Origin: Coriobacteriaceae bacterium
GTDB lineage: Bacteria; Actinomycetota; Coriobacteriia; Coriobacteriales; Coriobacteriaceae
Assembly: GCA_902399975.1 (NCBI GenBank)
Contig: CABOHA010000002.1
Coordinates: 124,001-188,000 of the forward strand
Direction of reading: 5' to 3'
Length of the DNA: 64,000 bases
Under the pieces are notes generated by a model. The model searched no databases and had not been told where the DNA came from. It was given only the letters and a program-made list of their open reading frames with translations. Below are positions 1 to 64,000 of this stretch, piece by piece (position 1 is the stretch's first letter; each line of letters starts with the position of its first letter). A program made the position numbers and the translations under genes.

Positions 1-111
1 AACGTGGGACGAAGCAAGCTCGACGCAGTTTTCAGCGGCAACTCGCAGGCAAAAATCGTCACGACGGGCGAGTTGCTTGAGGTCATGAACCGATTTGGCA
101 AGGCGGAATAG
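1..111 (+). CDS. 3' end of an unidentified gene
   Basis: The first frame is open from the window edge to a TAG at 109-111, giving the last 36 residues of a protein (start NVGRSKLDAVF, end NRFGKAE). The NVGRSKLDA segment followed by KIVTTGELLEVM loosely resembles the end of a BRCT domain, but this is too short to assign. It lies 15 bases before the next co-directional gene and is probably cotranscribed with it as cargo of the mobile element. Confidence 0.5.
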   Translation, partial: NVGRSKLDAVFSGNSQAKIVTTGELLEVMNRFGKAE

Positions 112-126
112 AAGGGAAGGCTCGAT

Positions 127-831
127 ATGGCCGTCAATTTGAAAACCGTAAAAGACACGGTGAATCTTGCAGCGGGGGTTTTAGCCGCCGCCGGGGTTGT
201 CGATGGGGCAAAGCAGCTCGGTTTCGATGTCGATGGAGCCGTGAAAAGCGCTGCCGACGGGGCAACCAACGGCGCGCGTGCTGTTGCCGACGGCATCGGC
301 AAGGGATTTGGTGCGGCGGCGGAAGGCGTCGGCGCGGCAGCCGGCGCGTTGGGGGATGCCACGAAGGCGTTCCAGGACTCAAGGGCCGCCGCGGAGGCTC
401 GCAAGAAGATCGATGCCGCCAGGCAATCAATATTTGAAGGCGCGTCGACGGTGATGCCCCTGCACGAGTTCATCTGCCAGCAGGTCAAAGCCTCCGAAGC
501 TGCGTTCAACGGCTACGATATGCCCGGCTGCTATCTCATCGCGACATACCGCAGGCATGACCACGATAAGAACTTCAGCGACTATCTCGGAATATACGTG
601 GGGTCAAGTGAGCGTATGGCGGACGATATCGCGTCCATACCTACGCGATTGGGCGATCCGGATGTCTACGCTGACTACAAGTACCGACAAAACATTTTGC
701 TATTCGTGTATCCGTGCGAGCTGAAGGACGTCGACGAACGTCGTGGGCTCCTGCTGCGTTCGTTTGACGGCGAGAGGCTCTACAACGGCACTGGATTATC
801 GGTCGAGAGGGCGGCGGATGAAGACCTATAA
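127..831 (+). CDS. GIY-YIG-like domain protein with Ala/Gly-rich N-terminus
   Basis: The 234-residue protein has two parts. Residues 1 to about 100 are rich in alanine and glycine and read as a flexible or amphipathic region. Residues 115-234 look like a divergent GIY-YIG nuclease fold: PGCYLI and YLGIYVGSS match the two GIY-YIG strands, and the later DERRGLLLRSF fits the helix carrying the catalytic glutamate. The classic arginine after the second strand is not obvious, so activity is uncertain. The 3' end overlaps the start of the next gene by 14 bases, so the two are probably translated together. Context is mobile-element cargo, perhaps defence or stress related; that role is inference. 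Confidence 0.6.
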   Translation: MAVNLKTVKDTVNLAAGVLAAAGVVDGAKQLGFDVDGAVKSAADGATNGARAVADGIGKGFGAAAEGVGAAAGALGDATKAFQDSRAAAEARKKIDAARQSIFEGASTVMPLHEFICQQVKASEAAFNGYDMPGCYLIATYRRHDHDKNFSDYLGIYVGSSERMADDIASIPTRLGDPDVYADYKYRQNILLFVYPCELKDVDERRGLLLRSFDGERLYNGTGLSVERAADEDL

Positions 832-1750
832 CCTGGACACCATCCATAAGGTCCCCCTGCGCGAGGTGTGGCCGCATGAGGCCCACGACTTCACCAAGTG
901 GCTGGCCGAGGAGCAGAACCTCGCAACCCTCGGGACGGCGGTCGGAATCGAGCTCGAGCTCATAGAGACGGAGTCCTCGGTCGGATCGTTCAACGTGGAC
1001 ATCTACGCGCAGGAGTCCGGTACGGGCCGCAAGGTGATCATCGAGAACCAGCTCGAGGACACCAACCACGACCATCTCGGCAAGGTGATCACGTACGCCG
1101 CCGGCAAGGGCGCCGAGGTCGTCATCTGGGTCGTGGCGCGCGCCCGCGACGAGCACCGCCAGGCCATCGAGTGGCTCAACCAGCACACCGACAGCGACTT
1201 CGGGTTCTTCCTGGTCGAGGTCGAGCTCTGGAAGATCGGGGACTCCCTGCCCGCCCCGCGCTTCGGCGTGGTCGAGCAGCCGAACGAGTGGACCAAGACC
1301 GTGAAGCTCTCCGAGGGGCTCAGCGAGACCGAAAAGGTCAAGCTGGCGTACTGGACGGCCTACCGCGATGTGGCGGGCGGCCATCCGGAGTTCCTCAAGG
1401 AGTTCAGCCCGCAGAAGCCCAGCAAGGACCATTGGTCGACGCTTCGCCTGGGGGTCTCGGCATACCATCTCGCCCTGCTCATCGATACGCAAAGGGGCCG
1501 CACGGGCATCGAGCTGTACGTGGACGACGACAAGGAGATCGGGCACCGCGCCATCGCCAACAGCGGGGTCTTCGAGGAGCACCTCGGGCTGACAGCGGCA
1601 CCCTTCGATGCGAAAAAGGCATCGGGGCTGCGCTTCTACAAGGCGGGCCACCCCATCAAGGGCCACCAGGACGCATGGCCGGGGTACATCGAGGAGCAGC
1701 TCGGATGGGCCCTCGAGATGAAAAAAATAATCGCGGAGATCGAGCTCTAA
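818..1750 (+). CDS. PD-(D/E)XK nuclease-like protein with DUF4268-type C-terminus
   Basis: The start was set at ATG 818 rather than an upstream in-frame codon because protein similarity begins there and it overlaps the previous gene. The protein is 310 residues. The N-terminal half contains SFNVDIYA followed by KVIIENQLE and HDHLGKVITYA, the pattern of a PD-(D/E)XK fold in which the usual ExK is ENQ. The C-terminal half (about 205-310) resembles DUF4268, with DHWSTLRLGVS and GIELYVDDD. Such proteins are common cargo of mobile elements and are suspected restriction-like nucleases, but the substrate is unknown. A strong hairpin follows directly. Confidence 0.75.
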   Translation: MKTYNLDTIHKVPLREVWPHEAHDFTKWLAEEQNLATLGTAVGIELELIETESSVGSFNVDIYAQESGTGRKVIIENQLEDTNHDHLGKVITYAAGKGAEVVIWVVARARDEHRQAIEWLNQHTDSDFGFFLVEVELWKIGDSLPAPRFGVVEQPNEWTKTVKLSEGLSETEKVKLAYWTAYRDVAGGHPEFLKEFSPQKPSKDHWSTLRLGVSAYHLALLIDTQRGRTGIELYVDDDKEIGHRAIANSGVFEEHLGLTAAPFDAKKASGLRFYKAGHPIKGHQDAWPGYIEEQLGWALEMKKIIAEIEL

Positions 1751-1755
1751 AAAAT

Positions 1756-1785
1756 GCCCCGGCAGTAAATTGCCGGGGCGTTTCT
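1756..1785. terminator. Bidirectional intrinsic terminator
   Basis: A perfect 9-bp stem (GCCCCGGCA / TGCCGGGGC) with a 6-base loop is followed by a T-rich tail on the plus strand and by a run of six T on the minus strand. It sits between two convergent genes and can serve both. Confidence 0.85.
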
Positions 1786-1979
1786 TATTGACGTGATTTA
1801 GCACTGGCCGTTTCGGTCCGAATGCGCCGCTCGGTTTCTTCGAGGTCCCTGACGATCCTCCCCAGCGCCATGCGGTAATGCGCGAAGACCGGGTCCTCCT
1901 TACCGAATCGGTCCTCGCAGCAGAAAAGCATCGACTCATGAAGGCAAGTGAGCTCGTAAATGATGTCTTCGAGTTCCAT
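1785..1979 (-). CDS. Small hypothetical protein
   Basis: The 64-residue protein starts MELEDIIYELTCLHESM and is acidic and helical. ATG 1979 was chosen because an AAAGGAG ribosome site lies about six bases upstream; a longer frame upstream has no such signal. It ends just inside the bidirectional terminator shared with the convergent gene. No family was recognised. It is probably a small cargo or regulatory protein of the mobile element. Confidence 0.6.
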   Translation of the reverse strand: MELEDIIYELTCLHESMLFCCEDRFGKEDPVFAHYRMALGRIVRDLEETERRIRTETASAKSRQ

Positions 1980-1999
1980 GCGACTCCTTTCAAAAAGTA

Positions 2000-2297
2000 A
2001 ATAGGGCCTTAAATGGTATCGATGTTGGACGCGGGCTGCCGGCGTCCGCCGTGAATCGGCCACGGCTCCGCGGCCGGGTGGCACCTCCGCTACGCCGCGT
2101 CAAGGGGGCCCATGAGACCCCGCACAAACCTCCGCTCCGCTCCGGTTGGTGGAGGTCGTCATGGACCTCCCTTGACCCGTCTTCACTCCGGTGCGGCTTT
2201 GCAGGGAGCAAAGCCGACGACGACGCGCGGCGTCGCCATTCGGCTTTGCCCGCAGGGGCGAGATGTTGAGGGCCACGTGCCCGGAACGGAGGAAGAC
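2000..2297. other. Intergenic region of the element with inverted repeats
   Basis: This stretch holds no convincing gene. It contains an imperfect inverted repeat near 2099-2115 and 2157-2175 (GTCAAGG...CCATGA facing TCATGG...CCTTGAC) and a hairpin CGGCTTTGC/GCAAAGCCG near 2193-2215 without a T tract. It could contain the promoter for the following two genes or a nicking or replication site, but none is demonstrated. Confidence 0.4.
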
Positions 2298-2597
2298 ATG
2301 CAGCAGCTGATGACCGTGGAAATCGCCAAGACGGTGCCGGGGCTCTATGGGCAGGACGGGGCGGAGGACCCCACGGTCTACGCCCACTACTTCTCGTGCG
2401 TGAACGGATGGGACTGGTGGCTGCTCGAGTTCGACGGCACGGACGAGGCGTTCGGCCTCGTCGAGGGCTACGACGACGAGCTCGGCTACTTCAGCATCAA
2501 GGAGATGGCCGAGCTGAACCGCCAGATGGGGTTCGCCGCCGTCGAGCGCGACGAGCACTTCTCCCCGAAGCCGCTCAGCGCCGTCAGGAGGAGGTAG
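2298..2597 (+). CDS. DUF2958-family protein
   Basis: The 99-residue protein (MQQLMTVEIAKTVPGLYGQD...) contains YAHYFSCVNGWDWWLLEFDG and ELGYFSIKEM, which match DUF2958 proteins from plasmids and integrative elements. ATG 2298 follows GGAGGAAG at ideal spacing; the longer upstream frame is not needed. The biochemical role of DUF2958 is unknown. The next gene starts four bases after the stop, indicating an operon. This family supports the reading of the region as mobile. Confidence 0.75.
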   Translation: MQQLMTVEIAKTVPGLYGQDGAEDPTVYAHYFSCVNGWDWWLLEFDGTDEAFGLVEGYDDELGYFSIKEMAELNRQMGFAAVERDEHFSPKPLSAVRRR

Positions 2598-2601
2598 CCG
2601 C

Positions 2602-3198
2602 ATGGTCACGGTCGAGTTCGACTCCATGGGCGAGGCGGTCCGCCTCGCCCTCGTGGCCGGGGAGTACGTGGGCGGCGGCCTGGCCGTCCTCCTCCTCGAC
2701 GCCACGGACCCGCGTTCCGAGGGCTACATGGCCGGGTGGGGCGTGCTCACGGCGAACGTGCCGTCGGCGGCCGAGTGGTGCCGCGGGCACGGCAACATCG
2801 CCATCGACGCCGCGGTCCCCGCGGCGCTCATCGAGGCGCTCGAGGCCGCCGGCTTGCTTCGCATGGCCGTCCGCTCGGTGGCGTCCGGGATGGCCCGCTA
2901 CCCGCTGGCCACGGTCGCCGGGCACGCCCTCGACGGCATGGGCGGCCTGAGCGAGACCCTCGAGGAGGCTCTCGGCTCGACGGTCGTCGTCGAGTACGAG
3001 TCGGGCGGCGACGGCGGCGCGTTCGAGGTGGGGACCGCACCGGCGGGTTCGGCCGCGCTCGAGCGCCTCATCGCCGCCGCGAGGTCCGAGGCCGACGCGT
3101 TGGCGGTCGCCGGCGGATGGGCTGCCGTCCGGGTCGGTTTCGGGGACGCCGAGACCATCGACTGCGAGACGGGCCGGACGGTTTACGTCGCGGGGTGA
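2602..3198 (+). CDS. Hypothetical protein, operon partner of DUF2958 gene
   Basis: The 198-residue, alanine- and glycine-rich acidic protein starts MVTVEFDSMGEAVRL. It shows no signal peptide or membrane segment and no motif that I recognise. It has strongly GC-biased third positions like the neighbours, which supports real coding. The ribosome site AGGAGG lies directly upstream and overlaps the end of the DUF2958 gene. Function unknown. Confidence 0.65.
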   Translation: MVTVEFDSMGEAVRLALVAGEYVGGGLAVLLLDATDPRSEGYMAGWGVLTANVPSAAEWCRGHGNIAIDAAVPAALIEALEAAGLLRMAVRSVASGMARYPLATVAGHALDGMGGLSETLEEALGSTVVVEYESGGDGGAFEVGTAPAGSAALERLIAAARSEADALAVAGGWAAVRVGFGDAETIDCETGRTVYVAG

Positions 3199-3554
3199 AA
3201 TGGGAGGAGGGCGCGGGCGCGGTCCGGATGGGCCGCGCTTTTCCTTTCCCGGGGATGCGGAACTCCCACCGTCCAAGTGCCTTGGACGGTGGGAGCTGGA
3301 TACGACGATATACTGCGCGTGCAACGGGGACACGCGCCTCCTTTTCGGTTGACTCCACCAGTTCGTACAGAGACTTTTCGATTTCCCGCTTTGATTTGGA
3401 GGTCTGTAATTCCATATTTCTGGAATACGGCACGAGGCTGAGCTTCGAAATCGCGTCTTGCGTCGGTAGATTGTTCCGCGTCCGCGACCAGTTTTTCAAG
3501 GGTGCTAAGCTGGGACTGTATTGAGAGTTCGTTTAGGTGGTTCACATTGTCCAT
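3183..3554 (-). CDS. Possible small leader-like peptide gene, uncertain
   Basis: The minus strand is open for 123 residues from ATG 3554 (MDNVNHLNELSIQSQLS). Residues 1 to about 70 look protein-like and contain FEAQPRAVFQKYGI, a pattern that resembles leader segments of NHLP-type RiPP precursors (proline then a YGI end). The remainder becomes Arg/Pro-rich, reads through a perfect 15-bp palindrome at 3263-3295 and overlaps the end of the plus-strand gene, so the true C-terminus is unclear or the gene is broken. The ribosome site is weak and no modification enzyme is nearby. Confidence 0.25.
   Translation of the reverse strand: MDNVNHLNELSIQSQLSTLEKLVADAEQSTDARRDFEAQPRAVFQKYGITDLQIKAGNRKVSVRTGGVNRKGGACPRCTRSISSYPAPTVQGTWTVGVPHPRERKSAAHPDRARALLPFHPAT
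3263..3295. repeat. Perfect 15-bp inverted repeat with 3-base loop
   Basis: CTCCCACCGTCCAAG is followed by TGC and its exact reverse complement. There is no T tract on either side, so this is not a standard terminator. It follows the plus-strand operon ending at 3198 and could be a transcript-stabilising hairpin or a binding site. Confidence 0.7.
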
Positions 3555-3621
3555 AGCGGTGACCACCAATGTTGAATAGCTGTCTTGAAAGACTGTGTAT
3601 TTATACTTGATTTAAGGCGGA

Positions 3622-4281
3622 GTGGAATGTGAGCGCGCAAGGAGATGCGGAATCGATGAGAGCCTCAAAAAAATTACCGCAGTGTTATCATCCTTCATCC
3701 TCTCTATTCTTCCATTTCTGATTCTATGGGCGGCTTGGTCAGTCCTCCCTGATACAATTCCCGCTCATTGGAGTGGGGGTGTGGTTGATCGATGGGGTAA
3801 TAAGCTTGAATTGCTGGTTGTTCCGCTGTTTTCTCTGATTGGTTCTATTGCAATTTCTGTGTACCTTATTGTTTCCACGCGGCGAAGAGAGTTCGCGGAT
3901 TTCTCTGTTCGAATGCGACGGGACTTTGTTGCGTGCTATATTTCTAGCCTTCTTTTATCGACAACCTGCTCAGTGATAATTGTCGTTTGGGTTCAGTTGA
4001 TTCTTGCGCAAAACACCGCGGTTGATGGGGGACTTGGACTATCGATCCTGTATTCCCTTCCCGGGCTATATGTGATCTTGTGCGCCTTGCCGCCTTTTTA
4101 TGCGAGCGGCGAGAGCAAAAAGGCAGAGCGCCTGATAACAGTTCTTATTGGCGGCGCGGAGATTGTTTTTTGTGGAATAGTGCTTGAAGGTTCGGCTGCC
4201 TCTTATGCGATGATTGGACTGATGATTCTGTTCTGTGCGTTTGAGATTGTGTCACAGGTAAGGGATAGCCGGTCCTTATGA
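3622..4281 (+). CDS. DUF1648 (SdpI-like) multi-pass membrane protein
   Basis: The 219-residue protein is hydrophobic, with about six membrane segments. The segment LPDTIPAHWSGGVVDRWGNK after the first helix is the DUF1648 signature (IPxHWxxxGxxDxxGxK) found in SdpI-type immunity proteins and related membrane proteins. The gene is visibly richer in A and T than its neighbours, which suggests a separate origin. GTG 3622 is the most upstream start, but the ribosome site is poorly placed. An internal start near 3650-3680 after AAGGAG is also possible. It may give immunity or act as a sensor, by analogy with SdpI; that is inference. Confidence 0.75.
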   Translation: MECERARRCGIDESLKKITAVLSSFILSILPFLILWAAWSVLPDTIPAHWSGGVVDRWGNKLELLVVPLFSLIGSIAISVYLIVSTRRREFADFSVRMRRDFVACYISSLLLSTTCSVIIVVWVQLILAQNTAVDGGLGLSILYSLPGLYVILCALPPFYASGESKKAERLITVLIGGAEIVFCGIVLEGSAASYAMIGLMILFCAFEIVSQVRDSRSL

Positions 4282-4384
4282 GCAGGATAAGGGCGCACTA
4301 CGGGCGCCCGGGATTTTGCGGCGCAACTCGGCGTGCCGAGTTCGTTTCCGCTGGTAGCGTGGAAAGATAAACCGAAAGACCGCC

Positions 4385-4435
4385 ACGGCCCGCCGTCATA
4401 CGCGCCTCGCGCGCCGTATGACGGCGGGCCGTTTT
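4385..4435 (+). terminator. Strong intrinsic terminator hairpin
   Basis: A perfect 18-bp stem (ACGGCCCGCCGTCATACG and its reverse complement) with a 12-base loop is followed by TTT on the plus strand. It lies between the DUF1648 gene and the convergent coupling-protein gene and probably insulates both. Confidence 0.75.
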
Positions 4436-4458
4436 CGCAGGCAGGGCCGTATGACGCA

Positions 4459-6417
4459 TCAGAACCCGTCGGGCGCGGCGGATACCTTGCGCTTCCTGCC
4501 GCCGGACGGCGACCCCTTGGGCTTTTTCGGCTTCTCCGGGATGCGCCACACCGGTGCCGGGGAGGTGTTCCGGACCTCCCCCTCGAGCGCCCGCGCGAGC
4601 AGCGCGCCCTCGGCCTCCGGCGACGTCATGCCGAGCAGCGGTCCCAGGAACGTCTCGGTGATGTCGCGGCTGGCGAGTGCCATCGGGCCCTCCGCGTCGA
4701 TCACGAGCGCGCCGTTCTCGCGCGCGCTCCAGGCCATGAGCTCTGACGGGGTGATCAGCGGCCGGCGCGCCACGGAGAACGACTTGCCGGACGAGGAGCT
4801 CTGCGTCCCCTTGGTGGAGCTCTGCCCGGTCGTCTTGACGCTGTAGTCGCCGAGACGCTTGCTGATCTCCTCCGCCTCGCCGACGGACTCCACCGAGAGG
4901 ACGACCTGGGTGCCGAGCAGCGCCAGCAGCGCGTCCGACTCCGCCCTGGAGTAACCGCATCGCGCCTCGAGCAGATGGGTGTTCTGGAGCACGAAGACGA
5001 CGTGCAGCCCGATGCTCCGGACCTCCGCGAGGTCGCCGAGGAGGCGGGGGATCTTGGGGATCCCGGACCCCTCGTCGATGGCGAGCAGGGTCTCCGCCGG
5101 CAGCCTGCCGCCGGACAGGCGCGCTGTCTCGCGCAGCGCCGAGAGCGCCTGCGAGAAGATGCACGAGACGAGCGCGCCGCGGTCGCCCCGGTCCGCCGCG
5201 CTGGCGATGTAGAGGATGGTCGGCTTGCGCCCGACCGATGCGAGGTCGACCTCGCCGCCCCAGAGCATGCGGCTGACGTTGTCGTCGCAGAAGGACATGA
5301 GGTAGTTGCGCGCGGTGGAGACGAGGGCCTCCCCGCCGCCGCCGTTCGACGAGGCGACGAGGAGGAACTGGCGCGCCGGGTTTCCCGCCGGCAGGTCCGC
5401 GGCGAGCTCCTCCAGCGACTTCACGGCGCTCTTCCCGTCACGGGGCTCCAGGAGCGCGAGCACGGTCGAGAGGTTCCGCGCGCCGTCGGGGATCCGCCCG
5501 TCCGTAATCGCGAGCAGGCAGAGGCCGGTCAGCAGGTTGCGGCTGGCGTCCGTGAAGAACCTCTGGCCCGAGGAGAAGGCGTCGGGCACGATGGCCGCCG
5601 ACAGCTCGCGGAGCTCGGCCACGGCGCCGGCGACGCCCTCGGCGCCGAGTGCCGCGATGGCGCGGTCGAGGGGGTTGAGCCTCGCCGACTTGACGGGCTC
5701 GTCGAGCCGGATGGCGACGACCTCCATCCCGGCCTTCCTGGCGAGCGGCTCGGTCCATGCGCGGATTTCGGACTTGGGGTCGTGGACGATGACGGAGGTC
5801 GGTACCCCGTGGGCGTTGCGGTCGATCGCAGCCGCAATTGATGGCGCCAGCGCGCGCCTGCTTTTGCCGGCGCCGCTGCCCGCCCTTATGAGGCAGTGGA
5901 CGGCGGGGACCATCGCGATCCCGCCGCCGATGCAGCCGGCCGCCACGAGCCCCTCCGCGGCGGCCTTCCCGTCCCAAGGAGGGCAGCGCCTCGCGACCCT
6001 GGAGGGCCTCGACTCGAGCCAGGCGTCCCCGTGCGTGCGCGTGGGCGCGCGATCGCCGGCGAACGTTCCGTCGTGGAGTCTCGCCCATGAGCGGCCCCAA
6101 GAAACGAATCCGAGCGCGAGGACGGAGGCCGCGACGAGGGCGAGCGCCGCGAGCAGCTCGCCCGCCTGGCCCGACGCCGCCGTGTCGGCGGCCGCCTCGA
6201 GGGGGCCGCGGAAGACGTAGGCGGGCTCGGGGCCCGGGTCGGCCGTGGGCAGCCGCAGCAGGACGGAGAGGCCCGAGATGAGGGATAGGGTCCACCACCT
6301 GGCGTAGTCCCAGGCGCTGGCGGTCGCGGCGCAGGCTATGACGGCGGCGACGCCGTGGGCCGCGAGCGTGCCGGCGAGTTCCTTTTTCATGTCGCGGTTG
6401 AAGGATTTCGGTTTCAT
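4459..6417 (-). CDS. Type IV coupling protein, VirD4/TraG family
   Basis: This ATPase links a relaxase-DNA complex to a conjugation channel. The protein is 652 residues when started at ATG 6417, which overlaps the relaxase stop as ATGA; the longer upstream frame is only the shadow of the relaxase. Two membrane segments lie near 17-55 and 87-106, Walker A is AGSGAGKSR at about 179-187, and Walker B is LLAIDEGSG in the C-terminal half, followed by GLHVVFVLQN. A Ser/Thr/Lys-rich linker and a basic tail end the protein. With no channel genes in the window, the element either encodes them to the left or borrows a channel from another element. Confidence 0.88.
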   Translation of the reverse strand: MKPKSFNRDMKKELAGTLAAHGVAAVIACAATASAWDYARWWTLSLISGLSVLLRLPTADPGPEPAYVFRGPLEAAADTAASGQAGELLAALALVAASVLALGFVSWGRSWARLHDGTFAGDRAPTRTHGDAWLESRPSRVARRCPPWDGKAAAEGLVAAGCIGGGIAMVPAVHCLIRAGSGAGKSRRALAPSIAAAIDRNAHGVPTSVIVHDPKSEIRAWTEPLARKAGMEVVAIRLDEPVKSARLNPLDRAIAALGAEGVAGAVAELRELSAAIVPDAFSSGQRFFTDASRNLLTGLCLLAITDGRIPDGARNLSTVLALLEPRDGKSAVKSLEELAADLPAGNPARQFLLVASSNGGGGEALVSTARNYLMSFCDDNVSRMLWGGEVDLASVGRKPTILYIASAADRGDRGALVSCIFSQALSALRETARLSGGRLPAETLLAIDEGSGIPKIPRLLGDLAEVRSIGLHVVFVLQNTHLLEARCGYSRAESDALLALLGTQVVLSVESVGEAEEISKRLGDYSVKTTGQSSTKGTQSSSSGKSFSVARRPLITPSELMAWSARENGALVIDAEGPMALASRDITETFLGPLLGMTSPEAEGALLARALEGEVRNTSPAPVWRIPEKPKKPKGSPSGGRKRKVSAAPDGF

Positions 6418-7769
6418 CTCGTGATCGTCCTCTCTATCCTGTTTGCTATCTTCAGCGCGCGGACGCTCGACGGCCCGGTGCCGCCGGAGGCGAGGACCCT
6501 CAGGGTCGCGGCGATGAGTCTCAGCGCCCTCTCGCCGGCCTCGTCCCCCATGTCGCGCCCGCCGGCGTCCCGCGTGGTCTCCCTGGCGACCAGTGCCGCC
6601 ATCGCGGCTGCCCGTCCGAGGGCCGGACCGGGCGACGGCGCATGCCTGAAGGCCCGATCTGCCGTGGGGCACCCTCTGAGGTCTGCCGGTTCGAGGTCCC
6701 GGCCGTGCGCGACCTTTCGCGCGATCCTTTCGAGGCGCGCCTTCGGGATGCAGGAGCGGGCCTCGGTGGCGAGTCCGGCTTCCCGCCGCCTCTCCGTCGC
6801 GGGGCCGGTTTGGGGCGCGGCGCGCCGTGTCGGCACCTCCTCGCGAGCCGGCGTTCTGTCCGGGACTATGACCCGCAGCGCCGCGTTCTCGCACCGGAGG
6901 CCGAGGTCGGCGGCCGCCTTGCGGGTGTAGACATCCCGCGCCTCACCGGTCAGGCACTTGAGGTCGGCGCACCTCTCGACCGCCTTCCTGTGGCGCTCCA
7001 GCGCGCCGGCGAGCTCGGGGGAGCCGGATGCCGCCCGGTCGAGGGCTTCCCTCAGCTCGGCGGAGGCCTCCGGGTGGAAACGCCTGAGGTGGGCGGCCTC
7101 GATCCTTCCGTCCGGGGGCAGCTCGATATCGAAACGGTTTCGGTCGATGCGGGCGACGGCGTCCAGCGTGGCCTCCCTCGCGAGGTCGCGCTCGATGTAG
7201 GCCTTCCGCAGCAGCGGCGCCATGGCCTTCGAGGAGATCTCGAGCCGCGCCGCCTCCATCCTACCCTTGGGCAGCAGGGAGTCCCAGTCGCCCTCGCGGT
7301 CGACCGTGAGGATGTGGACGTGGTGGCTCGTGCCGTTGACGTGCATCGCCGCGTAGAACTCCACGCGGCTCTCGGGGACGCCGGTCATCTCGGAGAAGAG
7401 CCTCGGCCACTCGGAGCGCACCAGCGCCTGCCAGGCGTCCAGGCGGTCGAGGCCGGCCCCGGGGGCGATGTCGTTCGGGACCGTGACGACGGTAGTGAGC
7501 ACCGCGCCGCCGTTTTGGGCGATGGCGCGCCTGGCCTCCGCCACGGGGACCGGGCCGTCCGCGCCCCAGAGGCCGCCGGTCGAGCCGGTCCTGTTCGCGG
7601 CGTAGGCGGCCATGCCGTCCACGCCGAGCCTCCTGCCGTCGGCCTCGCTGACCTCGATGACGACGCCGCGGCGGGTGCCGGCGTATGCCGCAAGGCCCGC
7701 GGCGGACGCCCTTGCTGACGCCCCCGCGCGGACGACGGAGTGGTTGACGATGACGGGCGGGCTAGCCAT
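6414..7769 (-). CDS. MobL-like relaxase
   Basis: The 451-residue protein nicks the transfer origin and pilots the DNA strand. The N-terminal domain (1 to about 200) has ARASAAGLAAYAGTR, EWPRLFSEMTG and the histidine-rich metal site HVNGTSHHVHILTVDRE, all typical of the MobP3/MobL relaxase group. The C-terminal 250 residues are Arg/Ala-rich and probably structural. It overlaps the upstream RHH gene by 8 bases and the downstream coupling protein by 4, so all three are translated as one operon. Confidence 0.85.
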   Translation of the reverse strand: MASPPVIVNHSVVRAGASARASAAGLAAYAGTRRGVVIEVSEADGRRLGVDGMAAYAANRTGSTGGLWGADGPVPVAEARRAIAQNGGAVLTTVVTVPNDIAPGAGLDRLDAWQALVRSEWPRLFSEMTGVPESRVEFYAAMHVNGTSHHVHILTVDREGDWDSLLPKGRMEAARLEISSKAMAPLLRKAYIERDLAREATLDAVARIDRNRFDIELPPDGRIEAAHLRRFHPEASAELREALDRAASGSPELAGALERHRKAVERCADLKCLTGEARDVYTRKAAADLGLRCENAALRVIVPDRTPAREEVPTRRAAPQTGPATERRREAGLATEARSCIPKARLERIARKVAHGRDLEPADLRGCPTADRAFRHAPSPGPALGRAAAMAALVARETTRDAGGRDMGDEAGERALRLIAATLRVLASGGTGPSSVRALKIANRIERTITR

Positions 7770-8220
7770 CGGCGCGCTCGCGCGCGTGGAGCTTCACCTC
7801 GTCGATGCGGCCGAGGCCGGCGCGGCTGAGCTCGCCGGCCTGCGCGAGGTAGTTCTTCCAGATGTCCGCGACGGGGACGTCGTCGAGCGAGGCGTAGGAG
7901 GCCTTGAGGACGTCGGCCGACATGAGGCCGGCCATGATGGCGGCGGTCATGGGGCGCGAGAGGACCGCGGCGATGCGGTCCTCGGTGGCGTCGAGCTTGC
8001 GCTCGATGTCGAGCGCGGCGACGTCCATCCGCGCGTCGACGACGCCGCGGATGAAGCCCGCGACCTCGTTGCCGTAGAGGTCGAGCTCCTCCGCGGCGAG
8101 CGCCGAGCGCAGGAGCGAGCGGATCTCGTCGCTGACGTTGGAGTTGTCGAGCTCCGCCCGCGTCTTGAGGGCGGTGTAGAGCTTGTGGTCGATTTTTACG
8201 CTGACATTTCTCGTTGTCAT
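7762..8220 (-). CDS. Ribbon-helix-helix mobilization accessory protein
   Basis: The 152-residue protein begins MTTRNVSVKIDHKLYTALK, a ribbon-helix-helix DNA-binding segment, and continues as an acidic helical domain. ATG 8220 was chosen since the RHH fold starts there and GAAGGA lies just upstream. Placed immediately before the relaxase, it most likely binds the transfer origin and assembles the relaxosome, and may repress its own operon. A transfer origin should lie close by, probably in the 8221-8278 gap or upstream, but no nic site was identified. Confidence 0.75.
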   Translation of the reverse strand: MTTRNVSVKIDHKLYTALKTRAELDNSNVSDEIRSLLRSALAAEELDLYGNEVAGFIRGVVDARMDVAALDIERKLDATEDRIAAVLSRPMTAAIMAGLMSADVLKASYASLDDVPVADIWKNYLAQAGELSRAGLGRIDEVKLHARERADG

Positions 8221-8236
8221 TTTTCCTTCTCCGTTA

Positions 8237-8268
8237 AAGAAAAGGCCGCCGCCTGTGTAGGCGGCGGC
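8237..8268 (-). terminator. Intrinsic terminator
   Basis: A 9-bp stem (GCCGCCGCC / GGCGGCGGC) with a TGTGTA loop is followed on the minus strand by TTTTCTTT. It ends the gene at 8279-8761, directly before the mobilization operon. Confidence 0.75.
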
Positions 8269-8278
8269 GCGTGGCGGA

Positions 8279-8761
8279 TTAGTCGTCAATGTTTTCGATA
8301 GTCTGGTAGGTGAAGGTGTTGTTTGGGATAATTTTGAGGAAGCGGGCCGGGATTGCGGCGAAGATCCCGAGTTCCTGCCCCATGTCTTCAAGGCGACGCA
8401 TATAACGATCGCAGAAGGTGTCATGCGCCTCACCGTAGCCGTCGACGATATAGGAACGTGCCGCGACCTTGATGAGTTCATCGTCGGGGATGCCGTAGAG
8501 CTCGTCAATGTCAGCGAGATACTCGATGGGGTCAAGCGGGCGTTCGGTCTGGCTAAAGACGATATAGGCCTGCGGAAGCCCATCGATTTTGTTCTTGAAG
8601 CGCAGAACCCAAGCGCTCTTTGCGGTCGCGATAGAGTCGAGGTTGAGGAAACGGGGGTCGTCGGCGGCACGGTAGGTGTAACGGCGGTTAGCGATATCGA
8701 AAACAAGAGGAAGGCCGTAGCCCTTCTGGACGATCTTGTTGCTGCTCTTGATGGTGCTCAT
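8279..8761 (-). CDS. Hypothetical element protein
   Basis: The 160-residue protein starts MSTIKSSNKIVQKGYGLP after a good AAGGAG site. It is acidic and probably cytoplasmic. No family was recognised. Its place downstream of the DnaB-like gene and before the mobilization operon suggests a replication or transfer role, but nothing in the sequence demonstrates this. Confidence 0.7.
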   Translation of the reverse strand: MSTIKSSNKIVQKGYGLPLVFDIANRRYTYRAADDPRFLNLDSIATAKSAWVLRFKNKIDGLPQAYIVFSQTERPLDPIEYLADIDELYGIPDDELIKVAARSYIVDGYGEAHDTFCDRYMRRLEDMGQELGIFAAIPARFLKIIPNNTFTYQTIENIDD

Positions 8762-8781
8762 GTGATACTCCTTGGGGTTGA

Positions 8782-8803
8782 GCGGGGCGCATTTGCGCCC
8801 CGC
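8782..8803 (-). promoter_or_regulatory. Intercistronic hairpin without T tract
   Basis: GCGGGGCGC and its reverse complement flank ATTT. On the minus strand it lies between the DnaB-like gene and the ribosome site of the next gene. It could be an attenuator or mRNA-stabilising stem. Confidence 0.5.
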
Positions 8804-8809
8804 AGATTG

Positions 8810-9676
8810 CTATTCGGTGGCGGCGAAATGGTGGTACGCAGGCCAGTACGTCAGGTCGACGCGGCCGCCCGCGGCGCCGTTGCGGTTCTTTTTGATGTCG
8901 ACATGGAGATCGCGGCTGCCGTTCTCGGCATCCTCGCGGTCGGTCATGATCGAGAGGATGATGTCCGCATCGAACTCGAGCTTGGCGGTGCCACGGAAGC
9001 TGCCGTCTTTGCCGGTGATGGCGACGGCGATGACGGGGGTGCGCTCGTGATGCGCCATCTGTGCGAGGCCGAAGGACACGCGGTCGAGGATATCCGTCGT
9101 CGAGAATGCCGGTGTGGACACGGTAACGAGCTGGGCGTAGTCGACAATCACCGCCGGCGGGATGCCATCGCGGATGGCGATGGCGTGCACTGCCTCGGTG
9201 AGGCACTCGATGCTGTGGCCGCGCACGTCGTCCATCGTGAGATCGTCAACGATGATGAGGTTGTCTGAGATGGCGCGGACGGCCGCGACAGTGTCATCGA
9301 CGACCTCACGCTTGCTCTCGTCGGCGAAGTCGGCCTCGGTGAGCGGTGTGCCACCGGGGATGAGACATGACGCGGCAGGAAGGATGCGACGGACGCAGGC
9401 CGCGCGGGCGATCTCGTAGCTGGCGATCACCACGTGACGGTGACGCGCCATGGAGAGGCCCATGTTCAAGATCAGGTCCGTCTTGCCGCCGCCGGCGACG
9501 CCGGTGAGGAGCACGAGCTCCTCACCGAGTCCGTTGAGCTCGGCGCTGAGCGGAGCGGGCTCGAAGGTAACGCGGCCGTCGGTACCAATGAAGACGGCAT
9601 CGAGGCAGTCGAGCAGGGGACGGATGCCGCCGCGGAAGGCCGGGGGCACGGCGGGGGGATGGTTGGGGCTAGGCAT
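8810..9676 (-). CDS. DnaB-like RecA-fold ATPase
   Basis: The 288-residue protein has Walker A GVAGGGKTDLI near residues 59-69, Walker B PAVIVDYAQLV, and near its end KKNRNGAAGGRVDL, which mirrors the KxRNGxxG arginine-finger region of replicative helicases. It corresponds to the C-terminal ATPase domain only; the DnaB N-terminal domain is missing. On mobile elements such proteins support replication or act as RepA-type helicases. It overlaps the upstream HTH gene by 8 bases. The exact role (element replication versus regulation) is open. Confidence 0.75.
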   Translation of the reverse strand: MPSPNHPPAVPPAFRGGIRPLLDCLDAVFIGTDGRVTFEPAPLSAELNGLGEELVLLTGVAGGGKTDLILNMGLSMARHRHVVIASYEIARAACVRRILPAASCLIPGGTPLTEADFADESKREVVDDTVAAVRAISDNLIIVDDLTMDDVRGHSIECLTEAVHAIAIRDGIPPAVIVDYAQLVTVSTPAFSTTDILDRVSFGLAQMAHHERTPVIAVAITGKDGSFRGTAKLEFDADIILSIMTDREDAENGSRDLHVDIKKNRNGAAGGRVDLTYWPAYHHFAATE

Positions 9677-9878
9677 CGTGGCTCTCCTTGTCGTTAATCG
9701 AGTTGACGTAAGCGATGAAGCTGGGCGCGTACACGCGGATATGGCGCATGGCCTTGATGCACGCGCCGGAGGCGTGCATCAACTTGTAAGCCGTAGGGCG
9801 GCTGACGCCCAGCTCCGCCATGACGCGATCGGTCGACCAATAAAGCGGGCCGTCACGATGGGCGACTTGATTGACCAT
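9669..9878 (-). CDS. Small HTH DNA-binding protein (excisionase-like)
   Basis: The 69-residue protein contains WSTDRVMAELGVSRPTAYKLM, a MerR/excisionase-type helix-turn-helix, followed by a wing-like basic stretch. GGGAG lies upstream of ATG 9878. Proteins of this size and fold are often excisionases or copy-control repressors. Its coupling to the DnaB-like gene favours replication control, but excisionase remains possible. Confidence 0.7.
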   Translation of the reverse strand: MVNQVAHRDGPLYWSTDRVMAELGVSRPTAYKLMHASGACIKAMRHIRVYAPSFIAYVNSINDKESHDA

Positions 9879-9995
9879 GGCAGCTCCCTTCTATTCGTGG
9901 GTATAAGTGCTGTGCTCGAGCTGACTGTAGTTTCCCGTGATTGCTTCAGCGAAAAGAGGGGGTAACTCCGCGGACAACGTGATTGGATTATCTTT

Positions 9996-11660
9996 ATGCA
10001 GCTAGATGGGACGACTGGACAATTTAAGGGTGACTTTGATGTCCGCGTCGAAGGCAGTCTTGCTGACGGATGCCTTGTGTTCGGCTTCCGTTCGACCGAT
10101 TTGGATGCGCCGATATGGGCGAAGGGGGCGAGGCCGCTTAAAGATGCGGACGATTGGGATAAGTCGACAGGGATGTCTCAGCATAAGATTGCCGAAAGGG
10201 GAAGGCTTACTGTCGACGATGCGGATTGTTTCGTCGCCCTCGCGGACCTAGTCGACAACAAGCATAAAGAGAGGTATCCCGAGAGTGCCGATTGGCCGCC
10301 ATATCTCTTGGCGGGGCCCGACGACGGCATGCGGATGATTCGCCATAAAGACGGGCAGTACTGTTTGCGCGACGACGGAAGCCTGCTACGGCTCGCGAAG
10401 CGCGTGGGGCCGCTCTTTGGGCTATATGGCGATCAAGTCGGTTATGTCGATGGAGATGTGGTCAGGGAGCCCATCGCGGAATGGGTTGCCGCTGCCGGCT
10501 TTGCTCTGTTCGCGAGCAGGCTTGTCGCGTTCCTCAAGGATGGGCGCGATGCGGTTCCTCTTCTTGACGATCTTCATTTCTCCGAAGCGATTGCATCCAA
10601 AGCCGACGGAAGCCAGTTTTCGATGTGGACGTGTTCTCATTTAATCGATGACGGGCTCACCCCTGCATATGCTGAACTCCTGGAACGCGCCTCGCAGGAA
10701 TCCTTCTGGCTCGAGTCTGGCCATATCGCTACCACAGACATGGGGGCGCAAGTTGCCGTTCACGGGAGTGCCGTCATCGACCAAACCGATGGCGTTTCGC
10801 GTCTGATCGGGCTTAATGGGGCGGGCTCGTATATTACCTGCGAGTTGAAAACAGGGGACGGCATCACCAGGCTTAAAACCCAGATGGCAGCTGACTTTAT
10901 TGACCCGAGGTTCGAAGCTGCGCCGTTCACGGATATCACGCCGCGTTTCATGATGGAAGACGAAAGGCTGGCCGAGATCGCAACGGCGCTGCTTCGCGGG
11001 ATTCTCGATAGCACTATCGGCTGTCATGGCACTCATGCCGTGATGACGAGGTTGGTCGACAAGTGTGCTGCCGTGACCTATAACTCTACTCTGGAAAGGT
11101 TGTGGGCGGGGTTTGCCTCCCACCTTTCCCATGGAACAATCCGCATCTGTCCTTATTGCGGGCGTGCCTTCATTCCGGAGCCTAGCAATATGAAGTACTG
11201 CAAGCTCGATCCCGTGAAGGAGTGCAAGGTACGCAAAGACGAGGACGACAAGAACAGGAAGCGGAAGGCTCGCTCTCTGGTGGCTGAGGCGGTTAAGACC
11301 AACTGCAACGTTGGCGATATCGTTCGGGCGCGCGATTTAATTTACAAACAGCCCCTCGAGGGTATGTTTGAAATATCGGAGATCGATCGTGCGCTTGCAT
11401 ATCTCGCAGAAAGCAAGCGGAGTAATAACCTAAAAGCGATCAAGGGCGACGGATATCTCGTAGCTAATGCATGCTTACCCGTTCAGCAGGCGGCCGATGG
11501 TGTTACCGGCCTCGCGGGAACGCTCCTCGAAGGCATGGGCGTAGATGTTGAGCGTGGTCGAGGCAGACTTGTGGCCAAGCTGGGTCTGAACGGTCTTGAC
11601 GTCCAGGCCCTCGGCAACGAGAAGGCTAGCGACGGTGTGCCGAAGCTCATGGACCGTTAG
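9996..11660 (+). CDS. Zinc-ribbon hypothetical protein overlapping the integrase gene antisense
   Basis: The 554-residue protein is cytoplasmic. Residues 385-410 carry CPYCGRAF, then C402 and C410, a CGNR-like zinc ribbon followed by a highly basic stretch; in CGNR proteins such a ribbon binds DNA. The N-terminal 380 residues match no family I recognise. The final 62 residues lie opposite the end of the convergent integrase gene, so they are probably not original: the gene seems to have lost its own stop codon near 11470. It has its own promoter region, divergent from the HTH gene. Confidence 0.65.
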   Translation: MQLDGTTGQFKGDFDVRVEGSLADGCLVFGFRSTDLDAPIWAKGARPLKDADDWDKSTGMSQHKIAERGRLTVDDADCFVALADLVDNKHKERYPESADWPPYLLAGPDDGMRMIRHKDGQYCLRDDGSLLRLAKRVGPLFGLYGDQVGYVDGDVVREPIAEWVAAAGFALFASRLVAFLKDGRDAVPLLDDLHFSEAIASKADGSQFSMWTCSHLIDDGLTPAYAELLERASQESFWLESGHIATTDMGAQVAVHGSAVIDQTDGVSRLIGLNGAGSYITCELKTGDGITRLKTQMAADFIDPRFEAAPFTDITPRFMMEDERLAEIATALLRGILDSTIGCHGTHAVMTRLVDKCAAVTYNSTLERLWAGFASHLSHGTIRICPYCGRAFIPEPSNMKYCKLDPVKECKVRKDEDDKNRKRKARSLVAEAVKTNCNVGDIVRARDLIYKQPLEGMFEISEIDRALAYLAESKRSNNLKAIKGDGYLVANACLPVQQAADGVTGLAGTLLEGMGVDVERGRGRLVAKLGLNGLDVQALGNEKASDGVPKLMDR

Positions 11661-12731
11661 GCCCTGATAACCCTTTCCCCGCGTGAAGGTTCTCCCACCA
11701 TAGGTTTTGGTGACGACGTCCTTCGTATATTCGCCCCATCCGTTGTCGACGCAGAAGTTGCGGAAGAACTTGTCAAAACCGTCGGGGTCAATCCTCTGCC
11801 CGTATTTTCCGTTAACGACCGGCATGAGGCTGTCCAGAGCCAAAGGCTCCATGGAATGCTTCAGGCGAAGGCCGTTGATATGCTCCAGGTTGAGGCGTTG
11901 GCTGTTTTTCCAGACAGCAAGAATTCGTGCCAGGGTATCGTCCATGCAGACGCGTCGGCCCGCTGAGCTCATTTTGGGATTACGAAGGACTTTGTCCTTT
12001 GCGTATTGGTTATAAAACGTAATGGTATTGCTGGCGAAATCAATATCACCCCAGCTTAGCCCCAGCATCTCTCCGCGACGGCAGCCCGTTCCGAGGATGA
12101 TGAGGATCCCGACGTATTTTGCGTCCCCCTCTGTCTCAATTTTGCGTAGGATGGCCTTTCTGAACCGTCGGGCCTCAGAGAGGGTGAGGCTATTTCTTTT
12201 GTTCTCCTGAGGCGGTTTTGGAAAATCGACCATATCGGCGGGATTGCTGGGGATTTCCCCATCTCGGTATGCCTGTTTAAGCACCTGTCTTAGTTTGACA
12301 TGGACCTTGTAGAGGCCGTTTTCTGAAAGGGGCCTTTCGTCTCCGCACCCTTCCGTCCATACTGCACGCCTTGCACGTTCTGCCGAATATGCATTGCGGA
12401 TCCTCGAAGGAGTCAGGGATGTGAGTGCTACGCCACGGAATAGCCTTTCGATCTTTTTGATTTCCAAGGCCTCCCGGTCGTAGGCGAGGGGTGAGTTCAA
12501 CTTATGTTGGGCGTGGAACTTGCTCGAATAGCTTGCGACTGTATTTTTCGACCCAGCTGCCTGCCCGCTTTCGTATTCGACCCGGTAACGGGCAAGTTCC
12601 TTTTTGGCATCCGATTTAAGCCCGTGTATGGTTCGCTTGGGTGCACGCTTATATTTTCCACTGGCATCCTTTTCCGGAAGGTTAAAGGTGATGAGCCAGG
12701 TGTTGGGTTTGCGACCCTTTTCGATGGCCAT
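11475..12731 (-). CDS. Tyrosine integrase of the mobile element
   Basis: The 418-residue recombinase inserts the element into a tRNA gene. The N-terminal region is an arm-binding AP2-like domain (KRTIHGLKSDAKKEL) and the middle is the SAM-like core-binding domain. The catalytic domain shows GTGCRRGEMLGLSW (Arg I), HELRHTVASLL (His-x-x-Arg), LGHKSASTT and the tyrosine in NIYAHA. Full length for the phage/ICE integrase family and apparently intact. It lies next to the attachment site, as usual, with about 240 bases of palindromic and repeated sequence between. Confidence 0.95.
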   Translation of the reverse strand: MAIEKGRKPNTWLITFNLPEKDASGKYKRAPKRTIHGLKSDAKKELARYRVEYESGQAAGSKNTVASYSSKFHAQHKLNSPLAYDREALEIKKIERLFRGVALTSLTPSRIRNAYSAERARRAVWTEGCGDERPLSENGLYKVHVKLRQVLKQAYRDGEIPSNPADMVDFPKPPQENKRNSLTLSEARRFRKAILRKIETEGDAKYVGILIILGTGCRRGEMLGLSWGDIDFASNTITFYNQYAKDKVLRNPKMSSAGRRVCMDDTLARILAVWKNSQRLNLEHINGLRLKHSMEPLALDSLMPVVNGKYGQRIDPDGFDKFFRNFCVDNGWGEYTKDVVTKTYGGRTFTRGKGYQGLTVHELRHTVASLLVAEGLDVKTVQTQLGHKSASTTLNIYAHAFEERSREAGNTIGRLLNG

Positions 12732-12755
12732 AGGGCGTCTCCTGCTGACGGGGTT

Positions 12756-12809
12756 GATACGATACTCCCTGCCCGTGCCTTTAAAGGCACGGGCAGGGAG
12801 TATCGTATC
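12756..12809. repeat. Perfect 54-bp palindrome upstream of integrase
   Basis: Two exact 27-base arms meet at TTT/AAA with no loop. It begins 25 bases before the integrase start codon. It lies in the integrase leader and could form a cruciform in DNA or a long hairpin in mRNA. There is no T tract in either direction, so it is not a plain terminator. Control of integrase expression or of excision is the likeliest use. Confidence 0.9.
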
Positions 12810-12825
12810 CCGAATTGTGAAAGAA

Positions 12826-12868
12826 ATTCACCCACAAGTGAAATTCTGCGGGTGAATTGCGGGTGAAA
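12826..12868. promoter_or_regulatory. Short repeats, possible arm-type recombinase sites
   Basis: ATTCACCC at 12826-12833 faces GGGTGAAT at 12850-12857, with another GGGTGAAA at 12861-12868. Their location between integrase and attachment site is where arm-type integrase or excisionase sites occur. The assignment rests on position only. Confidence 0.4.
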
Positions 12869-12969
12869 CTTTTTGTAAATCAAAATAAAGCACAAGCAAA
12901 AATAACTCGCTACCTGCTATTTTCTTTTCTATAATTAGAATTCATTTACTATGATTAACAGTAATTACT

Positions 12970-13019
12970 CCGGGCTCATAACCCGGAGGTCGTAGGTTCA
13001 AATCCTGCCCCCGCGACCA
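12970..13019 (+). other. attachment site: 3' half of a tRNA with CAU anticodon
   Basis: The segment runs from the anticodon stem (CCGGG CTCATAA CCCGG) through variable loop, T arm (GTAGG TTCAAAT CCTGC) and acceptor strand to CCA. The three stacked G:C pairs beside the anticodon loop are typical of initiator tRNA. No D arm or 5' acceptor strand exists upstream, so this is the tRNA portion duplicated or displaced by integration. The complete tRNA should sit at the other element end. Confidence 0.85.
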
Positions 13020-13029
13020 AGAACTTGCA

Positions 13030-13058
13030 GCTCGTCGGCCTAGCCGGCGAGCTTTTTT
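13030..13058 (+). terminator. Intrinsic terminator of the interrupted tRNA gene
   Basis: GCTCGTCGGC pairs with GCCGGCGAGC (one G-T pair) around CTA and is followed by six T. It was probably the native tRNA terminator before integration. Confidence 0.85.
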
Positions 13059-13108
13059 GTTATTCCGGGACTGTTCTCTCAGCCCAATTCCCAACATCTC
13101 AAACAAAA

Positions 13109-13324
13109 TCTCGATCTGTAACATCTAGACCCGATTTGGGCGGCTAGGTGTTACAGATTGAGATGTTTCGGCAGGACGGTCTCCGTTTGTCTAAATCTGT
13201 AACACGAGGGACGGATTTTGCCGAGTTGTTGTTACAGATCGAGATTTTCTTGCAGACGGGTCCCGTTTGTCTCGATCTGTAACAGTAAGACCCGGTTTTG
13301 CCAAGTAACTGTTACAGATTGAGA
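13109..13324. repeat. Three-unit array of 55-bp hairpins, about 80-bp period
   Basis: Units lie at 13109-13163, 13190-13244 and 13270-13324. Each has a 15-base arm ending ATCTGTAACA, a 25-base centre, and an inverted arm starting TGTTACAGAT. The spacers are also related (GCAGRACGG...CCGTTTG). Arm and spacer lengths are constant while the centres vary, indicating a repeated structural element rather than decayed coding sequence. Confidence 0.9.
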
Positions 13325-13460
13325 CAAACCGACGGGTCGCCCCGCCCCATCCACCTGCCGCCACCTGATATTCGCCGATTTCCGTTGCGCCACTGTGCTC
13401 CCATGCCATATCCTCTAGACAACTACGCGGCATCATCGCCGCCGCGCCTACAAGAGAGGA

Positions 13461-15497
13461 ATGTCCATGACCGCACCTGCATCCAAGCTGCTCCAGCCCA
13501 TTACGGTTGGCCCCCTTGAGCTCAAAAACCGCATTATGTTCCCGCCGCTGACCACCGGCTACGAGGAGCGCGACGGTTCCATCGGCGAGCGCAGCCTGGC
13601 TTTTTACGAGCGCCTGGCCCGTGGCGGCGTGAGCTACATCGTCATCGGCGACGTTGCTCCCGTTATGACCGCAAGCCCCACGCCCAAGTTGGCGACCGAC
13701 ACCCAGATCCCCACGTTTAAGGCCCTGGCCGACGCTGTTCACAAGCACGGCGCCAAGGTCGCGCTGCAGCTGTTCCACCCCGAGTATGACGTGCCCGGCG
13801 TCGGCCGCATGGTCATGGGCTCCATGGCCGCTGCAAAAGCTGCGCAGGAGGCCAAGGCCGCCGGCGACGAGGAGACCTTTGCCGCCAAAATGGCCGAGTC
13901 CAACGAGATCCGCAAGCAGGCCTACGCCAAGCTGCACCACGACATGCAGCACTTTGTGAACGAGGCCACCGTGGAGCAACTCACCCAGATCAAGGAGGCC
14001 ATCGCCGCCTCGGCCGCCCGCGCACAGCAGGCTGGGATCGATGCCATCGAGGTCCACGGCGACCGCCTGGTGGGTTCGCTGTGCTCTGCCATCCTCAACA
14101 AGCGTACCGACGAGTACGGTGGCTCGTTCGAGAACCGCGTTCGCTATGCGCTCGAGGTCGTCGCCGCCATTAAGGAGGCCGCGCCGCAGCTGATGGTGGA
14201 GTACAAGCTCCCCGTGATCATGGAGAACCCCGACGGCACGCCGCGCGGCAAGGGCGGTCTGCAGCCCGACGAGGCCTGCGAGTTTGCCAAGCTGCTCGAG
14301 GGCGCGGGCATCGACATGATCCAGGTCGCGCAGGCCAACCACACCGGTAACATGGGCGACACCATTCCGCCCATGGGCGCCATGCCCTACAACTGGACGC
14401 TGCCCGTGGCCGAGCGCGTCAAGGCCCTGGTCTCTGTGCCGGTGGCAACCGTCGGCCGCGTTGTCTCGGTTGAGGCCGGCGAGAAGATCCTGGAGGACGG
14501 TTCGGCCGACATCGTCGCGTACGGCCGCTCGCTCATGTGCGACCCCGACATTGCGCTCAAGGCCGCCACGGGTGAGCCCATCCGCGAGTGCCTCAACTGC
14601 AACAAGGGTTGCGTCGATGCGATTCAAAACCGCCAGTACATCTCGTGCGTGCTCAATGCCGAGAACGGCGACGAGGCGACCATCGCTATTAAGCCGGGCG
14701 AGGGCGACAAGAAGATTGCCGTGGTGGGCGGCGGTATTGCCGGCCTGGAGGCCGCGCGCGTGGCGGCCAAGCGCGGCTACGACGTGACCGTCTACGAGGC
14801 GAGCGATCATCTGGGCGGTCAGATTGTGCTGGCGGCCGCGCCCCCGCGCAAGGACGAGATCATGCGCTCGGTCGAGTACTACGAGAAGATTCTGCCCGGC
14901 CTGGGCGTGAAGGTTGAGCTCAACCATGCCGCTAGCCCCGCGGACCTCAACGCCGCCGACGCTGCGATTGTGGCCGTGGGCGCGCACGACGTGGTCATCC
15001 CCGTTCCGGGTGCCGATTCGGACAAGGTCGTCTCGAGTTGGGACGTGCTGGCCGGCAAGGTGGAGCTTACGGGCCGCGTCGCCGTCATTGGCGGTGGCCT
15101 GGTGGGCACCGAGACTGCCGAGTACCTGCTGCAGCACGGCTGCGAGGTGGCGATCGTGGAGATGCTCGACAAGATTGCCGCGGGCGAGTCCGAGACCATT
15201 CTGCCACTGATCATGAGCGATTTTGCCGAGCACAACGTGGAGCAGCACGTGAAGACCCGCCTGACCGCCATTACCGACGAGGGCGTGGAGGCCATTCGCA
15301 CCACCGAGGACGGCGCCGAGGAGCCGGTGAAGATCGCCTGCGATTACGTGGTGATGGCCGTGGGCTCCAAGGCCAACGCGTTTGACCTGGACGGCGTGAC
15401 GGTGCCCGTGACCTGCGTGGGCGACTGCTCGGGCGAGCGTACCGCCGATATTGCGAGCGCCATTCGCACGGCGTATCACGCGGCCAACGAGCTCTAA
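13461..15497 (+). CDS. Old Yellow Enzyme-type flavin/4Fe-4S reductase
   Basis: The 678-residue enzyme has the layout of 2,4-dienoyl-CoA reductase and of the bile-acid reductases BaiCD/BaiH. Residues about 10-365 form an FMN TIM barrel (LKNRIMFPPLTTGY near the start). Cysteines 377, 380, 384 and 396 bind a [4Fe-4S] cluster. FAD and NAD(P)H domains follow, with VVGGGIAGLEAA near 420 and VIGGGLVGTETA near 541. It reduces an activated C=C bond; the substrate cannot be read from sequence. ATG 13461 follows AGAGAGG; ATG 13467 is a possible alternative. The gene stands alone with its own terminator. Confidence 0.9.
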   Translation: MSMTAPASKLLQPITVGPLELKNRIMFPPLTTGYEERDGSIGERSLAFYERLARGGVSYIVIGDVAPVMTASPTPKLATDTQIPTFKALADAVHKHGAKVALQLFHPEYDVPGVGRMVMGSMAAAKAAQEAKAAGDEETFAAKMAESNEIRKQAYAKLHHDMQHFVNEATVEQLTQIKEAIAASAARAQQAGIDAIEVHGDRLVGSLCSAILNKRTDEYGGSFENRVRYALEVVAAIKEAAPQLMVEYKLPVIMENPDGTPRGKGGLQPDEACEFAKLLEGAGIDMIQVAQANHTGNMGDTIPPMGAMPYNWTLPVAERVKALVSVPVATVGRVVSVEAGEKILEDGSADIVAYGRSLMCDPDIALKAATGEPIRECLNCNKGCVDAIQNRQYISCVLNAENGDEATIAIKPGEGDKKIAVVGGGIAGLEAARVAAKRGYDVTVYEASDHLGGQIVLAAAPPRKDEIMRSVEYYEKILPGLGVKVELNHAASPADLNAADAAIVAVGAHDVVIPVPGADSDKVVSSWDVLAGKVELTGRVAVIGGGLVGTETAEYLLQHGCEVAIVEMLDKIAAGESETILPLIMSDFAEHNVEQHVKTRLTAITDEGVEAIRTTEDGAEEPVKIACDYVVMAVGSKANAFDLDGVTVPVTCVGDCSGERTADIASAIRTAYHAANEL

Positions 15498-15523
15498 GCA
15501 AGAAAGCTATCGCGTATTGAGTG

Positions 15524-15559
15524 GGCGGGGAGTGCCGTATCGGTGCTCCCCGCCTTTTT
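15524..15559 (+). terminator. Intrinsic terminator
   Basis: GGCGGGGAG pairs with CTCCCCGCC and is followed by TTTTT, 27 bases after the reductase stop codon. Confidence 0.9.
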
Positions 15560-15590
15560 GCCAATAGAGTGTCCCTGATCAGCGGGTTCA

Positions 15591-15694
15591 GAAAATCCGA
15601 ATCTTGAGCACCCGAAAATCCGAATCCTTAGAACATGAAAATCCGAACTATGTGAACACGAAAATCCGAATCGCAACTACCCGAAAATCCGAAT
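15591..15694 (+). repeat. Five iteron-like repeats with exact 23-bp period
   Basis: GAAAATCCGAAT (third copy ends AC) begins at 15591, 15614, 15637, 15660 and 15683. The 11-base sequences between are not conserved. The array ends about 60 bases before the ATPase gene start. The exact period of about two helical turns points to a cooperative protein-binding site, possibly autoregulatory. Confidence 0.9.
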
Positions 15695-15753
15695 TTGCTA
15701 CAGTGGAATAGAAGAATCAGAAAGCAGGACCTGGAAATCTGCGGGGGTGGCTC

Positions 15754-17058
15754 ATGGCAGGTGAGAGGCTACATCGGGACGGATACATCCCACGTATCGT
15801 GGATGCGCAAATCGAGCGCTACCTTCACGTCTTTGGCGCGGTCGAGATTGCAGGCACCAAGTGGTGTGGCAAGACGTGGGCCGCGCTTGAGCATGGGGCG
15901 TCCGTCTCGTATGTCGACGAGAATCTCGACCTCGCGCGTGCCGACCCGGCGATGATGTTGCTGGGAGACCGTCCGCATATTATCGATGAGTGGCAGCGCG
16001 TTCCCCAAATTTGGGACTACGTTAGACACGAGGTTGACCGCACCCGGGGTGCGCGCGGCGCCTATATCCTCACGGGTTCCGCCACGCCTGCGTTTGGCTC
16101 AAAGGGGGAGGCGCCCGCGCATAGTGGAGCCGGCCGCATCGGCCGCGTCCGCATGCACCCCATGACGCTTGCCGAGACAGGCGAGTCCAACGGCAAGGTG
16201 AGCCTGGCGGGCTTGTTTGAGCATCGTTTTGAGCCCTGTCGGTGCAATGGCGATACACCGGGGCTTGTCGAAGCCGCTTGCCGCGGCGGCTGGCCCGAGG
16301 CGATCGATATGGTTTCGGCTGACGCCCAGCTCATCGCCCGCGAATATCTCAACACCACGTTTTCGAGCAGCTTTCCGGCGGTCGGTCTCGACCCCGATAT
16401 TGCTCGTCGAGTCTCTGCATCGATCGCGCGCAATCTGGGACAGGCAACCACGTATAAAACGATTCTTATGGATATGTTCGGTGCCGAGGAGGAGCCCGCA
16501 GCGTTTGCCGACGAGACCAAGGTGCGTAGGTACCTGGATGCCCTCAAAGGCATGTTCATTCTCGAGGAGGTCCCCGGTTGGGTTCCCGCCGCGCGCGACA
16601 AACGACGCTTTACCGTCAAGCCCAAGCGCTATCTGGCAGATCCGAGCCTTGCTTGCGCCTTGCTAGGTATGTCCTTGCAGGCGCTGCTTGCCGACTGGCA
16701 GACATTTGGTCTGGTGTTTGAGAATTTGGTCATACGCGACCTTTCGGTCTACGCACGTTCGCTCGACCTGCTGGATAGCACGCCCGTGCGCTATTATCGC
16801 GACGATTCGGGCCTTGAGTGCGATGCTATCGTGCAGCTAGCCGACGGACGGTGGGCCGCCTTTGAGATTAAGGTGAGTGAAGATAAAGCGAGCGCCGGCG
16901 TCGAGAGCCTCAAGCGCGTTCGCAAGAAGGTCTGTGGAAATCCTCGTTCACGCACACGCGAACCGGAGTTTATGGCCGTGATTGTGGGGGTGGGTGAGTA
17001 CGCCCGCGAGGTCGAGGACGGTATCTACGCGATACCCGTGCGCGCGTTGGGGTGTTAA
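15754..17058 (+). CDS. AAA ATPase with DUF4143-like C-terminus
   Basis: The 434-residue protein belongs to the large ATP-binding AAA_14/DUF4143 group. The P-loop GTKWCGKT is at residues 34-41, Walker B HIIDEW near 75-80, and LTGSATP matches the sensor motif. The C-terminal part contains GLECDAIVQLADGRWAAFEIKVSE, a PD-(D/E)XK-like nuclease core seen in this family. Its cellular role is unknown. It lies just downstream of the 23-bp repeat array, which is likely its control region. Confidence 0.85.
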   Translation: MAGERLHRDGYIPRIVDAQIERYLHVFGAVEIAGTKWCGKTWAALEHGASVSYVDENLDLARADPAMMLLGDRPHIIDEWQRVPQIWDYVRHEVDRTRGARGAYILTGSATPAFGSKGEAPAHSGAGRIGRVRMHPMTLAETGESNGKVSLAGLFEHRFEPCRCNGDTPGLVEAACRGGWPEAIDMVSADAQLIAREYLNTTFSSSFPAVGLDPDIARRVSASIARNLGQATTYKTILMDMFGAEEEPAAFADETKVRRYLDALKGMFILEEVPGWVPAARDKRRFTVKPKRYLADPSLACALLGMSLQALLADWQTFGLVFENLVIRDLSVYARSLDLLDSTPVRYYRDDSGLECDAIVQLADGRWAAFEIKVSEDKASAGVESLKRVRKKVCGNPRSRTREPEFMAVIVGVGEYAREVEDGIYAIPVRALGC

Positions 17059-17301
17059 GGGGCGGCACGCCGTGTGCCCGCTGCCCGGTGCTGCGGATTG
17101 GTGCAAGTGGTCAGGTTTGTTTGCACCATGTCCTTGGCATATGGAAGAAGCTGCTATTCGTAATCTTTAAGACATCATTAAGGCTTGCGCTGTGGAGCAA
17201 ACCGCAGGTCAATGCTATTCTTTTACCTTATCGTATGGTGTTGTATTCTGCCTGAATTCTATGCCTACGAGCAACGGATTGATCGCGACCAAGCGGAAAG
17301 G

Positions 17302-18393
17302 ATGGCACGCCCGCTAGCAGGGCAAACGCAAGCGATGAGTGGCATGGACCGACATAGCGAGCTCCGGCAGCACAAGACGGCGGCCGAGTACCGCCAAGCT
17401 GCCGACGAGCACGCGCGGACCCTCAAGGATTTCTGGAAGGATTTCCTGGTGAGCGGTCTGTTTGTGCTGGCCGCCATCGTTGCCATCTTTGCATGCCTGG
17501 CCTGGTTTGCCGCGAATAACCGAGTGAGTGCCACGGGGAGTACGATCGGGGCGAAGGGCCCACGGTTTGTGCTCTCGGGAACGCAGGGCGGCACGGCAGG
17601 TAAGTACGACGCCCAGGACAACTACGCGTCGGACAGTACAAGCCTTGCCGTGAACAATCTTTTCAACCTCAATAACATGAGTGCCGATGGCAGTCTTTCT
17701 CCGGGGTCGGCGGGCCAGCTTCAGCTCAACGTCAAGCCGCTCTGCAACGACCTGCACGATATTACGGTGGAGATGACCTGGGAGATTTCTGTCCAGACGA
17801 GCGTTGCGGGCACGGACGGCACTGCTACGGACGCATCGAAAAATGAAGAGATCATCAACTCGCTTAAAAATCTGGTGCGCGGCCATATCTTGGTTTTCCA
17901 GGGCAAAGACACCTCTGGCTTTTACTCCAATCCGCTGGTTCCCACGACAACCACGGTGACCCAGGACGGAGCGAGCGTCACCGTCATCACACAGAGCTTT
18001 ACCATTCCGGCGAAGAGCTTTCGTGCTGAGGGCTCAAACAATACGACCGAAACCGTCACCAAAACCCTCTACTGGATTTGGCCGGAGCAGTTCAAGAGCT
18101 ATGTTCGCACGGGCAACGCCGGCTACGGTGGCAACCTTTTCGCTAACACAGGCGACGAGGGGGGATACACGACCCTCGTCGGCGACATCAACAATAACCA
18201 CGCGTGCTATTTCCGCGCCGATAGCACGAGCGTGCCAGGTCAGGCGCCTAGCGCGGTTCCGCCTGTCGGAGCCGGCATGTCCTCTGCGGATGTGGAAACC
18301 TGCGCCAATTATTACAACAACGCCGACGAGATTATCGGCAAGAACGTCAAGTACATTCGCGTGCGCTTTACCGCCAAGGAGGCGGATAAATAA
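17302..18393 (+). CDS. Single-pass membrane protein with extracellular domain, surface operon gene 1
   Basis: Counted from 17302 the protein has about 45 cytoplasmic residues, a membrane helix (FLVSGLFVLAAIVAIFACLAWF) and about 290 external residues. The external part begins NNRVSATGSTIG and includes SLSPGSAGQLQLNVKP, which recalls TasA/camelysin-type beta-sandwich proteins. The start is uncertain: the frame is open back to 17185, but that extension lacks a ribosome site. ATG 17302 or 17335 gives the same topology as the two following proteins. The next ATG directly follows this stop codon, so the genes are co-translated. Confidence 0.75.
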   Translation: MARPLAGQTQAMSGMDRHSELRQHKTAAEYRQAADEHARTLKDFWKDFLVSGLFVLAAIVAIFACLAWFAANNRVSATGSTIGAKGPRFVLSGTQGGTAGKYDAQDNYASDSTSLAVNNLFNLNNMSADGSLSPGSAGQLQLNVKPLCNDLHDITVEMTWEISVQTSVAGTDGTATDASKNEEIINSLKNLVRGHILVFQGKDTSGFYSNPLVPTTTTVTQDGASVTVITQSFTIPAKSFRAEGSNNTTETVTKTLYWIWPEQFKSYVRTGNAGYGGNLFANTGDEGGYTTLVGDINNNHACYFRADSTSVPGQAPSAVPPVGAGMSSADVETCANYYNNADEIIGKNVKYIRVRFTAKEADK

Positions 18394-19233
18394 ATGGACG
18401 AGCAGCTTAATGCCCGCGAGCAGGGCGATATCAAACACAACGAAGGAGCGGCAAACCCCGGCGGCAACGGGTTCGGCTCGCACGGCGAAGCGCGTCCGGC
18501 TGGCCGCATCGAGCGTATCAAGGCTTGGGTGAGCGGCCACCGTCGCGAATCCCTTGCCATCATGGGCTTGCTTACCGTGCTTCTCGTGTTGCTGGGATTG
18601 ACGCTCGGATGGTTCGTCGATGCCAATCGCGGCTCCACCGTCGGCAAGATCAAGGAGCCGGCAGAGCTCAAAGTGCTGGGCCCCAACGCTACGGCAACAG
18701 AGCAGATCGACCTGAGCTACAACCCCGAATACGGCGATACCAAGACTGGCAACACGGTGACGCTCAAGCGCGCGTTTTGCGTGCAAACGGGCGGTGACGG
18801 TTTTGAGCTGCAACTCGCGAATACGACCAACATTACAGGTCTCACTATTGAGCTGTACAGAGCCGAGAACACGTCTGCGCTCCAGACGCCCGACGTGAGC
18901 GGTACCGCAGACGGCAAATCTTATAGCTGGAAAGCAACCGGAGAGAACCTGCTTACGAGCTTCGAATATATCAACAAGGAGAACGACGGTCTGGCAGCCG
19001 TGCCGGGCGAGGGCGCAAGCGACCCTACGTTCAAGGACTATCAAAACGTCCAGCGCAACGCGCGCCCGCTCTACCGATACAAGAAATTCGGCAAGAGCGA
19101 ACTCAACGCTAAGACGCTCGACGGCTCGACTGACAATGACACGCTCAACTTTATCATCAAGCTTTCGTGGGACGAGAGCGCCAAAGAGACCGATGTGATC
19201 TACCTGATCGCGCGCAACACGAGCGGTAAGTAG
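18394..19233 (+). CDS. Single-pass membrane protein, surface operon gene 2
   Basis: The 279-residue protein has a charged cytoplasmic head (1 to about 55), a membrane helix (IMGLLTVLLVLLGLTLGWFV) and an external domain beginning DANRGSTVGKIKEPAELKVL. A helix ending in WF, then a short polar stretch and a hydrophobic beta strand, resembles TasA-like fibre subunits, though no SipW-type peptidase gene is present. It follows gene 1 with no gap and precedes gene 3 by 14 bases. Likely an exported subunit or anchor of the surface assembly. Confidence 0.8.
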   Translation: MDEQLNAREQGDIKHNEGAANPGGNGFGSHGEARPAGRIERIKAWVSGHRRESLAIMGLLTVLLVLLGLTLGWFVDANRGSTVGKIKEPAELKVLGPNATATEQIDLSYNPEYGDTKTGNTVTLKRAFCVQTGGDGFELQLANTTNITGLTIELYRAENTSALQTPDVSGTADGKSYSWKATGENLLTSFEYINKENDGLAAVPGEGASDPTFKDYQNVQRNARPLYRYKKFGKSELNAKTLDGSTDNDTLNFIIKLSWDESAKETDVIYLIARNTSGK

Positions 19234-19247
19234 GAGAGGGGGCGCAC

Positions 19248-20192
19248 ATGGAGAAGCGAGAGAAGCAGCAGGATGCCGAGCGCGAGCAGCTGGCAAAAAG
19301 CAAGAGCCTAGCCAAGAATAAGCTGGTTGTGGCAGCAATCGCACTTGCTTGCGCCGTGGCGCTCGTGACGGGTGGTTACTTTACCTATTCCGCCTACACC
19401 GCCAACGGATTTCTAAAGTCCGTCGCCGCAACGGGCACCGCGCAGAGCCTGTTTGCGAGCGACCTGCTCACGGGCTATATGAGTGCGCCTGGCAACGACG
19501 AGCTCGACCGCGCCCAGCGCTCCGTTACGGTATATCCCAACAACAAGCAGTGCAGCTTCACCTTTAGCATCTATAACTATTTGCTGAGCAACAGCAACTT
19601 CTGCAACGATAAAAACGTGACGTATACCTTGACGGTCGAGGGGTATGGGCTCGATGGTGCCACGTGGAGCTATGCGCCCCAACCCGCCGGAAACGTCAAG
19701 CTTCCGGAGAATCAGCCTACCAAGAACGATTACACCGTGACCTTTCCTGAGGACAAGTTGGGACATGCCTACTTTGTGATTAAGGCCATGGTTGTTTCGA
19801 AGGAGAGCCCCGGCACCGAGCTCACCTGTCTGGCGGCGAAAGTCGTGCCGTCAAAGAAGGCCGAGGTCAAAACCGCTGCGGTTGAGGGCGCGCTGGTTGA
19901 TGAGGCTGGCAAGTTTGCTGATTACGCTGCGTACAACTACCGTGTGACGGTTACGGGCGCACCGGCAAACGTCACGCTCACGTGGGGGGAGAACGTGGAG
20001 ATCGATCCGTTCTTCGAGACCAACCATGGCGCGACGGTGGATGCTGCAGCTCGCAAGGCTACGTTCACCATGGAGCCGGGTTCGATGGTCGTCAACTTTT
20101 ACCGAGCGGACGGCAAAACGCCCGGTGGCTGGGGTGACCTGGGCATTAGCGTGAGCGGAACTACCCTGACGGGCACGACGGAGACTCAATAA
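19248..20192 (+). CDS. Single-pass membrane protein, surface operon gene 3
   Basis: The 314-residue protein has a highly charged N-terminus (MEKREKQQDAEREQL), a membrane helix (LVVAAIALACAVALVTGGYF) and a long external region with predicted beta strands and two cysteines near NKQCSF and FCND that could form a disulfide. It shares topology, but little sequence, with the two upstream proteins. AGGAG lies upstream of ATG 19248. It ends 40 bases before the giant protein gene, with no terminator between. Confidence 0.8.
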   Translation: MEKREKQQDAEREQLAKSKSLAKNKLVVAAIALACAVALVTGGYFTYSAYTANGFLKSVAATGTAQSLFASDLLTGYMSAPGNDELDRAQRSVTVYPNNKQCSFTFSIYNYLLSNSNFCNDKNVTYTLTVEGYGLDGATWSYAPQPAGNVKLPENQPTKNDYTVTFPEDKLGHAYFVIKAMVVSKESPGTELTCLAAKVVPSKKAEVKTAAVEGALVDEAGKFADYAAYNYRVTVTGAPANVTLTWGENVEIDPFFETNHGATVDAAARKATFTMEPGSMVVNFYRADGKTPGGWGDLGISVSGTTLTGTTETQ

Positions 20193-20232
20193 CTCTGGAA
20201 GCGGAGTTTTTAGGATAAGAGGTACGGAATCG

Positions 20233-23200
20233 ATGAGAACGGCAAAGCGCATACTCGCAGAGTTCATGACGGTGGTCATGGTGCTCCAAGCATGCTCGCC
20301 CACGGTGGTTGCTGTGGCGGCAGGCTGGCAGAACATCTCGAACGAGATTGCTGCCGCATCTGCGAAGGCGTTGGATACTGCCGAGGGCGGCGAGACCAAC
20401 GGCGATGTCACGATCGGGTCTGGGTCGAGTGATACCGGTGCCGACAGCGACAGTGCTGGGGATGACGCGGCGAAGGATGACGCTGCAGCAGGCGATACCA
20501 CCGATAGCGCCATGGGTTCCGATTCCACGGGCGACCAGACGGAAGGCGACGATGCCGCTGACGATGCCGCCGCTGACGACGCCGAGCAAGATGCCGATGA
20601 TGCGACTTCGGAGGACGCTGAGGCCCAGGCGGGTGCGACGATCACGGATTTGAAAAAGCTTGTCGAGCTGCTCAAGGCTAATGGTGCGGAAAACATCGTG
20701 CTCAAAGAAGATAACAGTGGAATCAAAAGCCTCAATGTCAAGTCGTCGGAGGCGTTCGCCGCCCTGTCTAACGCCGACGCTTCGCTTTACTATGATGCGC
20801 AGATCAAGGTTATCATCACGGGCGATGCGAAGCTCACCGAGTCGGCTAATAACGGCATGTCTTTCCAGGGCTTTGGCAGCGATGAGCATCCGTTTGAAGG
20901 CAGGATCTATAGGTCGCTGAATGGCGCTGATAGTCCCGTCGAGCTCACGACTGATCGGACGGTTTTTAATAGCCTCAAGCTGACCGACCAAAACAATATG
21001 GTCAAGATGAAGTGGGTGGGCGCGACTAGCTATAGCGCGCCGATGGTCGCTTCGAAGGTCAGCGGTGCGGAAAACAGCGAAGAGAGTAAGACGCTTAACG
21101 CGTCGGTTGACATCGCGGGTCCCGTTGATAAGAAGGATGATACGACTTCCGTCTTGACGGCACCCCTCCTGGGTGAGACGACGGGCTATCTTGCTGCGAA
21201 AGTTACCTATAGCTTCACCGGTTCCCACAAGATTCTCAAGGTGAATGCGACGGGCAACATTGGCTTGATTGGTAACACGGTCGAAAGCGGGGCCTTGACG
21301 GTTGAGTCCGTCACGTTCCCCAACGATCTGGCCTCAGGCGGAACCGTCGAAACGAGCTCTGACAACGCTGGGCTGCTCGTAGGCGAAGTCAAGGACGGTG
21401 CGACCCTGAGCGTCGGCACCCTGACCAATGTTCCCGCCGCCACCGTCCAGTCCACGAGCGGCTTTGCCGGTGGCGTTGTAGGCCTCGTTGGCTCGAGTGC
21501 AGGTGCCATGGTCAACGTCACGGAGGCTCTCGACCTACACGCGCTCACCGTCAAGGGCACCACCGCCAGCGGCGGTTTTATCGGCAAGGCAGCCAACCTC
21601 ACGCTTACCGTGGGTACGGATAACAGCGGAAAAGACGCCTCGGGCAATGCCATCACCATCAAGCCTGCACGCGCGGTTGGGTCATCATCGGCCGGCACGT
21701 ATGCAGGTGGCCTTATCGGCGACGCCTCGTTTGCCGGCAAGTTCACCATCAATGGCGACATCTTCGACTTTGGCGAGGGCGTGGATCTCAGCGTATCCAA
21801 CACGAGCGTCGCTCCTTCTGCCGGCGGACTGTTCGGCGAGCTCGACATCTCGAACGGCGATGTGACCGTCAGCGGCGGATCGTATACAAGTACGTTGCAA
21901 AACGGAACGGACAACAACAATAGCGTGCGCGGCAACTACGGCGGCTTGGTGGGCAAGCTGTGGGGCAGGAAGGATGGCGAGGCACTGCGTGCGTTCACGG
22001 TGCAGGATGGCGCCGCGGTGTCGTTTGGCGTGGGCTCCAACGGCAAGCTCACCTATGCGGGCGGCCTGGTAGGCTACCTTGGCGAAGGCAACGGGAGTCC
22101 CAACGAGTCTGCCGTGGTCATTGATGACGCAACGGTGACATGTGCAACATCGGGCTACGCCAGCAATAGTGGCAAGTATGGCGGTGCCGTGGGCGTCGTG
22201 GACACAAAAAACGTTCTAGAAGTGCGCGGCCTAAAGGTCGAAACCGCCGGCAACGCCACCATCGGCGGCTCGAACGGCGGCTTTGCCGGAGTCGTCGGAT
22301 CGTCGTGGCGCGGCATCGTTAAGTTCAGCGGTGTCACCGATCTGTCGGACGCCAGATTCGCGGAAAACGACCACACCGCGCAGCTAGTCTATGAGAACTT
22401 CAACTCACTCATTTTTGCCGCGGGTAGCGGAAGCGACGGCGGTGCCACCGCAGGCGATATCACAAAATGGCAATACAAGCGCCCCACCACTCAGGTCAAG
22501 ATTGATGACATCTACAGCTATGGTCAGGTCATTCGCCTGGGCAGTGGGCTGAGCAATGATCTCATCACCATCAACGATTCGCACCAGTGTATCTTTAAAT
22601 CGAACCTCGTAAAAACTGGTGGCGCCTTTGTGCTGGCAGGCGTCGACGATTTCGCAAAGCTGGCGATCACCTGGCAAACGAGCGGGTACTTCTCCGCCGT
22701 GGAGGACGTTGCGGATGACAATTTCGCTCAGATTCCTTCGACGAACATCACGCTCTCTGCAGACATCAACCTTTCCGGCACAGGTCTTACCGGCCTTACC
22801 AAAGACCGACAGCCCAAAGAGCAAGCCGGCGTTAACGAGAACAACCACAGCTTTACCGCCACGCTCAACGGCAACGGTCACACCATAAGTCTGGCGGTGG
22901 GCGAGCCTTACGGCATGCGCGGCAATAGCGAGGTCAGTGCCACCAGTGATGGCAACGGCAAAATCTATCGCCACGGCCGCCTGGGCTTGTTCGCAGCAAT
23001 CAACGGCGCAACTGTCTCCGACGTCACAATCGCCGGCTCTATGAAGTTCGATAACGGCGCGGCCATTGATGCCGGATCGCTTGCGGGCACCATTGCGGGC
23101 GGTCTGACGCTGTCTGGCGCAACGTGCAAAACGAATATCGCGTGCGATGATACGTTCGCTAACGATGTGAACATTAACGATGTGAACATTGGTGGTATTG

Positions 23201-26200
23201 CGGGCAGCGTGTCGACAGCTTCCACGGTTACGTTTGGGGGCAGCAGCAAGGCTCAAGCGACCATCGCTGCAACTAAAACGCTTAACGGCAATATTCGCAT
23301 TGGCGGCGCCATCGGCTATGTGGGCGATTATGCCTCGACATTCAATGTTACGGGTCTCGAAGCCGGCGGCAAAATCGAAACCGGCAATTGCGCCAGCGGC
23401 AAGATTGCCCAAGTTGGTGGCCTTATCGGCTGCATCGCACAGGGTAAACAAGAAAACGTGACAAACAAGACCAATGTGGCGACCGTCAACATCGCAGGGT
23501 TGGTGTTCGATTCGTTCGCCATGAGCGTCGGCAAAAACGGCGATAAGCTCAATGGCGCGGGCGGTCTCTTGGGTTATAGCTGGGGCAACGCGGTCGTAAC
23601 TATCGGAGATAACAGCGTTAACAAGGATGTAAACTCCTATGCTCTGAGAACAACCAAGGCCTCAATAACTGCGGAGAATTCCAAGGAGCTCGGCGGTCTT
23701 GTATACGCCGCTAGTGGCCACTGGGTCATCAACGACTATGCCATCGACCTTTCGGGTGCAACCATTAACGCGAGCAACGCCGAGATGTTGGGCTTGCTCG
23801 TCGGCCGTGGCAGCAGGGTAGCCGACGGAATATACGGTTCCGAGCCGTATGCGGGATTATATCTAGAAGATAAGGCTTATTGGGGTACTGCCTATAGGGT
23901 CGAAGGCATTCATGTTGCGGAAGCTAAGTCCATAAAGAAGTTTGATGAATGGGTTGGCGACGGCAGGAAGCCAGGCAGCAAGCTAATCGATGCCGAATGG
24001 AACACTGTCGTTTCACTTCACACCAAAGACGACGTTAATAATGGCAAGCTCGACATGAGCGGAAATCCGGGAAGCGATAACAGCTATCACAATCGAACGG
24101 ATTTCGGCAACTCACGCAAAACCAACGCTTGGACGAGGTATTACTACAATCTTGACAAGGCGTATACGGTAGTAGGCAGCAACTCAAAAAATAGTAGTGC
24201 GAGCAGCTGGATGGACCGCCCGGAGTACTTGTTGCTTTGGTGTGCATGCCTGTATGCCCCGCCTGCAATTCAGGGCTATATCATTCCGGGAAATCGTGAG
24301 ATTTTCAAAGGAAACAATATTGGTACGAACGGTTCCGAGGGCGTGGCTATCAACCTAGAGGGATACAGCTTCTACCCCACCAACCCCACCAGTAATTCCA
24401 CGGTAACGGTAAAAAACGCAACCATTACGTTCCATTATTCCGATATTAAAGCTGAGCAAGAAGGCAATAAAAAGAATAACGAAGCCACGCAGCACGAGAA
24501 TATGCACTGCGCTCTCATCCGAACTCACACGGGCGATCTTAAGGTTGAGAATGTCACGCTTGCTGGTACCGTGGGCTCTGTTGTGAGCGATTGGGGAAGC
24601 TCGTCTGGCGCGCTTGTGTGTCGCTATATCTACGGACCCGTCAAAAAAACCAATGTGGCACAAATCACGATAAACGGTTTAGTGCTCGATGGTCTTGCGG
24701 TCGATGGTGTGACGAACGCCACCCAATACGCTCCACTGCTAATCAACCAGATGCAGACCCTTGTAAACCTTGATGCGAAGAATATCTCGGTAACCGATTC
24801 GTACAATAACGGTACGAAAAAAAAGATTGCAGCTACAAGCTTGTTTGGCGAGCTCGGCGTGGGAGATAAGGCCAATCAGGTCATAGCGAAGTTTGAGAAA
24901 ATAAGCTTGCCCAGCCAAACGGACAATTCGATTTTTACCCACGCGAGCCTGCTGGAGAGCTTTGGCTACGCGACCGGCGGCACGGGCTCGGCGGACTATA
25001 CCTTTACAGCAGATGCCGCTCAAAATGACAAGGTGACCTACGGATCCGAAATTGATAGGAAAGGCACGGAGTACTCCGGCAAGCAGCTTTGGTATTACGA
25101 TGAAGCGACGTATGGCACCCCTAACGGCTTGGTGAAGGCTGGGGATAAGACGGCGAATGTCGATGCCCCGGTGTTCGGTGACTATCTTCCTTATGTTTAT
25201 AAGGGGAAGGCCACCGAGAGCAATGTCCAGTACCACGAAATAAAAGTCAACCAGCGTATTCCAAAGCTGATAACGGGATGTGGTACATATGGCGATCCGT
25301 ATACCGTTAAGGACGCGACGGAGATGAACGCCATCGCCAACTACATCAACAATAGCGTGGCATTGGATGGCTGGGAAGTCACCATTGCCGCTGACCAGAG
25401 TGCGCTTTGCACTCGCCGCAGCGACCAATCGACCAACAATGAGGTTACGTACGTCTATAAGCAGGCAAACGGTACTGATAAAAAATGGGAGAGGAAGATC
25501 GGCGATAAGACCGATCCCGAGCAGACGCTGAGCGACGAAACCGTGCGCCGCTATATACAGAGTGCGTATTACAGCATAGAGCCTGACAAAGATAGTAAGA
25601 TTACCGTCGATGCGGCATCGTTTGGCGGGTTTGGCAACAAGGCCAATCCGTTCCGCGGTGTTATCGTTGGCGATCTGGGCGCCTCGACTGCAACAATTGA
25701 GATTGAAAACAACAAGGGCGAGCTTCGCGGCCTGGTTCCCTATAGCTATGGCAGCGTGGTACGCAACCTCAACATCAATTATGTGAACGAGTCGGCGGCG
25801 ATTACTTATTCTGCCAAGGACGCCGACGGTGCCCCAACGGCGTTCTTTGGTGGCGTTATCGGCTGCATCCTTGGTGGCGATAACATTATCGATGGCGTGG
25901 TCGTAAATGGGGCGACGGCCGATAACCCCACAACTGGCTTTACGGTTACTGGTGGCGGAACTAAGTCACATCTTGTTCCCGTCGGCGGTTACGTTGGTGC
26001 CATTGCGGGCGGCGGTGTGATCTTCCGCAATATGTCAGGGACGTCTTGGCGCGCTGGAACCAGCGACAAGTCTCAGGGGCTTGGAACGGGCAACTTCCGG
26101 CAGTACGACAATCCCTACGTTGGCCGTGTGATTGATGGCTATGCCTTTAGCGAGGGCTGCAAAGTCGAAAACGGTAACGCTAGCTACAAGATCAACGAGC

Positions 26201-29200
26201 TCACAAACAAGGGAACCGCCTGCGTCACTACCACGGGCACCGACAACAAGTATATCGGCACTGATGCCGAGGCACCCGTGACCACGGTGGAAAACGCCCA
26301 GGGCCTTTTGGTGCTCTCGGCCATCATTAGCTCGGGTGCGGGTGCTGGAGCGGCACATACCGACTACGCTAATTATGGCGTGTTCCGCGGCTCCAAGGCG
26401 TACTGGGGCAGCGATAAGCAGGACCCGGCGATAAACGGCTACCTGTTTGGCAACAAGGAATATGGTAAGGTGCGAAATGCCAGCTACGACTGCGTGGGCA
26501 AGCCTGCGAGCGCTGCCGGCGATTTCGAAACCGCCAAAAACGATGACCAGAAGGCCCCGGGCAAACAGGGGTGGCACGGCCCGCTCGACCATGATGACGA
26601 TGTAAATTCGCCCTACCTGGTGGCGTCCTACGCTGCCGACTACCAAACGGGCTACGTGTGCGCGTCGAAATCTATCGGCATGAGCCTGGAGTTCAAGGAA
26701 AATGCCACCTACGATATGACCGGCTACGGCACGGGATACGTGGGCCTTAGCGGCCGTTACTATTCCAATGCTTGCAGCTCGAACGAGGCGTCCACCGATC
26801 GCGACCGCATCACGCCGCACGTGGCAACGATCGACGGCAACGGGGCCACCATCACGGTAGGCGCCAAAGATGCCACTTACGGCGTCGTCGAATATGCCGA
26901 TGACGACTATAAGGTCTCGGGCGTGGGCGGCCTATTCAGCACCGTGATGTTCACCTCAACCAATGTGGGGCAGAGCGTCACCGCGAATGACGGCGCTCAG
27001 GTCAAAGACCTTACCTTTAGTAACTGCAACGTATCGCTCACGTACAAAGACGCCAACGGTAGCATTGCCTCGGGACCGGCATCGAACGACCTCATCGGCA
27101 CCGGCCTATTGGCGGGCGCAACGGCCAACTACGACGGCAACACGCGTGGCGTCTACCGCAACGTACAGATGAAGAACTGCACCGTGTTGGGCGCAAAGAG
27201 CGTAGGAGGGCTTCTTGGCAGCTCGGGCCGTACCAGCCGAAGGACGGATAACGACGTGACCTATATGGTCAATTTCGGCTCCGGCACGCAGGCGCCCGCG
27301 AATCTCTATGACTGCTCATACACTGGCCTTAGCGTCACGGGCGAGAAGTACGTTGGCGGCTATGTGGGTGCGATCGCCTCGCCGTGCAGCGTGTGGACAA
27401 CCGCGGCCACGGGGGTATACGAGAAGACTATTGGCAAAAACTCGACCATAACCGCCACGGGAACAACACCCTACGTGGGCGGCGTGTTCGGTTATACCTC
27501 CAGTAACGTATCGGTGAACACCAAAATTGGCATCACGGAAGCCGTCGCATCGAGCACGGCAGTCATCTCTGGGGTAAATGTACTCGCCACCGGGTCGAAC
27601 ACCGATAAGTACATGGGCGCCGGCGGTGTGGTCGGAAGCGCCTATAGAGGCGTTATTTCTATAAGCAACGTGCGCATTGATGCCGGAGGCGATGCCAAGA
27701 GCGCCATCATCGGCGATGCCACCGGAACGAACAATAGCATCCGTAATGCGGGCGGCTTGATTGGCGAGGTCACGAGCAGTGGCAGCCCCAACACGTACTG
27801 GTTTGAGGACTGTAGCGTCGAGAATATCAACATTGCCGGCACCGACCAATGCTCGGGCGGACTTATCGGCTACTACTTCAGCAATGTGAACATAGCCTGC
27901 AACAATATCGCGATTGAGTGCGCCACGATCAAGGGCAGGTGGAGCGGCGGTCTACTTGGCGCGATTAACAGCGGTGCCGACGTCATCAACGTCACCAACA
28001 CAAAGGTATCTAACACAACGTTTGGCGGAACCTCCAACGGCGGCATTGCGGGCGACGGACGCGGCCAGTTCCATCTGGTAAACGTGCTCATGGACAGCAA
28101 TACCTACAAATTGGGCTCTAAGCAGGGCGTGCTCTTAGGCGAGGTTGACACAAACGGCTATAGCCTCTCCGCAGCGGGCGTGAACGTAAAGCTCGGCAAC
28201 GGCAAGACCACGCGTGATCTGCCGCCGATGGTTTACACGACCAATACGGCCGCCGTAAACAGGAAGACCTACATCGCGTTCGGCGACTATAAGGACACGC
28301 TGCGCGCGCCCGACGAGGGCACCACGCTCTACGGTGCGGACGATACCGCTACCACGGCGGCAAGCCCGTACGTGACCACGAGCCCCGTAAGCACGCTGGC
28401 GGTGCGTGCCTCCGACAACGACACCACCGATCGCTACCTGTTTGGCGACGGCGCCACCATCGACACCGCGGCGACCGTCCAGAGCGAGGCAGGCACCGGT
28501 GTTGCCGATCGCTACACCTACACGAATATCGGCGGCATTAATGACAACGGCGCCTATCAAAATAAGTCGAGCTACGATGCCTCATCCGTGGCCAGTAAGT
28601 TCAATTCGAATAATGATACAAGCAGCAACCAAGCCACAACGGATTTCTCCGTTTTGGTGATCTCTGGCAACGACAACACGACGGTCAAGAGCTATCTAAA
28701 CATCGTCACGAACGGCGGCTTCTCCGATGCCTGCAGATTGAATAACGAGAATGGCACCAATCCGCACGTGACGGCCAAAGCAGAGGTTTTCCAACTCAAG
28801 GACGGTGTGTTCGTTAAGGACGATGACGCGTCGAACAATCCCACGCTTCGCGTGGTGAACAACGGCAAGAACAACATGTCGTTTAGCCCAAGCTCCGATT
28901 GGGATAACGGCAAGGGTCGCTTTACGCTCCTGACCGTCACCTTTACCGAGGCGGGTCAGAGCTACAACGTTCAGGTGCCGATCATCGTTAAGCGCAAGCT
29001 CGAGATCGATTTCACTGCAACGTATGATTACGGCACTAAGTTTAAAGAAAGCGACTACGCTAACCTTGGAAAAGATGCACACGTGCTTACGAGCTTTGGC
29101 GAGCCGATGACGGGTCTGCTTACCTGGACATACAATTCTGCCAATGGGAAGGAAGTCGACTTTGGCTGGGACAGCTATATGGCTGCTGGCGGCTCGATGA

Positions 29201-30966
29201 AGGGGCTCGGTAAGAGCATCCTCTTCAATGGTGCCGACGGAAGGTTGCCCCAGGGCAGCCAGCTTGCGCTCATCGATGCGAACGTTGACGGCCGGGCCGG
29301 TGGCAGAGAGTATCACTATACGGTGGGCGAAGGCGGAGCAACGAGCGTTTCCCTGAGCGGAAACGACGGCTTTAAGGATTCTGCGGGCAATCCATATCAG
29401 GAGCGATGGCTGAGCGAGATTTTGGATGTGTCGGCCACACAGGATGGCGCCGGCACATGGACCGTGTGTGATAACGAGGCAGAGGCGACCGCTAAAGCGA
29501 AACTCGATGGCAAGTGGACGCTGTTTAAGGTTGCGGGTGCTGACGTTCCCAGCAACAGTCGCTATACGCTAGAGGTGCCTAAGGATAACGGCAAGGAGCA
29601 GCGTGCGTCGGAGAGCGTCTACCTAGTTGTCAACGTGCCCAAGTCGGGCGACGGCGTGACGCAAGCTAATATCAACGGTTTTACGGCTTCGTCTATTGAC
29701 TCGAATTCTTCGGGTGCCCGCATATCTTGGAATCTGCATCATGTTTTACGCACCGATGGCAGCGACGATATTCAAAACAGTACGGCATCGACATACAGTA
29801 TCTTGTCCAATTATGAGCAGAATGTAGTCGACAAAAAAGATGGGGCGTGCATTCCGGTTTCGAAGTCGGAGGACGGTGCCGCCTACGTTCTTTCTCTCGA
29901 TGTCATGGATACGGTTACGTTTAGCCCGAGCCAATACTATACAGAGAGCGACCATCTGTTCTATCAGCTCGATACATCGCTGTGTCGCTATGGCGCCAAC
30001 AACAACCTAATGGGAGTAAGCAGTTTCCCGAGCGGAACTTCGGCGATTGCGAAGTTCTATGTTGCCATCGGCAATCAGAACTACAGGTGGAATGGCAGCG
30101 ATTGGGAGCCGTATGACGCTTCGACGCCTGCGTTTACACAGATTGTGACGGATACGGGTGATGACTCACTGAGGCTCACGCTCGACCATGACCTTGCCGG
30201 AATCCGCAAGCGTGCAGCGGGCGGATCCTTTACCGTGCGTACGGTAGTGGAAGAGATTCGCCTTACGCCGGACGGCTGCAACAAGGTTATCTCCCTGTCC
30301 AAGCAGTCTGGCGAGGACGCCTGTACCAAGATGTCCTATACCGCCAAGCTTTCGACGCGCGATTCTGGTCTTGCCACCTCGAGCCTGGCGATGACGAAGC
30401 GCGGCAACGTTGGATACTATCGCATGGACACGGGTGATACGACCATTACGCTATCGGCGCCTGAGAAGTCGCAGCTTGGCATTAACGTGGACGACCTGCG
30501 TCCGATCGCGAATGGCACGATTGGTCTGGGTGCCACGTATGAACTGGGTGGACTCAGCAACGCCGCCGAGGCAATTGCGAACGCAGACTCTGTTGTGTAC
30601 ACGCTCGCGCTTCAGCGCCGCGGAACCGACGGCACGTATGAGAGCGTAACGGATGATATCTCCAACTACGTAACAGTGACGGAGAGTAAGCTTGCCGCGG
30701 TCGCTCCCTCCGGTAGCACGATCACCTTCACTGACTCGAAGGAGAACGGCAAGTTCAAAACGAAGAACGGTAATACGACGTTTAGCCTGCCCTTTACCGT
30801 TAAGGTCAACACGCAGGTTGAACAGCGTGAGCAGTTCTACGCGAACTATCGTCTGGTGATGACAGCGAGCTTGGTCAAGGGTGACGTGGCGAGCGCAAAG
30901 CCTCAATCGCCCGACTATGTGACCTACACGCTCACGAGGGTGAACCTCAACGGCATCGACCACTAG
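20233..30966 (+). CDS. Giant 3577-residue secreted GLUG-repeat surface protein
   Basis: The protein starts with a basic segment and a hydrophobic signal sequence containing VLQAC (a possible but atypical lipobox) and then AVAAG, a possible signal-peptidase I site. Residues about 55-130 are an Asp/Ala/Ser-rich acidic linker. Residues about 300-2700 carry scattered GLUG-type motifs such as GGLVGYLG, GGLIGCIAQ, GGLLGYSW, GGVVGSAY and GGLIGEVT, expected to form a long beta-solenoid. The last 900 residues are non-repetitive beta-rich domains. The C-terminus (TLTRVNLNGIDH) lacks LPXTG and a membrane helix, so anchoring is unexplained. An adhesin role is likely by family. Codon use is noticeably more AT-rich around 23,600-25,500, suggesting mosaic origin. 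Confidence 0.85.
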   Translation: MRTAKRILAEFMTVVMVLQACSPTVVAVAAGWQNISNEIAAASAKALDTAEGGETNGDVTIGSGSSDTGADSDSAGDDAAKDDAAAGDTTDSAMGSDSTGDQTEGDDAADDAAADDAEQDADDATSEDAEAQAGATITDLKKLVELLKANGAENIVLKEDNSGIKSLNVKSSEAFAALSNADASLYYDAQIKVIITGDAKLTESANNGMSFQGFGSDEHPFEGRIYRSLNGADSPVELTTDRTVFNSLKLTDQNNMVKMKWVGATSYSAPMVASKVSGAENSEESKTLNASVDIAGPVDKKDDTTSVLTAPLLGETTGYLAAKVTYSFTGSHKILKVNATGNIGLIGNTVESGALTVESVTFPNDLASGGTVETSSDNAGLLVGEVKDGATLSVGTLTNVPAATVQSTSGFAGGVVGLVGSSAGAMVNVTEALDLHALTVKGTTASGGFIGKAANLTLTVGTDNSGKDASGNAITIKPARAVGSSSAGTYAGGLIGDASFAGKFTINGDIFDFGEGVDLSVSNTSVAPSAGGLFGELDISNGDVTVSGGSYTSTLQNGTDNNNSVRGNYGGLVGKLWGRKDGEALRAFTVQDGAAVSFGVGSNGKLTYAGGLVGYLGEGNGSPNESAVVIDDATVTCATSGYASNSGKYGGAVGVVDTKNVLEVRGLKVETAGNATIGGSNGGFAGVVGSSWRGIVKFSGVTDLSDARFAENDHTAQLVYENFNSLIFAAGSGSDGGATAGDITKWQYKRPTTQVKIDDIYSYGQVIRLGSGLSNDLITINDSHQCIFKSNLVKTGGAFVLAGVDDFAKLAITWQTSGYFSAVEDVADDNFAQIPSTNITLSADINLSGTGLTGLTKDRQPKEQAGVNENNHSFTATLNGNGHTISLAVGEPYGMRGNSEVSATSDGNGKIYRHGRLGLFAAINGATVSDVTIAGSMKFDNGAAIDAGSLAGTIAGGLTLSGATCKTNIACDDTFANDVNINDVNIGGIAGSVSTASTVTFGGSSKAQATIAATKTLNGNIRIGGAIGYVGDYASTFNVTGLEAGGKIETGNCASGKIAQVGGLIGCIAQGKQENVTNKTNVATVNIAGLVFDSFAMSVGKNGDKLNGAGGLLGYSWGNAVVTIGDNSVNKDVNSYALRTTKASITAENSKELGGLVYAASGHWVINDYAIDLSGATINASNAEMLGLLVGRGSRVADGIYGSEPYAGLYLEDKAYWGTAYRVEGIHVAEAKSIKKFDEWVGDGRKPGSKLIDAEWNTVVSLHTKDDVNNGKLDMSGNPGSDNSYHNRTDFGNSRKTNAWTRYYYNLDKAYTVVGSNSKNSSASSWMDRPEYLLLWCACLYAPPAIQGYIIPGNREIFKGNNIGTNGSEGVAINLEGYSFYPTNPTSNSTVTVKNATITFHYSDIKAEQEGNKKNNEATQHENMHCALIRTHTGDLKVENVTLAGTVGSVVSDWGSSSGALVCRYIYGPVKKTNVAQITINGLVLDGLAVDGVTNATQYAPLLINQMQTLVNLDAKNISVTDSYNNGTKKKIAATSLFGELGVGDKANQVIAKFEKISLPSQTDNSIFTHASLLESFGYATGGTGSADYTFTADAAQNDKVTYGSEIDRKGTEYSGKQLWYYDEATYGTPNGLVKAGDKTANVDAPVFGDYLPYVYKGKATESNVQYHEIKVNQRIPKLITGCGTYGDPYTVKDATEMNAIANYINNSVALDGWEVTIAADQSALCTRRSDQSTNNEVTYVYKQANGTDKKWERKIGDKTDPEQTLSDETVRRYIQSAYYSIEPDKDSKITVDAASFGGFGNKANPFRGVIVGDLGASTATIEIENNKGELRGLVPYSYGSVVRNLNINYVNESAAITYSAKDADGAPTAFFGGVIGCILGGDNIIDGVVVNGATADNPTTGFTVTGGGTKSHLVPVGGYVGAIAGGGVIFRNMSGTSWRAGTSDKSQGLGTGNFRQYDNPYVGRVIDGYAFSEGCKVENGNASYKINELTNKGTACVTTTGTDNKYIGTDAEAPVTTVENAQGLLVLSAIISSGAGAGAAHTDYANYGVFRGSKAYWGSDKQDPAINGYLFGNKEYGKVRNASYDCVGKPASAAGDFETAKNDDQKAPGKQGWHGPLDHDDDVNSPYLVASYAADYQTGYVCASKSIGMSLEFKENATYDMTGYGTGYVGLSGRYYSNACSSNEASTDRDRITPHVATIDGNGATITVGAKDATYGVVEYADDDYKVSGVGGLFSTVMFTSTNVGQSVTANDGAQVKDLTFSNCNVSLTYKDANGSIASGPASNDLIGTGLLAGATANYDGNTRGVYRNVQMKNCTVLGAKSVGGLLGSSGRTSRRTDNDVTYMVNFGSGTQAPANLYDCSYTGLSVTGEKYVGGYVGAIASPCSVWTTAATGVYEKTIGKNSTITATGTTPYVGGVFGYTSSNVSVNTKIGITEAVASSTAVISGVNVLATGSNTDKYMGAGGVVGSAYRGVISISNVRIDAGGDAKSAIIGDATGTNNSIRNAGGLIGEVTSSGSPNTYWFEDCSVENINIAGTDQCSGGLIGYYFSNVNIACNNIAIECATIKGRWSGGLLGAINSGADVINVTNTKVSNTTFGGTSNGGIAGDGRGQFHLVNVLMDSNTYKLGSKQGVLLGEVDTNGYSLSAAGVNVKLGNGKTTRDLPPMVYTTNTAAVNRKTYIAFGDYKDTLRAPDEGTTLYGADDTATTAASPYVTTSPVSTLAVRASDNDTTDRYLFGDGATIDTAATVQSEAGTGVADRYTYTNIGGINDNGAYQNKSSYDASSVASKFNSNNDTSSNQATTDFSVLVISGNDNTTVKSYLNIVTNGGFSDACRLNNENGTNPHVTAKAEVFQLKDGVFVKDDDASNNPTLRVVNNGKNNMSFSPSSDWDNGKGRFTLLTVTFTEAGQSYNVQVPIIVKRKLEIDFTATYDYGTKFKESDYANLGKDAHVLTSFGEPMTGLLTWTYNSANGKEVDFGWDSYMAAGGSMKGLGKSILFNGADGRLPQGSQLALIDANVDGRAGGREYHYTVGEGGATSVSLSGNDGFKDSAGNPYQERWLSEILDVSATQDGAGTWTVCDNEAEATAKAKLDGKWTLFKVAGADVPSNSRYTLEVPKDNGKEQRASESVYLVVNVPKSGDGVTQANINGFTASSIDSNSSGARISWNLHHVLRTDGSDDIQNSTASTYSILSNYEQNVVDKKDGACIPVSKSEDGAAYVLSLDVMDTVTFSPSQYYTESDHLFYQLDTSLCRYGANNNLMGVSSFPSGTSAIAKFYVAIGNQNYRWNGSDWEPYDASTPAFTQIVTDTGDDSLRLTLDHDLAGIRKRAAGGSFTVRTVVEEIRLTPDGCNKVISLSKQSGEDACTKMSYTAKLSTRDSGLATSSLAMTKRGNVGYYRMDTGDTTITLSAPEKSQLGINVDDLRPIANGTIGLGATYELGGLSNAAEAIANADSVVYTLALQRRGTDGTYESVTDDISNYVTVTESKLAAVAPSGSTITFTDSKENGKFKTKNGNTTFSLPFTVKVNTQVEQREQFYANYRLVMTASLVKGDVASAKPQSPDYVTYTLTRVNLNGIDH

Positions 30967-30988
30967 TTCCGAAGCCAACTGGCTTCGC

Positions 30989-31024
30989 AAAGGGGGCGGC
31001 AACCACCCGGTTGCCGCCCCCTTT
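30989..31024 (+). terminator. Terminator of the surface operon
   Basis: A perfect 16-bp stem (arm AAAGGGGGCGGCAACC) around ACCC begins 22 bases after the giant gene. The arm itself ends in CTTT; a smaller CGAAGCC hairpin lies just before it. Confidence 0.85.
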
Positions 31025-31055
31025 CTAGTCTGCGCGATCCCAGTCTTGGACTCCG

Positions 31056-31260
31056 CTGGACAGTTAGTTCAGATACGTATAATTCCAGACCGCAGCAGGC
31101 GCATCCGGCGCTCGTTTTGGGGAAGAAAGGGGCTCAAAACTAGGATTCGGTAGCTATCTGGGCTCGATTTGCGTGCAATGAGTCGCCAAAGAACCCTCTC
31201 CGGGGACCATAGCGCAGCTTTATCAGCATAGAAAAATACGTATCTGAACTAACTGTCCAG
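31056..31260. mobile_element. MITE-like element, 205 bp with 25-bp terminal inverted repeats
   Basis: The ends begin CTGGACAGTTAGTTCAGA and are perfect inverted copies over 25 bases (31056-31080 and 31236-31260). The interior has no gene. CCG stands immediately outside both ends and could be a 3-bp target duplication. No related transposase is in the window. Confidence 0.75.
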
Positions 31261-31301
31261 CCGCCGTTGGAGAAAGGTGTTTTAGCTCTCCCGACCCCTC
31301 C

Positions 31302-31410
31302 ACCAGGCTTTCCAACTTCCCACTTAACTTAACACTTAAGGTGGAAAGCTGGGTAGAAAGCTGGAAAGTTAAGTGGAAAGCTGGAATGTTAAGTGGAAAG
31401 CTGGAAAGTA
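31302..31410. repeat. Short tandem and inverted repeats
   Basis: GTGGAAAGCTGG occurs at 31341, 31373 and 31393, with a related TAGAAAGCTGG at 31354; the last two copies are 20 bases apart. The left side (31302-31330) holds a degenerate inverted copy. The reading frames across it are repeat-derived, and the rest of the gap up to 31,680 shows no gene. Confidence 0.8.
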
Positions 31411-31616
31411 CGCGGAAGACTGACATGCTAGCCCAGAGGCTAGAGGGGTTAATAATTATGAAGACCATACCAAGCGAAACAAAAAGATACCAATCTGGTT
31501 GGTAAAACACGCTCAATGAGCTGCGAGCTAACTAGCTGCGTAAATTAAATGTAAAGAACTGTCGCAAATAAATGGCAAATGCCCAGATAACGCCGCGTCT
31601 ATTTTAATTAACTGCT

Positions 31617-31642
31617 TTGAGCAAACAGTAAAATGCTACTAT
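31617..31642 (+). promoter_or_regulatory. Possible extended -10 promoter
   Basis: TTGAGC is followed after 14 bases by TACTAT with TGC directly before it (an extended -10). It is about 45 bases ahead of the HTH gene. The spacing is short, so the call is tentative. Confidence 0.35.
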
Positions 31643-31686
31643 CTAACTTGCACGTAAGAAAGCAGATTAACGGTTAAGGCTAAGAA

Positions 31687-32091
31687 GTGGCAGGTATGTC
31701 GGAAGCAACTAGGACTCGCACGCATGCGCCCGAGGTTAGGCAGCGCGCCGTCGAGATCCTCCAAGAGGGGGTCGGTCATCGCGCCCTCGCCGCGGAGCTT
31801 GGCATTCCCCAGGCCACGGCTCGTCAGTGGGCCCGCGCGTATGCCGTAGGCGGTGCCGACGCCGTTCTCAACGCCGGTTCGCATCATCACACCTATTCGT
31901 ACGAAGTTAAGCTCGCCGTGGTCAAGGACCGCTTGGAAAACGGCTTAACGGTTCGCGAGGCCATGATCAAGCACAAGATTCCCAGCGAGTCTTCGGTCAA
32001 GGCTTGGTGCCGCCAGTATCGCGAGAGCGGTGAGTCCGCGCTGGTTGATAAGCCGCGCGGTCGCAAGCCGCGCGTTAAAAAGGCGGAATAG
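31687..32091 (+). CDS. Two-HTH transposase-like DNA-binding protein
   Basis: The protein is 134 residues from GTG 31687, or 131 from ATG 31696. The first helix-turn-helix lies in VRQRAVEILQEGVGHRALAAELGIPQATARQW and the second in VREAMIKHKIPSESSVKAW, the layout of IS3 OrfA/insL-type proteins. It ends in a basic AT-hook-like tail (KPRGRKPRVKK). There is no OrfB partner or terminal repeat around it, so it is probably a domesticated regulator or an orphan transposase subunit. Confidence 0.75.
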   Translation: MAGMSEATRTRTHAPEVRQRAVEILQEGVGHRALAAELGIPQATARQWARAYAVGGADAVLNAGSHHHTYSYEVKLAVVKDRLENGLTVREAMIKHKIPSESSVKAWCRQYRESGESALVDKPRGRKPRVKKAE

Positions 32092-32103
32092 CGAACGGGA
32101 TGG

Positions 32104-32126
32104 TGCGCCCACAGGGGCGCATTTTT
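32104..32126 (+). terminator. Intrinsic terminator of the HTH gene
   Basis: TGCGCCC and GGGCGCA flank ACAG and are followed by TTTTT, 13 bases after the stop codon. Confidence 0.9.
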
Positions 32127-32378
32127 CTTGCCGCGCCAACTTTTTGGACCGTCGTGAGCCTACTGGAACATCCTCCAAAGTGGTTAATAAACCGCGCGCA
32201 GTGGCCCGTGCGCCCGCCGCCGCGATAGGGGGAGCGTCGCCTCTCTGCTCCAAAGCGGACAGACTCGTTACCCCGTACGCCTAAAACTCCCCAGTTGACC
32301 GAAAACCCGCCGCCGCTACTCCTCAACTGAGCTATAACGTTAAACAATTGCAGCGTTTTTGCATGGGGGAGTGATGGT

Positions 32379-35261
32379 ATGACGCTACTGTATTTCCTTA
32401 CCCTGTTTCCGCTGGTACCGGCGCTGGGCATGCTGCTCGCGCGCGGTGACCGCGCCCGCGATGCGGTAGGGCTTGTAGGCTCCGGCATTATTATGGCGGT
32501 GACGGTTGTAGTCGCCGTCATGTTTTTTGGCACGGGCCCGCAGAGCTTCGAGGTTGCCCCCGGCACCTCGCATGTGCTCTCGATCATCAGCTCCGTCATC
32601 GACGTGATCCTGTGCGCCGTCATCCTGTACAACGCGCGTAAATATAAGAGCACGCTCACCACGGTGCTCGGCGTGGTGCAGCTGGTGGGCTCGCTCACCT
32701 TTGCAGCTATGACGCTGCCCGCGACCGAAGCCGTCACGGCAACGCCACTCTACCTTGACTACATGAGCGTGATCATGGTGCTTGCCGTCGGCATTGTCGG
32801 CAGCCTTATCTGCGTGTACGCCCTGGGCTACATGAAGGATTTCCAGGCCCACGACGAGCACGAGGCAGCGCTGCGCGGGCAGACGGCGCCTGACCGACGC
32901 CCGCAGTTCCTGGCGCTTATGTTCCTGTTCCTCTCGGCCATGTTCGTCATCGTGACAAGCGACAACCTTGAGTGGCTGTTCTGTGGCTGGGAAATCACCA
33001 CCGTGTGCTCGTTCCTCATGATTGGCTACACGCGCACGCCCGAGGCCATAAAAAACGCTTTCACCCAGATCATCCTCAACATGCTGGGCGGCATCGCGTT
33101 TTTGGCCGGACTCATGTACCTGCACGTTAACGGCATGCCGCTGACCATCTCGGGCATGATCGAGCTTTCCAGCGCCGGAACCGCGCAATCCGCGCTGCTG
33201 GTGATGCCGGTCCTGTTGCTGTCGCTTGCCGCGCTCACCAAGGCCGCACAGATGCCGTTCCACACTTGGCTATTGGGTGCCATGGTTGCCCCCACGCCCA
33301 CGAGTGCCCTGCTGCACTCGTCAACCATGGTCAAAGCCGGCGTGTTCCTGATGGTCAAGCTCAGCCCGCTCTATGCCATCTATCCCGTGACCGGCTTTAT
33401 GGTCACGAGCGTGGGTGCCATCACGTTTTTGCTCGCTGCCCTCATGGCCATCTCGCAGAGCAACGCCAAACGCGTCCTCGCGTACTCCACCATTTCCAAC
33501 TTGGGCCTCATCAGTGCTTGCTTGGGTGTCGGCGCGCCCGAGGCCGTATGGGCCGCCATCTTCCTGATCCTGTTCCACACGGTGGCCAAGTCGCTGCTGT
33601 TCCTGTGCGTGGGCACGGCCGAGCATCATATCGGCAGCCGCAATATCGAGGACATGGACGGTATGTTCAGCCGCATGCCGCACCTTACGCGTCTGATGAT
33701 GCTGGGCATCATGGGCATGTTCGTGGCACCGTTTGGCATGCTCGTGTCCAAGTGGGGCGCCCTGGTGGCGTTCGCGCAGACCGGCAACGTGCTCATGATC
33801 ATGGTGCTTGCCTTTGGCTCGGCCGCGACGTTCTTCTTCTGGGGCAAGTGGCTTGCCAAGCTTTCGGGCGTCGACCCCACGGCTCAAAACGTTGAGGTCA
33901 ATGTCCATAAGACCGAATGGATGGCCCTCAACACCATCGCCGCGCTGCTGATTCTGTGCTGCGTGGCGTTCCCGCTCATCTCGAGCGGCCTGGTGTCGCC
34001 TTACTTGGCCATGGTGTTTGGCCGCGTGCCGTACGTTATTGGCAAGGACTCCATGTATCTGATGGTGGTTATCGTGGCGTTTATCGCCGTGGTGCTGCTG
34101 ACTTCATTCCGCGTGAGCAACAAACCGCACGTCAACGTGTACCTTTCGGGTGTGGGGACCGACAAATATCGCCATTTCCGTGGCTCGATGGGACACGAGG
34201 TGAAGGCCGAAAAGCGCAATTGGTACTCGGAGGACGCCCTTGGCGAGAAGCGTATTGGCCCCGCGGGTAGCGTCGTGTGTTGCAGCATTATCTTGTTTGC
34301 GTTGCTGTGTTGCGCGTGGATTGGGCCCGAGCGGCTTGCCATGAGCGCGCCCTCGGTGCTGCGCGGCAAGTATTTCGAAGGCTCGGGCGTCGTGGGCATT
34401 TTTATTGGCACCGTGGCGTTTGCTTTGCTGGCGCCGCTTGTGGGCGGCCTGATCGACGGCCTTGACCGTAAGCTTTCGGCTCGCATGCAGGGCCGCGTGG
34501 GTCCGCGTCTGCTGCAGCCCTTCTACGACGTTGCCAAACTGCTGCGCAAGGCCCCTGCCAGCGTAAACACCATGGACGATACCTATATGGCATGTGCGCT
34601 CATCTTTACCGTGGTAGGCGGCGGCATCTTTGTGTCGGGTTCCAACACGCTGCTGTGCGCTTTTATGGTGACGCTCGCCGCGATCTTTGTGGTGCTGGCG
34701 TCCGCCTCGACGCAAAGCCCGTTTGCGCAGGTCGGCGCCGATCGCGAGCTGCTGCAGGTTATGAGTTACGAGCCCGCCGTTCTGCTGATGAGTGTGGGCC
34801 TGTACCTTGCCACCGACAGCTTCGACTCCATCGCCGTGACGGGGCAGTCGGCCCCCATCATCGTGTACAGCGCGCCCATTTTCCTCGCATTGCTCGCGGT
34901 GCTTACCATCAAGCTGCGCAAGTCGCCGTTCGATCTTTCGTACTCGCATCACGCGCATCAGGAGATTGTCCAGGGCGTCGCCACCGAGATGAGCGGCGGC
35001 ACGCTGGCCAAGATGACCCTTATGCACTGGTGCGAGACCGTGCTGTTTTTGATGTGGGTGGGCATGTTCTTTGTTTGGGACAACCCGGTGAGCTGGGTCG
35101 TAGCCCTGGTCGTGATGGCCACGACGTACTTTGTCGAGGTGCTGATCGACAACACCTTCGCACGTAGCACCTGGCGCAGCTGCTTTAAGCTCGGATGGGG
35201 CGTGGCACTGGTGTTTGGCCTGCTCAACCTTATGCCCATCCTCGTCGACGTGTTTATTTAG
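32379..35261 (+). CDS. Group 4 hydrogenase membrane subunit, fused NuoL-like and NuoH-like
   Basis: The 960-residue protein joins two membrane subunits that are usually separate. Residues 1 to about 600 are a proton-antiporter-type NuoL/HyfB domain with DNLEWLFCGWEITTVCSF, FHTWLLGAMVAPTPTSALLHSSTMVKAG and many helices. Residues about 680-960 are an EchB/HycD/NuoH-type domain (GRVGPRLLQPFYDVAKLL, then ELLQVMSYEPA and KSPFDLSYSHHAHQEIVQG). It forms the membrane arm that couples H2 production from reduced ferredoxin or formate to ion pumping. It is the first gene of a five-gene operon; the next starts 12 bases downstream. Confidence 0.92.
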   Translation: MTLLYFLTLFPLVPALGMLLARGDRARDAVGLVGSGIIMAVTVVVAVMFFGTGPQSFEVAPGTSHVLSIISSVIDVILCAVILYNARKYKSTLTTVLGVVQLVGSLTFAAMTLPATEAVTATPLYLDYMSVIMVLAVGIVGSLICVYALGYMKDFQAHDEHEAALRGQTAPDRRPQFLALMFLFLSAMFVIVTSDNLEWLFCGWEITTVCSFLMIGYTRTPEAIKNAFTQIILNMLGGIAFLAGLMYLHVNGMPLTISGMIELSSAGTAQSALLVMPVLLLSLAALTKAAQMPFHTWLLGAMVAPTPTSALLHSSTMVKAGVFLMVKLSPLYAIYPVTGFMVTSVGAITFLLAALMAISQSNAKRVLAYSTISNLGLISACLGVGAPEAVWAAIFLILFHTVAKSLLFLCVGTAEHHIGSRNIEDMDGMFSRMPHLTRLMMLGIMGMFVAPFGMLVSKWGALVAFAQTGNVLMIMVLAFGSAATFFFWGKWLAKLSGVDPTAQNVEVNVHKTEWMALNTIAALLILCCVAFPLISSGLVSPYLAMVFGRVPYVIGKDSMYLMVVIVAFIAVVLLTSFRVSNKPHVNVYLSGVGTDKYRHFRGSMGHEVKAEKRNWYSEDALGEKRIGPAGSVVCCSIILFALLCCAWIGPERLAMSAPSVLRGKYFEGSGVVGIFIGTVAFALLAPLVGGLIDGLDRKLSARMQGRVGPRLLQPFYDVAKLLRKAPASVNTMDDTYMACALIFTVVGGGIFVSGSNTLLCAFMVTLAAIFVVLASASTQSPFAQVGADRELLQVMSYEPAVLLMSVGLYLATDSFDSIAVTGQSAPIIVYSAPIFLALLAVLTIKLRKSPFDLSYSHHAHQEIVQGVATEMSGGTLAKMTLMHWCETVLFLMWVGMFFVWDNPVSWVVALVVMATTYFVEVLIDNTFARSTWRSCFKLGWGVALVFGLLNLMPILVDVFI

Positions 35262-35273
35262 GAGGCGGCATTC

Positions 35274-35861
35274 ATGGATCATAAAATGTCGCGCTCGCCG
35301 TGGGTTATTCATTACGACGGCTCGAGCTGCAACGGATGCGATATCGAGGTGCTGGCCTCGCTTACCCCACTGTTCGATGCGGAGCGCTTTGGCGTGGTCA
35401 ACACCGGCAACCCCAAGCATGCGGACATCTTTTTGGTGACGGGTTCGGTTAATGCCCAGAACCTGCCCGTCGTGCGCCAAATTTACAACCAGATGCTCGA
35501 GCCCAAGTGCGTGGTGGCCTGCGGCATCTGCGCGTGCTCGGGCGGCGTGTTCCGCGATGCCTACAACGTAATCGGCGGCGTGGATCGCGCGATTCCCGTG
35601 GATGTGTACGCGCCCGGGTGCGCCATTCGCCCCGAGACGGTGATCGATGCCATTGTGGAGGCGTGCGGCATCCTGGACCAGAAGGAAGCCGTGATGCGCG
35701 CCGGTGGCGATCCGCTTACCGTGGGCGGCGCTGCTACTTGGGATGGTGGCGTTGAGCTGGGCGAGGACGGGTTTGTGGCTGCGGGGGCCGGGACTGACGG
35801 TGCCGGTGACGCGCCTGCCGGGAAGCCTGCTGCGCCCGCCGCTGCAAAGGAGGCCAAGTAA
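35274..35861 (+). CDS. Hydrogenase small subunit, NuoB/EchC-like
   Basis: The 195-residue protein holds the proximal [4Fe-4S] cluster. Ligands are visible as SSCNGCD (C19, C22), the CGICACSGG stretch and VYAPGC. It ends in about 30 Ala/Gly-rich residues not needed for the fold. GGAGG lies before ATG 35274. Its stop overlaps the start of the next gene by one base. Confidence 0.92.
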   Translation: MDHKMSRSPWVIHYDGSSCNGCDIEVLASLTPLFDAERFGVVNTGNPKHADIFLVTGSVNAQNLPVVRQIYNQMLEPKCVVACGICACSGGVFRDAYNVIGGVDRAIPVDVYAPGCAIRPETVIDAIVEACGILDQKEAVMRAGGDPLTVGGAATWDGGVELGEDGFVAAGAGTDGAGDAPAGKPAAPAAAKEAK

Positions 35862-36574
35862 TGCAAAAGGCAATTTATACCACCGTCGGGATCGATGAAC
35901 TGTTGCCGCATGTGCAGGCGCTCAAGGGTGCCGGCGCGCGCTTTGTGCAGATGCACGCCGAGCGCAACGTCGACGACGGATCGTATCACCTGGTCTACAC
36001 GTTTATCAACGTCCGTGCTGCACAGGAGCAGATCGCTCAGGACGGCAGCTATGCGATCGAGAACCTGGTAGTTGAGGGCATCGATCAGTACCAGGAGATT
36101 CCGTCCATCAGCTCGTATTACCCCGCGGTGTTCCCGTTTGAAAATGAGGCCCACGACCTGTTTGGTCTTGCCATCACCGACATGCAGATCGACTTTAAGG
36201 GCTTTTTCTACCAGGTCTCGACCGCCGAGCCCATGAGCGTCATCACGCCCGAGGTGAAGGCCGCGCGCGAGAAAGTCATGAAGGTCCGCGCTGCCGCCGA
36301 GGCCAAGGCGCGCAAGGCCGCGGCCGAAAAGGCCGCCGCGGCGGCTGCTGCAGGGGAGAGTGCTGCGAGTGCCGGCGATGCCGTGGGCGCCGCTGCTCGG
36401 CCTGCTGCGGCTGCCGGCTCCGATGTTCAGCACGATGAGGCTGCTGCGAAGGCCGCGCTCAAGGTCGCCGAGATGGAGGCAAAGCTCGCCGCCATGGATC
36501 CCGAGAAAGCGGCCAAGGTCCGCGCGGCGCTTGCCGCCAAGGCCGCCCGCGACAAGCAGAAAAAGGAGGCGTAA
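35861..36574 (+). CDS. Hydrogenase subunit NuoC/EchD-like with long Ala/Lys tail
   Basis: Residues 1 to about 125 match NuoC-type 30 kDa subunits (SISSYYPAVFPFENEAHDLFG). The remaining 110 residues are an Ala/Lys/Glu-rich helical tail (RAAAEAKARKAAAEKAAAA) predicted as coiled coil or disordered, which is not part of the usual family. The tail may tether the complex or simply be low-complexity growth. Separate NuoC and NuoD genes argue for an Ech-like complex rather than HycE of formate hydrogenlyase, where the two are fused. Confidence 0.88.
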   Translation: MQKAIYTTVGIDELLPHVQALKGAGARFVQMHAERNVDDGSYHLVYTFINVRAAQEQIAQDGSYAIENLVVEGIDQYQEIPSISSYYPAVFPFENEAHDLFGLAITDMQIDFKGFFYQVSTAEPMSVITPEVKAAREKVMKVRAAAEAKARKAAAEKAAAAAAAGESAASAGDAVGAAARPAAAAGSDVQHDEAAAKAALKVAEMEAKLAAMDPEKAAKVRAALAAKAARDKQKKEA

Positions 36575-36579
36575 GGTCC

Positions 36580-37668
36580 ATGGCTCATCGCTCCGTAATT
36601 CCGTTTGGCCCGCAGCACCCGGTGCTGCCCGAGCCGCTTCATCTGGACCTGGTAATCGAGGACGACCGCGTCATCGAGGCAATTCCGCAGATCGGCTTTG
36701 TGCACCGCGGACTCGAGAAGCTCACCGAAAAGCGCGACATGCATCAGTTTGGCTACATCGCCGAGCGCATCTGCGGCATTTGCGCCGTGGGCCACAGCTG
36801 CGGCTATGCCAGCGCCTGCGAACGCATGCTTGACATCGAGGTGCCCGGCCGCGTGCAGTATATCCGCACCATTCTGCACGAGCTCTCGCGTATTCACTCG
36901 CATTTGCTGTGGCTGGGCCTGCTCGCCGATGCCTTTGGCTTTGAGGCGCTGTTCTATCGTTCGTGGACGCTGCGCGAGCAGATTCTCAAGATCTTTGAGA
37001 GCACGTGCGGCGGTCGCGTGATCCTGTCGATTAACGAGATCGGCGGCCTTAAGCACGATATCGAGGATTCCGAGCTGGCGGGCATTGTCCAGACGCTCGA
37101 TGCCATGCGTCCTGACTACGATGCCCTGGTGCATACGTTTTTGGACGACGACAGCTGCGGCGAGCGCCTGCATGGCGTGGGCGTGATCAGCAAGAAGGAC
37201 GCACTGGAGCTTTCGATGGTCGGCCCGTTCGGTCGCGCCTCGGGCGTGAACTACGACGTGCGCATGTTTGGCGACGGTGCCTATGCGGATTTGGCCGCGT
37301 TTGAGCCCATCGTGGCAACCGACGGCGACTGCTATGCCCGCTGCCAGGTGCGTTGCGCCGAGGTCACGCAGGCCATGGATATCATCAAGGAGCTTGTCGG
37401 TAAGATTCCACACGACGGCATCGGCGGGCGCACCAAGCTTACGCCGGCCGACGGCGCGCGCGGCGAAGTTGTGATTGAGCAGCCGCGCGGCGAGGCGTAC
37501 TACTATGTACGCGGCAACGGCACCAAGAACCTGGACCGTTTTCGCGTGCGAACGCCGACATCGCAAAACCTGGCGGGTCTGACACATGCGCTGCAGGGCG
37601 TGCTCCTTGCCAACGTGCCCATGATTATCCTGACCATCGACCCCTGCATTAGCTGCACGGAAAGGTAG
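36580..37668 (+). CDS. [NiFe] hydrogenase large subunit, NuoD/EchE-like
   Basis: The 362-residue catalytic subunit carries both nickel-binding motifs: RICGICAVGH (C65, C68, H72) and the C-terminal DPCISCTER (C356, C359). This distinguishes it from complex I NuoD, which lacks these cysteines. The protein stops at the residue where other large subunits are cleaved, so there is no C-terminal extension for a maturation protease. No maturation (hyp) genes are in the window. Confidence 0.95.
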   Translation: MAHRSVIPFGPQHPVLPEPLHLDLVIEDDRVIEAIPQIGFVHRGLEKLTEKRDMHQFGYIAERICGICAVGHSCGYASACERMLDIEVPGRVQYIRTILHELSRIHSHLLWLGLLADAFGFEALFYRSWTLREQILKIFESTCGGRVILSINEIGGLKHDIEDSELAGIVQTLDAMRPDYDALVHTFLDDDSCGERLHGVGVISKKDALELSMVGPFGRASGVNYDVRMFGDGAYADLAAFEPIVATDGDCYARCQVRCAEVTQAMDIIKELVGKIPHDGIGGRTKLTPADGARGEVVIEQPRGEAYYYVRGNGTKNLDRFRVRTPTSQNLAGLTHALQGVLLANVPMIILTIDPCISCTER

Positions 37669-37675
37669 GCGCGGC

Positions 37676-38017
37676 ATGAGTTTGCTGACATTTGCCAAGA
37701 CGGCCTTGGGCTCTATGGTCAAGCAGCCGGTAACGGTGTGCTATCCGCAGGAGAAGCTCGCGGCACCCGAGCGCTTGCGCGGGCATATCGTCAACGACAT
37801 GGACGCGTGCATCTGCTGCGGCATGTGTGCGCGTCGCTGTCCGGCGGGCGCGCTCGCAGTCGATCGCAAGGGTGGAACGTGGTCGATCGACCCGTATGCC
37901 TGCGTGGTGTGCGGTGAGTGCATCGAGAGCTGCCCCAAGCACTGCCTGACTATGGACACCGCCCGCACCCCAGTCGCAGCGGACAAGACTCCCACAGTAG
38001 AAACCAAGCCGGAGTAG
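37676..38017 (+). CDS. Hydrogenase ferredoxin subunit, NuoI/EchF-like
   Basis: The 113-residue protein has two [4Fe-4S] motifs, CICCGMCARRCP and CVVCGECIESCP, separated by about 20 residues. It passes electrons from the donor (ferredoxin or a formate dehydrogenase) to the small subunit. It is the last gene of the operon and is followed by a strong hairpin. Confidence 0.93.
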   Translation: MSLLTFAKTALGSMVKQPVTVCYPQEKLAAPERLRGHIVNDMDACICCGMCARRCPAGALAVDRKGGTWSIDPYACVVCGECIESCPKHCLTMDTARTPVAADKTPTVETKPE

Positions 38018-38038
38018 CGCAGGGGTAGAACTGGAATA

Positions 38039-38072
38039 GGGGCCGGCGGGGCAAAAATGCCCCGCCGGCCCC
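38039..38072 (+). terminator. Strong hairpin after the hydrogenase operon
   Basis: A perfect 15-bp GC-rich stem (arm GGGGCCGGCGGGGCA) with an AAAA loop lies 21 bases after the stop codon. A T tract is missing, so it is either an atypical terminator or a 3'-end stabiliser. Confidence 0.7.
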
Positions 38073-38103
38073 GCGCGTGAGCGCGCGGTTGTGCCGCTGC
38101 GAA

Positions 38104-38256
38104 CAAAACTATGCCGGATTACGGGACTGGATAGCGAACCTCCGACCATATCGAAAACCAAGATAATAAAACCGCAGGTAGACTGCTTGCTGTTTTTCAA
38201 AAATAGGGGGTATGGATGAGGGCTCCGACTTTAGCCCCGTAAACCGGCATAGTTTT
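38104..38256 (+). repeat. Palindromic element copy A
   Basis: Inverted ends start CAAAACTATGCCGG (22 bases, one mismatch). The interior contains AAAACCGCAGGTAGAC, the core shared with the two neighbouring copies. It begins the 38.1-38.8 kb repeat cluster, which holds no gene. Confidence 0.85.
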
Positions 38257-38350
38257 GAAATGGCGCCATATCAGTAACAGCCTTTGATCTCCCGTGGACA
38301 GAGGGAAACGGATCATTTTTGCCTTGCGAGGGCTGCCGCGTGACCCGTCT

Positions 38351-38510
38351 GCCACGAAATGGGCCCATCTACTATGTTTAGGCGGCAGCCCTCGACCACG
38401 GCAAGTAATGTGAAATGAAAACCGCAGGTAGAACGCCTGCGATTTTTCATGAAACGCGGCTATGGTCAGGGGTATCGGGTCAAACGTAGTAGATGGGCCC
38501 ATTTCGTGGC
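38351..38510 (+). repeat. Palindromic element copy C with a different outer stem
   Basis: Inverted ends start GCCACGAAATGGGCCC (30 bases, two mismatches) and are unrelated to those of copies A and B, yet the interior has the same AAAACCGCAGGTAGAACG core. The core forms a CGCAGG/CCTGCG stem with a TAGAACG loop. Confidence 0.85.
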
Positions 38511-38601
38511 GGGCGCCGTCAGCCGATCTCCGCGGGCGGAAGAAAGCAGATCATTTTGGTCTCGCAAGGCTTGCGGAGGCACTCGCGCAGGGCCGCCCGA
38601 A

Positions 38602-38755
38602 CAAAACTATGCCGGTTTACTACGATGAACTCGACATTCCCGACCATGACTGCATTTTTCTAAATATCGCAAGCGTTCTACCTGCGGTTTTGGAAGCGTG
38701 CAATTTGCCGTGGTCGAAGGTGGGCGATTCATCGTAGTAAACCGGCATAGTTTTG
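38602..38755 (-). repeat. Palindromic element copy B, inverted orientation
   Basis: Perfect 28-base inverted ends (start CAAAACTATGCCGGTTTAC) match copy A. On the minus strand the interior carries AAAACCGCAGGTAGAACG and a CGCAGG/CTTGCG stem, with one G-T pair replacing G-C of copy C. Confidence 0.88.
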
Positions 38756-38815
38756 AAATGGCATTAAATCGATAGCAGCCATTTTGCTATGCCGGGGTGG
38801 TCGGTTGTTGGGCAA

Positions 38816-39445
38816 TTACCCTCGCAGGTAGGCGATGGCGATCTGCGTGCGGTTGCGTAGGCCCATTTTGGCAAGGATCGAGCTGATGTGGTTGCGTACG
38901 GTGCCTTCGCCCATGTAAGCGGCGGCGGCAATCTCCTTGTTATCGAGGCCGCGGGCGATGAGCTCGGCGACTTCGAACTCACGGTCGGTCAGGCTGGCAA
39001 AGGCGGCGGGTCGGCGAGGCGTGCTGGCATCGGCGCCTGTCCCGTCAAAATCGATGTCCTCGATCGCCTTGCCCTCGAGCACGCGTTTGCCGTCCATGAC
39101 CTGCGCCAGTGCCGGTGGAATGGCGGCGACATCGGTTTTGATCAGGTAGCCGCGGGCGCCCAGTTTGAGCGCCGACACAATGTACTCGTCATCCGAGAAT
39201 GTTGTCAGAAACACCACGCGCGCCGCAGGGTCGCGCTCGAGGATCTCGCGTGCCGCCGAAAGGCCGTCGCGCCCCGGCATCTGGATGTCGAGTAGCGCGA
39301 TATCGGGCGCGTGCTCGGCGTAGAGCGCGACCGCGTCGTCGCCATTGGCGCCGGTACCCACCACCTCGATCTGCGGCTGTGCGCCCAGGATAATCTTGAG
39401 CGAATCGACCACCAAACGGTCGTCGTCGACAACTATGAGCCTCAT
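38816..39445 (-). CDS. NarL/LuxR-type response regulator
   Basis: The 209-residue protein has a receiver domain (acidic D7-D9, phospho-acceptor D53 in LLDIQMPG, T81, K103) and a C-terminal LuxR helix-turn-helix (LTDREFEVAELIARGLDNKEIA). Its start overlaps the end of the kinase gene by 4 bases. The neighbouring divergent ABC exporter is its likely target, as for DesR/LiaR-like systems. Confidence 0.92.
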   Translation of the reverse strand: MRLIVVDDDRLVVDSLKIILGAQPQIEVVGTGANGDDAVALYAEHAPDIALLDIQMPGRDGLSAAREILERDPAARVVFLTTFSDDEYIVSALKLGARGYLIKTDVAAIPPALAQVMDGKRVLEGKAIEDIDFDGTGADASTPRRPAAFASLTDREFEVAELIARGLDNKEIAAAAYMGEGTVRNHISSILAKMGLRNRTQIAIAYLRG

Positions 39446-40587
39446 CGGGCCTCATCTCCTTGCTGTTTGGGAACGGTGGCAAACACACGCCAGCCGCCGG
39501 CGCCGGCGCGCGGGCCGGCGGTGAAGGTGCCGCCAAGCGCCTCGACGCGCTCGCGCATGGAGCCGAGCCCCATGCCTTCCGCGACGTTGCTGCTGCTCGC
39601 CGGGGTCGCGTCTGCGCCATCATCGGTAACGATGAGCTGGTAAAACGACGGATGCTCCATGCACCGCACGGTAATGGTTTTGGCATGGGCGTGGCGTATG
39701 GTGTTGGAGAGCGCCTCGCGCAGGACCGCCGCAAAGCAGTTGGTGATGTTGGCGGGCGCATGCTCGGCCAAAACCTCAATCTCAATCTGCGGGCCGCCAT
39801 CTGAGCACGCGCCTTCCACGATGCACTCGAGCTGTACGGAGAGGTCGGCGGCAGTGTCATTGAGCGCGTGGACGCTGGCGCGCACAAGTTGGAGCGCCTC
39901 GTCAACGGTGTGCTTGACGTCGGCGAAATCGGCGGCAACCCTGGGCTCGTCGGCGTGCACGACGCGCAGGGCCTCGGTCTGCAGCGAGGCACGTGTAAGT
40001 TGGTGGCCAACGCTATCGTGGATCTCGCGCGCGATGCGGGCGCGTTCGGCGAGTGTCGCGAGCTCGACTTCGTAGTCCTGGCGGTCGGCAAGGTCACGGT
40101 TGCGCGCTTCGAGCGCGAGGGCTCGTTCCTGCAGCTCGTCGCGGATGCGGCGCATGCGCTGCTGCTCGCGCTCCAACTGGGCGGTACGCAGTGACAGTAG
40201 GGTGGCGGCGACTGAAAGGATGGCGGTCAGCAGGAGCGTTCGAGCGGCAAGCGCGTCGGCGCGAAGGTCCGCGACGAGTGCAAAGACAAAGGCGACGCCA
40301 ATGCCCAGCGCGACCCAAACGCGTTCACGGCGCACGCGCCGCGCGATGTCATAGAGGGCGAGGGGCGCAAACGGCACAAACGGCGGCACGAAGACAGCCG
40401 CGATGATGTAAGCGTAGCTCGCGGCCTCGCTTGTGCGGCTCGTGCGTTCCTTCTGTGCGAGCTCGGCCAGCGAGGTGGCAATAACGCCAAGGCAAAACGC
40501 CGCGACCAGGCGAGCGTCCACAGCAAGGCCCGTGGCGGCCGCAATGCAGCACGCCAGCACGATCGATTTGTCGAAAAGCCTGTTCAT
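39442..40587 (-). CDS. DesK-type sensor histidine kinase
   Basis: The 381-residue kinase has about four N-terminal membrane helices (1-135) with no large external sensor, a coiled coil (135-175), the HisKA_3 box RIAREIHDSVGHQL with H190, and an HATPase domain (EALSNTIRHAHAK, then GMGLGSMRERVEALGG). Such kinases usually sense membrane or antibiotic stress. It is co-translated with the regulator and divergent from the ABC operon. Confidence 0.92.
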   Translation of the reverse strand: MNRLFDKSIVLACCIAAATGLAVDARLVAAFCLGVIATSLAELAQKERTSRTSEAASYAYIIAAVFVPPFVPFAPLALYDIARRVRRERVWVALGIGVAFVFALVADLRADALAARTLLLTAILSVAATLLSLRTAQLEREQQRMRRIRDELQERALALEARNRDLADRQDYEVELATLAERARIAREIHDSVGHQLTRASLQTEALRVVHADEPRVAADFADVKHTVDEALQLVRASVHALNDTAADLSVQLECIVEGACSDGGPQIEIEVLAEHAPANITNCFAAVLREALSNTIRHAHAKTITVRCMEHPSFYQLIVTDDGADATPASSSNVAEGMGLGSMRERVEALGGTFTAGPRAGAGGWRVFATVPKQQGDEAR

Positions 40588-40658
40588 ACGGGTATTGTAC
40601 GCGAAGCCGCGCGCGGGGGAGGCGCCGCCCGGGGCAACCGTGACATTCCTCCCACGCG

Positions 40659-40697
40659 GCGGGGCGGTCGCGTCAGCAGGCTACGCGACCGCCCCGC
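40659..40697. promoter_or_regulatory. Perfect 15-bp inverted repeat between kinase and ABC operon
   Basis: GCGGGGCGGTCGCGT and its reverse complement flank a 9-base loop. It sits in the 196-base divergent region and lacks T tracts. It could be the regulator binding site or a hairpin that insulates the two promoters. Confidence 0.55.
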
Positions 40698-40783
40698 ACT
40701 CGTGACAAAGCTCACTGGTGCGCGCCGTCAGCTCCTGCGATGATGCAATCGTACCGGGCCGCAAGCAACAGAAGGGCCGCCTC

Positions 40784-41722
40784 ATGACAGACATCGTCCA
40801 CGTCGAAAACCTCGTTAAGCGCTACGACGACCTTATTGCGCTCGACCACTTTAACCTGAGTATCGCCCCCGGCGAGATCTTTGGCCTGCTGGGCCCCAAC
40901 GGCTCGGGCAAGACCACGTCCATCAACTGCATCCTGCAGCTGCTCGCCTACGACAAAGGCACCATCGAGCTGTTCGGCGAGCGCATGACGCCCGCCCGCT
41001 ACGACCTCAAGCGCCGCATCGGTGTGGTGCCTCAGCAGGTGGCGGTGTTCGACGAGCTCACCGTGCGCGAGAACATCGACTATTTCTGCAGTCTCTACGT
41101 CAACGACCGCAAGCGCCGCCGCGCGCTGGTGGACGAGGCGATCGACTTTGTCGGCCTGGGCGACTTTACCAAGTTCCGCCCCGGCAAGCTCTCGGGCGGC
41201 CTGGCGCGTCGTCTCAACATTGCCTGCGGCATCGCGCACAAGCCCGAGCTCATCTTTTTTGACGAACCCACGGTGGCGGTCGACCCGCAAAGCCGCAACG
41301 CCATCCTGGAGGGCATCTGCCGCCTGCGCGACGAGGGCGCCACGGTGGTGTATACCAGCCATTACATGGAGGAAGTCGAGCAGATCTGCAGCCGCATCAT
41401 GATCATGGACGGTGGGCGCGTGCTGGCGCAGGGCACTAACGACGAGCTCAAGCGCATGATTCAGATGGGCGAGAAGATTGTAATCGAGGTCGGCGAGGTT
41501 CCGAGTGCGGCGCTCGGTGCCGTCGCAAGCCTGCCGCACGTTCTGGACCTTTCGGCAACGGCGGGACAACTCACGTTTTCGTGCGAAGCGAGCCCGCACA
41601 ACCTGACGGACATTCTCGATGCGCTGCGCTCGCATGACGTGCCGCTCGGCCGCATCTATTCCGAACCGCCGACCCTCAACGACGTATTCCTCGAGATCAC
41701 CGGCCGCGAGCTGCGCGACTAG
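40784..41722 (+). CDS. ABC transporter ATP-binding protein
   Basis: The 312-residue ATPase energises a drug or lipid exporter. Walker A GPNGSGKT is at residues 37-44, the signature is LSGGLARRL (Gln replaced by Leu), Walker B is LIFFDEPT and the switch histidine lies in YTSHYMEE. The C-terminal 90 residues form the regulatory domain of the CcmA/DrrA group. ATG 40784 was preferred over an upstream in-frame start because homology begins there. The permease gene begins 9 bases after it. Confidence 0.92.
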   Translation: MTDIVHVENLVKRYDDLIALDHFNLSIAPGEIFGLLGPNGSGKTTSINCILQLLAYDKGTIELFGERMTPARYDLKRRIGVVPQQVAVFDELTVRENIDYFCSLYVNDRKRRRALVDEAIDFVGLGDFTKFRPGKLSGGLARRLNIACGIAHKPELIFFDEPTVAVDPQSRNAILEGICRLRDEGATVVYTSHYMEEVEQICSRIMIMDGGRVLAQGTNDELKRMIQMGEKIVIEVGEVPSAALGAVASLPHVLDLSATAGQLTFSCEASPHNLTDILDALRSHDVPLGRIYSEPPTLNDVFLEITGRELRD

Positions 41723-41731
41723 GGGGCGGCC

Positions 41732-42919
41732 ATGTTCAACACCATCATCACCACGGTCAAGACGCTGCTGCGCCGGCCGAGCACGTGGGTCTGGGGCGCT
41801 CTCTTTCCTATCGCGCTTTCCACGATGTTCATGTTTATGTTTGCGAACCTCAGCTCCGACGGCACGGTCGACCCGGTGCCGGTTGCCGTCGTGGCGGACG
41901 AGGCCTGGGATGCCTCGACCTTTAAGGATGTGGCAGCTTCGCTTGCCAAGGCAGGCGACGATCAGCTGCTCGATGTGAGCGAGTACGAAGACTTGGCTGC
42001 CGCGCGCAAAGCGCTCAAGGCCGGCGAGGTCGCGGGCATCTATACGGTTGATGCCGCGGGCACGCCCAGGCTCACGCTGCTTTCGAGCTATGACAGCTCG
42101 CGTGCGTCGACGGTGCTTACCGACCGCAGCATCCTTGAGACGGTGGCAAGCTCGTATACGCAAAATGCCGAGCTCATGTCCCAGATTGCCCAAGACAACC
42201 CGGCCGCCCTTGCCGACCCGGAGGCGGTTGCGCGCGCTCTGTCGCTCGAGGGCGGAACCCGCCGCGTGAGCCTGACTCGTGCCACGCCCGATGGCACGGT
42301 CATTTACTACTACGCGCTCTTTGGCCTGGTCGCGATGATGTCTGCCGAGTTTGCCGCTTTGAGCGTCGTCGATTTGCAGCCCAATCTGTCCGGCCTCGGC
42401 GCGCGCCGCTGCGTGGGCGGTCTTTCCAAGACGGCGTCGCTGGCCGGCATTTTTGTCGGCTCGTGGCTGGTTTCCTTTGCATCGATGGCGGTTGCGATCG
42501 GCTACGTGCGCCTGGTCGTGGGCGTCGACTTTGGCGGGCGCGAGGGGTTGTGCCTGCTGGGCGGGGCTGCATCCGCGCTTGCCGCCACGGGCCTGGGGCT
42601 TTTTGTGGGCACGCTTCCCGTTAAGGGCGGCAAGGCATCCAAGTCGGGCATCCTCACGGGCTTTGCCACCACGTGCGCCCTGTTCGCCGGCCTCTACGGC
42701 GAGCCGGCGATGGCGCTTGCCGATGACGTCGCCCGCGCTTGTCCGGTCGAGTGCTGGCTCAACCCCGTCAAGCTCATCTGCGACATGTTCAATCGCCTGT
42801 ATTTCTTTGAGGACCTGGGGCCCTTCGCTGTTCGCGCCGGCGCGCTCGTCCTGATGGCCCTGGTGTTTGTCGCCGCCGCTACGCTGATCTTTGGAAGGAG
42901 CCGCTATGAGCACCTTTAA
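41732..42919 (+). CDS. ABC-2 type permease, first subunit
   Basis: The 395-residue protein has one N-terminal helix (WVWGALFPIALSTMFMFMF), an external domain of about 170 residues and five C-terminal helices, the ABC2_membrane_3 layout. It overlaps the next permease gene by 14 bases, so the two halves are probably made in equal amounts. Substrate unknown; an antimicrobial or lipid is likely by context. Confidence 0.88.
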   Translation: MFNTIITTVKTLLRRPSTWVWGALFPIALSTMFMFMFANLSSDGTVDPVPVAVVADEAWDASTFKDVAASLAKAGDDQLLDVSEYEDLAAARKALKAGEVAGIYTVDAAGTPRLTLLSSYDSSRASTVLTDRSILETVASSYTQNAELMSQIAQDNPAALADPEAVARALSLEGGTRRVSLTRATPDGTVIYYYALFGLVAMMSAEFAALSVVDLQPNLSGLGARRCVGGLSKTASLAGIFVGSWLVSFASMAVAIGYVRLVVGVDFGGREGLCLLGGAASALAATGLGLFVGTLPVKGGKASKSGILTGFATTCALFAGLYGEPAMALADDVARACPVECWLNPVKLICDMFNRLYFFEDLGPFAVRAGALVLMALVFVAAATLIFGRSRYEHL

Positions 42920-44111
42920 GACCGCGCTTCGCATGGCGCTGGCGCACCCGTTCTACCTGCTCATCTATACGGTGTTCATCTCGCTCATGGGCGTATTCAT
43001 CGCGGCTTCGGTGAGCTGGAACTCGTCGCAGCTTACCGAGTACAAGCCCTACGACACCAACGTGATCGTGGTCGACCGCGACAATAGCGACCTTTCGCGG
43101 GCGCTTACCAAGCACCTGGGCTCACGCTTTGACCTGGTCACGGGCGTCGGCGACGACACATACGACCTTGCCGACGCGCTCTCCAAGAGCAACAGCGCCA
43201 AGGGCAGTGCCGATTGCGTGTTCTTTATCCCGGAGGGGTTTGAGGACGATCTTGTTGCAGCCGCCCGTGCGGGGGAGGCCCTGCCCAAGCTCGACGTGAC
43301 CTATGGTTCCGGCACCATGGCGGCGGCGCTTTCGTCCGCCGAGGCCTCGCGCTGGATCTCGCTCGCGGGCGCTGCGGCGGCGCTTGAACCCGCTGCCTCC
43401 AACGGTGACGTCGTAAGGGCCGCCGAGCACGCGGCCGCAAAGCGCGCGGAGGTCCAGATCGAGCAGGTCAAGGTCGACTCGACTGCTGCTACCACGCTCG
43501 AGTCGTACTTCAACTTTGGCGCGTACGCGATCATCTCGTCGGTCATCGTGTCGGTGGGACTGGTGTTTTCGGGCATGAACGAGCCCGAGCGCGTGCGCCG
43601 CATGGATGCCAGCCCGGTCTCTGAGCGCCAGCGTTCGCTCGCTGTGTTCGCGGCCGCCGCCGTGCTCACCGTTTGCATCTGGCTTGTGTCGAGCATGATG
43701 GGCGTCGTGGGCTTTGCCGGCGCGGTTGCCGAGGTCGGCGTGGGCCGCGTGTGCCTGGCGCTGGCGGCAACGTTTGCCCTGGCGTGCACGCCGCTGGCCG
43801 TTGGCTTTACGCTGTCGAGCCTGGGCGCGCGCGAGGAGCTGCTCAACGGTGTGGGCAACCTGCTCGGCATGCTCATGACGTTTTTGGGCGGCGCCTGGAT
43901 GCCGCTGTCGCTCATGGGCTCGGCCGTGCAGACGGTGGCGCACTTTGTGCCGACGTATTGGGTGAACGACGCAATCGGCAAGGCGCTTGCCTCGGACCTG
44001 ACGTCTGCCGTGTTGGGCGACATCGTCTGTGACCTGGGCGTCACCGTGCTCTTCGCCGCCGCCATCGCCGCCGTAGGCCTAGCCCTCGCACACGCCAAAT
44101 CCCACGCCTAG
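42906..44111 (+). CDS. ABC-2 type permease, second subunit
   Basis: The 401-residue protein has the same topology as the preceding permease: helix near 12-35, external domain 36-205, then about five helices from 210. ATG 42906 follows GGAAGGAG and is preferred over an upstream codon inside the first permease. The two subunits and the ATPase make a complete exporter. Confidence 0.88.
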   Translation: MSTFKTALRMALAHPFYLLIYTVFISLMGVFIAASVSWNSSQLTEYKPYDTNVIVVDRDNSDLSRALTKHLGSRFDLVTGVGDDTYDLADALSKSNSAKGSADCVFFIPEGFEDDLVAAARAGEALPKLDVTYGSGTMAAALSSAEASRWISLAGAAAALEPAASNGDVVRAAEHAAAKRAEVQIEQVKVDSTAATTLESYFNFGAYAIISSVIVSVGLVFSGMNEPERVRRMDASPVSERQRSLAVFAAAAVLTVCIWLVSSMMGVVGFAGAVAEVGVGRVCLALAATFALACTPLAVGFTLSSLGAREELLNGVGNLLGMLMTFLGGAWMPLSLMGSAVQTVAHFVPTYWVNDAIGKALASDLTSAVLGDIVCDLGVTVLFAAAIAAVGLALAHAKSHA

Positions 44112-44120
44112 CCACCTAGT

Positions 44121-44270
44121 CATTGGGGACAGTCTTTGCCGATTCGCCGGCAGGGCTGGCAGGGACTGTCCCAATATGTCGGCACTTGGGGACGCTCCTT
44201 TCCTGCCGGCACTCATTGGGGACAGACTTAAATGAGCGATTTCACTCATTTAAGTCTGTCCCCAATGAGT
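44121..44270. repeat. Cluster of TTGGGGACAG palindromic repeats
   Basis: CATTGGGGACAGTC...GACTGTCCCAAT spans 44121-44175, a half copy lies near 44184, and a perfect 26-bp inverted repeat (arms 44211-44236 and 44245-44270, start ACTCATTGGGGACAGA) ends the cluster. Related copies occur at 47757 and 56358. Confidence 0.9.
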
Positions 44271-44297
44271 AGGTTGGAAAAAAGTCGCGCACGTCGC

Positions 44298-44325
44298 TTA
44301 AAAATAGTTCGCCCAGGTTTACTAT
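44298..44325 (+). promoter_or_regulatory. Possible promoter of the ABC/FtsX operon
   Basis: TTAAAA and TACTAT are 16 bases apart, about 40 bases upstream of the ATPase start codon, in an AT-richer stretch. Match to consensus is moderate. Confidence 0.35.
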
Positions 44326-44366
44326 TACCCTAGAAAAGTAGCAGAAGGCTAACAACGGGGGATAAC

Positions 44367-45080
44367 ATGGCGACAAAGCAAGCCTATGTCCAGGTCAAAG
44401 GGCTCAAGAAACACTACGGCGACGGTGATGCGCGCCTGACGGTACTCGATGGCATCGACACGTCCATCAACCGCGGCGAGATCTGCGTCATGCTGGGGCC
44501 CTCGGGCTCGGGCAAGTCGACCTTTCTCAACCTGATCGGCGGCCTGGAGGATGCCGACGGTGGCTCCATCATGGTGGACGGCTGCGACCTCACGGTGCTC
44601 AAACCTACCGATCTGGGCGAGTATCGCCGCCGTGAGCTGGGTTTTGTCTTCCAGTTCTACAACCTGGTGCCCGATCTCACCATCAAGGAGAACATCGAGG
44701 TCACGGCGCACCTGTCCAAAAACCCGCTCAATGTCGACGACCTGCTGCGTTCGCTGGGCCTCTACGAGCACCGCAACAAGTTCCCGCGCCAGGTCTCGGG
44801 CGGCCAACAGCAGCGTTGCGCCATCGGCCGCGCACTCGTCAAAAACCCGGGCCTGCTGCTGTGCGACGAGCCCACCGGCGCGCTTGACTACAAGACATCC
44901 AAGGAAATCTTGCAGCTCATGGAGGATGTTAACCGCACCTACGGCTGCACCATCATCATCGTCACCCACAACGCCGCCATCGCCCGCATGGCCAACCGCG
45001 TGCTGCGCCTGCGCGACGGCCGCATCGTCGAGGATGAGCTCAACGAGTCACCCGTCGCGGCCGCCGAGCTCGATTGGTAG
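44367..45080 (+). CDS. MacB/LolD-type ABC ATPase
   Basis: The 237-residue ATPase has Walker [11 protein letters not shown]-loop [10 protein letters not shown], signature [15 protein letters not shown] and Walker [13 protein letters not shown], all canonical for ATPases paired with FtsX-family permeases. These systems act as mechanotransmission pumps on peptides, antibiotics or cell-wall substrates. The permease ATG follows its stop codon by 8 bases. Confidence 0.93.
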
Positions 45081-45088
45081 GCGGCGCC

Positions 45089-47755
45089 ATGACACCTCTC
45101 GCAAAACGTCTCCCGCGCGAGCTGCGCCGCAATATCGGCAAGTACCTGGGCATCTTTTTGCTTATGTGCGGAAGCATCGCCCTTACCTCGGGCTTTTTGC
45201 TCGCGGCGCATTCCATCGGCTGCCTCATCGACGACATGCGCGACGAGTACACGATCGAGGACGGCCGCGTGACCACCTCCTTCGAGGCTACCAAAGACCA
45301 GCTCAAGGCCGCCGAGGATGCAGCCGGCGACGTCGGCGGCGTTACGTTCTACAAGAACTTCTCTATCGACGCCATCATCAAAAAGGCGGCTGGCGACGAC
45401 GGCACCAAGCGCACCCTGCGCACCTACGCGCATCGCTCCAAGGTTGACATTGCGTCCTACTGCGAAGGCAGGCAGCCCAAGACGGACGATGAGGTGGCAA
45501 TCGACCGTGTCTTCGCCACCAACAACGACCTCGCCGTGGGCGATAAGGTCGAGCTTGAGGGCCGCACCTACACCATCTGCGGCATCATGACCCAGCCCGA
45601 TAGCCAGGCGTTGTTCCTCGACAATTCGGACTTTACGGTGAACACCATCACGTACGGCGTGGCCGAGGTCACCGACGCCGGCTTTGCCGCGCTTGAGGAC
45701 GCCGGCGGCGCGCCTGCCTACACCTACTCCTTTACCTTTACCGATCGCGACCTCCCCACCGCGGATCGCATCGATACGGAGCAGGATATGGTCGAGGCGC
45801 TGGCCGATGCCGATGCGCGCGTGGACGATCTGATCGATGCCGATTCCAATCAGGGCATTGGCTATGCGCGCGACGACGTCGACGGCGACTCCATGATGTG
45901 GATGACGCTGCTCGACATTATCATCGTGATCATGGCGTTTGTCTTTGTGGTCCTTACCGACGCCACCATCGAGGAGGAGAGCGCCATTATCGGCACGCTG
46001 CTCGCCAGCGGCTATCGCCGTCGCGAGATCGTGCTGCATTACCTGGCACTTCCCGCCATCGTGGGCGTGCTCGCGGCACTTTTGGGAACCGCGCTCGGCG
46101 TTGCGTTCTTTACCGAGCCCATGCGCGGTCTCTACTACGGCTCGTACAGCCTGCCGCCCTTCCAGGTGTACTGGAGCTGGGAGATCTTCGTGAAGTGTGC
46201 CGTGGTCCCCGCCGCTGCGCTCATCCTCATCACGCTGGTGGGCCTGCTTCGCAAGATGGGCAAGACGCCGTTGCAGTTCCTTCGTCACGAGGCGAGCGGC
46301 AAATCGGGCACCAAGCGCGGCCTGCAGCTGCCGGAGTGCATGGGCTTTGTCTCGCGCTTCCGCCTGCGCGTCTTCCTGCGCAACCTGGGCAACTTCGCCA
46401 CGCTCTTCGTGGGCATTGCATTCGCCTCGCTGCTGCTGCTCTTTGGCCTGGCGATTTTGCCCACGATGACGCACTACGCCGACAACCTCGAGACGAGCCT
46501 GGTCGCCGAGCATCAGTACACACTCAAGGCGCCGCTGGAGCTCGAGGGCACTACCGAGGAGCGCGAGCAGTGGTCGGCACTCGAGCGCTTGCAGTCGGTT
46601 GACGGCGCGCTGCTTTCTGCCGCCCAGGATGCCGATGACGAGCTTGACGGCGCGGCCGATGCGGCGCAGACGGCAGCCGATGCCGCGACCGCATCTCCGT
46701 CTGCCGAGAGCCTGACCGCAGCGCAGGATGCGCTTGCCAAGGTCCAGGACAAGAAAGATGTGCTTTATGCGCGCCTCGATGACCTTGCCGATGCCCTCGG
46801 CTGCAACCGCGACGAGGCTATCGACCTGATCGACAAGGCCTCTAAGATCGACACTGACAACGACGATATCCACCCGGTCAATTCGACCGACAACGGCGCG
46901 GGCGCAATCGCGCAGGCCGAGAAATATGCCGTCTACCAGCTGCAATGCGACCGCGGCGATGGTAATGGCGAGGAGACGATTTCCGTCTACGGTATTTCAT
47001 CCGATTCGCGTTATTGGAAAGACCTCAACGTCGGCGATGGGCGCGTCGTCTTTGGCGGCGGTCTGCTCGATAAGTTTGGCTGGAGCGAGGGTCAGAAGGT
47101 CACGCTCAGCGACAAGTATGAAGGCGAGAATCATTCCTTTAAGTACGCGGGCAAGGACTGCGTTTGGGGCTCTAAGTCGGATATGAATGTCTATATGAGC
47201 ATCGACGACTTTAACGAGCTGTTCGGCAACGACGCCGCCTACTTTAACGGCTATGTGAGCGACGAGAAGCTCGACCTCGATGCGCGCTACTTTGCCGGCG
47301 ACACCACGCCCGACGACATGCGCGCCGTGGGCGACCAGTTCATCGGCATGATGAGCAAATTGATCGGCATGATGGTCGGGCTCGCGGTGTTTATCTTCCT
47401 GCTGTTTATGTATCTGCTGACCAAGGCTGTTATCGACCATAGCGCCCGGTCGATCAGCTACATGAAGGTCTTTGGCTATCGCGATGGCGAGATCTCGCAT
47501 CTGTACATCCGCTCGATCACGCTGTGCGTGGCGGTGTCACTCGTGCTGAGCCTGCCCGTGATCATTGGTTCGCTGACCGCGATTTTTCGCTCGATGCTGC
47601 TCGCCTACAACGGCAATATCGAGATCTACGTGCCCGCTTGGTCCATGGCTGCATGCGTCGGCATCGGCTTTGCGACCTACCTGGTCGTGGCGCTGCTACA
47701 CACGCGCTCTATCAAGCGCGTCAGCCTGGCCGAAGCCCTCAAGGTGCAGGAGTAG
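45089..47755 (+). CDS. FtsX-family ABC permease with long extracellular and coiled region
   Basis: The 888-residue permease has an N-terminal helix (YLGIFLLMCGSIALTSGFLL), an external MacB-like domain, three helices near 275-400, then a helix followed by an Ala/Asp-rich, partly coiled external region (about 470-600) and a second beta domain, and three final helices. This double-FtsX topology is typical of large Gram-positive exporters. ATG 45089 was chosen over an upstream TTG. Confidence 0.88.
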   Translation: MTPLAKRLPRELRRNIGKYLGIFLLMCGSIALTSGFLLAAHSIGCLIDDMRDEYTIEDGRVTTSFEATKDQLKAAEDAAGDVGGVTFYKNFSIDAIIKKAAGDDGTKRTLRTYAHRSKVDIASYCEGRQPKTDDEVAIDRVFATNNDLAVGDKVELEGRTYTICGIMTQPDSQALFLDNSDFTVNTITYGVAEVTDAGFAALEDAGGAPAYTYSFTFTDRDLPTADRIDTEQDMVEALADADARVDDLIDADSNQGIGYARDDVDGDSMMWMTLLDIIIVIMAFVFVVLTDATIEEESAIIGTLLASGYRRREIVLHYLALPAIVGVLAALLGTALGVAFFTEPMRGLYYGSYSLPPFQVYWSWEIFVKCAVVPAAALILITLVGLLRKMGKTPLQFLRHEASGKSGTKRGLQLPECMGFVSRFRLRVFLRNLGNFATLFVGIAFASLLLLFGLAILPTMTHYADNLETSLVAEHQYTLKAPLELEGTTEEREQWSALERLQSVDGALLSAAQDADDELDGAADAAQTAADAATASPSAESLTAAQDALAKVQDKKDVLYARLDDLADALGCNRDEAIDLIDKASKIDTDNDDIHPVNSTDNGAGAIAQAEKYAVYQLQCDRGDGNGEETISVYGISSDSRYWKDLNVGDGRVVFGGGLLDKFGWSEGQKVTLSDKYEGENHSFKYAGKDCVWGSKSDMNVYMSIDDFNELFGNDAAYFNGYVSDEKLDLDARYFAGDTTPDDMRAVGDQFIGMMSKLIGMMVGLAVFIFLLFMYLLTKAVIDHSARSISYMKVFGYRDGEISHLYIRSITLCVAVSLVLSLPVIIGSLTAIFRSMLLAYNGNIEIYVPAWSMAACVGIGFATYLVVALLHTRSIKRVSLAEALKVQE

Positions 47756-47756
47756 T

Positions 47757-47863
47757 CATTGGGGACGTTCTTAAACGACTAGTCGTTGGGGACAGTCTTT
47801 GCCGGATCGCCGGCTCGCTGGCCGGGCGGCAAGCACTCATTTAAGTCTGTCCCCAATGAGTGC
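47757..47863. repeat. TTGGGGAC repeat cluster after FtsX gene
   Basis: The cluster starts at the stop codon with CATTGGGGACGTTCTTAAAC, continues with TTGGGGACAGTC, and ends with CACTCATTTAAGTCTGTCCC...AATGAGTG, an arm identical in core to the 44211-44270 palindrome. Confidence 0.85.
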
Positions 47864-47956
47864 CTAGCGACTCGGCGTTGCGCTTGACTTCAACCCCACT
47901 TCAACGGGTACCATCCTCTATGTCTGTAACGCCATATAGACCGAGGGGATATATCT

Positions 47957-49162
47957 ATGACCGCAACCGCACCCGCAGCACCGGCAAAGGTGTACTTCAC
48001 CAACCTGCGCACGCATGCTCGCGAGAGCCAGCTCGACAAACTCAAGCGCCTCATTCGCCGCGCCGGCATTGAGCAGATCGACTTTGAGAACAAGTTTGTC
48101 GCCATCAAGATTCACTTTGGCGAGCTGGGCAACCTGAGCTTTTTGCGCCCAAACTACGCCCGCGCCGTCGCCGACGTGGTGAAGGAGCTGGGCGGCAAGC
48201 CCTTCCTCACCGACTGCAACACGCTCTATGTGGGCAGCCGCAAAAATGCGCTCGAGCACATCGATACCGCCTACCAGAACGGCTTTACCCCGTATGCCAC
48301 GGGCTGCCAGATCATCATCGCCGACGGTCTCAAAGGTACCGACGAGGCGCTCGTCCCGGTCGAGGGTGGCGAGTACGTGCGCGAGGCCAAGATCGGTCAG
48401 GCGCTCATGGATGCCGACATCGTGATCAGCCTCACCCACTTTAAGGGCCATGAGCAGGCCGGCTTTGGCGGTGCCATGAAGAACCTGGGTATGGGCGGCG
48501 GTAGCCGTGCCGGCAAGATGGAGCAGCACGCCGCTGGCAAGCCGAGCGTCGATACCACCAACTGCGTTGGCTGCCGTGCCTGCGAGAAGATATGCGCGCA
48601 CAGCGCCATCACGTTTGACGGTACGCGTGAGCGCGAGCTTGCCAACGGCAAAACCCGTACGGTTCACGTTGCCGCTATCGACCACGATCGCTGCGTGGGC
48701 TGCGGACGCTGCATTGCGGCGTGCAACCAGGACTGCATCAAGCCCGACTATGATGCCGCGGCCGACGTACTCAACTACAAGATCGCCGAGTACACCAAAG
48801 CCGTCGTCGACGGCCGCCCGAGCTTCCACATCTCGCTTGCCATGGATATCAGCCCCAACTGCGACTGCCATCCCGAAAACGACACGCCTATCGTCAACGA
48901 TATCGGCATGTTCGCGAGCTTCGACCCGGTCGCCATCGATCAGGCCTGTGCCGATGCCGTCCTGGCATCCGAGCCGCTGCCCAACACCGTGCTTACCGAC
49001 AGCGCGGCCAAAATGGAGCACAATCACGAGCATTTGAAGGGCGAGCAGGCTAAGGACCCCTTCTGCATCACGCACCCCGACACCGACTGGCGCTCCTGCA
49101 TCGCGCATGCCGAGAAGATCGGCCTGGGCACGAGCAAGTATGAGCTCATCGAGGTCAAGTAA
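47957..49162 (+). CDS. DUF362 protein with two [4Fe-4S] motifs
   Basis: The 401-residue protein carries a DUF362 domain (KIHFGELGNLSFLRPNYA, then SLTHFKGHEQAGFGGAMKNLGMG) interrupted by two ferredoxin motifs, CVGCRACEKICAHSA and CVGCGRCIAACNQD. Such proteins are widespread in anaerobes; the electron-transfer partner is unknown. The gene is monocistronic. Confidence 0.88.
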   Translation: MTATAPAAPAKVYFTNLRTHARESQLDKLKRLIRRAGIEQIDFENKFVAIKIHFGELGNLSFLRPNYARAVADVVKELGGKPFLTDCNTLYVGSRKNALEHIDTAYQNGFTPYATGCQIIIADGLKGTDEALVPVEGGEYVREAKIGQALMDADIVISLTHFKGHEQAGFGGAMKNLGMGGGSRAGKMEQHAAGKPSVDTTNCVGCRACEKICAHSAITFDGTRERELANGKTRTVHVAAIDHDRCVGCGRCIAACNQDCIKPDYDAAADVLNYKIAEYTKAVVDGRPSFHISLAMDISPNCDCHPENDTPIVNDIGMFASFDPVAIDQACADAVLASEPLPNTVLTDSAAKMEHNHEHLKGEQAKDPFCITHPDTDWRSCIAHAEKIGLGTSKYELIEVK

Positions 49163-49214
49163 CACCTAGCTATTGGACAAAACAAGCGCCTCTGTGGCGT
49201 AAGTCGAGCAAAAG

Positions 49215-49243
49215 CCGCCCGCGAGCACAGCGCTCGCGGGCGG
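49215..49243 (+). terminator. Hairpin after DUF362 gene
   Basis: A perfect 12-bp stem (CCGCCCGCGAGC / GCTCGCGGGCGG) with a 5-base loop is followed by ATTTCC only. It could terminate either of the convergent genes. Confidence 0.55.
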
Positions 49244-49248
49244 ATTTC

Positions 49249-49372
49249 CGGAAGTATGCGGCAAATTTCGAGACCGCCGAGCACACGACGTTTTTTGGCA
49301 ACAAAACCCCTGATAAATTGTTGATAAAACTGCGGTCTGGTCGGCAGTTCCAGATTTTGCCGCATACTTCCG
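49249..49372. repeat. Palindromic element with 17-bp inverted ends
   Basis: CGGAAGTATGCGGCAAA at 49249-49265 is exactly inverted at 49356-49372. The interior has a second, inner pairing (GACCGC with GCGGTC). The right flank AAAATAGGGGG also occurs inside palindromic copy A at 38.2 kb, suggesting relatedness. Confidence 0.75.
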
Positions 49373-49413
49373 AAAATAGGGGGTCAGATAAAGCCCCGGA
49401 CGTTGCTTTTTGC

Positions 49414-50379
49414 CTAAAAATTCTTTCCGAGGAAGTCGTCGACCGTCTTCCAGTAGAGCTCGGGGTCGACTTGCGCGCTCTTGGCGTGGGTGGCGCCGTG
49501 GATAGTGAGCTTCTGTTTAACCTTGCTGGCGCACGCCTCGTAGTTTTGGTCGAGCATGCTGTACGGTACAAAGGTGTCTTGGTCACCGTGGATAAAAAGC
49601 ATGGGAACTGTTGCACGTTTGAGTTGATCCACGCTGCTTGCCTTATGGAAGTCGTAGCCCGCGCGCACGTTGCACACCAAGTTTGCTACATCGAGCAAGG
49701 GAAAGCTGGGCAGGCCGAACACGTCCTTGAGCTGCAGAGAAAACTCGTCCCAGACGCTCGTGTAGCCGCAGTCCTCGATAATGCATTTCACATTTGCGGG
49801 CAGAGATTCCCCCGCGACATTCATGGCCGTCGCCGCGCCCATCGACTCGCCAAAGACCAGGATGCGCGCCTTGGGATCGGCCGCAACGATCCGCCCGATC
49901 CACGCGACGGCATCGAGTCGCTCGGGCCAGCCCATGCCGATGTAGTCACCGCCGGAACGCTCGTGGGCGCGGGCGGCAGGTGCGAGCACGTTCATGCCGC
50001 GGTCGTGGAATCTCTTGGCGTATCGGGCCATACCGATGGGCTCATCGGTGTATCCGTGTAGGCAGATAGCGTAATTGTGCGTGCTCTCTGGGGCGGCAAA
50101 ATACCAGGCGGCAAGTTCGGTTCCGTCATCTGCGGTGAGGCTGCTACTCTCGCGGTTTTCTATAAACCATGCCCGCGCCTCGACTGCCTCGGCATCCATC
50201 TGCTCGCCCTTTTTGCCGTCCTTGCCGTCCTGCATCATCTTCATGGTGTAGGGCGCTTGGGGATTCAGGGCAAAGTCGAACAAGAAGTTGCCGGCAAACC
50301 CCAGCAGCGCGACAACGAGCACCAGCGCAACAACACCGGCTACCTTAAGCTTTCGATGGGAACGTGCGTTTTGAGACAT
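49414..50379 (-). CDS. Membrane-anchored alpha/beta hydrolase
   Basis: The 321-residue protein has an N-terminal membrane helix (VAGVVALVLVVALLGFAG) and an external hydrolase domain. Nucleophile S179 lies in FGESMG, the oxyanion stretch in CLHGYTDE, the acid in HGDQDTFVPY, and the final histidine in IHGATHAKS. It is an esterase or peptidase of the BD-FAE/S9-like group; the substrate is unknown. Confidence 0.88.
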   Translation of the reverse strand: MSQNARSHRKLKVAGVVALVLVVALLGFAGNFLFDFALNPQAPYTMKMMQDGKDGKKGEQMDAEAVEARAWFIENRESSSLTADDGTELAAWYFAAPESTHNYAICLHGYTDEPIGMARYAKRFHDRGMNVLAPAARAHERSGGDYIGMGWPERLDAVAWIGRIVAADPKARILVFGESMGAATAMNVAGESLPANVKCIIEDCGYTSVWDEFSLQLKDVFGLPSFPLLDVANLVCNVRAGYDFHKASSVDQLKRATVPMLFIHGDQDTFVPYSMLDQNYEACASKVKQKLTIHGATHAKSAQVDPELYWKTVDDFLGKNF

Positions 50380-50524
50380 AAGAAGCTTTCCTATAAGATG
50401 TTAATACATCAACATTTAATGCAAGCGCATTATGGACGTTCACCGTTGATGCGTCAACAGGCAAAGAATGGGTAAACAAAGGGTCACGTATGGTGCAAAT
50501 TTCGCACGCACCCAGACGCTTTGA

Positions 50525-50530
50525 TATAGT
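50525..50530 (+). promoter_or_regulatory. Possible -10 box of the hlyIII-like gene
   Basis: TATAGT lies 35 bases before the start codon, with a weak -35-like TTCGCA 17 bases upstream. Confidence 0.3.
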
Positions 50531-50565
50531 GTTGAGAACTCTTTACGTTGGAGGATGTAACCGGC

Positions 50566-51249
50566 ATGTCCGATTCGAGCGACAGTTCTAAGCCGCGACC
50601 CAAGACCGCGGCCGTTCCACACTACACGGTGGGCGAGGAGATCATGAACTCCGTCACCCATGGTGTCGGCTGCCTGCTGGGTATCGCGGGCCTGGTGCTC
50701 CTGATCGTATTCGCTGCCTTGCGCGGCGGAGGCCCGGCCCACATGGCCGCGGCGATTGTCTATGGTGTCAGCATTATCCTCGAATACCTAGCCTCTACGC
50801 TCTACCACGCGATTCAGCCCGCGCGCGCCAAGCGCGTGTTTCGCATCATCGACCACAGCTGCATCTACCTGCTCATTGCCGGTAGCTATACGCCGTTTTG
50901 CCTCATCACGCTCGCAAACGACGGCGGCCCTGCGCTGTTCTTTGCCGTATGGGCCATCGCCATTATCGGCATTGCCCTCGAATGCTTTATGCGCGAGCGC
51001 CAGCCGCACTGGGTAAGCGGCCTGGTCTACCTGCTGATGGGCTGGCTCGTCGTCTTTAAGCTGCCCGAGCTCGTGTCGCTGCTCAACCCCGTGGCACTTG
51101 CTCTGCTCGCTGTCGGCGGCGTGTGCTACACCGTGGGCGTGCCGTTCTACATCGCCAAAAACGTGCGTTACCTGCACAGTGTGTTTCACTTGTGGGTGCT
51201 CGCCGGCAGCATCTTCCAGTTCATGGCGGTGATTCTCTTCGTAATCTAG
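50566..51249 (+). CDS. HlyIII/PAQR family membrane protein
   Basis: The 227-residue protein has seven membrane helices and the family motifs EEIMNSVTHGVGCLLG, SIILEYLASTLYHAI and DHSCIYLLIAGSYTPF, with a C-terminal VFHLWVLAGSIFQF. The conserved Glu/His/Asp residues are expected to bind zinc. ATG 50566 was used; a TTG upstream overlaps the ribosome site GGAGG. Despite the name, cytolysis is unproven for most members. Confidence 0.9.
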   Translation: MSDSSDSSKPRPKTAAVPHYTVGEEIMNSVTHGVGCLLGIAGLVLLIVFAALRGGGPAHMAAAIVYGVSIILEYLASTLYHAIQPARAKRVFRIIDHSCIYLLIAGSYTPFCLITLANDGGPALFFAVWAIAIIGIALECFMRERQPHWVSGLVYLLMGWLVVFKLPELVSLLNPVALALLAVGGVCYTVGVPFYIAKNVRYLHSVFHLWVLAGSIFQFMAVILFVI

Positions 51250-51359
51250 CGACCGCGCCTGCGCGCCCGCGTCCTCGTTTGGGCGCCGGTGCAATTGCCG
51301 TATCCGTCATCAACGTTTTGACCTGACGTCCCGAATCTTGGAGGTTCGAGAAACTCCCG

Positions 51360-52733
51360 ATGGACATAACCATCTCCCTTATCACCACCCTCGTTTTGAC
51401 CCTCATCAACGGCTACTTCTCTATGTCCGAGATGGCGCTCACCACGGCCAAGCGCGCCGTGCTGGAGCATGAGGCCGAGGAAGGCGACAAGCGCGCCGAG
51501 CGTGCCATTAAGCTGGCTGCCGATTCCGACCAGCTGCTCGCCACCATTCAGGTCGCCATCACGCTCGTGGGCTTCGCCTCGTCCGCCGTCGCCTCGACGA
51601 GCCTGTCCGACCCGCTCGCCACATGGCTCATGAGCTTTGGCATCGCGCCGCTTTCCGCCATCGCGCGCGGCCTGGCGCCGGTCATCATCACCGTCGCGGT
51701 CGCCTTTGTGTCCATCGTGATCGGCGAGCTTGTGCCCAAGCGCATCGGCCTCGCAAACGCCGAGGGCGTATCCAAGCAGGTCGTGGGACCGCTTTCCGTG
51801 TTCCAAAAGATCGCCCGCCCGCTCGTGTGGCTGACCGGTGCCTGCTCCGACGGCCTGGCCCGCATCCTGCGCATCAAGAGCGCCGACGACCGTCAGAACG
51901 TCTCGGAAGAAGAGATCAAGTACATGGTCTCGGAGCAGGACGACCTGCTCGACGAGGAAAAGCGCATGATCCACGAGATCTTCGACCTGGGCGACACCGT
52001 GGCTCGCGAGGTCATGGTGCCGCGCGTGGACACCACCATGTGCGAGGACGACGAGACAGTCGCCGACGTGCTGTCCACCATGCGCCAGACCGGCTTCAGT
52101 CGCATCCCCGTCTATCACGAGGACCCCGACAACGTCGCGGGCATCGCGCACATCAAGGACCTGATCCAGCCCGCGCTCGACGGCAAGGGCGACCAGCCCA
52201 TTGCCGACTTTTTGCGCGATGCCACCTTTGTGCCCGACACCAAGGACATCCTGCCGCTGCTGTCCGAGATGCAGACTTCGCACGACCAGATTGTGGTCGT
52301 CGTGGACGAGTACGGCGGCACGGCCGGCATCATCACCATCGAAGATATCGTCGAGGAGATCGTCGGCGAGATCGAGGACGAGTTCGACCCCGACAACAAG
52401 TACCTCACACGCCTTTCGCGCCGCGAGTGGCTTGTCGATGGGCGTTTTTCGTGCGATGACGCGATTGAGCTTGGTTGGCCGCTCGAGGAAAGCGATGATT
52501 ATGAGACTATCGCCGGCTGGATTTTGGAGCTTTGCGACTCGGTGCCCGACATCGGAGAGGTGTTTGAGGTCGCGGGGTACAAGTTCAAGGTGCAGTCGAT
52601 GCGTGGCCAGCGCATCTCGCTCATTCGCGTGATCGCTCCGGCCGAAACCGATAAGAAGGATTCCGAGTCCTCGGCAGAGAAGCCGGCGGCGTCGGGTGCG
52701 GGCTCTGCGGACCCGCACGACGGCGACGAGTAG
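51360..52733 (+). CDS. CNNM/CorC-type transporter (DUF21, CBS pair, CorC domain)
   Basis: The 457-residue protein has a DUF21 membrane domain (1-185, with GYFSMSEMALTTAKRA and IVIGELVPKRIGL), two CBS domains (about 200-330) and a CorC/HlyC C-terminal domain (340-430), then a Ser/Ala/Glu-rich tail. CNNM proteins export or sense Mg2+. The gene is in the same region as MgtE and the NRAMP-like carrier, so magnesium homeostasis is the likely theme. Confidence 0.9.
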   Translation: MDITISLITTLVLTLINGYFSMSEMALTTAKRAVLEHEAEEGDKRAERAIKLAADSDQLLATIQVAITLVGFASSAVASTSLSDPLATWLMSFGIAPLSAIARGLAPVIITVAVAFVSIVIGELVPKRIGLANAEGVSKQVVGPLSVFQKIARPLVWLTGACSDGLARILRIKSADDRQNVSEEEIKYMVSEQDDLLDEEKRMIHEIFDLGDTVAREVMVPRVDTTMCEDDETVADVLSTMRQTGFSRIPVYHEDPDNVAGIAHIKDLIQPALDGKGDQPIADFLRDATFVPDTKDILPLLSEMQTSHDQIVVVVDEYGGTAGIITIEDIVEEIVGEIEDEFDPDNKYLTRLSRREWLVDGRFSCDDAIELGWPLEESDDYETIAGWILELCDSVPDIGEVFEVAGYKFKVQSMRGQRISLIRVIAPAETDKKDSESSAEKPAASGAGSADPHDGDE

Positions 52734-52757
52734 GGCAAGGACGAGTAGGGGAGAGTT

Positions 52758-53597
52758 ATGGCAGGCCTGTTCAACATCCTTAAGGTCACCGTCAGCGAGG
52801 ACAAGATTTGCGCGCACGTGCTGGTGAACCCCGGCATGCCGCTCATGACCTCGGAGGATATCGAGGCCACGGCGCGCGTGTACTACCTGGTGCCCGCGAT
52901 TGCCAAGCACCTGTGCCTGGGCGATTCCGGCCGCGAGTTCCAGGACTGCATGGGCCAGACCGAGCTTTGCCACCTGCTGGAGCACGTGACGGTCGAGCTC
53001 ATGAACGAGACCGGTCTTGCCGGCAGCATCTCGTGCGGCCGCACGCGCGTAAGCGAGCACGACGAGCGCGTCTTTGAGGTTGAGCTTTCGTGCCCCGACG
53101 ACGCGCTGGCTATCGGCGCGCTGTCTTCGGCCACCTTTATGATGGATTGGGCCTATCTGCACGCCGACCAGCCCGCCCCCGATGTGGACGGCACGGTCGC
53201 GGGCCTGCGCAACCTGGTGCTGGGCATGCGTGCCGAGGCCGAGGGCAAGGACCCGCACGAGGCCGTTGCCGCTGCGAACGGCGAGGACGTGGCCGAGGAT
53301 GCGCCCGAGGGCGACGCTCCTGCCGAGGCCGACGCCGACGCCGAGCCCGTTGCCGACGCGCCTGCTGAGCCCGAGTCTGCGGAGCCCCAAGGTGTCCCGA
53401 GCTTTGACGACGAGCCGCAGGAGGCAATCGATACCGAGGGTGCGGTCGCCGAGAACCACGAGGCCCCCGCGGCCGTCTTTGGCGGTGCGGCAACGGCTCC
53501 GTCCGGCTCGGCGCACGAGGGCAACCTGCCGCTCGTCGATGGCGCCGGCGAGGATCCGGCCGCCACGGTCGCCATGCCGGCTGCGCCTCAGGAGTAG
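52758..53597 (+). CDS. Protein with cyanophycin-synthetase N-domain-like fold
   Basis: Residues about 1-155 contain LCHLLEHVTVELMNETGLAG followed by SISCGRTRVSE, matching the N-terminal domain of CphA-type cyanophycin synthetases (HVxEHVALELQ...GFGRTR), but the ATP-grasp and ligase domains are absent. Residues 160-279 are acidic low complexity (Ala, Glu, Pro, Asp). It follows the CNNM gene by 24 bases. Function unknown; a stand-alone binding module is possible. Confidence 0.7.
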   Translation: MAGLFNILKVTVSEDKICAHVLVNPGMPLMTSEDIEATARVYYLVPAIAKHLCLGDSGREFQDCMGQTELCHLLEHVTVELMNETGLAGSISCGRTRVSEHDERVFEVELSCPDDALAIGALSSATFMMDWAYLHADQPAPDVDGTVAGLRNLVLGMRAEAEGKDPHEAVAAANGEDVAEDAPEGDAPAEADADAEPVADAPAEPESAEPQGVPSFDDEPQEAIDTEGAVAENHEAPAAVFGGAATAPSGSAHEGNLPLVDGAGEDPAATVAMPAAPQE

Positions 53598-53733
53598 GCT
53601 CACTCGCTTATCACCATCATGTACCTGCGCTTTTACCGTACGCAGATGAGCGCGACGGCAAGTGTTGCGCTGCGGGTATAATGGACAGCATTCAAACGGT
53701 GGGCATCGAGGTGCCCGCAGGAGAGGAATGATC

Positions 53734-54123
53734 ATGGGAAAGACTTTCAGCTTTGTCTCCGGTGCGCTCTTTGGTGCTGCTGCCGGCGCTATCATCGGCG
53801 TTGCTCTGGCCCCGCGCTCGGGTGCCGAGACCCGCGCCATGGCCGCCGATATCGCCAACGATGCCTGGGACAACATGCGTGACACCTACGAGCACGGTGC
53901 CGAGGAGGCTCGTGCCGCGGTCAACGACTTTGGTCCGATGGTCGACGCCAAGACCGATGACCTGCGCGCCAAGGTCGACCTGGCCCGCGAGCGCATGGAC
54001 CAGCTTCGCGAGCAGCTCAACGATGCCATCTCGGGCGGCAACGTGACGCCCGCTGCCGACGTCGTGGTCGAGAACGTCGCCGAGGCCGACACCGAGGCCA
54101 CGGAGCCCTCGACCGAGGCATAA
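53734..54123 (+). CDS. YtxH-domain protein
   Basis: The 129-residue protein has an N-terminal glycine-rich membrane helix (FVSGALFGAAAGAIIGVALAP) and a helical coiled region with DLRAKVDLARERMDQLREQL. This is the YtxH layout, a small stress-linked membrane protein. ATG 53734 is about seven bases after GGAGAGG. The TAA overlaps the ATG of the PRC-barrel gene. Confidence 0.85.
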   Translation: MGKTFSFVSGALFGAAAGAIIGVALAPRSGAETRAMAADIANDAWDNMRDTYEHGAEEARAAVNDFGPMVDAKTDDLRAKVDLARERMDQLREQLNDAISGGNVTPAADVVVENVAEADTEATEPSTEA

Positions 54124-54878
54124 TGCGCGCAGGGGATTTTGTCGGCGTCAAGGTTTATCGTAAGCCTGCCGAAGACAAGCGCACCAAAAAGGACGGCACG
54201 CCGCGCAGCCCTAAAAAGCTCGGCAAGATTCACTTTCCCGTCTTTACCCCGGGCGGCACGCGCGTGGTGGGCTTTATGGTCCGCCAGTCCGATATCGCGG
54301 GTATGATCGAGCGTCCCGACCGCTTTGTGGCGCTCGATGCCATCGGCGTCTATGAGGGTGCTGTCGCGGTCGAGGACGTCAAGGGCACCTACGATGCCGC
54401 CGCGGCCAAGCGCCTCGATATCAACCTGGACGATTGCATCATCTGGGTTGGCATGGACGTGCGCACGGAATCGGGCGATGTCGTGGGCTACTGCTCGGAC
54501 GTTGAGTTCAAGCCGCGCTCGGGTATTGTGCAGATGTTCTACGTGACCGCCGGTGCCGCTTCGAGTGTGCTGGTGGGCGACACGCAGGTGCCGCCGACGA
54601 TGCTGCGCGGCTACGAGAACGGCGCGATGATTGTCTCGGACGAGGTCAAGACGCTCGGGTATTCGGGCGGCGCGGCCGCCAAGGCTGCCGAGGCCAGTGT
54701 CGTGGTGGGCGATAAGGTCAAGAAGGGCGCCAAGGTGCTCGATGACAAGGGATCGGTCGCCGTGGACAAAGGCAGCCGCGCACTGGGCAAGCAGCTCGGC
54801 AAGACGCGCGGTATGTTCAAGGCCTTTAAGGACGAATATCAAAAGGCGAGCGGGGGCTCGTCAAAAGCTACAAAATAG
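54123..54878 (+). CDS. PRC-barrel domain protein
   Basis: The 251-residue protein has PRC-barrel-type segments (KLGKIHFPVFTPGGTRVVGF and ESGDVVGYCSDVEF), so two barrels in tandem, followed by an Ala/Lys-rich helical tail. PRC barrels mediate protein or RNA contacts. It is co-translated with YtxH and may work with it at the membrane. Confidence 0.85.
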   Translation: MRAGDFVGVKVYRKPAEDKRTKKDGTPRSPKKLGKIHFPVFTPGGTRVVGFMVRQSDIAGMIERPDRFVALDAIGVYEGAVAVEDVKGTYDAAAAKRLDINLDDCIIWVGMDVRTESGDVVGYCSDVEFKPRSGIVQMFYVTAGAASSVLVGDTQVPPTMLRGYENGAMIVSDEVKTLGYSGGAAAKAAEASVVVGDKVKKGAKVLDDKGSVAVDKGSRALGKQLGKTRGMFKAFKDEYQKASGGSSKATK

Positions 54879-54900
54879 CGACGTACCAAATGATGGGAGG

Positions 54901-54928
54901 CAAGCCGGAGACCTGTTGCTCCGGCTTG
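54901..54928 (+). terminator. Hairpin terminator after PRC-barrel gene
   Basis: CAAGCCGGAG pairs with CTCCGGCTTG around an 8-base loop and is followed by CTGTGTTT. Confidence 0.65.
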
Positions 54929-54950
54929 CTGTGTTTATGGGGGAGGGCAC

Positions 54951-56357
54951 ATGCGCCAAAACGGATCCAACTTAAACGGGCGTTCGGGTGCGCGTCCGAC
55001 GGCGCGCCGCGACCTGGGGCAGCTGCCCAGCGGTCAGCGCCGTCGCCGCCGTAAGCCCGGCGCGATGTACCTCAACCATAGCCGCGGGTTTAGCGACCGC
55101 AGCGCGCGCATCGGCAACGGGCGCTCGCCGCGCCGACCGTCCCGTCTGCCCTATGCGCTCATTGCCGTGGGCTGTGCGCTCGTGCTGTTTATCGCTGCCG
55201 TCGTGGGCTACGTCAACCGCAGCGTGGACGTGGAACTTAACGGGCAAAAGACCGCGGTGCGCGTGGGCTCTACGCTGCAGAATCTCATCGACGACCAGGA
55301 GTTGACCGATACCTACGACGCAGGCGACCTGCTGGCCGTCGATGACAGCGTGCTCAAGCGCCATGGCGGCGAAAAGCTGTCGGTTAAGGTGGACGGCAAG
55401 CGCATAAAACAGGGCAAATGGGATAGCCGCGAACTTGAGGGCGGCGAGAAGGTGACGGTCAAGGATGGCCGTAACACCTACGAGAAGCACGAGGTTCAGG
55501 CTACGGTTATCGAGCCCAAGCTCAAGGTCGAGGGCACGGGCGCTATCGAGTATGTGCAGACATGGGGTGTCCAGGGCCGCTCCGAGGTGTGGGTTGGTGA
55601 GCAGTCGGGCAAGACGCAGGACCGCGGCGAGGTTGTGCCCGCCACCGATTGCGTCGTTGCGTGCGCCAGCGTGGCGCCCAAGGGCAACAAAAAGTACGTG
55701 GCGCTGACGTTTGACGAGGGTCCGAGCGGCGCCACCAAACAGATCTTGCAGGTGCTCAAGGAAAAGGGCGTTACCGCGACGTTCTTCCTTTCGGGCGATG
55801 CCGCGGAAGCCTCGCCCGCTACTGCCAAAGCGATTGTCGATGCCGGGTGCGAGATCGGATCCAACAGCTACAGCGACGATTCGCTCAAGGGTCAGGACCG
55901 TGAGACGGTACGCGAACAGATCACGAAAGGCACCGATGCGATTAAGTCGGCGACCGGCGTGAAGACGATGCTGCTGCGTGCTCCCTACGCTGCCTTTGAC
56001 GAGCAAAACTGGATTGATGCGATGGACCTGGTCTCCGCCGTGGTCTCGTGGAATATTGACTCGGGCGACTGGCTGCTCAACGGTGCCGACGAGCAGGTCT
56101 CAACGGTGCTCGATTCGGTGACGCCGGGCAATATCGTGCTGCTCACCGATAGAGACGAATGCGCCGAGCAGACGCTCGAGGCGCTGCCGCAGATTATCGA
56201 CGGTCTTGTCGCCGACGGATACAAGATCGTGACGCTCAGCGACCTGGTCAAGACGGACACATCGCTCAGCAAAAAGCTCACCTCGCTGACGAAGGTCACC
56301 ATGCCCAAGGACGCCGTGTTCCCCCAACTTGCCGAGGACGATGACACCACAGAGTAG
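54951..56357 (+). CDS. Polysaccharide deacetylase homologue lacking metal ligands
   Basis: The 468-residue protein has a basic cytoplasmic N-terminus, one membrane helix (70-90), a YabE/G5-like external region (95-235) and a NodB fold (245-440). The catalytic motif is TFDEGP (D255, E256) instead of TFDDGP; the metal-binding H-x-x-x-H is NSYSD (N305, D309); the last LLHD motif reads LLTD. All metal-binding positions and the catalytic histidine are changed, so it is probably a non-catalytic glycan-binding protein. The gene is full length with normal codon use, arguing against a decaying pseudogene. Confidence 0.85.
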   Translation: MRQNGSNLNGRSGARPTARRDLGQLPSGQRRRRRKPGAMYLNHSRGFSDRSARIGNGRSPRRPSRLPYALIAVGCALVLFIAAVVGYVNRSVDVELNGQKTAVRVGSTLQNLIDDQELTDTYDAGDLLAVDDSVLKRHGGEKLSVKVDGKRIKQGKWDSRELEGGEKVTVKDGRNTYEKHEVQATVIEPKLKVEGTGAIEYVQTWGVQGRSEVWVGEQSGKTQDRGEVVPATDCVVACASVAPKGNKKYVALTFDEGPSGATKQILQVLKEKGVTATFFLSGDAAEASPATAKAIVDAGCEIGSNSYSDDSLKGQDRETVREQITKGTDAIKSATGVKTMLLRAPYAAFDEQNWIDAMDLVSAVVSWNIDSGDWLLNGADEQVSTVLDSVTPGNIVLLTDRDECAEQTLEALPQIIDGLVADGYKIVTLSDLVKTDTSLSKKLTSLTKVTMPKDAVFPQLAEDDDTTE

Positions 56358-56390
56358 TCATTGGGTAGTCGTTTAAGAACGTCCCCAAGG
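56358..56390 (-). repeat. Single TTGGGGACGTTC repeat, inverted
   Basis: Right after the deacetylase stop codon, the minus strand reads CTTGGGGACGTTCTTAAACG, matching 47757-47785 almost exactly. Confidence 0.8.
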
Positions 56391-56499
56391 GCTATGTCAC
56401 GGATACGTCAGCGTTTGGTATGCCTGCAATGTGCAGCGCATAAATTCGATGCCGCAGGGCGATGCTGATGCTATAGTTACTGCGGTTAATGAGGGTCAA

Positions 56500-56680
56500 G
56501 AGAAAGGTTACAGGTGAAATCCAAACCTCGACCATACAGTCGATGACCCCATGCAGGTGCTTTTTGCGCATGCACGGGGTGTAAGCGTCGAGCGGCGTGC
56601 CGCCCGCGCATGCGTATACATATCCAGAAGCCCCCGGACGCCGCACGCGCGGCCGCGTCCGGAGGAATAATGATGGGGAG
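56500..56680 (+). promoter_or_regulatory. Structured leader upstream of mgtE, possible Mg2+ sensor
   Basis: The long 5' leader contains GGTTACAGGTGAAATCC and CCATACAGTC, which loosely resemble M-box (ykoK) signatures, then an imperfect hairpin closed by ACCCC/GGGGT and a terminal stem CCGGACGC/GCGTCCGG that touches AGGA before the coding region. The terminal stem could mask ribosome access. Identity as an M-box is unproven. Confidence 0.35.
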
Positions 56681-56685
56681 CACCA

Positions 56686-58530
56686 TTGAATTATCTGAGT
56701 GAGATGCTCAAATTGCCGGTCTTGGACGTCGACGGCGAAAAGCTCGGCGTGGTCAACGATTTTGGCATTGCTACCGGCGAAGTTTTTCCGCACGTGACGT
56801 CGCTCGCGTTCCGCGGCCCCGGCAAGACGCCGTTTATGATCAGCTGGCGCAAATGGGTCGACCGTATCGACGAGACGGGCGTGTACCTTAAGGCGTCGGC
56901 CACCGAAATCCGTTTTTCGTACCTGCAGCCGACCGAACTCTTGCTTGCCCGCGACGTGCTCAACAAGCAGATTGTCGACACGCAGGGCATGAAGGTCGTG
57001 CGCGTAAACGACATCAAGTTTTCCATGTCGGGCGAAAACCAGCTGCGCCTGCTGGGCGCCGAGGTCGGTGCCCGCGGTCTGCTACGCGCCATCAGCCCCG
57101 CGCTCGAGCATATCGTTGAAGGCTTTATGAAGCACCTGGGCAAGCCGCTCAGTGAGGATATCATCGCTTGGTCCTACATGGACCTGCTCGACCGCTCGAC
57201 CAAGAACATTCAACTCTCGGTGTCGCACAAGACGCTCGGCGAGCTGCACCCTGCCGACATCGCCGACATTATCGAGCAGCTCGACCCGCGTCTACGTGCG
57301 CAGGTGTTTGCGCAGCTCGATACTGCCCAGGCCGCCGAGGCCATCTCGGAGTTCGATGACGACGAGCTTATGACCGAGATGCTCGAGGGCCTGTCCGATA
57401 CGGACGCATCGTCGATGCTGGCCATGATGGACCCGGACGATGCAGCCGACCTGATCGACGAGCTCGATTACGAGAAGGCCGAGAAGCTCCTGCGCCTGAT
57501 GGGCGTCAAGGAGGAGAAGGCGATTCGTAACCTGCTAGGGTATGAAGACAACACCGCCGGCCGCATCATGACCTCGGAGTTTGTCTCCCTGCCCGCCACG
57601 GCAACGGTCGGTGACGCCATCGAGGCGATTCGCGAGCTCGACGAGGACTTCGAGAGCGTCTACTACGTCTATACCGAGGATCCGAGCGGCATGCTGACCG
57701 GCGTGCTTTCGCTGCGCACGCTGATCGTAGCCGACCGCGACGCCACGCTGGGTCAGCTGGCCTATCGCGACCTGGTCTATGTGTCGCCCGACGAGGACCA
57801 GGAAGACGTAACGGACGAGATGACCAAGTACGACCTGGTTGCCATCCCTGTCTGCGACGAGAACCGTCATATCCTGGGTATCGTAACCTTCGACGACGCC
57901 ATGGACGTTATTGCCGAGGAGCATCAGGAGGACCTGCAGATCGCCGGTGTCGGCTCGGGCGATAGCGCGTCGGACGACTCGACGAACGTGCTCAGCTGGT
58001 TCGTGCATCGCCAGTACTGGGTTGTTGTATGGGGCATCGCGTCGTGCATCATGGCGACCGTGCTGGGAACGGCGCTCGGCTCCGCGCATCTGGTGGTGTT
58101 CCCCATGTGCGCCATGCCGCTCGTGCTGCTGGCGGCCTCGCGCATGGTGTCGTTCGTCAAGAACTACTTCCTGGAGTATGACGGTCACGACGATGAGCCC
58201 AAGCCGTATCTGGGGTTCTTCTTCCAGAGCACGGGCATGGGCCTGATTCTGTCACTCGTGACCTACCTGTGCGCCCAGCTGGTGCGCACCGCTGCGTTCC
58301 CCGATGCGTCCATGTTTGAGGAGCAACTCTTTACCGGGTGCTTTAACATCGCGGCCATCGTCTGTCTGATTGGCAACATGAGCGCCGTGATTTACCTGAT
58401 GGTGCTGTTCTGGCGTGACGAGCATGACCTCAACACGTCGGGCACCGCCATGAACGTTATTGCCGTCATGATCTCGTGCGTAGCGTACTGCGTCGCTGCG
58501 GTGCTGCTCACCATGTCGGTCATGGGTTAG
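56686..58530 (+). CDS. mgtE: MgtE magnesium transporter with N-terminal PRC-barrel
   Basis: The 614-residue protein has a PRC-barrel-like start (LPVLDVDGEKLGVVNDFG), the MgtE_N superhelix (LHPADIADIIEQLD and DPDDAADLIDEL), a CBS pair (about 300-415) and five C-terminal helices. The TTG start at 56686 follows GGGGAG at good spacing. MgtE is a Mg2+ channel gated by its cytoplasmic domains. The next gene, an NRAMP relative, begins 8 bases later. Confidence 0.9.
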   Translation: MNYLSEMLKLPVLDVDGEKLGVVNDFGIATGEVFPHVTSLAFRGPGKTPFMISWRKWVDRIDETGVYLKASATEIRFSYLQPTELLLARDVLNKQIVDTQGMKVVRVNDIKFSMSGENQLRLLGAEVGARGLLRAISPALEHIVEGFMKHLGKPLSEDIIAWSYMDLLDRSTKNIQLSVSHKTLGELHPADIADIIEQLDPRLRAQVFAQLDTAQAAEAISEFDDDELMTEMLEGLSDTDASSMLAMMDPDDAADLIDELDYEKAEKLLRLMGVKEEKAIRNLLGYEDNTAGRIMTSEFVSLPATATVGDAIEAIRELDEDFESVYYVYTEDPSGMLTGVLSLRTLIVADRDATLGQLAYRDLVYVSPDEDQEDVTDEMTKYDLVAIPVCDENRHILGIVTFDDAMDVIAEEHQEDLQIAGVGSGDSASDDSTNVLSWFVHRQYWVVVWGIASCIMATVLGTALGSAHLVVFPMCAMPLVLLAASRMVSFVKNYFLEYDGHDDEPKPYLGFFFQSTGMGLILSLVTYLCAQLVRTAAFPDASMFEEQLFTGCFNIAAIVCLIGNMSAVIYLMVLFWRDEHDLNTSGTAMNVIAVMISCVAYCVAAVLLTMSVMG

Positions 58531-58538
58531 GTGGTCGC

Positions 58539-59801
58539 GTGCAAAATACCAAGCAAAAGTCGGGCACCAAGCAAAAGTTGACCATCGCGGCCATCTTTGG
58601 CGCTATGGGTCCCGGTCTGCTGGCGGCGCTTTCGGGCAATGACGCCGGCGGCATTGCAACGTATTCCAGCGCGGGCGCCAGCTATGGCTATAAGATGCTC
58701 TGGATGCTTCCCGTCATGACTGTGCTGCTCATCGTGACGCAGGAGACCGCGGCGCGCTGCGGCTGCGTCACGGGCAAGGGCCTGGCATCGCTCATTCGCG
58801 AGCGCTTTGGCGTGCGCAAGAGTGTACTTGCTATGGCGGCGCTGTTGATCGCCAACACGGCTGTGACCATTTCGGAGTTTGCGGGCATCGCCAGCGGCCT
58901 TGCTCTCTTTGGCGTGCCGGCGAGCATCTCGGTGCCGTTGGTGGCGCTGCTGGTGTGGATGCTTACCATGTCGGGTAGTTTCCAGCGCATCGAGAAGATC
59001 CTGCTGCTGGTAAGCTGCGTCTTCGTGACCTATATTGTCGCCGCGTTTATGGCTGGCCCCAACTGGGGTGAGGTCGCGGTCGACCTGGTCGTGCCCAATA
59101 TTCAAAACGACCCCAGCTACGTGTCGCTCGTGGTCGCAACGATCGGTACCACCATCGCACCGTGGATGATCTTTTTGGCGCAGAACAACGTGGTCGATAA
59201 GAACGCGGGCGAGGACGACATCGTGCTGCAGCGTATTGATACCGTGAGCGGCTCGCTTGCTGCCGATGTCATTGCCGGCTTTATTATCATCACGACCGGT
59301 ACGGTGTTGTTCCCGGCGGGTATTCAGATTAGCGATGCCGCCGATGCTGCCCGCGCGCTGGAGCCTATTGCGGGTCAGTGGTCCACGGTACTGTTTGCCT
59401 CGGGCTTGGTCGCGGCGAGCTTCTTGGCCGCCTGCGTGCTGCCGGGCGTTACGTCGAGCGCTATCTGCGAGGCATTTGGCTGGGAGCGCGGTGCCGACCG
59501 CAGCTGGGACGAGGCCCCGGTCTATCGCGGCATCATTACGGCCATCATCGGTATCTCTGCCGTGCTGGTGCTTATGCCCGGCGTCGATCTGTTCCAGATT
59601 ATGATGACCTCGCAGGTCATCAATGGCGTGCTGCTGCCCGTGGTTCTGGTGTTCCAGGTAGTTATTGCCGCTGACCGTCACATTATGGGCACTAACCGCA
59701 ACGGCCGCGTGTGGAATGTGCTCACTTGGGCGACTATCGGTGTGATTACGGTGCTGACGGTCGTCATGTTTGTTCTGCAGGCGATGGGTTACAGCGCTTA
59801 G
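58539..59801 (+). CDS. NRAMP-related carrier with magnesium-type site
   Basis: The 420-residue protein has about eleven helices and the NRAMP fold (GPGLLAALSGNDAGG in helix 1). The metal motif DPGN is replaced by DAGG (D35-G38), and in helix 6 the expected MPH is APW (TTIAPWMIFLAQNN). The missing methionine and asparagine match the NRMT branch, which transports Mg2+ and includes a characterised Eggerthella lenta protein. Linkage to mgtE supports this. GTG 58539 is used as start. Confidence 0.85.
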   Translation: MQNTKQKSGTKQKLTIAAIFGAMGPGLLAALSGNDAGGIATYSSAGASYGYKMLWMLPVMTVLLIVTQETAARCGCVTGKGLASLIRERFGVRKSVLAMAALLIANTAVTISEFAGIASGLALFGVPASISVPLVALLVWMLTMSGSFQRIEKILLLVSCVFVTYIVAAFMAGPNWGEVAVDLVVPNIQNDPSYVSLVVATIGTTIAPWMIFLAQNNVVDKNAGEDDIVLQRIDTVSGSLAADVIAGFIIITTGTVLFPAGIQISDAADAARALEPIAGQWSTVLFASGLVAASFLAACVLPGVTSSAICEAFGWERGADRSWDEAPVYRGIITAIIGISAVLVLMPGVDLFQIMMTSQVINGVLLPVVLVFQVVIAADRHIMGTNRNGRVWNVLTWATIGVITVLTVVMFVLQAMGYSA

Positions 59802-59819
59802 CGCCTCTTTTGGACTCCA

Positions 59820-59854
59820 AACAGGCCGCAGCGATGGACTGCGGCCTGTTTTTT
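59820..59854 (+). terminator. Intrinsic terminator of the Mg operon
   Basis: AACAGGCCGCAG pairs with CTGCGGCCTGTT around a 7-base loop and is followed by TTTT. Confidence 0.92.
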
Positions 59855-59883
59855 GCCCGCTATAGGGCGTTAGTTATATGGCA

Positions 59884-60113
59884 GTGGACAAAAAATGCCA
59901 AATATGAGTACTGTTGCCTTGCCGATAGCATTTACGACCAAGAAAATAATGAACATAGTTAAGAATCTGTTTATTAAAAGCGGGTCTCCAAGTCCTAAGC
60001 CGGCCATTCTGGTCAACTGGAAGGGTCGCGCGCTACCGCAGGGGCGCCATTTTGGGTGGTTTTGCCTGCTACTAAAATTGTAACAGTACTCATATTTGCC
60101 ACTTTTTGTCCAC
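59884..60113. mobile_element. MITE-like element, 230 bp with 33-bp inverted ends
   Basis: The ends begin GTGGACAAAAA and continue CAAATATGAGTACTGTT; they differ at three positions. The interior is non-coding and has an inner GACCA/TGGTC pairing also seen in the 38-kb elements. Nothing else is evident from 60,114 to 60,286 except degenerate GGAACGTCCC repeats. Confidence 0.75.
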
Positions 60114-60286
60114 GACCTCTTGGAGTCGGCTCGAAAAGAGTGATTTTGGGTTGTTTGCTGCGGATGTGGGGCTTGGAAACAACGCTCGGGGTGGCGAGGC
60201 GCCCAGAATTCGGTCGCAAGGAGGGCGTTCCTCGGCTGTGCCAGGAGTGTCCCTAGGTGCCGGCACATAAGGAACGTCCCTAACTG

Positions 60287-60324
60287 CCGGAGGGGGTGCC
60301 TGCCGTGGCAGGCACCCCCTCCGG
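60287..60324 (-). terminator. Perfect 18-bp hairpin after acyltransferase gene
   Basis: CCGGAGGGGGTGCCTGCC and its reverse complement flank GT. It lies 23 bases past the minus-strand stop codon; no T tract follows. Confidence 0.6.
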
Positions 60325-60347
60325 ATGTGGGAAGTTTGCGCTGCAGG

Positions 60348-62564
60348 TTACTTGTCGGTGCCCAGCTTGTGCGGCTTGAGAGCGAGCGCATTGACGAGCG
60401 CGTCGGTGGCAGACTTGACGGCCGCCGGCTGCGGATCGTTGACGTGATCCTCGGGATGCACGGGCAGGTCCTTCTTGACTGCATCGTGGATCAAGTTGAG
60501 GTACTCGGTCACGCCAGTGGTCGACAGGTGCGTGCCATCGCCATCGAACAGGTCGTTGCGATTGGCACTGTATCCGTACCAGTCGATAACGCGCACGTTC
60601 TTGTAGCGCGTGGCGGCGTTGGCGATGGCCTGGTTGGTAGAGCCAACCCACGGCTGCGGGCTGCGCGTGTTCACAAACACCACAATACGCTTATCTCCTG
60701 CATCGGCCATGATGGCGTCGATCTGGTCGTCGGTTACCAAGCCATTGGTTCCCAGCGCAAAGACCACGATCTTGCCGGCAAGGTTCTGTTGGAGATAGCC
60801 CTCAAATGTCGCGCGGCCCGCATCAAACTGGCGGCCCTTTTCGGCATCGATGTGACTGTGGGGGAACACGCCGTCAAAGGAATCGACGGCGCGCAGCGAC
60901 ACGGAGTCACCGATCATCAGCAGGTCGTAGGAGCCATCGGGGAAGCCGTCGTTGTCCTTGTCGGTGTCGTCGGCTGCCTGCTGGTCGGTGGGCGCGGTAT
61001 TTTTGGCTTCCTTGTTGAGGACTTCGGCGCCCTCACCGCTCAGCGCGGAGGTCTCCGGCACAAAGACCAGGCCGCCCAGCGCGATGACAAGCACGATCCC
61101 GCAAGTGGCGCACACAGGAATATGCGCGCGCACCCAGTTGGCGGGCGTGGTGGTACCGTCGCGGAACTCGGCGACGGTGCGGCCGAAGGCGCCCTTTCTA
61201 AACGGCGTCTCGATAAAGCGATACGAACATTCGGCCACGGCGACCACCAACAACACCTGCAAAATGTACTGCCACCACGGCGTATCGTTGATGTTGGCGA
61301 CCGGGTTCATGAGCAACAGCAGCGGATAGTGCCACAGGTAGATGCTGTACGAGCGCTTGCCGACCCACACGAGCGGTTCGGCGGACAGCGCGCGGGCAAC
61401 CATTCCCTGGGGCTGCACGCAGGCTGCGATGACCATGAGCGTGAGGATCGAGCACAGCAGTGTGCCGCCGCGATACTGGAACGCGGTGTAGCCGTTGGTG
61501 AGCGCGACCATGGCGGCAAGGCCAACCAGACCCACGACGCCCAACACATCGATGGATGCGGGCGAGGACCAAAAACGCACGAGGGCGCTCGGCTGTGCCG
61601 GGGCGGTCTCGGCTGCTTCGTCGGCCTTCTCGCCAGGCTTGCTCTCGGCGTTCTTGCCGTGCTTGGAGGCGCCAGCCAGGCGATTGAGCCCCAAACGACG
61701 AGCGAGACGCACCGGAGCTAGGTCGCGATCGGGGATAAAGGCCATCCAGGCGCCCAGCAGCAGCGAGAAGACGCGGGTGTCGGTGCCGTAGTACACGCGG
61801 CTGGGGTCGGCGGCAGGGTTATAGAGCACCATCATGGCGATGGCGGAGACAGCAGCCAGGCCCAGAACCACGCGGCGCGTGTTGGGCTTGCTCATGTGCA
61901 TGGATACCATAGCGAGCAGCAGCGGGGGCCAAACCAGGTAGAACTGTTCCTCAATGGCGAGCGACCAAAAGTGCGTAAGCGGCGAGGGGTCGCCCAGGGC
62001 GTTGAAGTACGAGACGTCCTGCATAATCTGCCACCAGTTGTTAAAGAACAGCAACGATGGCAGGATGTCGGGGCGCATCTTGGTGAGCATCACGTGGTTG
62101 AAGATGGTGCACAGAGCGCAGGTCACGAACACTACCGTTACCACGGCGGGGACCAGGCGACGGATACGGCGGATCCAGAAGCTCTTGAGGTCGATGCGGC
62201 CGGTCTTAGCGACTTCGTTGAGTAGCAGGCGTGTGATCAGATAGCCCGAAAGCACAAAGAAGATCGTGACGCCGAGCAGACCGCCCTGCGCCCACGTGAG
62301 GTTGAGGTGATAGAGCACCACCGCGACGACGGCAAGCGTGCGCAGGCCGTCAAGGGCAGGGATGTAGCGGGACTTGGGGCGAGCAGGCGTCTGCTCCGTG
62401 GCGGGAGTGTTGGCACGGCCCGCGCTGTTGGCGGAAGCGCGATGGGGGCTCGCGGTGCGTTGCGGCTCGTTGGCACGGCATTCGTCCTTCACGCGTTCGT
62501 GCGGTGCCGGCTCGTTGCCCGTGCGGCGTCGACCGCGCGAGCCCGATTGCGAGAATTGTTCCAT
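60348..62564 (-). CDS. OatA-like acyltransferase (membrane domain plus SGNH domain)
   Basis: The 738-residue protein has a disordered cytoplasmic N-terminus (1-65), an acyltransferase-3 membrane domain with about ten helices (RYIPALDGLRTLAVVAVVLYH near its start, FFVLSGYLITRLLL) and an external SGNH domain (GDSVSLRAV, then DGDGTHLS with the catalytic Asp-His). This is the OatA architecture for O-acetylating peptidoglycan or another wall glycan. A charged insertion near 295-325 is unusual. Confidence 0.9.
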   Translation of the reverse strand: MEQFSQSGSRGRRRTGNEPAPHERVKDECRANEPQRTASPHRASANSAGRANTPATEQTPARPKSRYIPALDGLRTLAVVAVVLYHLNLTWAQGGLLGVTIFFVLSGYLITRLLLNEVAKTGRIDLKSFWIRRIRRLVPAVVTVVFVTCALCTIFNHVMLTKMRPDILPSLLFFNNWWQIMQDVSYFNALGDPSPLTHFWSLAIEEQFYLVWPPLLLAMVSMHMSKPNTRRVVLGLAAVSAIAMMVLYNPAADPSRVYYGTDTRVFSLLLGAWMAFIPDRDLAPVRLARRLGLNRLAGASKHGKNAESKPGEKADEAAETAPAQPSALVRFWSSPASIDVLGVVGLVGLAAMVALTNGYTAFQYRGGTLLCSILTLMVIAACVQPQGMVARALSAEPLVWVGKRSYSIYLWHYPLLLLMNPVANINDTPWWQYILQVLLVVAVAECSYRFIETPFRKGAFGRTVAEFRDGTTTPANWVRAHIPVCATCGIVLVIALGGLVFVPETSALSGEGAEVLNKEAKNTAPTDQQAADDTDKDNDGFPDGSYDLLMIGDSVSLRAVDSFDGVFPHSHIDAEKGRQFDAGRATFEGYLQQNLAGKIVVFALGTNGLVTDDQIDAIMADAGDKRIVVFVNTRSPQPWVGSTNQAIANAATRYKNVRVIDWYGYSANRNDLFDGDGTHLSTTGVTEYLNLIHDAVKKDLPVHPEDHVNDPQPAAVKSATDALVNALALKPHKLGTDK

Positions 62565-62750
62565 AAAACATCATCCAATGACGAGAATAATCAGCACACA
62601 TTCATTGTAGCTGCCTGCTCCTGTGAATGCTTGCTGCTGGCGCAAGCTCAAGCGCGTGTTCACATCAAAGTGAACTAAAGTTATAGAGGTGCGAGAGCAC
62701 GCGATTGACGGCCGACAGCGGGTGCAGAGCCCACGGACGAGGAGGTTTCC

Positions 62751-63722
62751 ATGGCGGATCACTGCATCGTTTCGGTGTTCGGCAGCATGAACATGGACCT
62801 TTCGGTGGCGTGCGAGCGCATGCCGCGCGCGGGCGAGACCGTCGGTGGCAGCGGTTTTATCACCAACGCCGGCGGTAAGGGCGCCAACCAGGCCGTCGCC
62901 GCCGCGCGCATGGGTGCGCACACGTGCATGATTGGCGCTGTTGGGCGCGACGCATTTGGCGATGTGCTCGTGGCGGGGCTTCAGGATGCCGGCGTGGGCG
63001 TTGAGTTTGTGACACGTCTCGATGGCGTGGAGACCGGTACCGCGACTATCATTCGCTGCGAGAGCGACAACCGCATCGTGCTGTCGCCGGGCGCCAACCA
63101 TGCACTTGCGGGCGAGGACGTTGCCCGCGCACTGAGGCGCCTGGTGTGCGACGAGCTCGACGGCGACGCCAGCGAGATTGCCCCGGCTGCCGGAAGCGTC
63201 TTTATCGTCCAGGGCGAATGTGATCTGATGGCAACGGCCGCGGCGCTCTTTTGCGCTCACGAGCTGGGATTCTATACGATCTTTAACCCGGCACCCGCCT
63301 GCGACCTGCCGGCAGGAGCGTGGCCTGCGGTCGACCTGGTCTGCCCCAACGAGACCGAGTGCCAGGTGCTGACGGGCATTCTGCCCACGGATGACGCGAG
63401 TTGCGCCGCCGCGCTCAATGCGCTGCTCGACAAGGGCGCCGGGGCTGCGGTCATCACGCTAGGCGGCGCCGGCTCAGTTGCACTTGGTGATGACGGTGAG
63501 CTGCTGCGCATGCCGGCGCTTTCGAGCGAGGTGGTCGACACCACGGCTGCGGGCGATACGTTTATCGGCGCGCTTGCGGCGGCTCGTCTGGAGGGCCTGC
63601 CGCTCTTTGAGTGCATGGCGGCGGGCGCACGCGCCTCGGCGGTGACGGTGTCACGTTTGGGCGCGCAGCAGTCGATTCCCACGCATGCCGAAGTTGAGCG
63701 CATGTTTGGTTTAGACGATTAG
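62751..63722 (+). CDS. rbsK: Ribokinase, PfkB family
   Basis: The 323-residue kinase has the PfkB motifs: GSMNMDLSV, NAGGKGANQAVAAARMG, and the C-terminal DTTAAGDTFIGALAAA with the catalytic Asp. It phosphorylates ribose. Together with the adjacent nucleoside hydrolase it would salvage ribose from nucleosides. It is divergent from the acyltransferase gene. Confidence 0.9.
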   Translation: MADHCIVSVFGSMNMDLSVACERMPRAGETVGGSGFITNAGGKGANQAVAAARMGAHTCMIGAVGRDAFGDVLVAGLQDAGVGVEFVTRLDGVETGTATIIRCESDNRIVLSPGANHALAGEDVARALRRLVCDELDGDASEIAPAAGSVFIVQGECDLMATAAALFCAHELGFYTIFNPAPACDLPAGAWPAVDLVCPNETECQVLTGILPTDDASCAAALNALLDKGAGAAVITLGGAGSVALGDDGELLRMPALSSEVVDTTAAGDTFIGALAAARLEGLPLFECMAAGARASAVTVSRLGAQQSIPTHAEVERMFGLDD

Positions 63723-63749
63723 TACAAGACGGAGAAGCGGAGTAGAACT

Positions 63750-64000
63750 ATGGCGATTAAGAAGCTGATCCTTGATCTGGATATGGGTGTGGACGATGCG
63801 ATGGCGCTTGCCTATGCCATCGCAAGCCCCGAGGTGGAGCTCGTGGGCATCACCACGTGCTTTGGCAACGTGCGCGTCGAGCAATCGGCGCACAACTGCC
63901 TGGCGGTGCTCGACCTGTTGGGTCGTCCCGAGGTGCCGGTGTACCTGGGCGCCGATCGTCCCATGAAGGCGACCGAACCCTACACGCCGCCGGCGTCCAC
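63750..64000 (+). CDS. Nucleoside hydrolase, 5' end only
   Basis: The reading frame runs off the window. The first 84 residues contain DLDMGVDDAMALAYA, the Ca2+-binding Asp cluster of nucleoside hydrolases (family DxDxxxDDA), then ELVGITTCFGNV. It follows the ribokinase stop by 27 bases with GGAGAAG between, suggesting an operon for nucleoside ribose salvage. Confidence 0.88.
   Translation, partial: MAIKKLILDLDMGVDDAMALAYAIASPEVELVGITTCFGNVRVEQSAHNCLAVLDLLGRPEVPVYLGADRPMKATEPYTPPAS

Follow-up and report, generated by a model that had tools for sequence, protein, structure and literature searches.

The window analysed here is a stretch of 64,000 nt from a Coriobacteriaceae bacterium, in which four open reading frames on the forward strand, designated P1, P2, P3 and the giant, follow one another with intergenic gaps of 0, 14 and 40 bases (Table 1). 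This gene set, its order and its gaps had been put forward in a sequence-only reading of the same DNA, and all three were confirmed from the open reading frames. The operon had also been taken to begin at position 17302, where P1 would be 363 aa long; the four genes are present, but a P1 start at 17335 is likelier because the upstream start is not conserved, with an in-frame stop between the positions equivalent to 17302 and 17335 in two related loci (L013 and L014). Both in the window and in four related loci, P3 lies immediately 5' of the giant. The segment 30967-31040, which contains the hairpin that follows the giant, has a folding energy of -45.2 kcal/mol (z -7.3). A pattern scan for promoters and terminators returned sites no commoner than in shuffled sequence and did not list this hairpin, Rfam gave zero matches between 15500 and 33000, and a search upstream of P1 for an invertible promoter yielded a single imperfect inverted pair (76%).

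Table 1. Features of the operon and its surroundings, in window coordinates.
Feature	Coordinates	Strand	Remarks
Accessory island, 15.9 kb	15497-31442		Absent from 5 non-carrier Collinsella loci
AAA_14/DUF4143 ATPase gene, next to the operon in the island	15754-17058	+	DUF4143 4.7e-27, AAA_14 5.4e-9 (Pfam)
P1	17335-18393	+	352 aa; predicted cytoplasmic head, single membrane segment, external domain
P1 hydrophobic segment, residues 37-55	17443-17499	+	AWFAANN motif follows
P2	18394-19233	+	279 aa; head, membrane segment 54-72, predicted beta-rich ectodomain (model)
P3	19248-20192	+	314 aa; head, membrane segment 26-44, ectodomain with predicted terminal Ig-like domain
Giant, predicted secreted protein	20233-30966	+	3577 aa
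Giant residues 413-686, GLUG-like motifs ~32-45 aa apart	21469-22290	+	Motif count
Giant residues 2325-2576, second GLUG-like motif block	27205-27960	+	Motif count
Giant C-terminal region, residues 2871-3577	28843-30963	+	Part 3001-3577 tracks P1-P3 type
Hairpin, 16-bp stem, likely transcription terminator	30989-31024	+	Directly 3' of the giant

The distribution of the four genes was followed in 65 genomes of the family and 396 genomes of the class. P2 was found in 3 of the 65 family genomes (G001, G036 and G038), the same three in which the N-terminal 90 residues of P1 matched strongly (4/65 at E≤0.01). Across the class P1 matched in five genomes, P3 in seven and the C-terminal region of the giant in six, and for each of them the full-length matches fell in the same four carriers, namely G001, G036, G038 and G312; the two partial matches to the giant C-terminal region sit inside 4.8-kaa giants of G224 and G308. 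Additional short matches to the P1 membrane segment occurred in three of the four carriers. The order P1-P2-P3-giant is kept in all four, including G312, a two-contig genome from another family in the same order, whose P1, P2, P3 and giant C-terminus are 45-47% identical to those of the window (42.6% over the giant). The small genes are thus found next to a giant in every carrier, as had been anticipated, and neither orphan small genes nor an orphan giant were seen among the 396 class genomes (P1, P3 and giant C-terminus) or the 65 family genomes (P2), a small sample; the opposite outcome, small genes frequently occurring apart from the giant, did not emerge in either set. The four genes represent a unit that is conserved and, it seems, obligate. 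A separate contig scan recovered three loci, identical to those of G001, G036 and G038, and the nearest compared genome to the window was G001, with 22% shared 31-letter words.

P1, P2 and P3 each possess a charged N-terminal head, one hydrophobic segment above threshold and a further 200-300 residues, a layout from the hydrophobicity scan that is consistent with the common topology claimed for them (head, one helix, outer domain). Neither Pfam nor NCBIfam placed P1, P2, P3 or the giant in a credible family, and P1-P3 had no match to TasA, camelysin or SipW-cognate models (Pfam at E≤1, NCBIfam at E≤10), the SipW-cognate model TIGR04088 being silent even at E≤10. Membership of P1-P3 in the TasA, camelysin, BsaA or SipW-cognate families is therefore unsupported. 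Homology of P1, P2 and P3 to one another was likewise rejected (hhalign probabilities 10.9, 0.2 and 0.6), as was homology of P3 to the giant C-terminus (probability 1.1). Predicted structures of P2 (mean pLDDT 64, with block means of 74-90 across residues 101-190) and P3 resembled generic folds when compared with the PDB (Foldseek, VIA), and TasA was unnamed among the best 50 rows of each list, which does not count against a TasA fold; a match of P2 to a PDB sequence named 'Hdf' (E 0.0099) was judged chance-like. The membrane segment and linker of P1 resemble small TYAWY-type proteins (hhalign probability 92, E 7e-7), which in G038 are encoded in a cluster with two SipW-type peptidase genes coming after it. 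Of the description 'TasA-like', then, what stands is the resemblance of the P1 membrane segment to proteins of SipW clusters, whereas the family models lend it no support and the matches of the P2 and P3 structure models are generic. The residues that precede the aromatic motifs of P1-P3 (A-WF, G-WF and A-YT) would presumably suit cleavage, by analogy with TasA.

The giant begins with a signal-like hydrophobic segment at residues 11-29, the strongest in the protein, and five weaker internal segments (1.45-1.50) also exceed the same hydrophobicity threshold. An LPxTG motif and a C-terminal membrane segment are both absent. Counterpart giants measure 3556, 3554 and 3569 aa, and that of G312 measures 3609-3639 aa depending on the start. 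In GLUG repeats a GG-[hydrophobic]-x-G motif recurs at fairly even intervals, and motifs of the type GG[LFVA]xG are indeed enriched in the giant, numbering 18 against a mean of 0.9 and a maximum of 4 in 200 shuffles. To this extent the term 'GLUG-repeat' is apt, but the family model does not endorse it: at E≤1 the window's giant had no match to Pfam GLUG (PF07581), and related giants, at 17.0, 15.3 and 12.6 bits, stayed below the cut-off of 20.5. The motifs lie mostly within residues 413-686 and 2325-2576, with in-block spacings mostly of 30-48, and for this reason a solenoid running through all 3577 residues, as had been envisaged, is at most putative.

No enzymatic or effector domain was recognised in the window's giant (Pfam and NCBIfam) or in two related giants (Pfam), and the variable part of the protein, described below, is internal. 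Both observations speak against a contact-dependent or enzymatic device, in which the operon would present, at the tip of a stalk, an effector or a glycan lyase instead of building a structural layer. A secreted protein of this size, part of which varies and which is encoded on an accessory island, is what such a device might look like, yet we consider it very improbable.

The island itself was delimited by comparison with relatives that lack the operon. Its downstream flank was searched for in ten such relatives, six of which matched, and in all five of those compared (L061-L065) window positions 15496 and 31443 lie ~198 bp apart, which is why we regard the intervening DNA as accessory. Among its five annotated genes there is no recombinase, and the longest direct repeat flanking it is a 9-mer. 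A 434-aa counterpart of the AAA_14/DUF4143 gene is present upstream of P1 in L012, L013 and L014; the gene is a neighbour of the operon in the island, and any role in it would be putative. By eye, ATPase genes of AAA_14/DUF4143 appearance adjoin surface clusters in L044, L015, L016 and L052 as well. The gene is preceded by a direct-repeat array (15591-15705) of about five units at 23-bp spacing, each consisting of GAAAATCCGAAT plus 11 nt, an arrangement resembling iterons or an operator array. A second, tandem array (31338-31421) of GGAAAGC-type units with a 20-bp period is located 3' of the giant, and related repeats occur in L012, L013 and L014. In G038 an additional gene of ~499 aa (L014, 1189-2688) separates the giant from the downstream flank.

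Outside the operon the window is mostly ~95% identical to G036 and G038 (~89% just downstream), and this level of identity is lost at 17557, where the conserved head, membrane segment and linker of P1 end. The conservation of the P1 head and membrane segment is not merely a recombination boundary, because it extends to G312, in which head residues 14-36 are 78% and membrane residues 37-58 are 77% identical to the window, versus 42% for the ectodomain; outside the close allele the heads of P2 and P3 are only 12-38% identical. To describe variation within the giant, the four giants were compared over 36 segments, each 100 residues long, and a grouping was accepted at a margin of 0.1. Nineteen segments grouped the window with G001 versus G036 with G038, seven grouped the window with G036, three grouped it with G038, and seven were without grouping. 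At the two ends of the protein (residues 1-400 and 3001-3577) all 10 segments matched the grouping of P1-P3, and the 26 segments of the middle were divided 9, 7 and 3 among these groupings, with 7 ungrouped. The giant, as judged from these four loci, is a mosaic whose middle is shuffled between alleles and whose ends both follow the P1-P3 type. This pattern fits co-adapted ends and an exchangeable middle, a fit that four loci cannot separate from chance linkage, G036 and G038 resembling each other at either end of the operon. At least 120 further giants among the matches listed were all 100% identical to the window over residues 1601-2000 (2 of 120 are 2094-aa fragments); since they had been ranked on the giant middle, they are uninformative on type linkage.

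Inheritance of the island as a block could also account for the linkage, if the giant were secreted as an adhesin or matrix protein in its own right and P1-P3 were small matrix proteins that had only a promoter in common with it and made no physical contact. The four Collinsella genes do occupy one island at one site, where simple co-inheritance would be possible, and the type match of the giant ends might be a remnant of linkage. We nevertheless hold this account to be improbable: the gene order is kept across a family boundary in G312 at the sequence divergence given above, and the mosaic middle implies recombination between the two ends that have stayed matched.

Four SipW queries compared with the window by tblastn gave no SipW, in a search that was reasonably sensitive because the queries match one another at 27-34% identity. 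Sortase was also lacking from the window when searched by tblastn with three true sortases of relatives (L029-L031, VTLVTC motif; best E 4.3). The reported absence of SipW and sortase thus holds for the window, and the giant has no LPxTG, but what had been concluded from it is at most partly supported, for all four carrier genomes encode SipW-type peptidases and the family carriers G001, G036 and G038 encode sortases elsewhere. The SipW model TIGR02228 exceeded its cut-off in 10 of the 65 family genomes (57 gave some match, mostly below cut-off), which comprised 3/3 carriers and 7/62 non-carriers (Fisher p 0.0027, uncorrected for kinship), and G312 possesses two SipW-type peptidases over the same cut-off.

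This co-occurrence within the family bears on a second alternative, in which P1-P3 would stay uncleaved as a static membrane docking platform that catches the giant termini during or after export, with no fibre formed and SipW irrelevant. The strong conservation of the P1 head and membrane segment relative to its ectodomain would point to a lasting membrane role of this kind, and P1-P3 match no SipW-cognate model and have no SipW beside them in the window. Set against this are the enrichment of SipW among carriers, the likeness of the P1 membrane segment and linker to proteins of SipW clusters, and the poor conservation of the P2 and P3 heads, and on balance we rate a docking platform as unlikely, if still a serious contender.

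The reading that we favour, tentatively and at somewhat less than an even chance, is that the operon gives rise to a single surface structure in which P1-P3, cleaved in trans by SipW and independent of sortase, hold the variable giant by its ends. P1-P3 would insert via their single membrane segments, and a SipW-type signal peptidase encoded elsewhere would cut them just outside the membrane; P1 may remain as a base, given that no part of it is better conserved than the cytoplasmic head and the membrane helix. We infer that the three would then come together, much as TasA or BsaA do and with no sortase involved, to form a base or short fibre. The giant would be exported by its own signal peptide and, being without a recognised anchor, would be held through its type-matched ends, so that the swappable middle would face outward, where it might bind glycans, host or neighbours, or vary the surface with regard to phage or immunity.

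Consistent with this SipW-type reading are the retained order and gene sizes, the joint occurrence of the genes, the anchorless giant, the P1-TYAWY similarity, the distribution of SipW (3/3 versus 7/62), the grouping of the giant ends (10/10), and the pairing of SipW, small proteins and a 4.8-kaa giant in G224 and G308, which belong to the family of G312. Arguing against it are the missing TIGR04088 match, the mutual dissimilarity of P1-P3, the generic folds, none named TasA, among the best 50 rows of each PDB comparison, the presence of SipW in seven non-carriers, which makes it unspecific to the operon, and a type linkage seen in four loci, of which two resemble each other at either end, that plain linkage could explain. 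A more specific 'grip and cargo' version, in which SipW-processed beta proteins would hold the 3.6-kaa giant by co-adapted ends while its middle is freely exchanged between strains, is rather doubtful in our estimation. The idea of an apparatus dedicated to one giant nonetheless retains the support of the conserved four-gene unit and of the type-linked giant ends (four loci), though its TasA-like and GLUG labels are supported in part at most, and the four genes probably build one swappable surface structure. If true, a common gut genus would possess an apparatus that is dedicated to one giant surface protein and varies between strains, and that would offer a test case for sortase-free holding of giant proteins on monoderm cells; its matched ends and shuffled middle lead to specific, testable predictions.

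Precedents for the individual steps are described in three papers. TasA fibres form by donor-strand assembly (PMC9674648), Bacillus cereus CapP, TasA and CalY make up a tripartite sortase-independent fibre system (PMC13082335), and in the sipW-bsaABCRSD operon of Clostridium perfringens a SipW-dependent secreted protein polymerises without sortase, with more putative extracellular proteins encoded alongside (PMC7395162). TasA donor-strand assembly and SipW-dependent BsaA polymers make the favoured mechanism plausible. In common with SipW-TapA/TasA of Bacillus subtilis and TasA/CalY/CapP of B. cereus, the window operon encodes several small signal-bearing surface proteins that may be processed by SipW, here in trans, and the sortase-independent assembly that we propose is a feature of the known TasA systems. 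Unlike them it has no SipW of its own, shows no match by sequence or family model, and carries a 3.6-kaa giant as its fourth gene. SipW-dependent BsaA likewise serves as a comparison, although P1-P3 do not match the BsaA model TIGR04090 and the accessible text on sipW-bsaABCRSD mentions no giant protein (PMC7395162); a small protein of another Collinsella cluster gave a weak TIGR04090 match (18.4 bits against a cut-off of 60). Sortase-assembled pili and MSCRAMM-type adhesins are further comparisons; from sortase-dependent pili the operon differs in that its giant is devoid of LPxTG and the window of sortase.

Closer to home, clusters in G224, G308 and G007 resemble the window operon in that a small, N-terminally hydrophobic protein directly precedes a very large gene (encoding 4758, 4858 and 1831 aa, respectively), but unlike it they carry their own SipW, and that of G308 an LPQTG protein. 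Homology of the window's giant to these three large proteins was rejected (no BLASTP match at 1e-3). The giants of G224 and G308 show partial C-terminal profile similarity to that of the window, and P3 aligned with the proteins preceding them at a probability of 50 over 54 columns only, which is a hint. No operon of this composition in Collinsella or Coriobacteriia was found in the literature among the matches listed (titles and abstract openings), a weak absence, and no paper was found that links GLUG to Coriobacteriia or the GLUG motif to SipW. The claim that no described system has this make-up is in line with those matches as far as the four-gene composition goes, but it has to be qualified, since SipW with small proteins and a very large protein recurs in the class and SipW systems of the TasA and BsaA kind are known. 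From sequence comparison, the window operon looks like a SipW-less relative of this recurring theme, and is best described as a variant form of SipW-type surface assembly that has a giant as its cargo, its function being putative.

Several other surface gene clusters were noted in the sampled genomes. Clusters of small signal-anchored proteins of the TYAWY/TYAWF type occur in G038 (L015, 9405-19903; L019, 211-5700) and G312 (L045, 3811-4821; L060), accompanied both in G038 and in L060 by two SipW-type genes; among the proteins of this type that were tested, one gave a weak SipW-cognate match and the others had no credible family. In G224 (L052/L053) and G308 (L054/L055) two SipW-type genes accompany small proteins and the giants, each giant coming directly after a small protein whose N-terminus contains a hydrophobic segment. 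Finally, the non-carrier G007 (L059, 4523-13377) possesses in a row a SipW, a SipW-cognate protein (29.8 bits against a cut-off of 19), a weakly BsaA-like protein and the 1831-aa protein, together with a protein that has a sorting-signal-like end.
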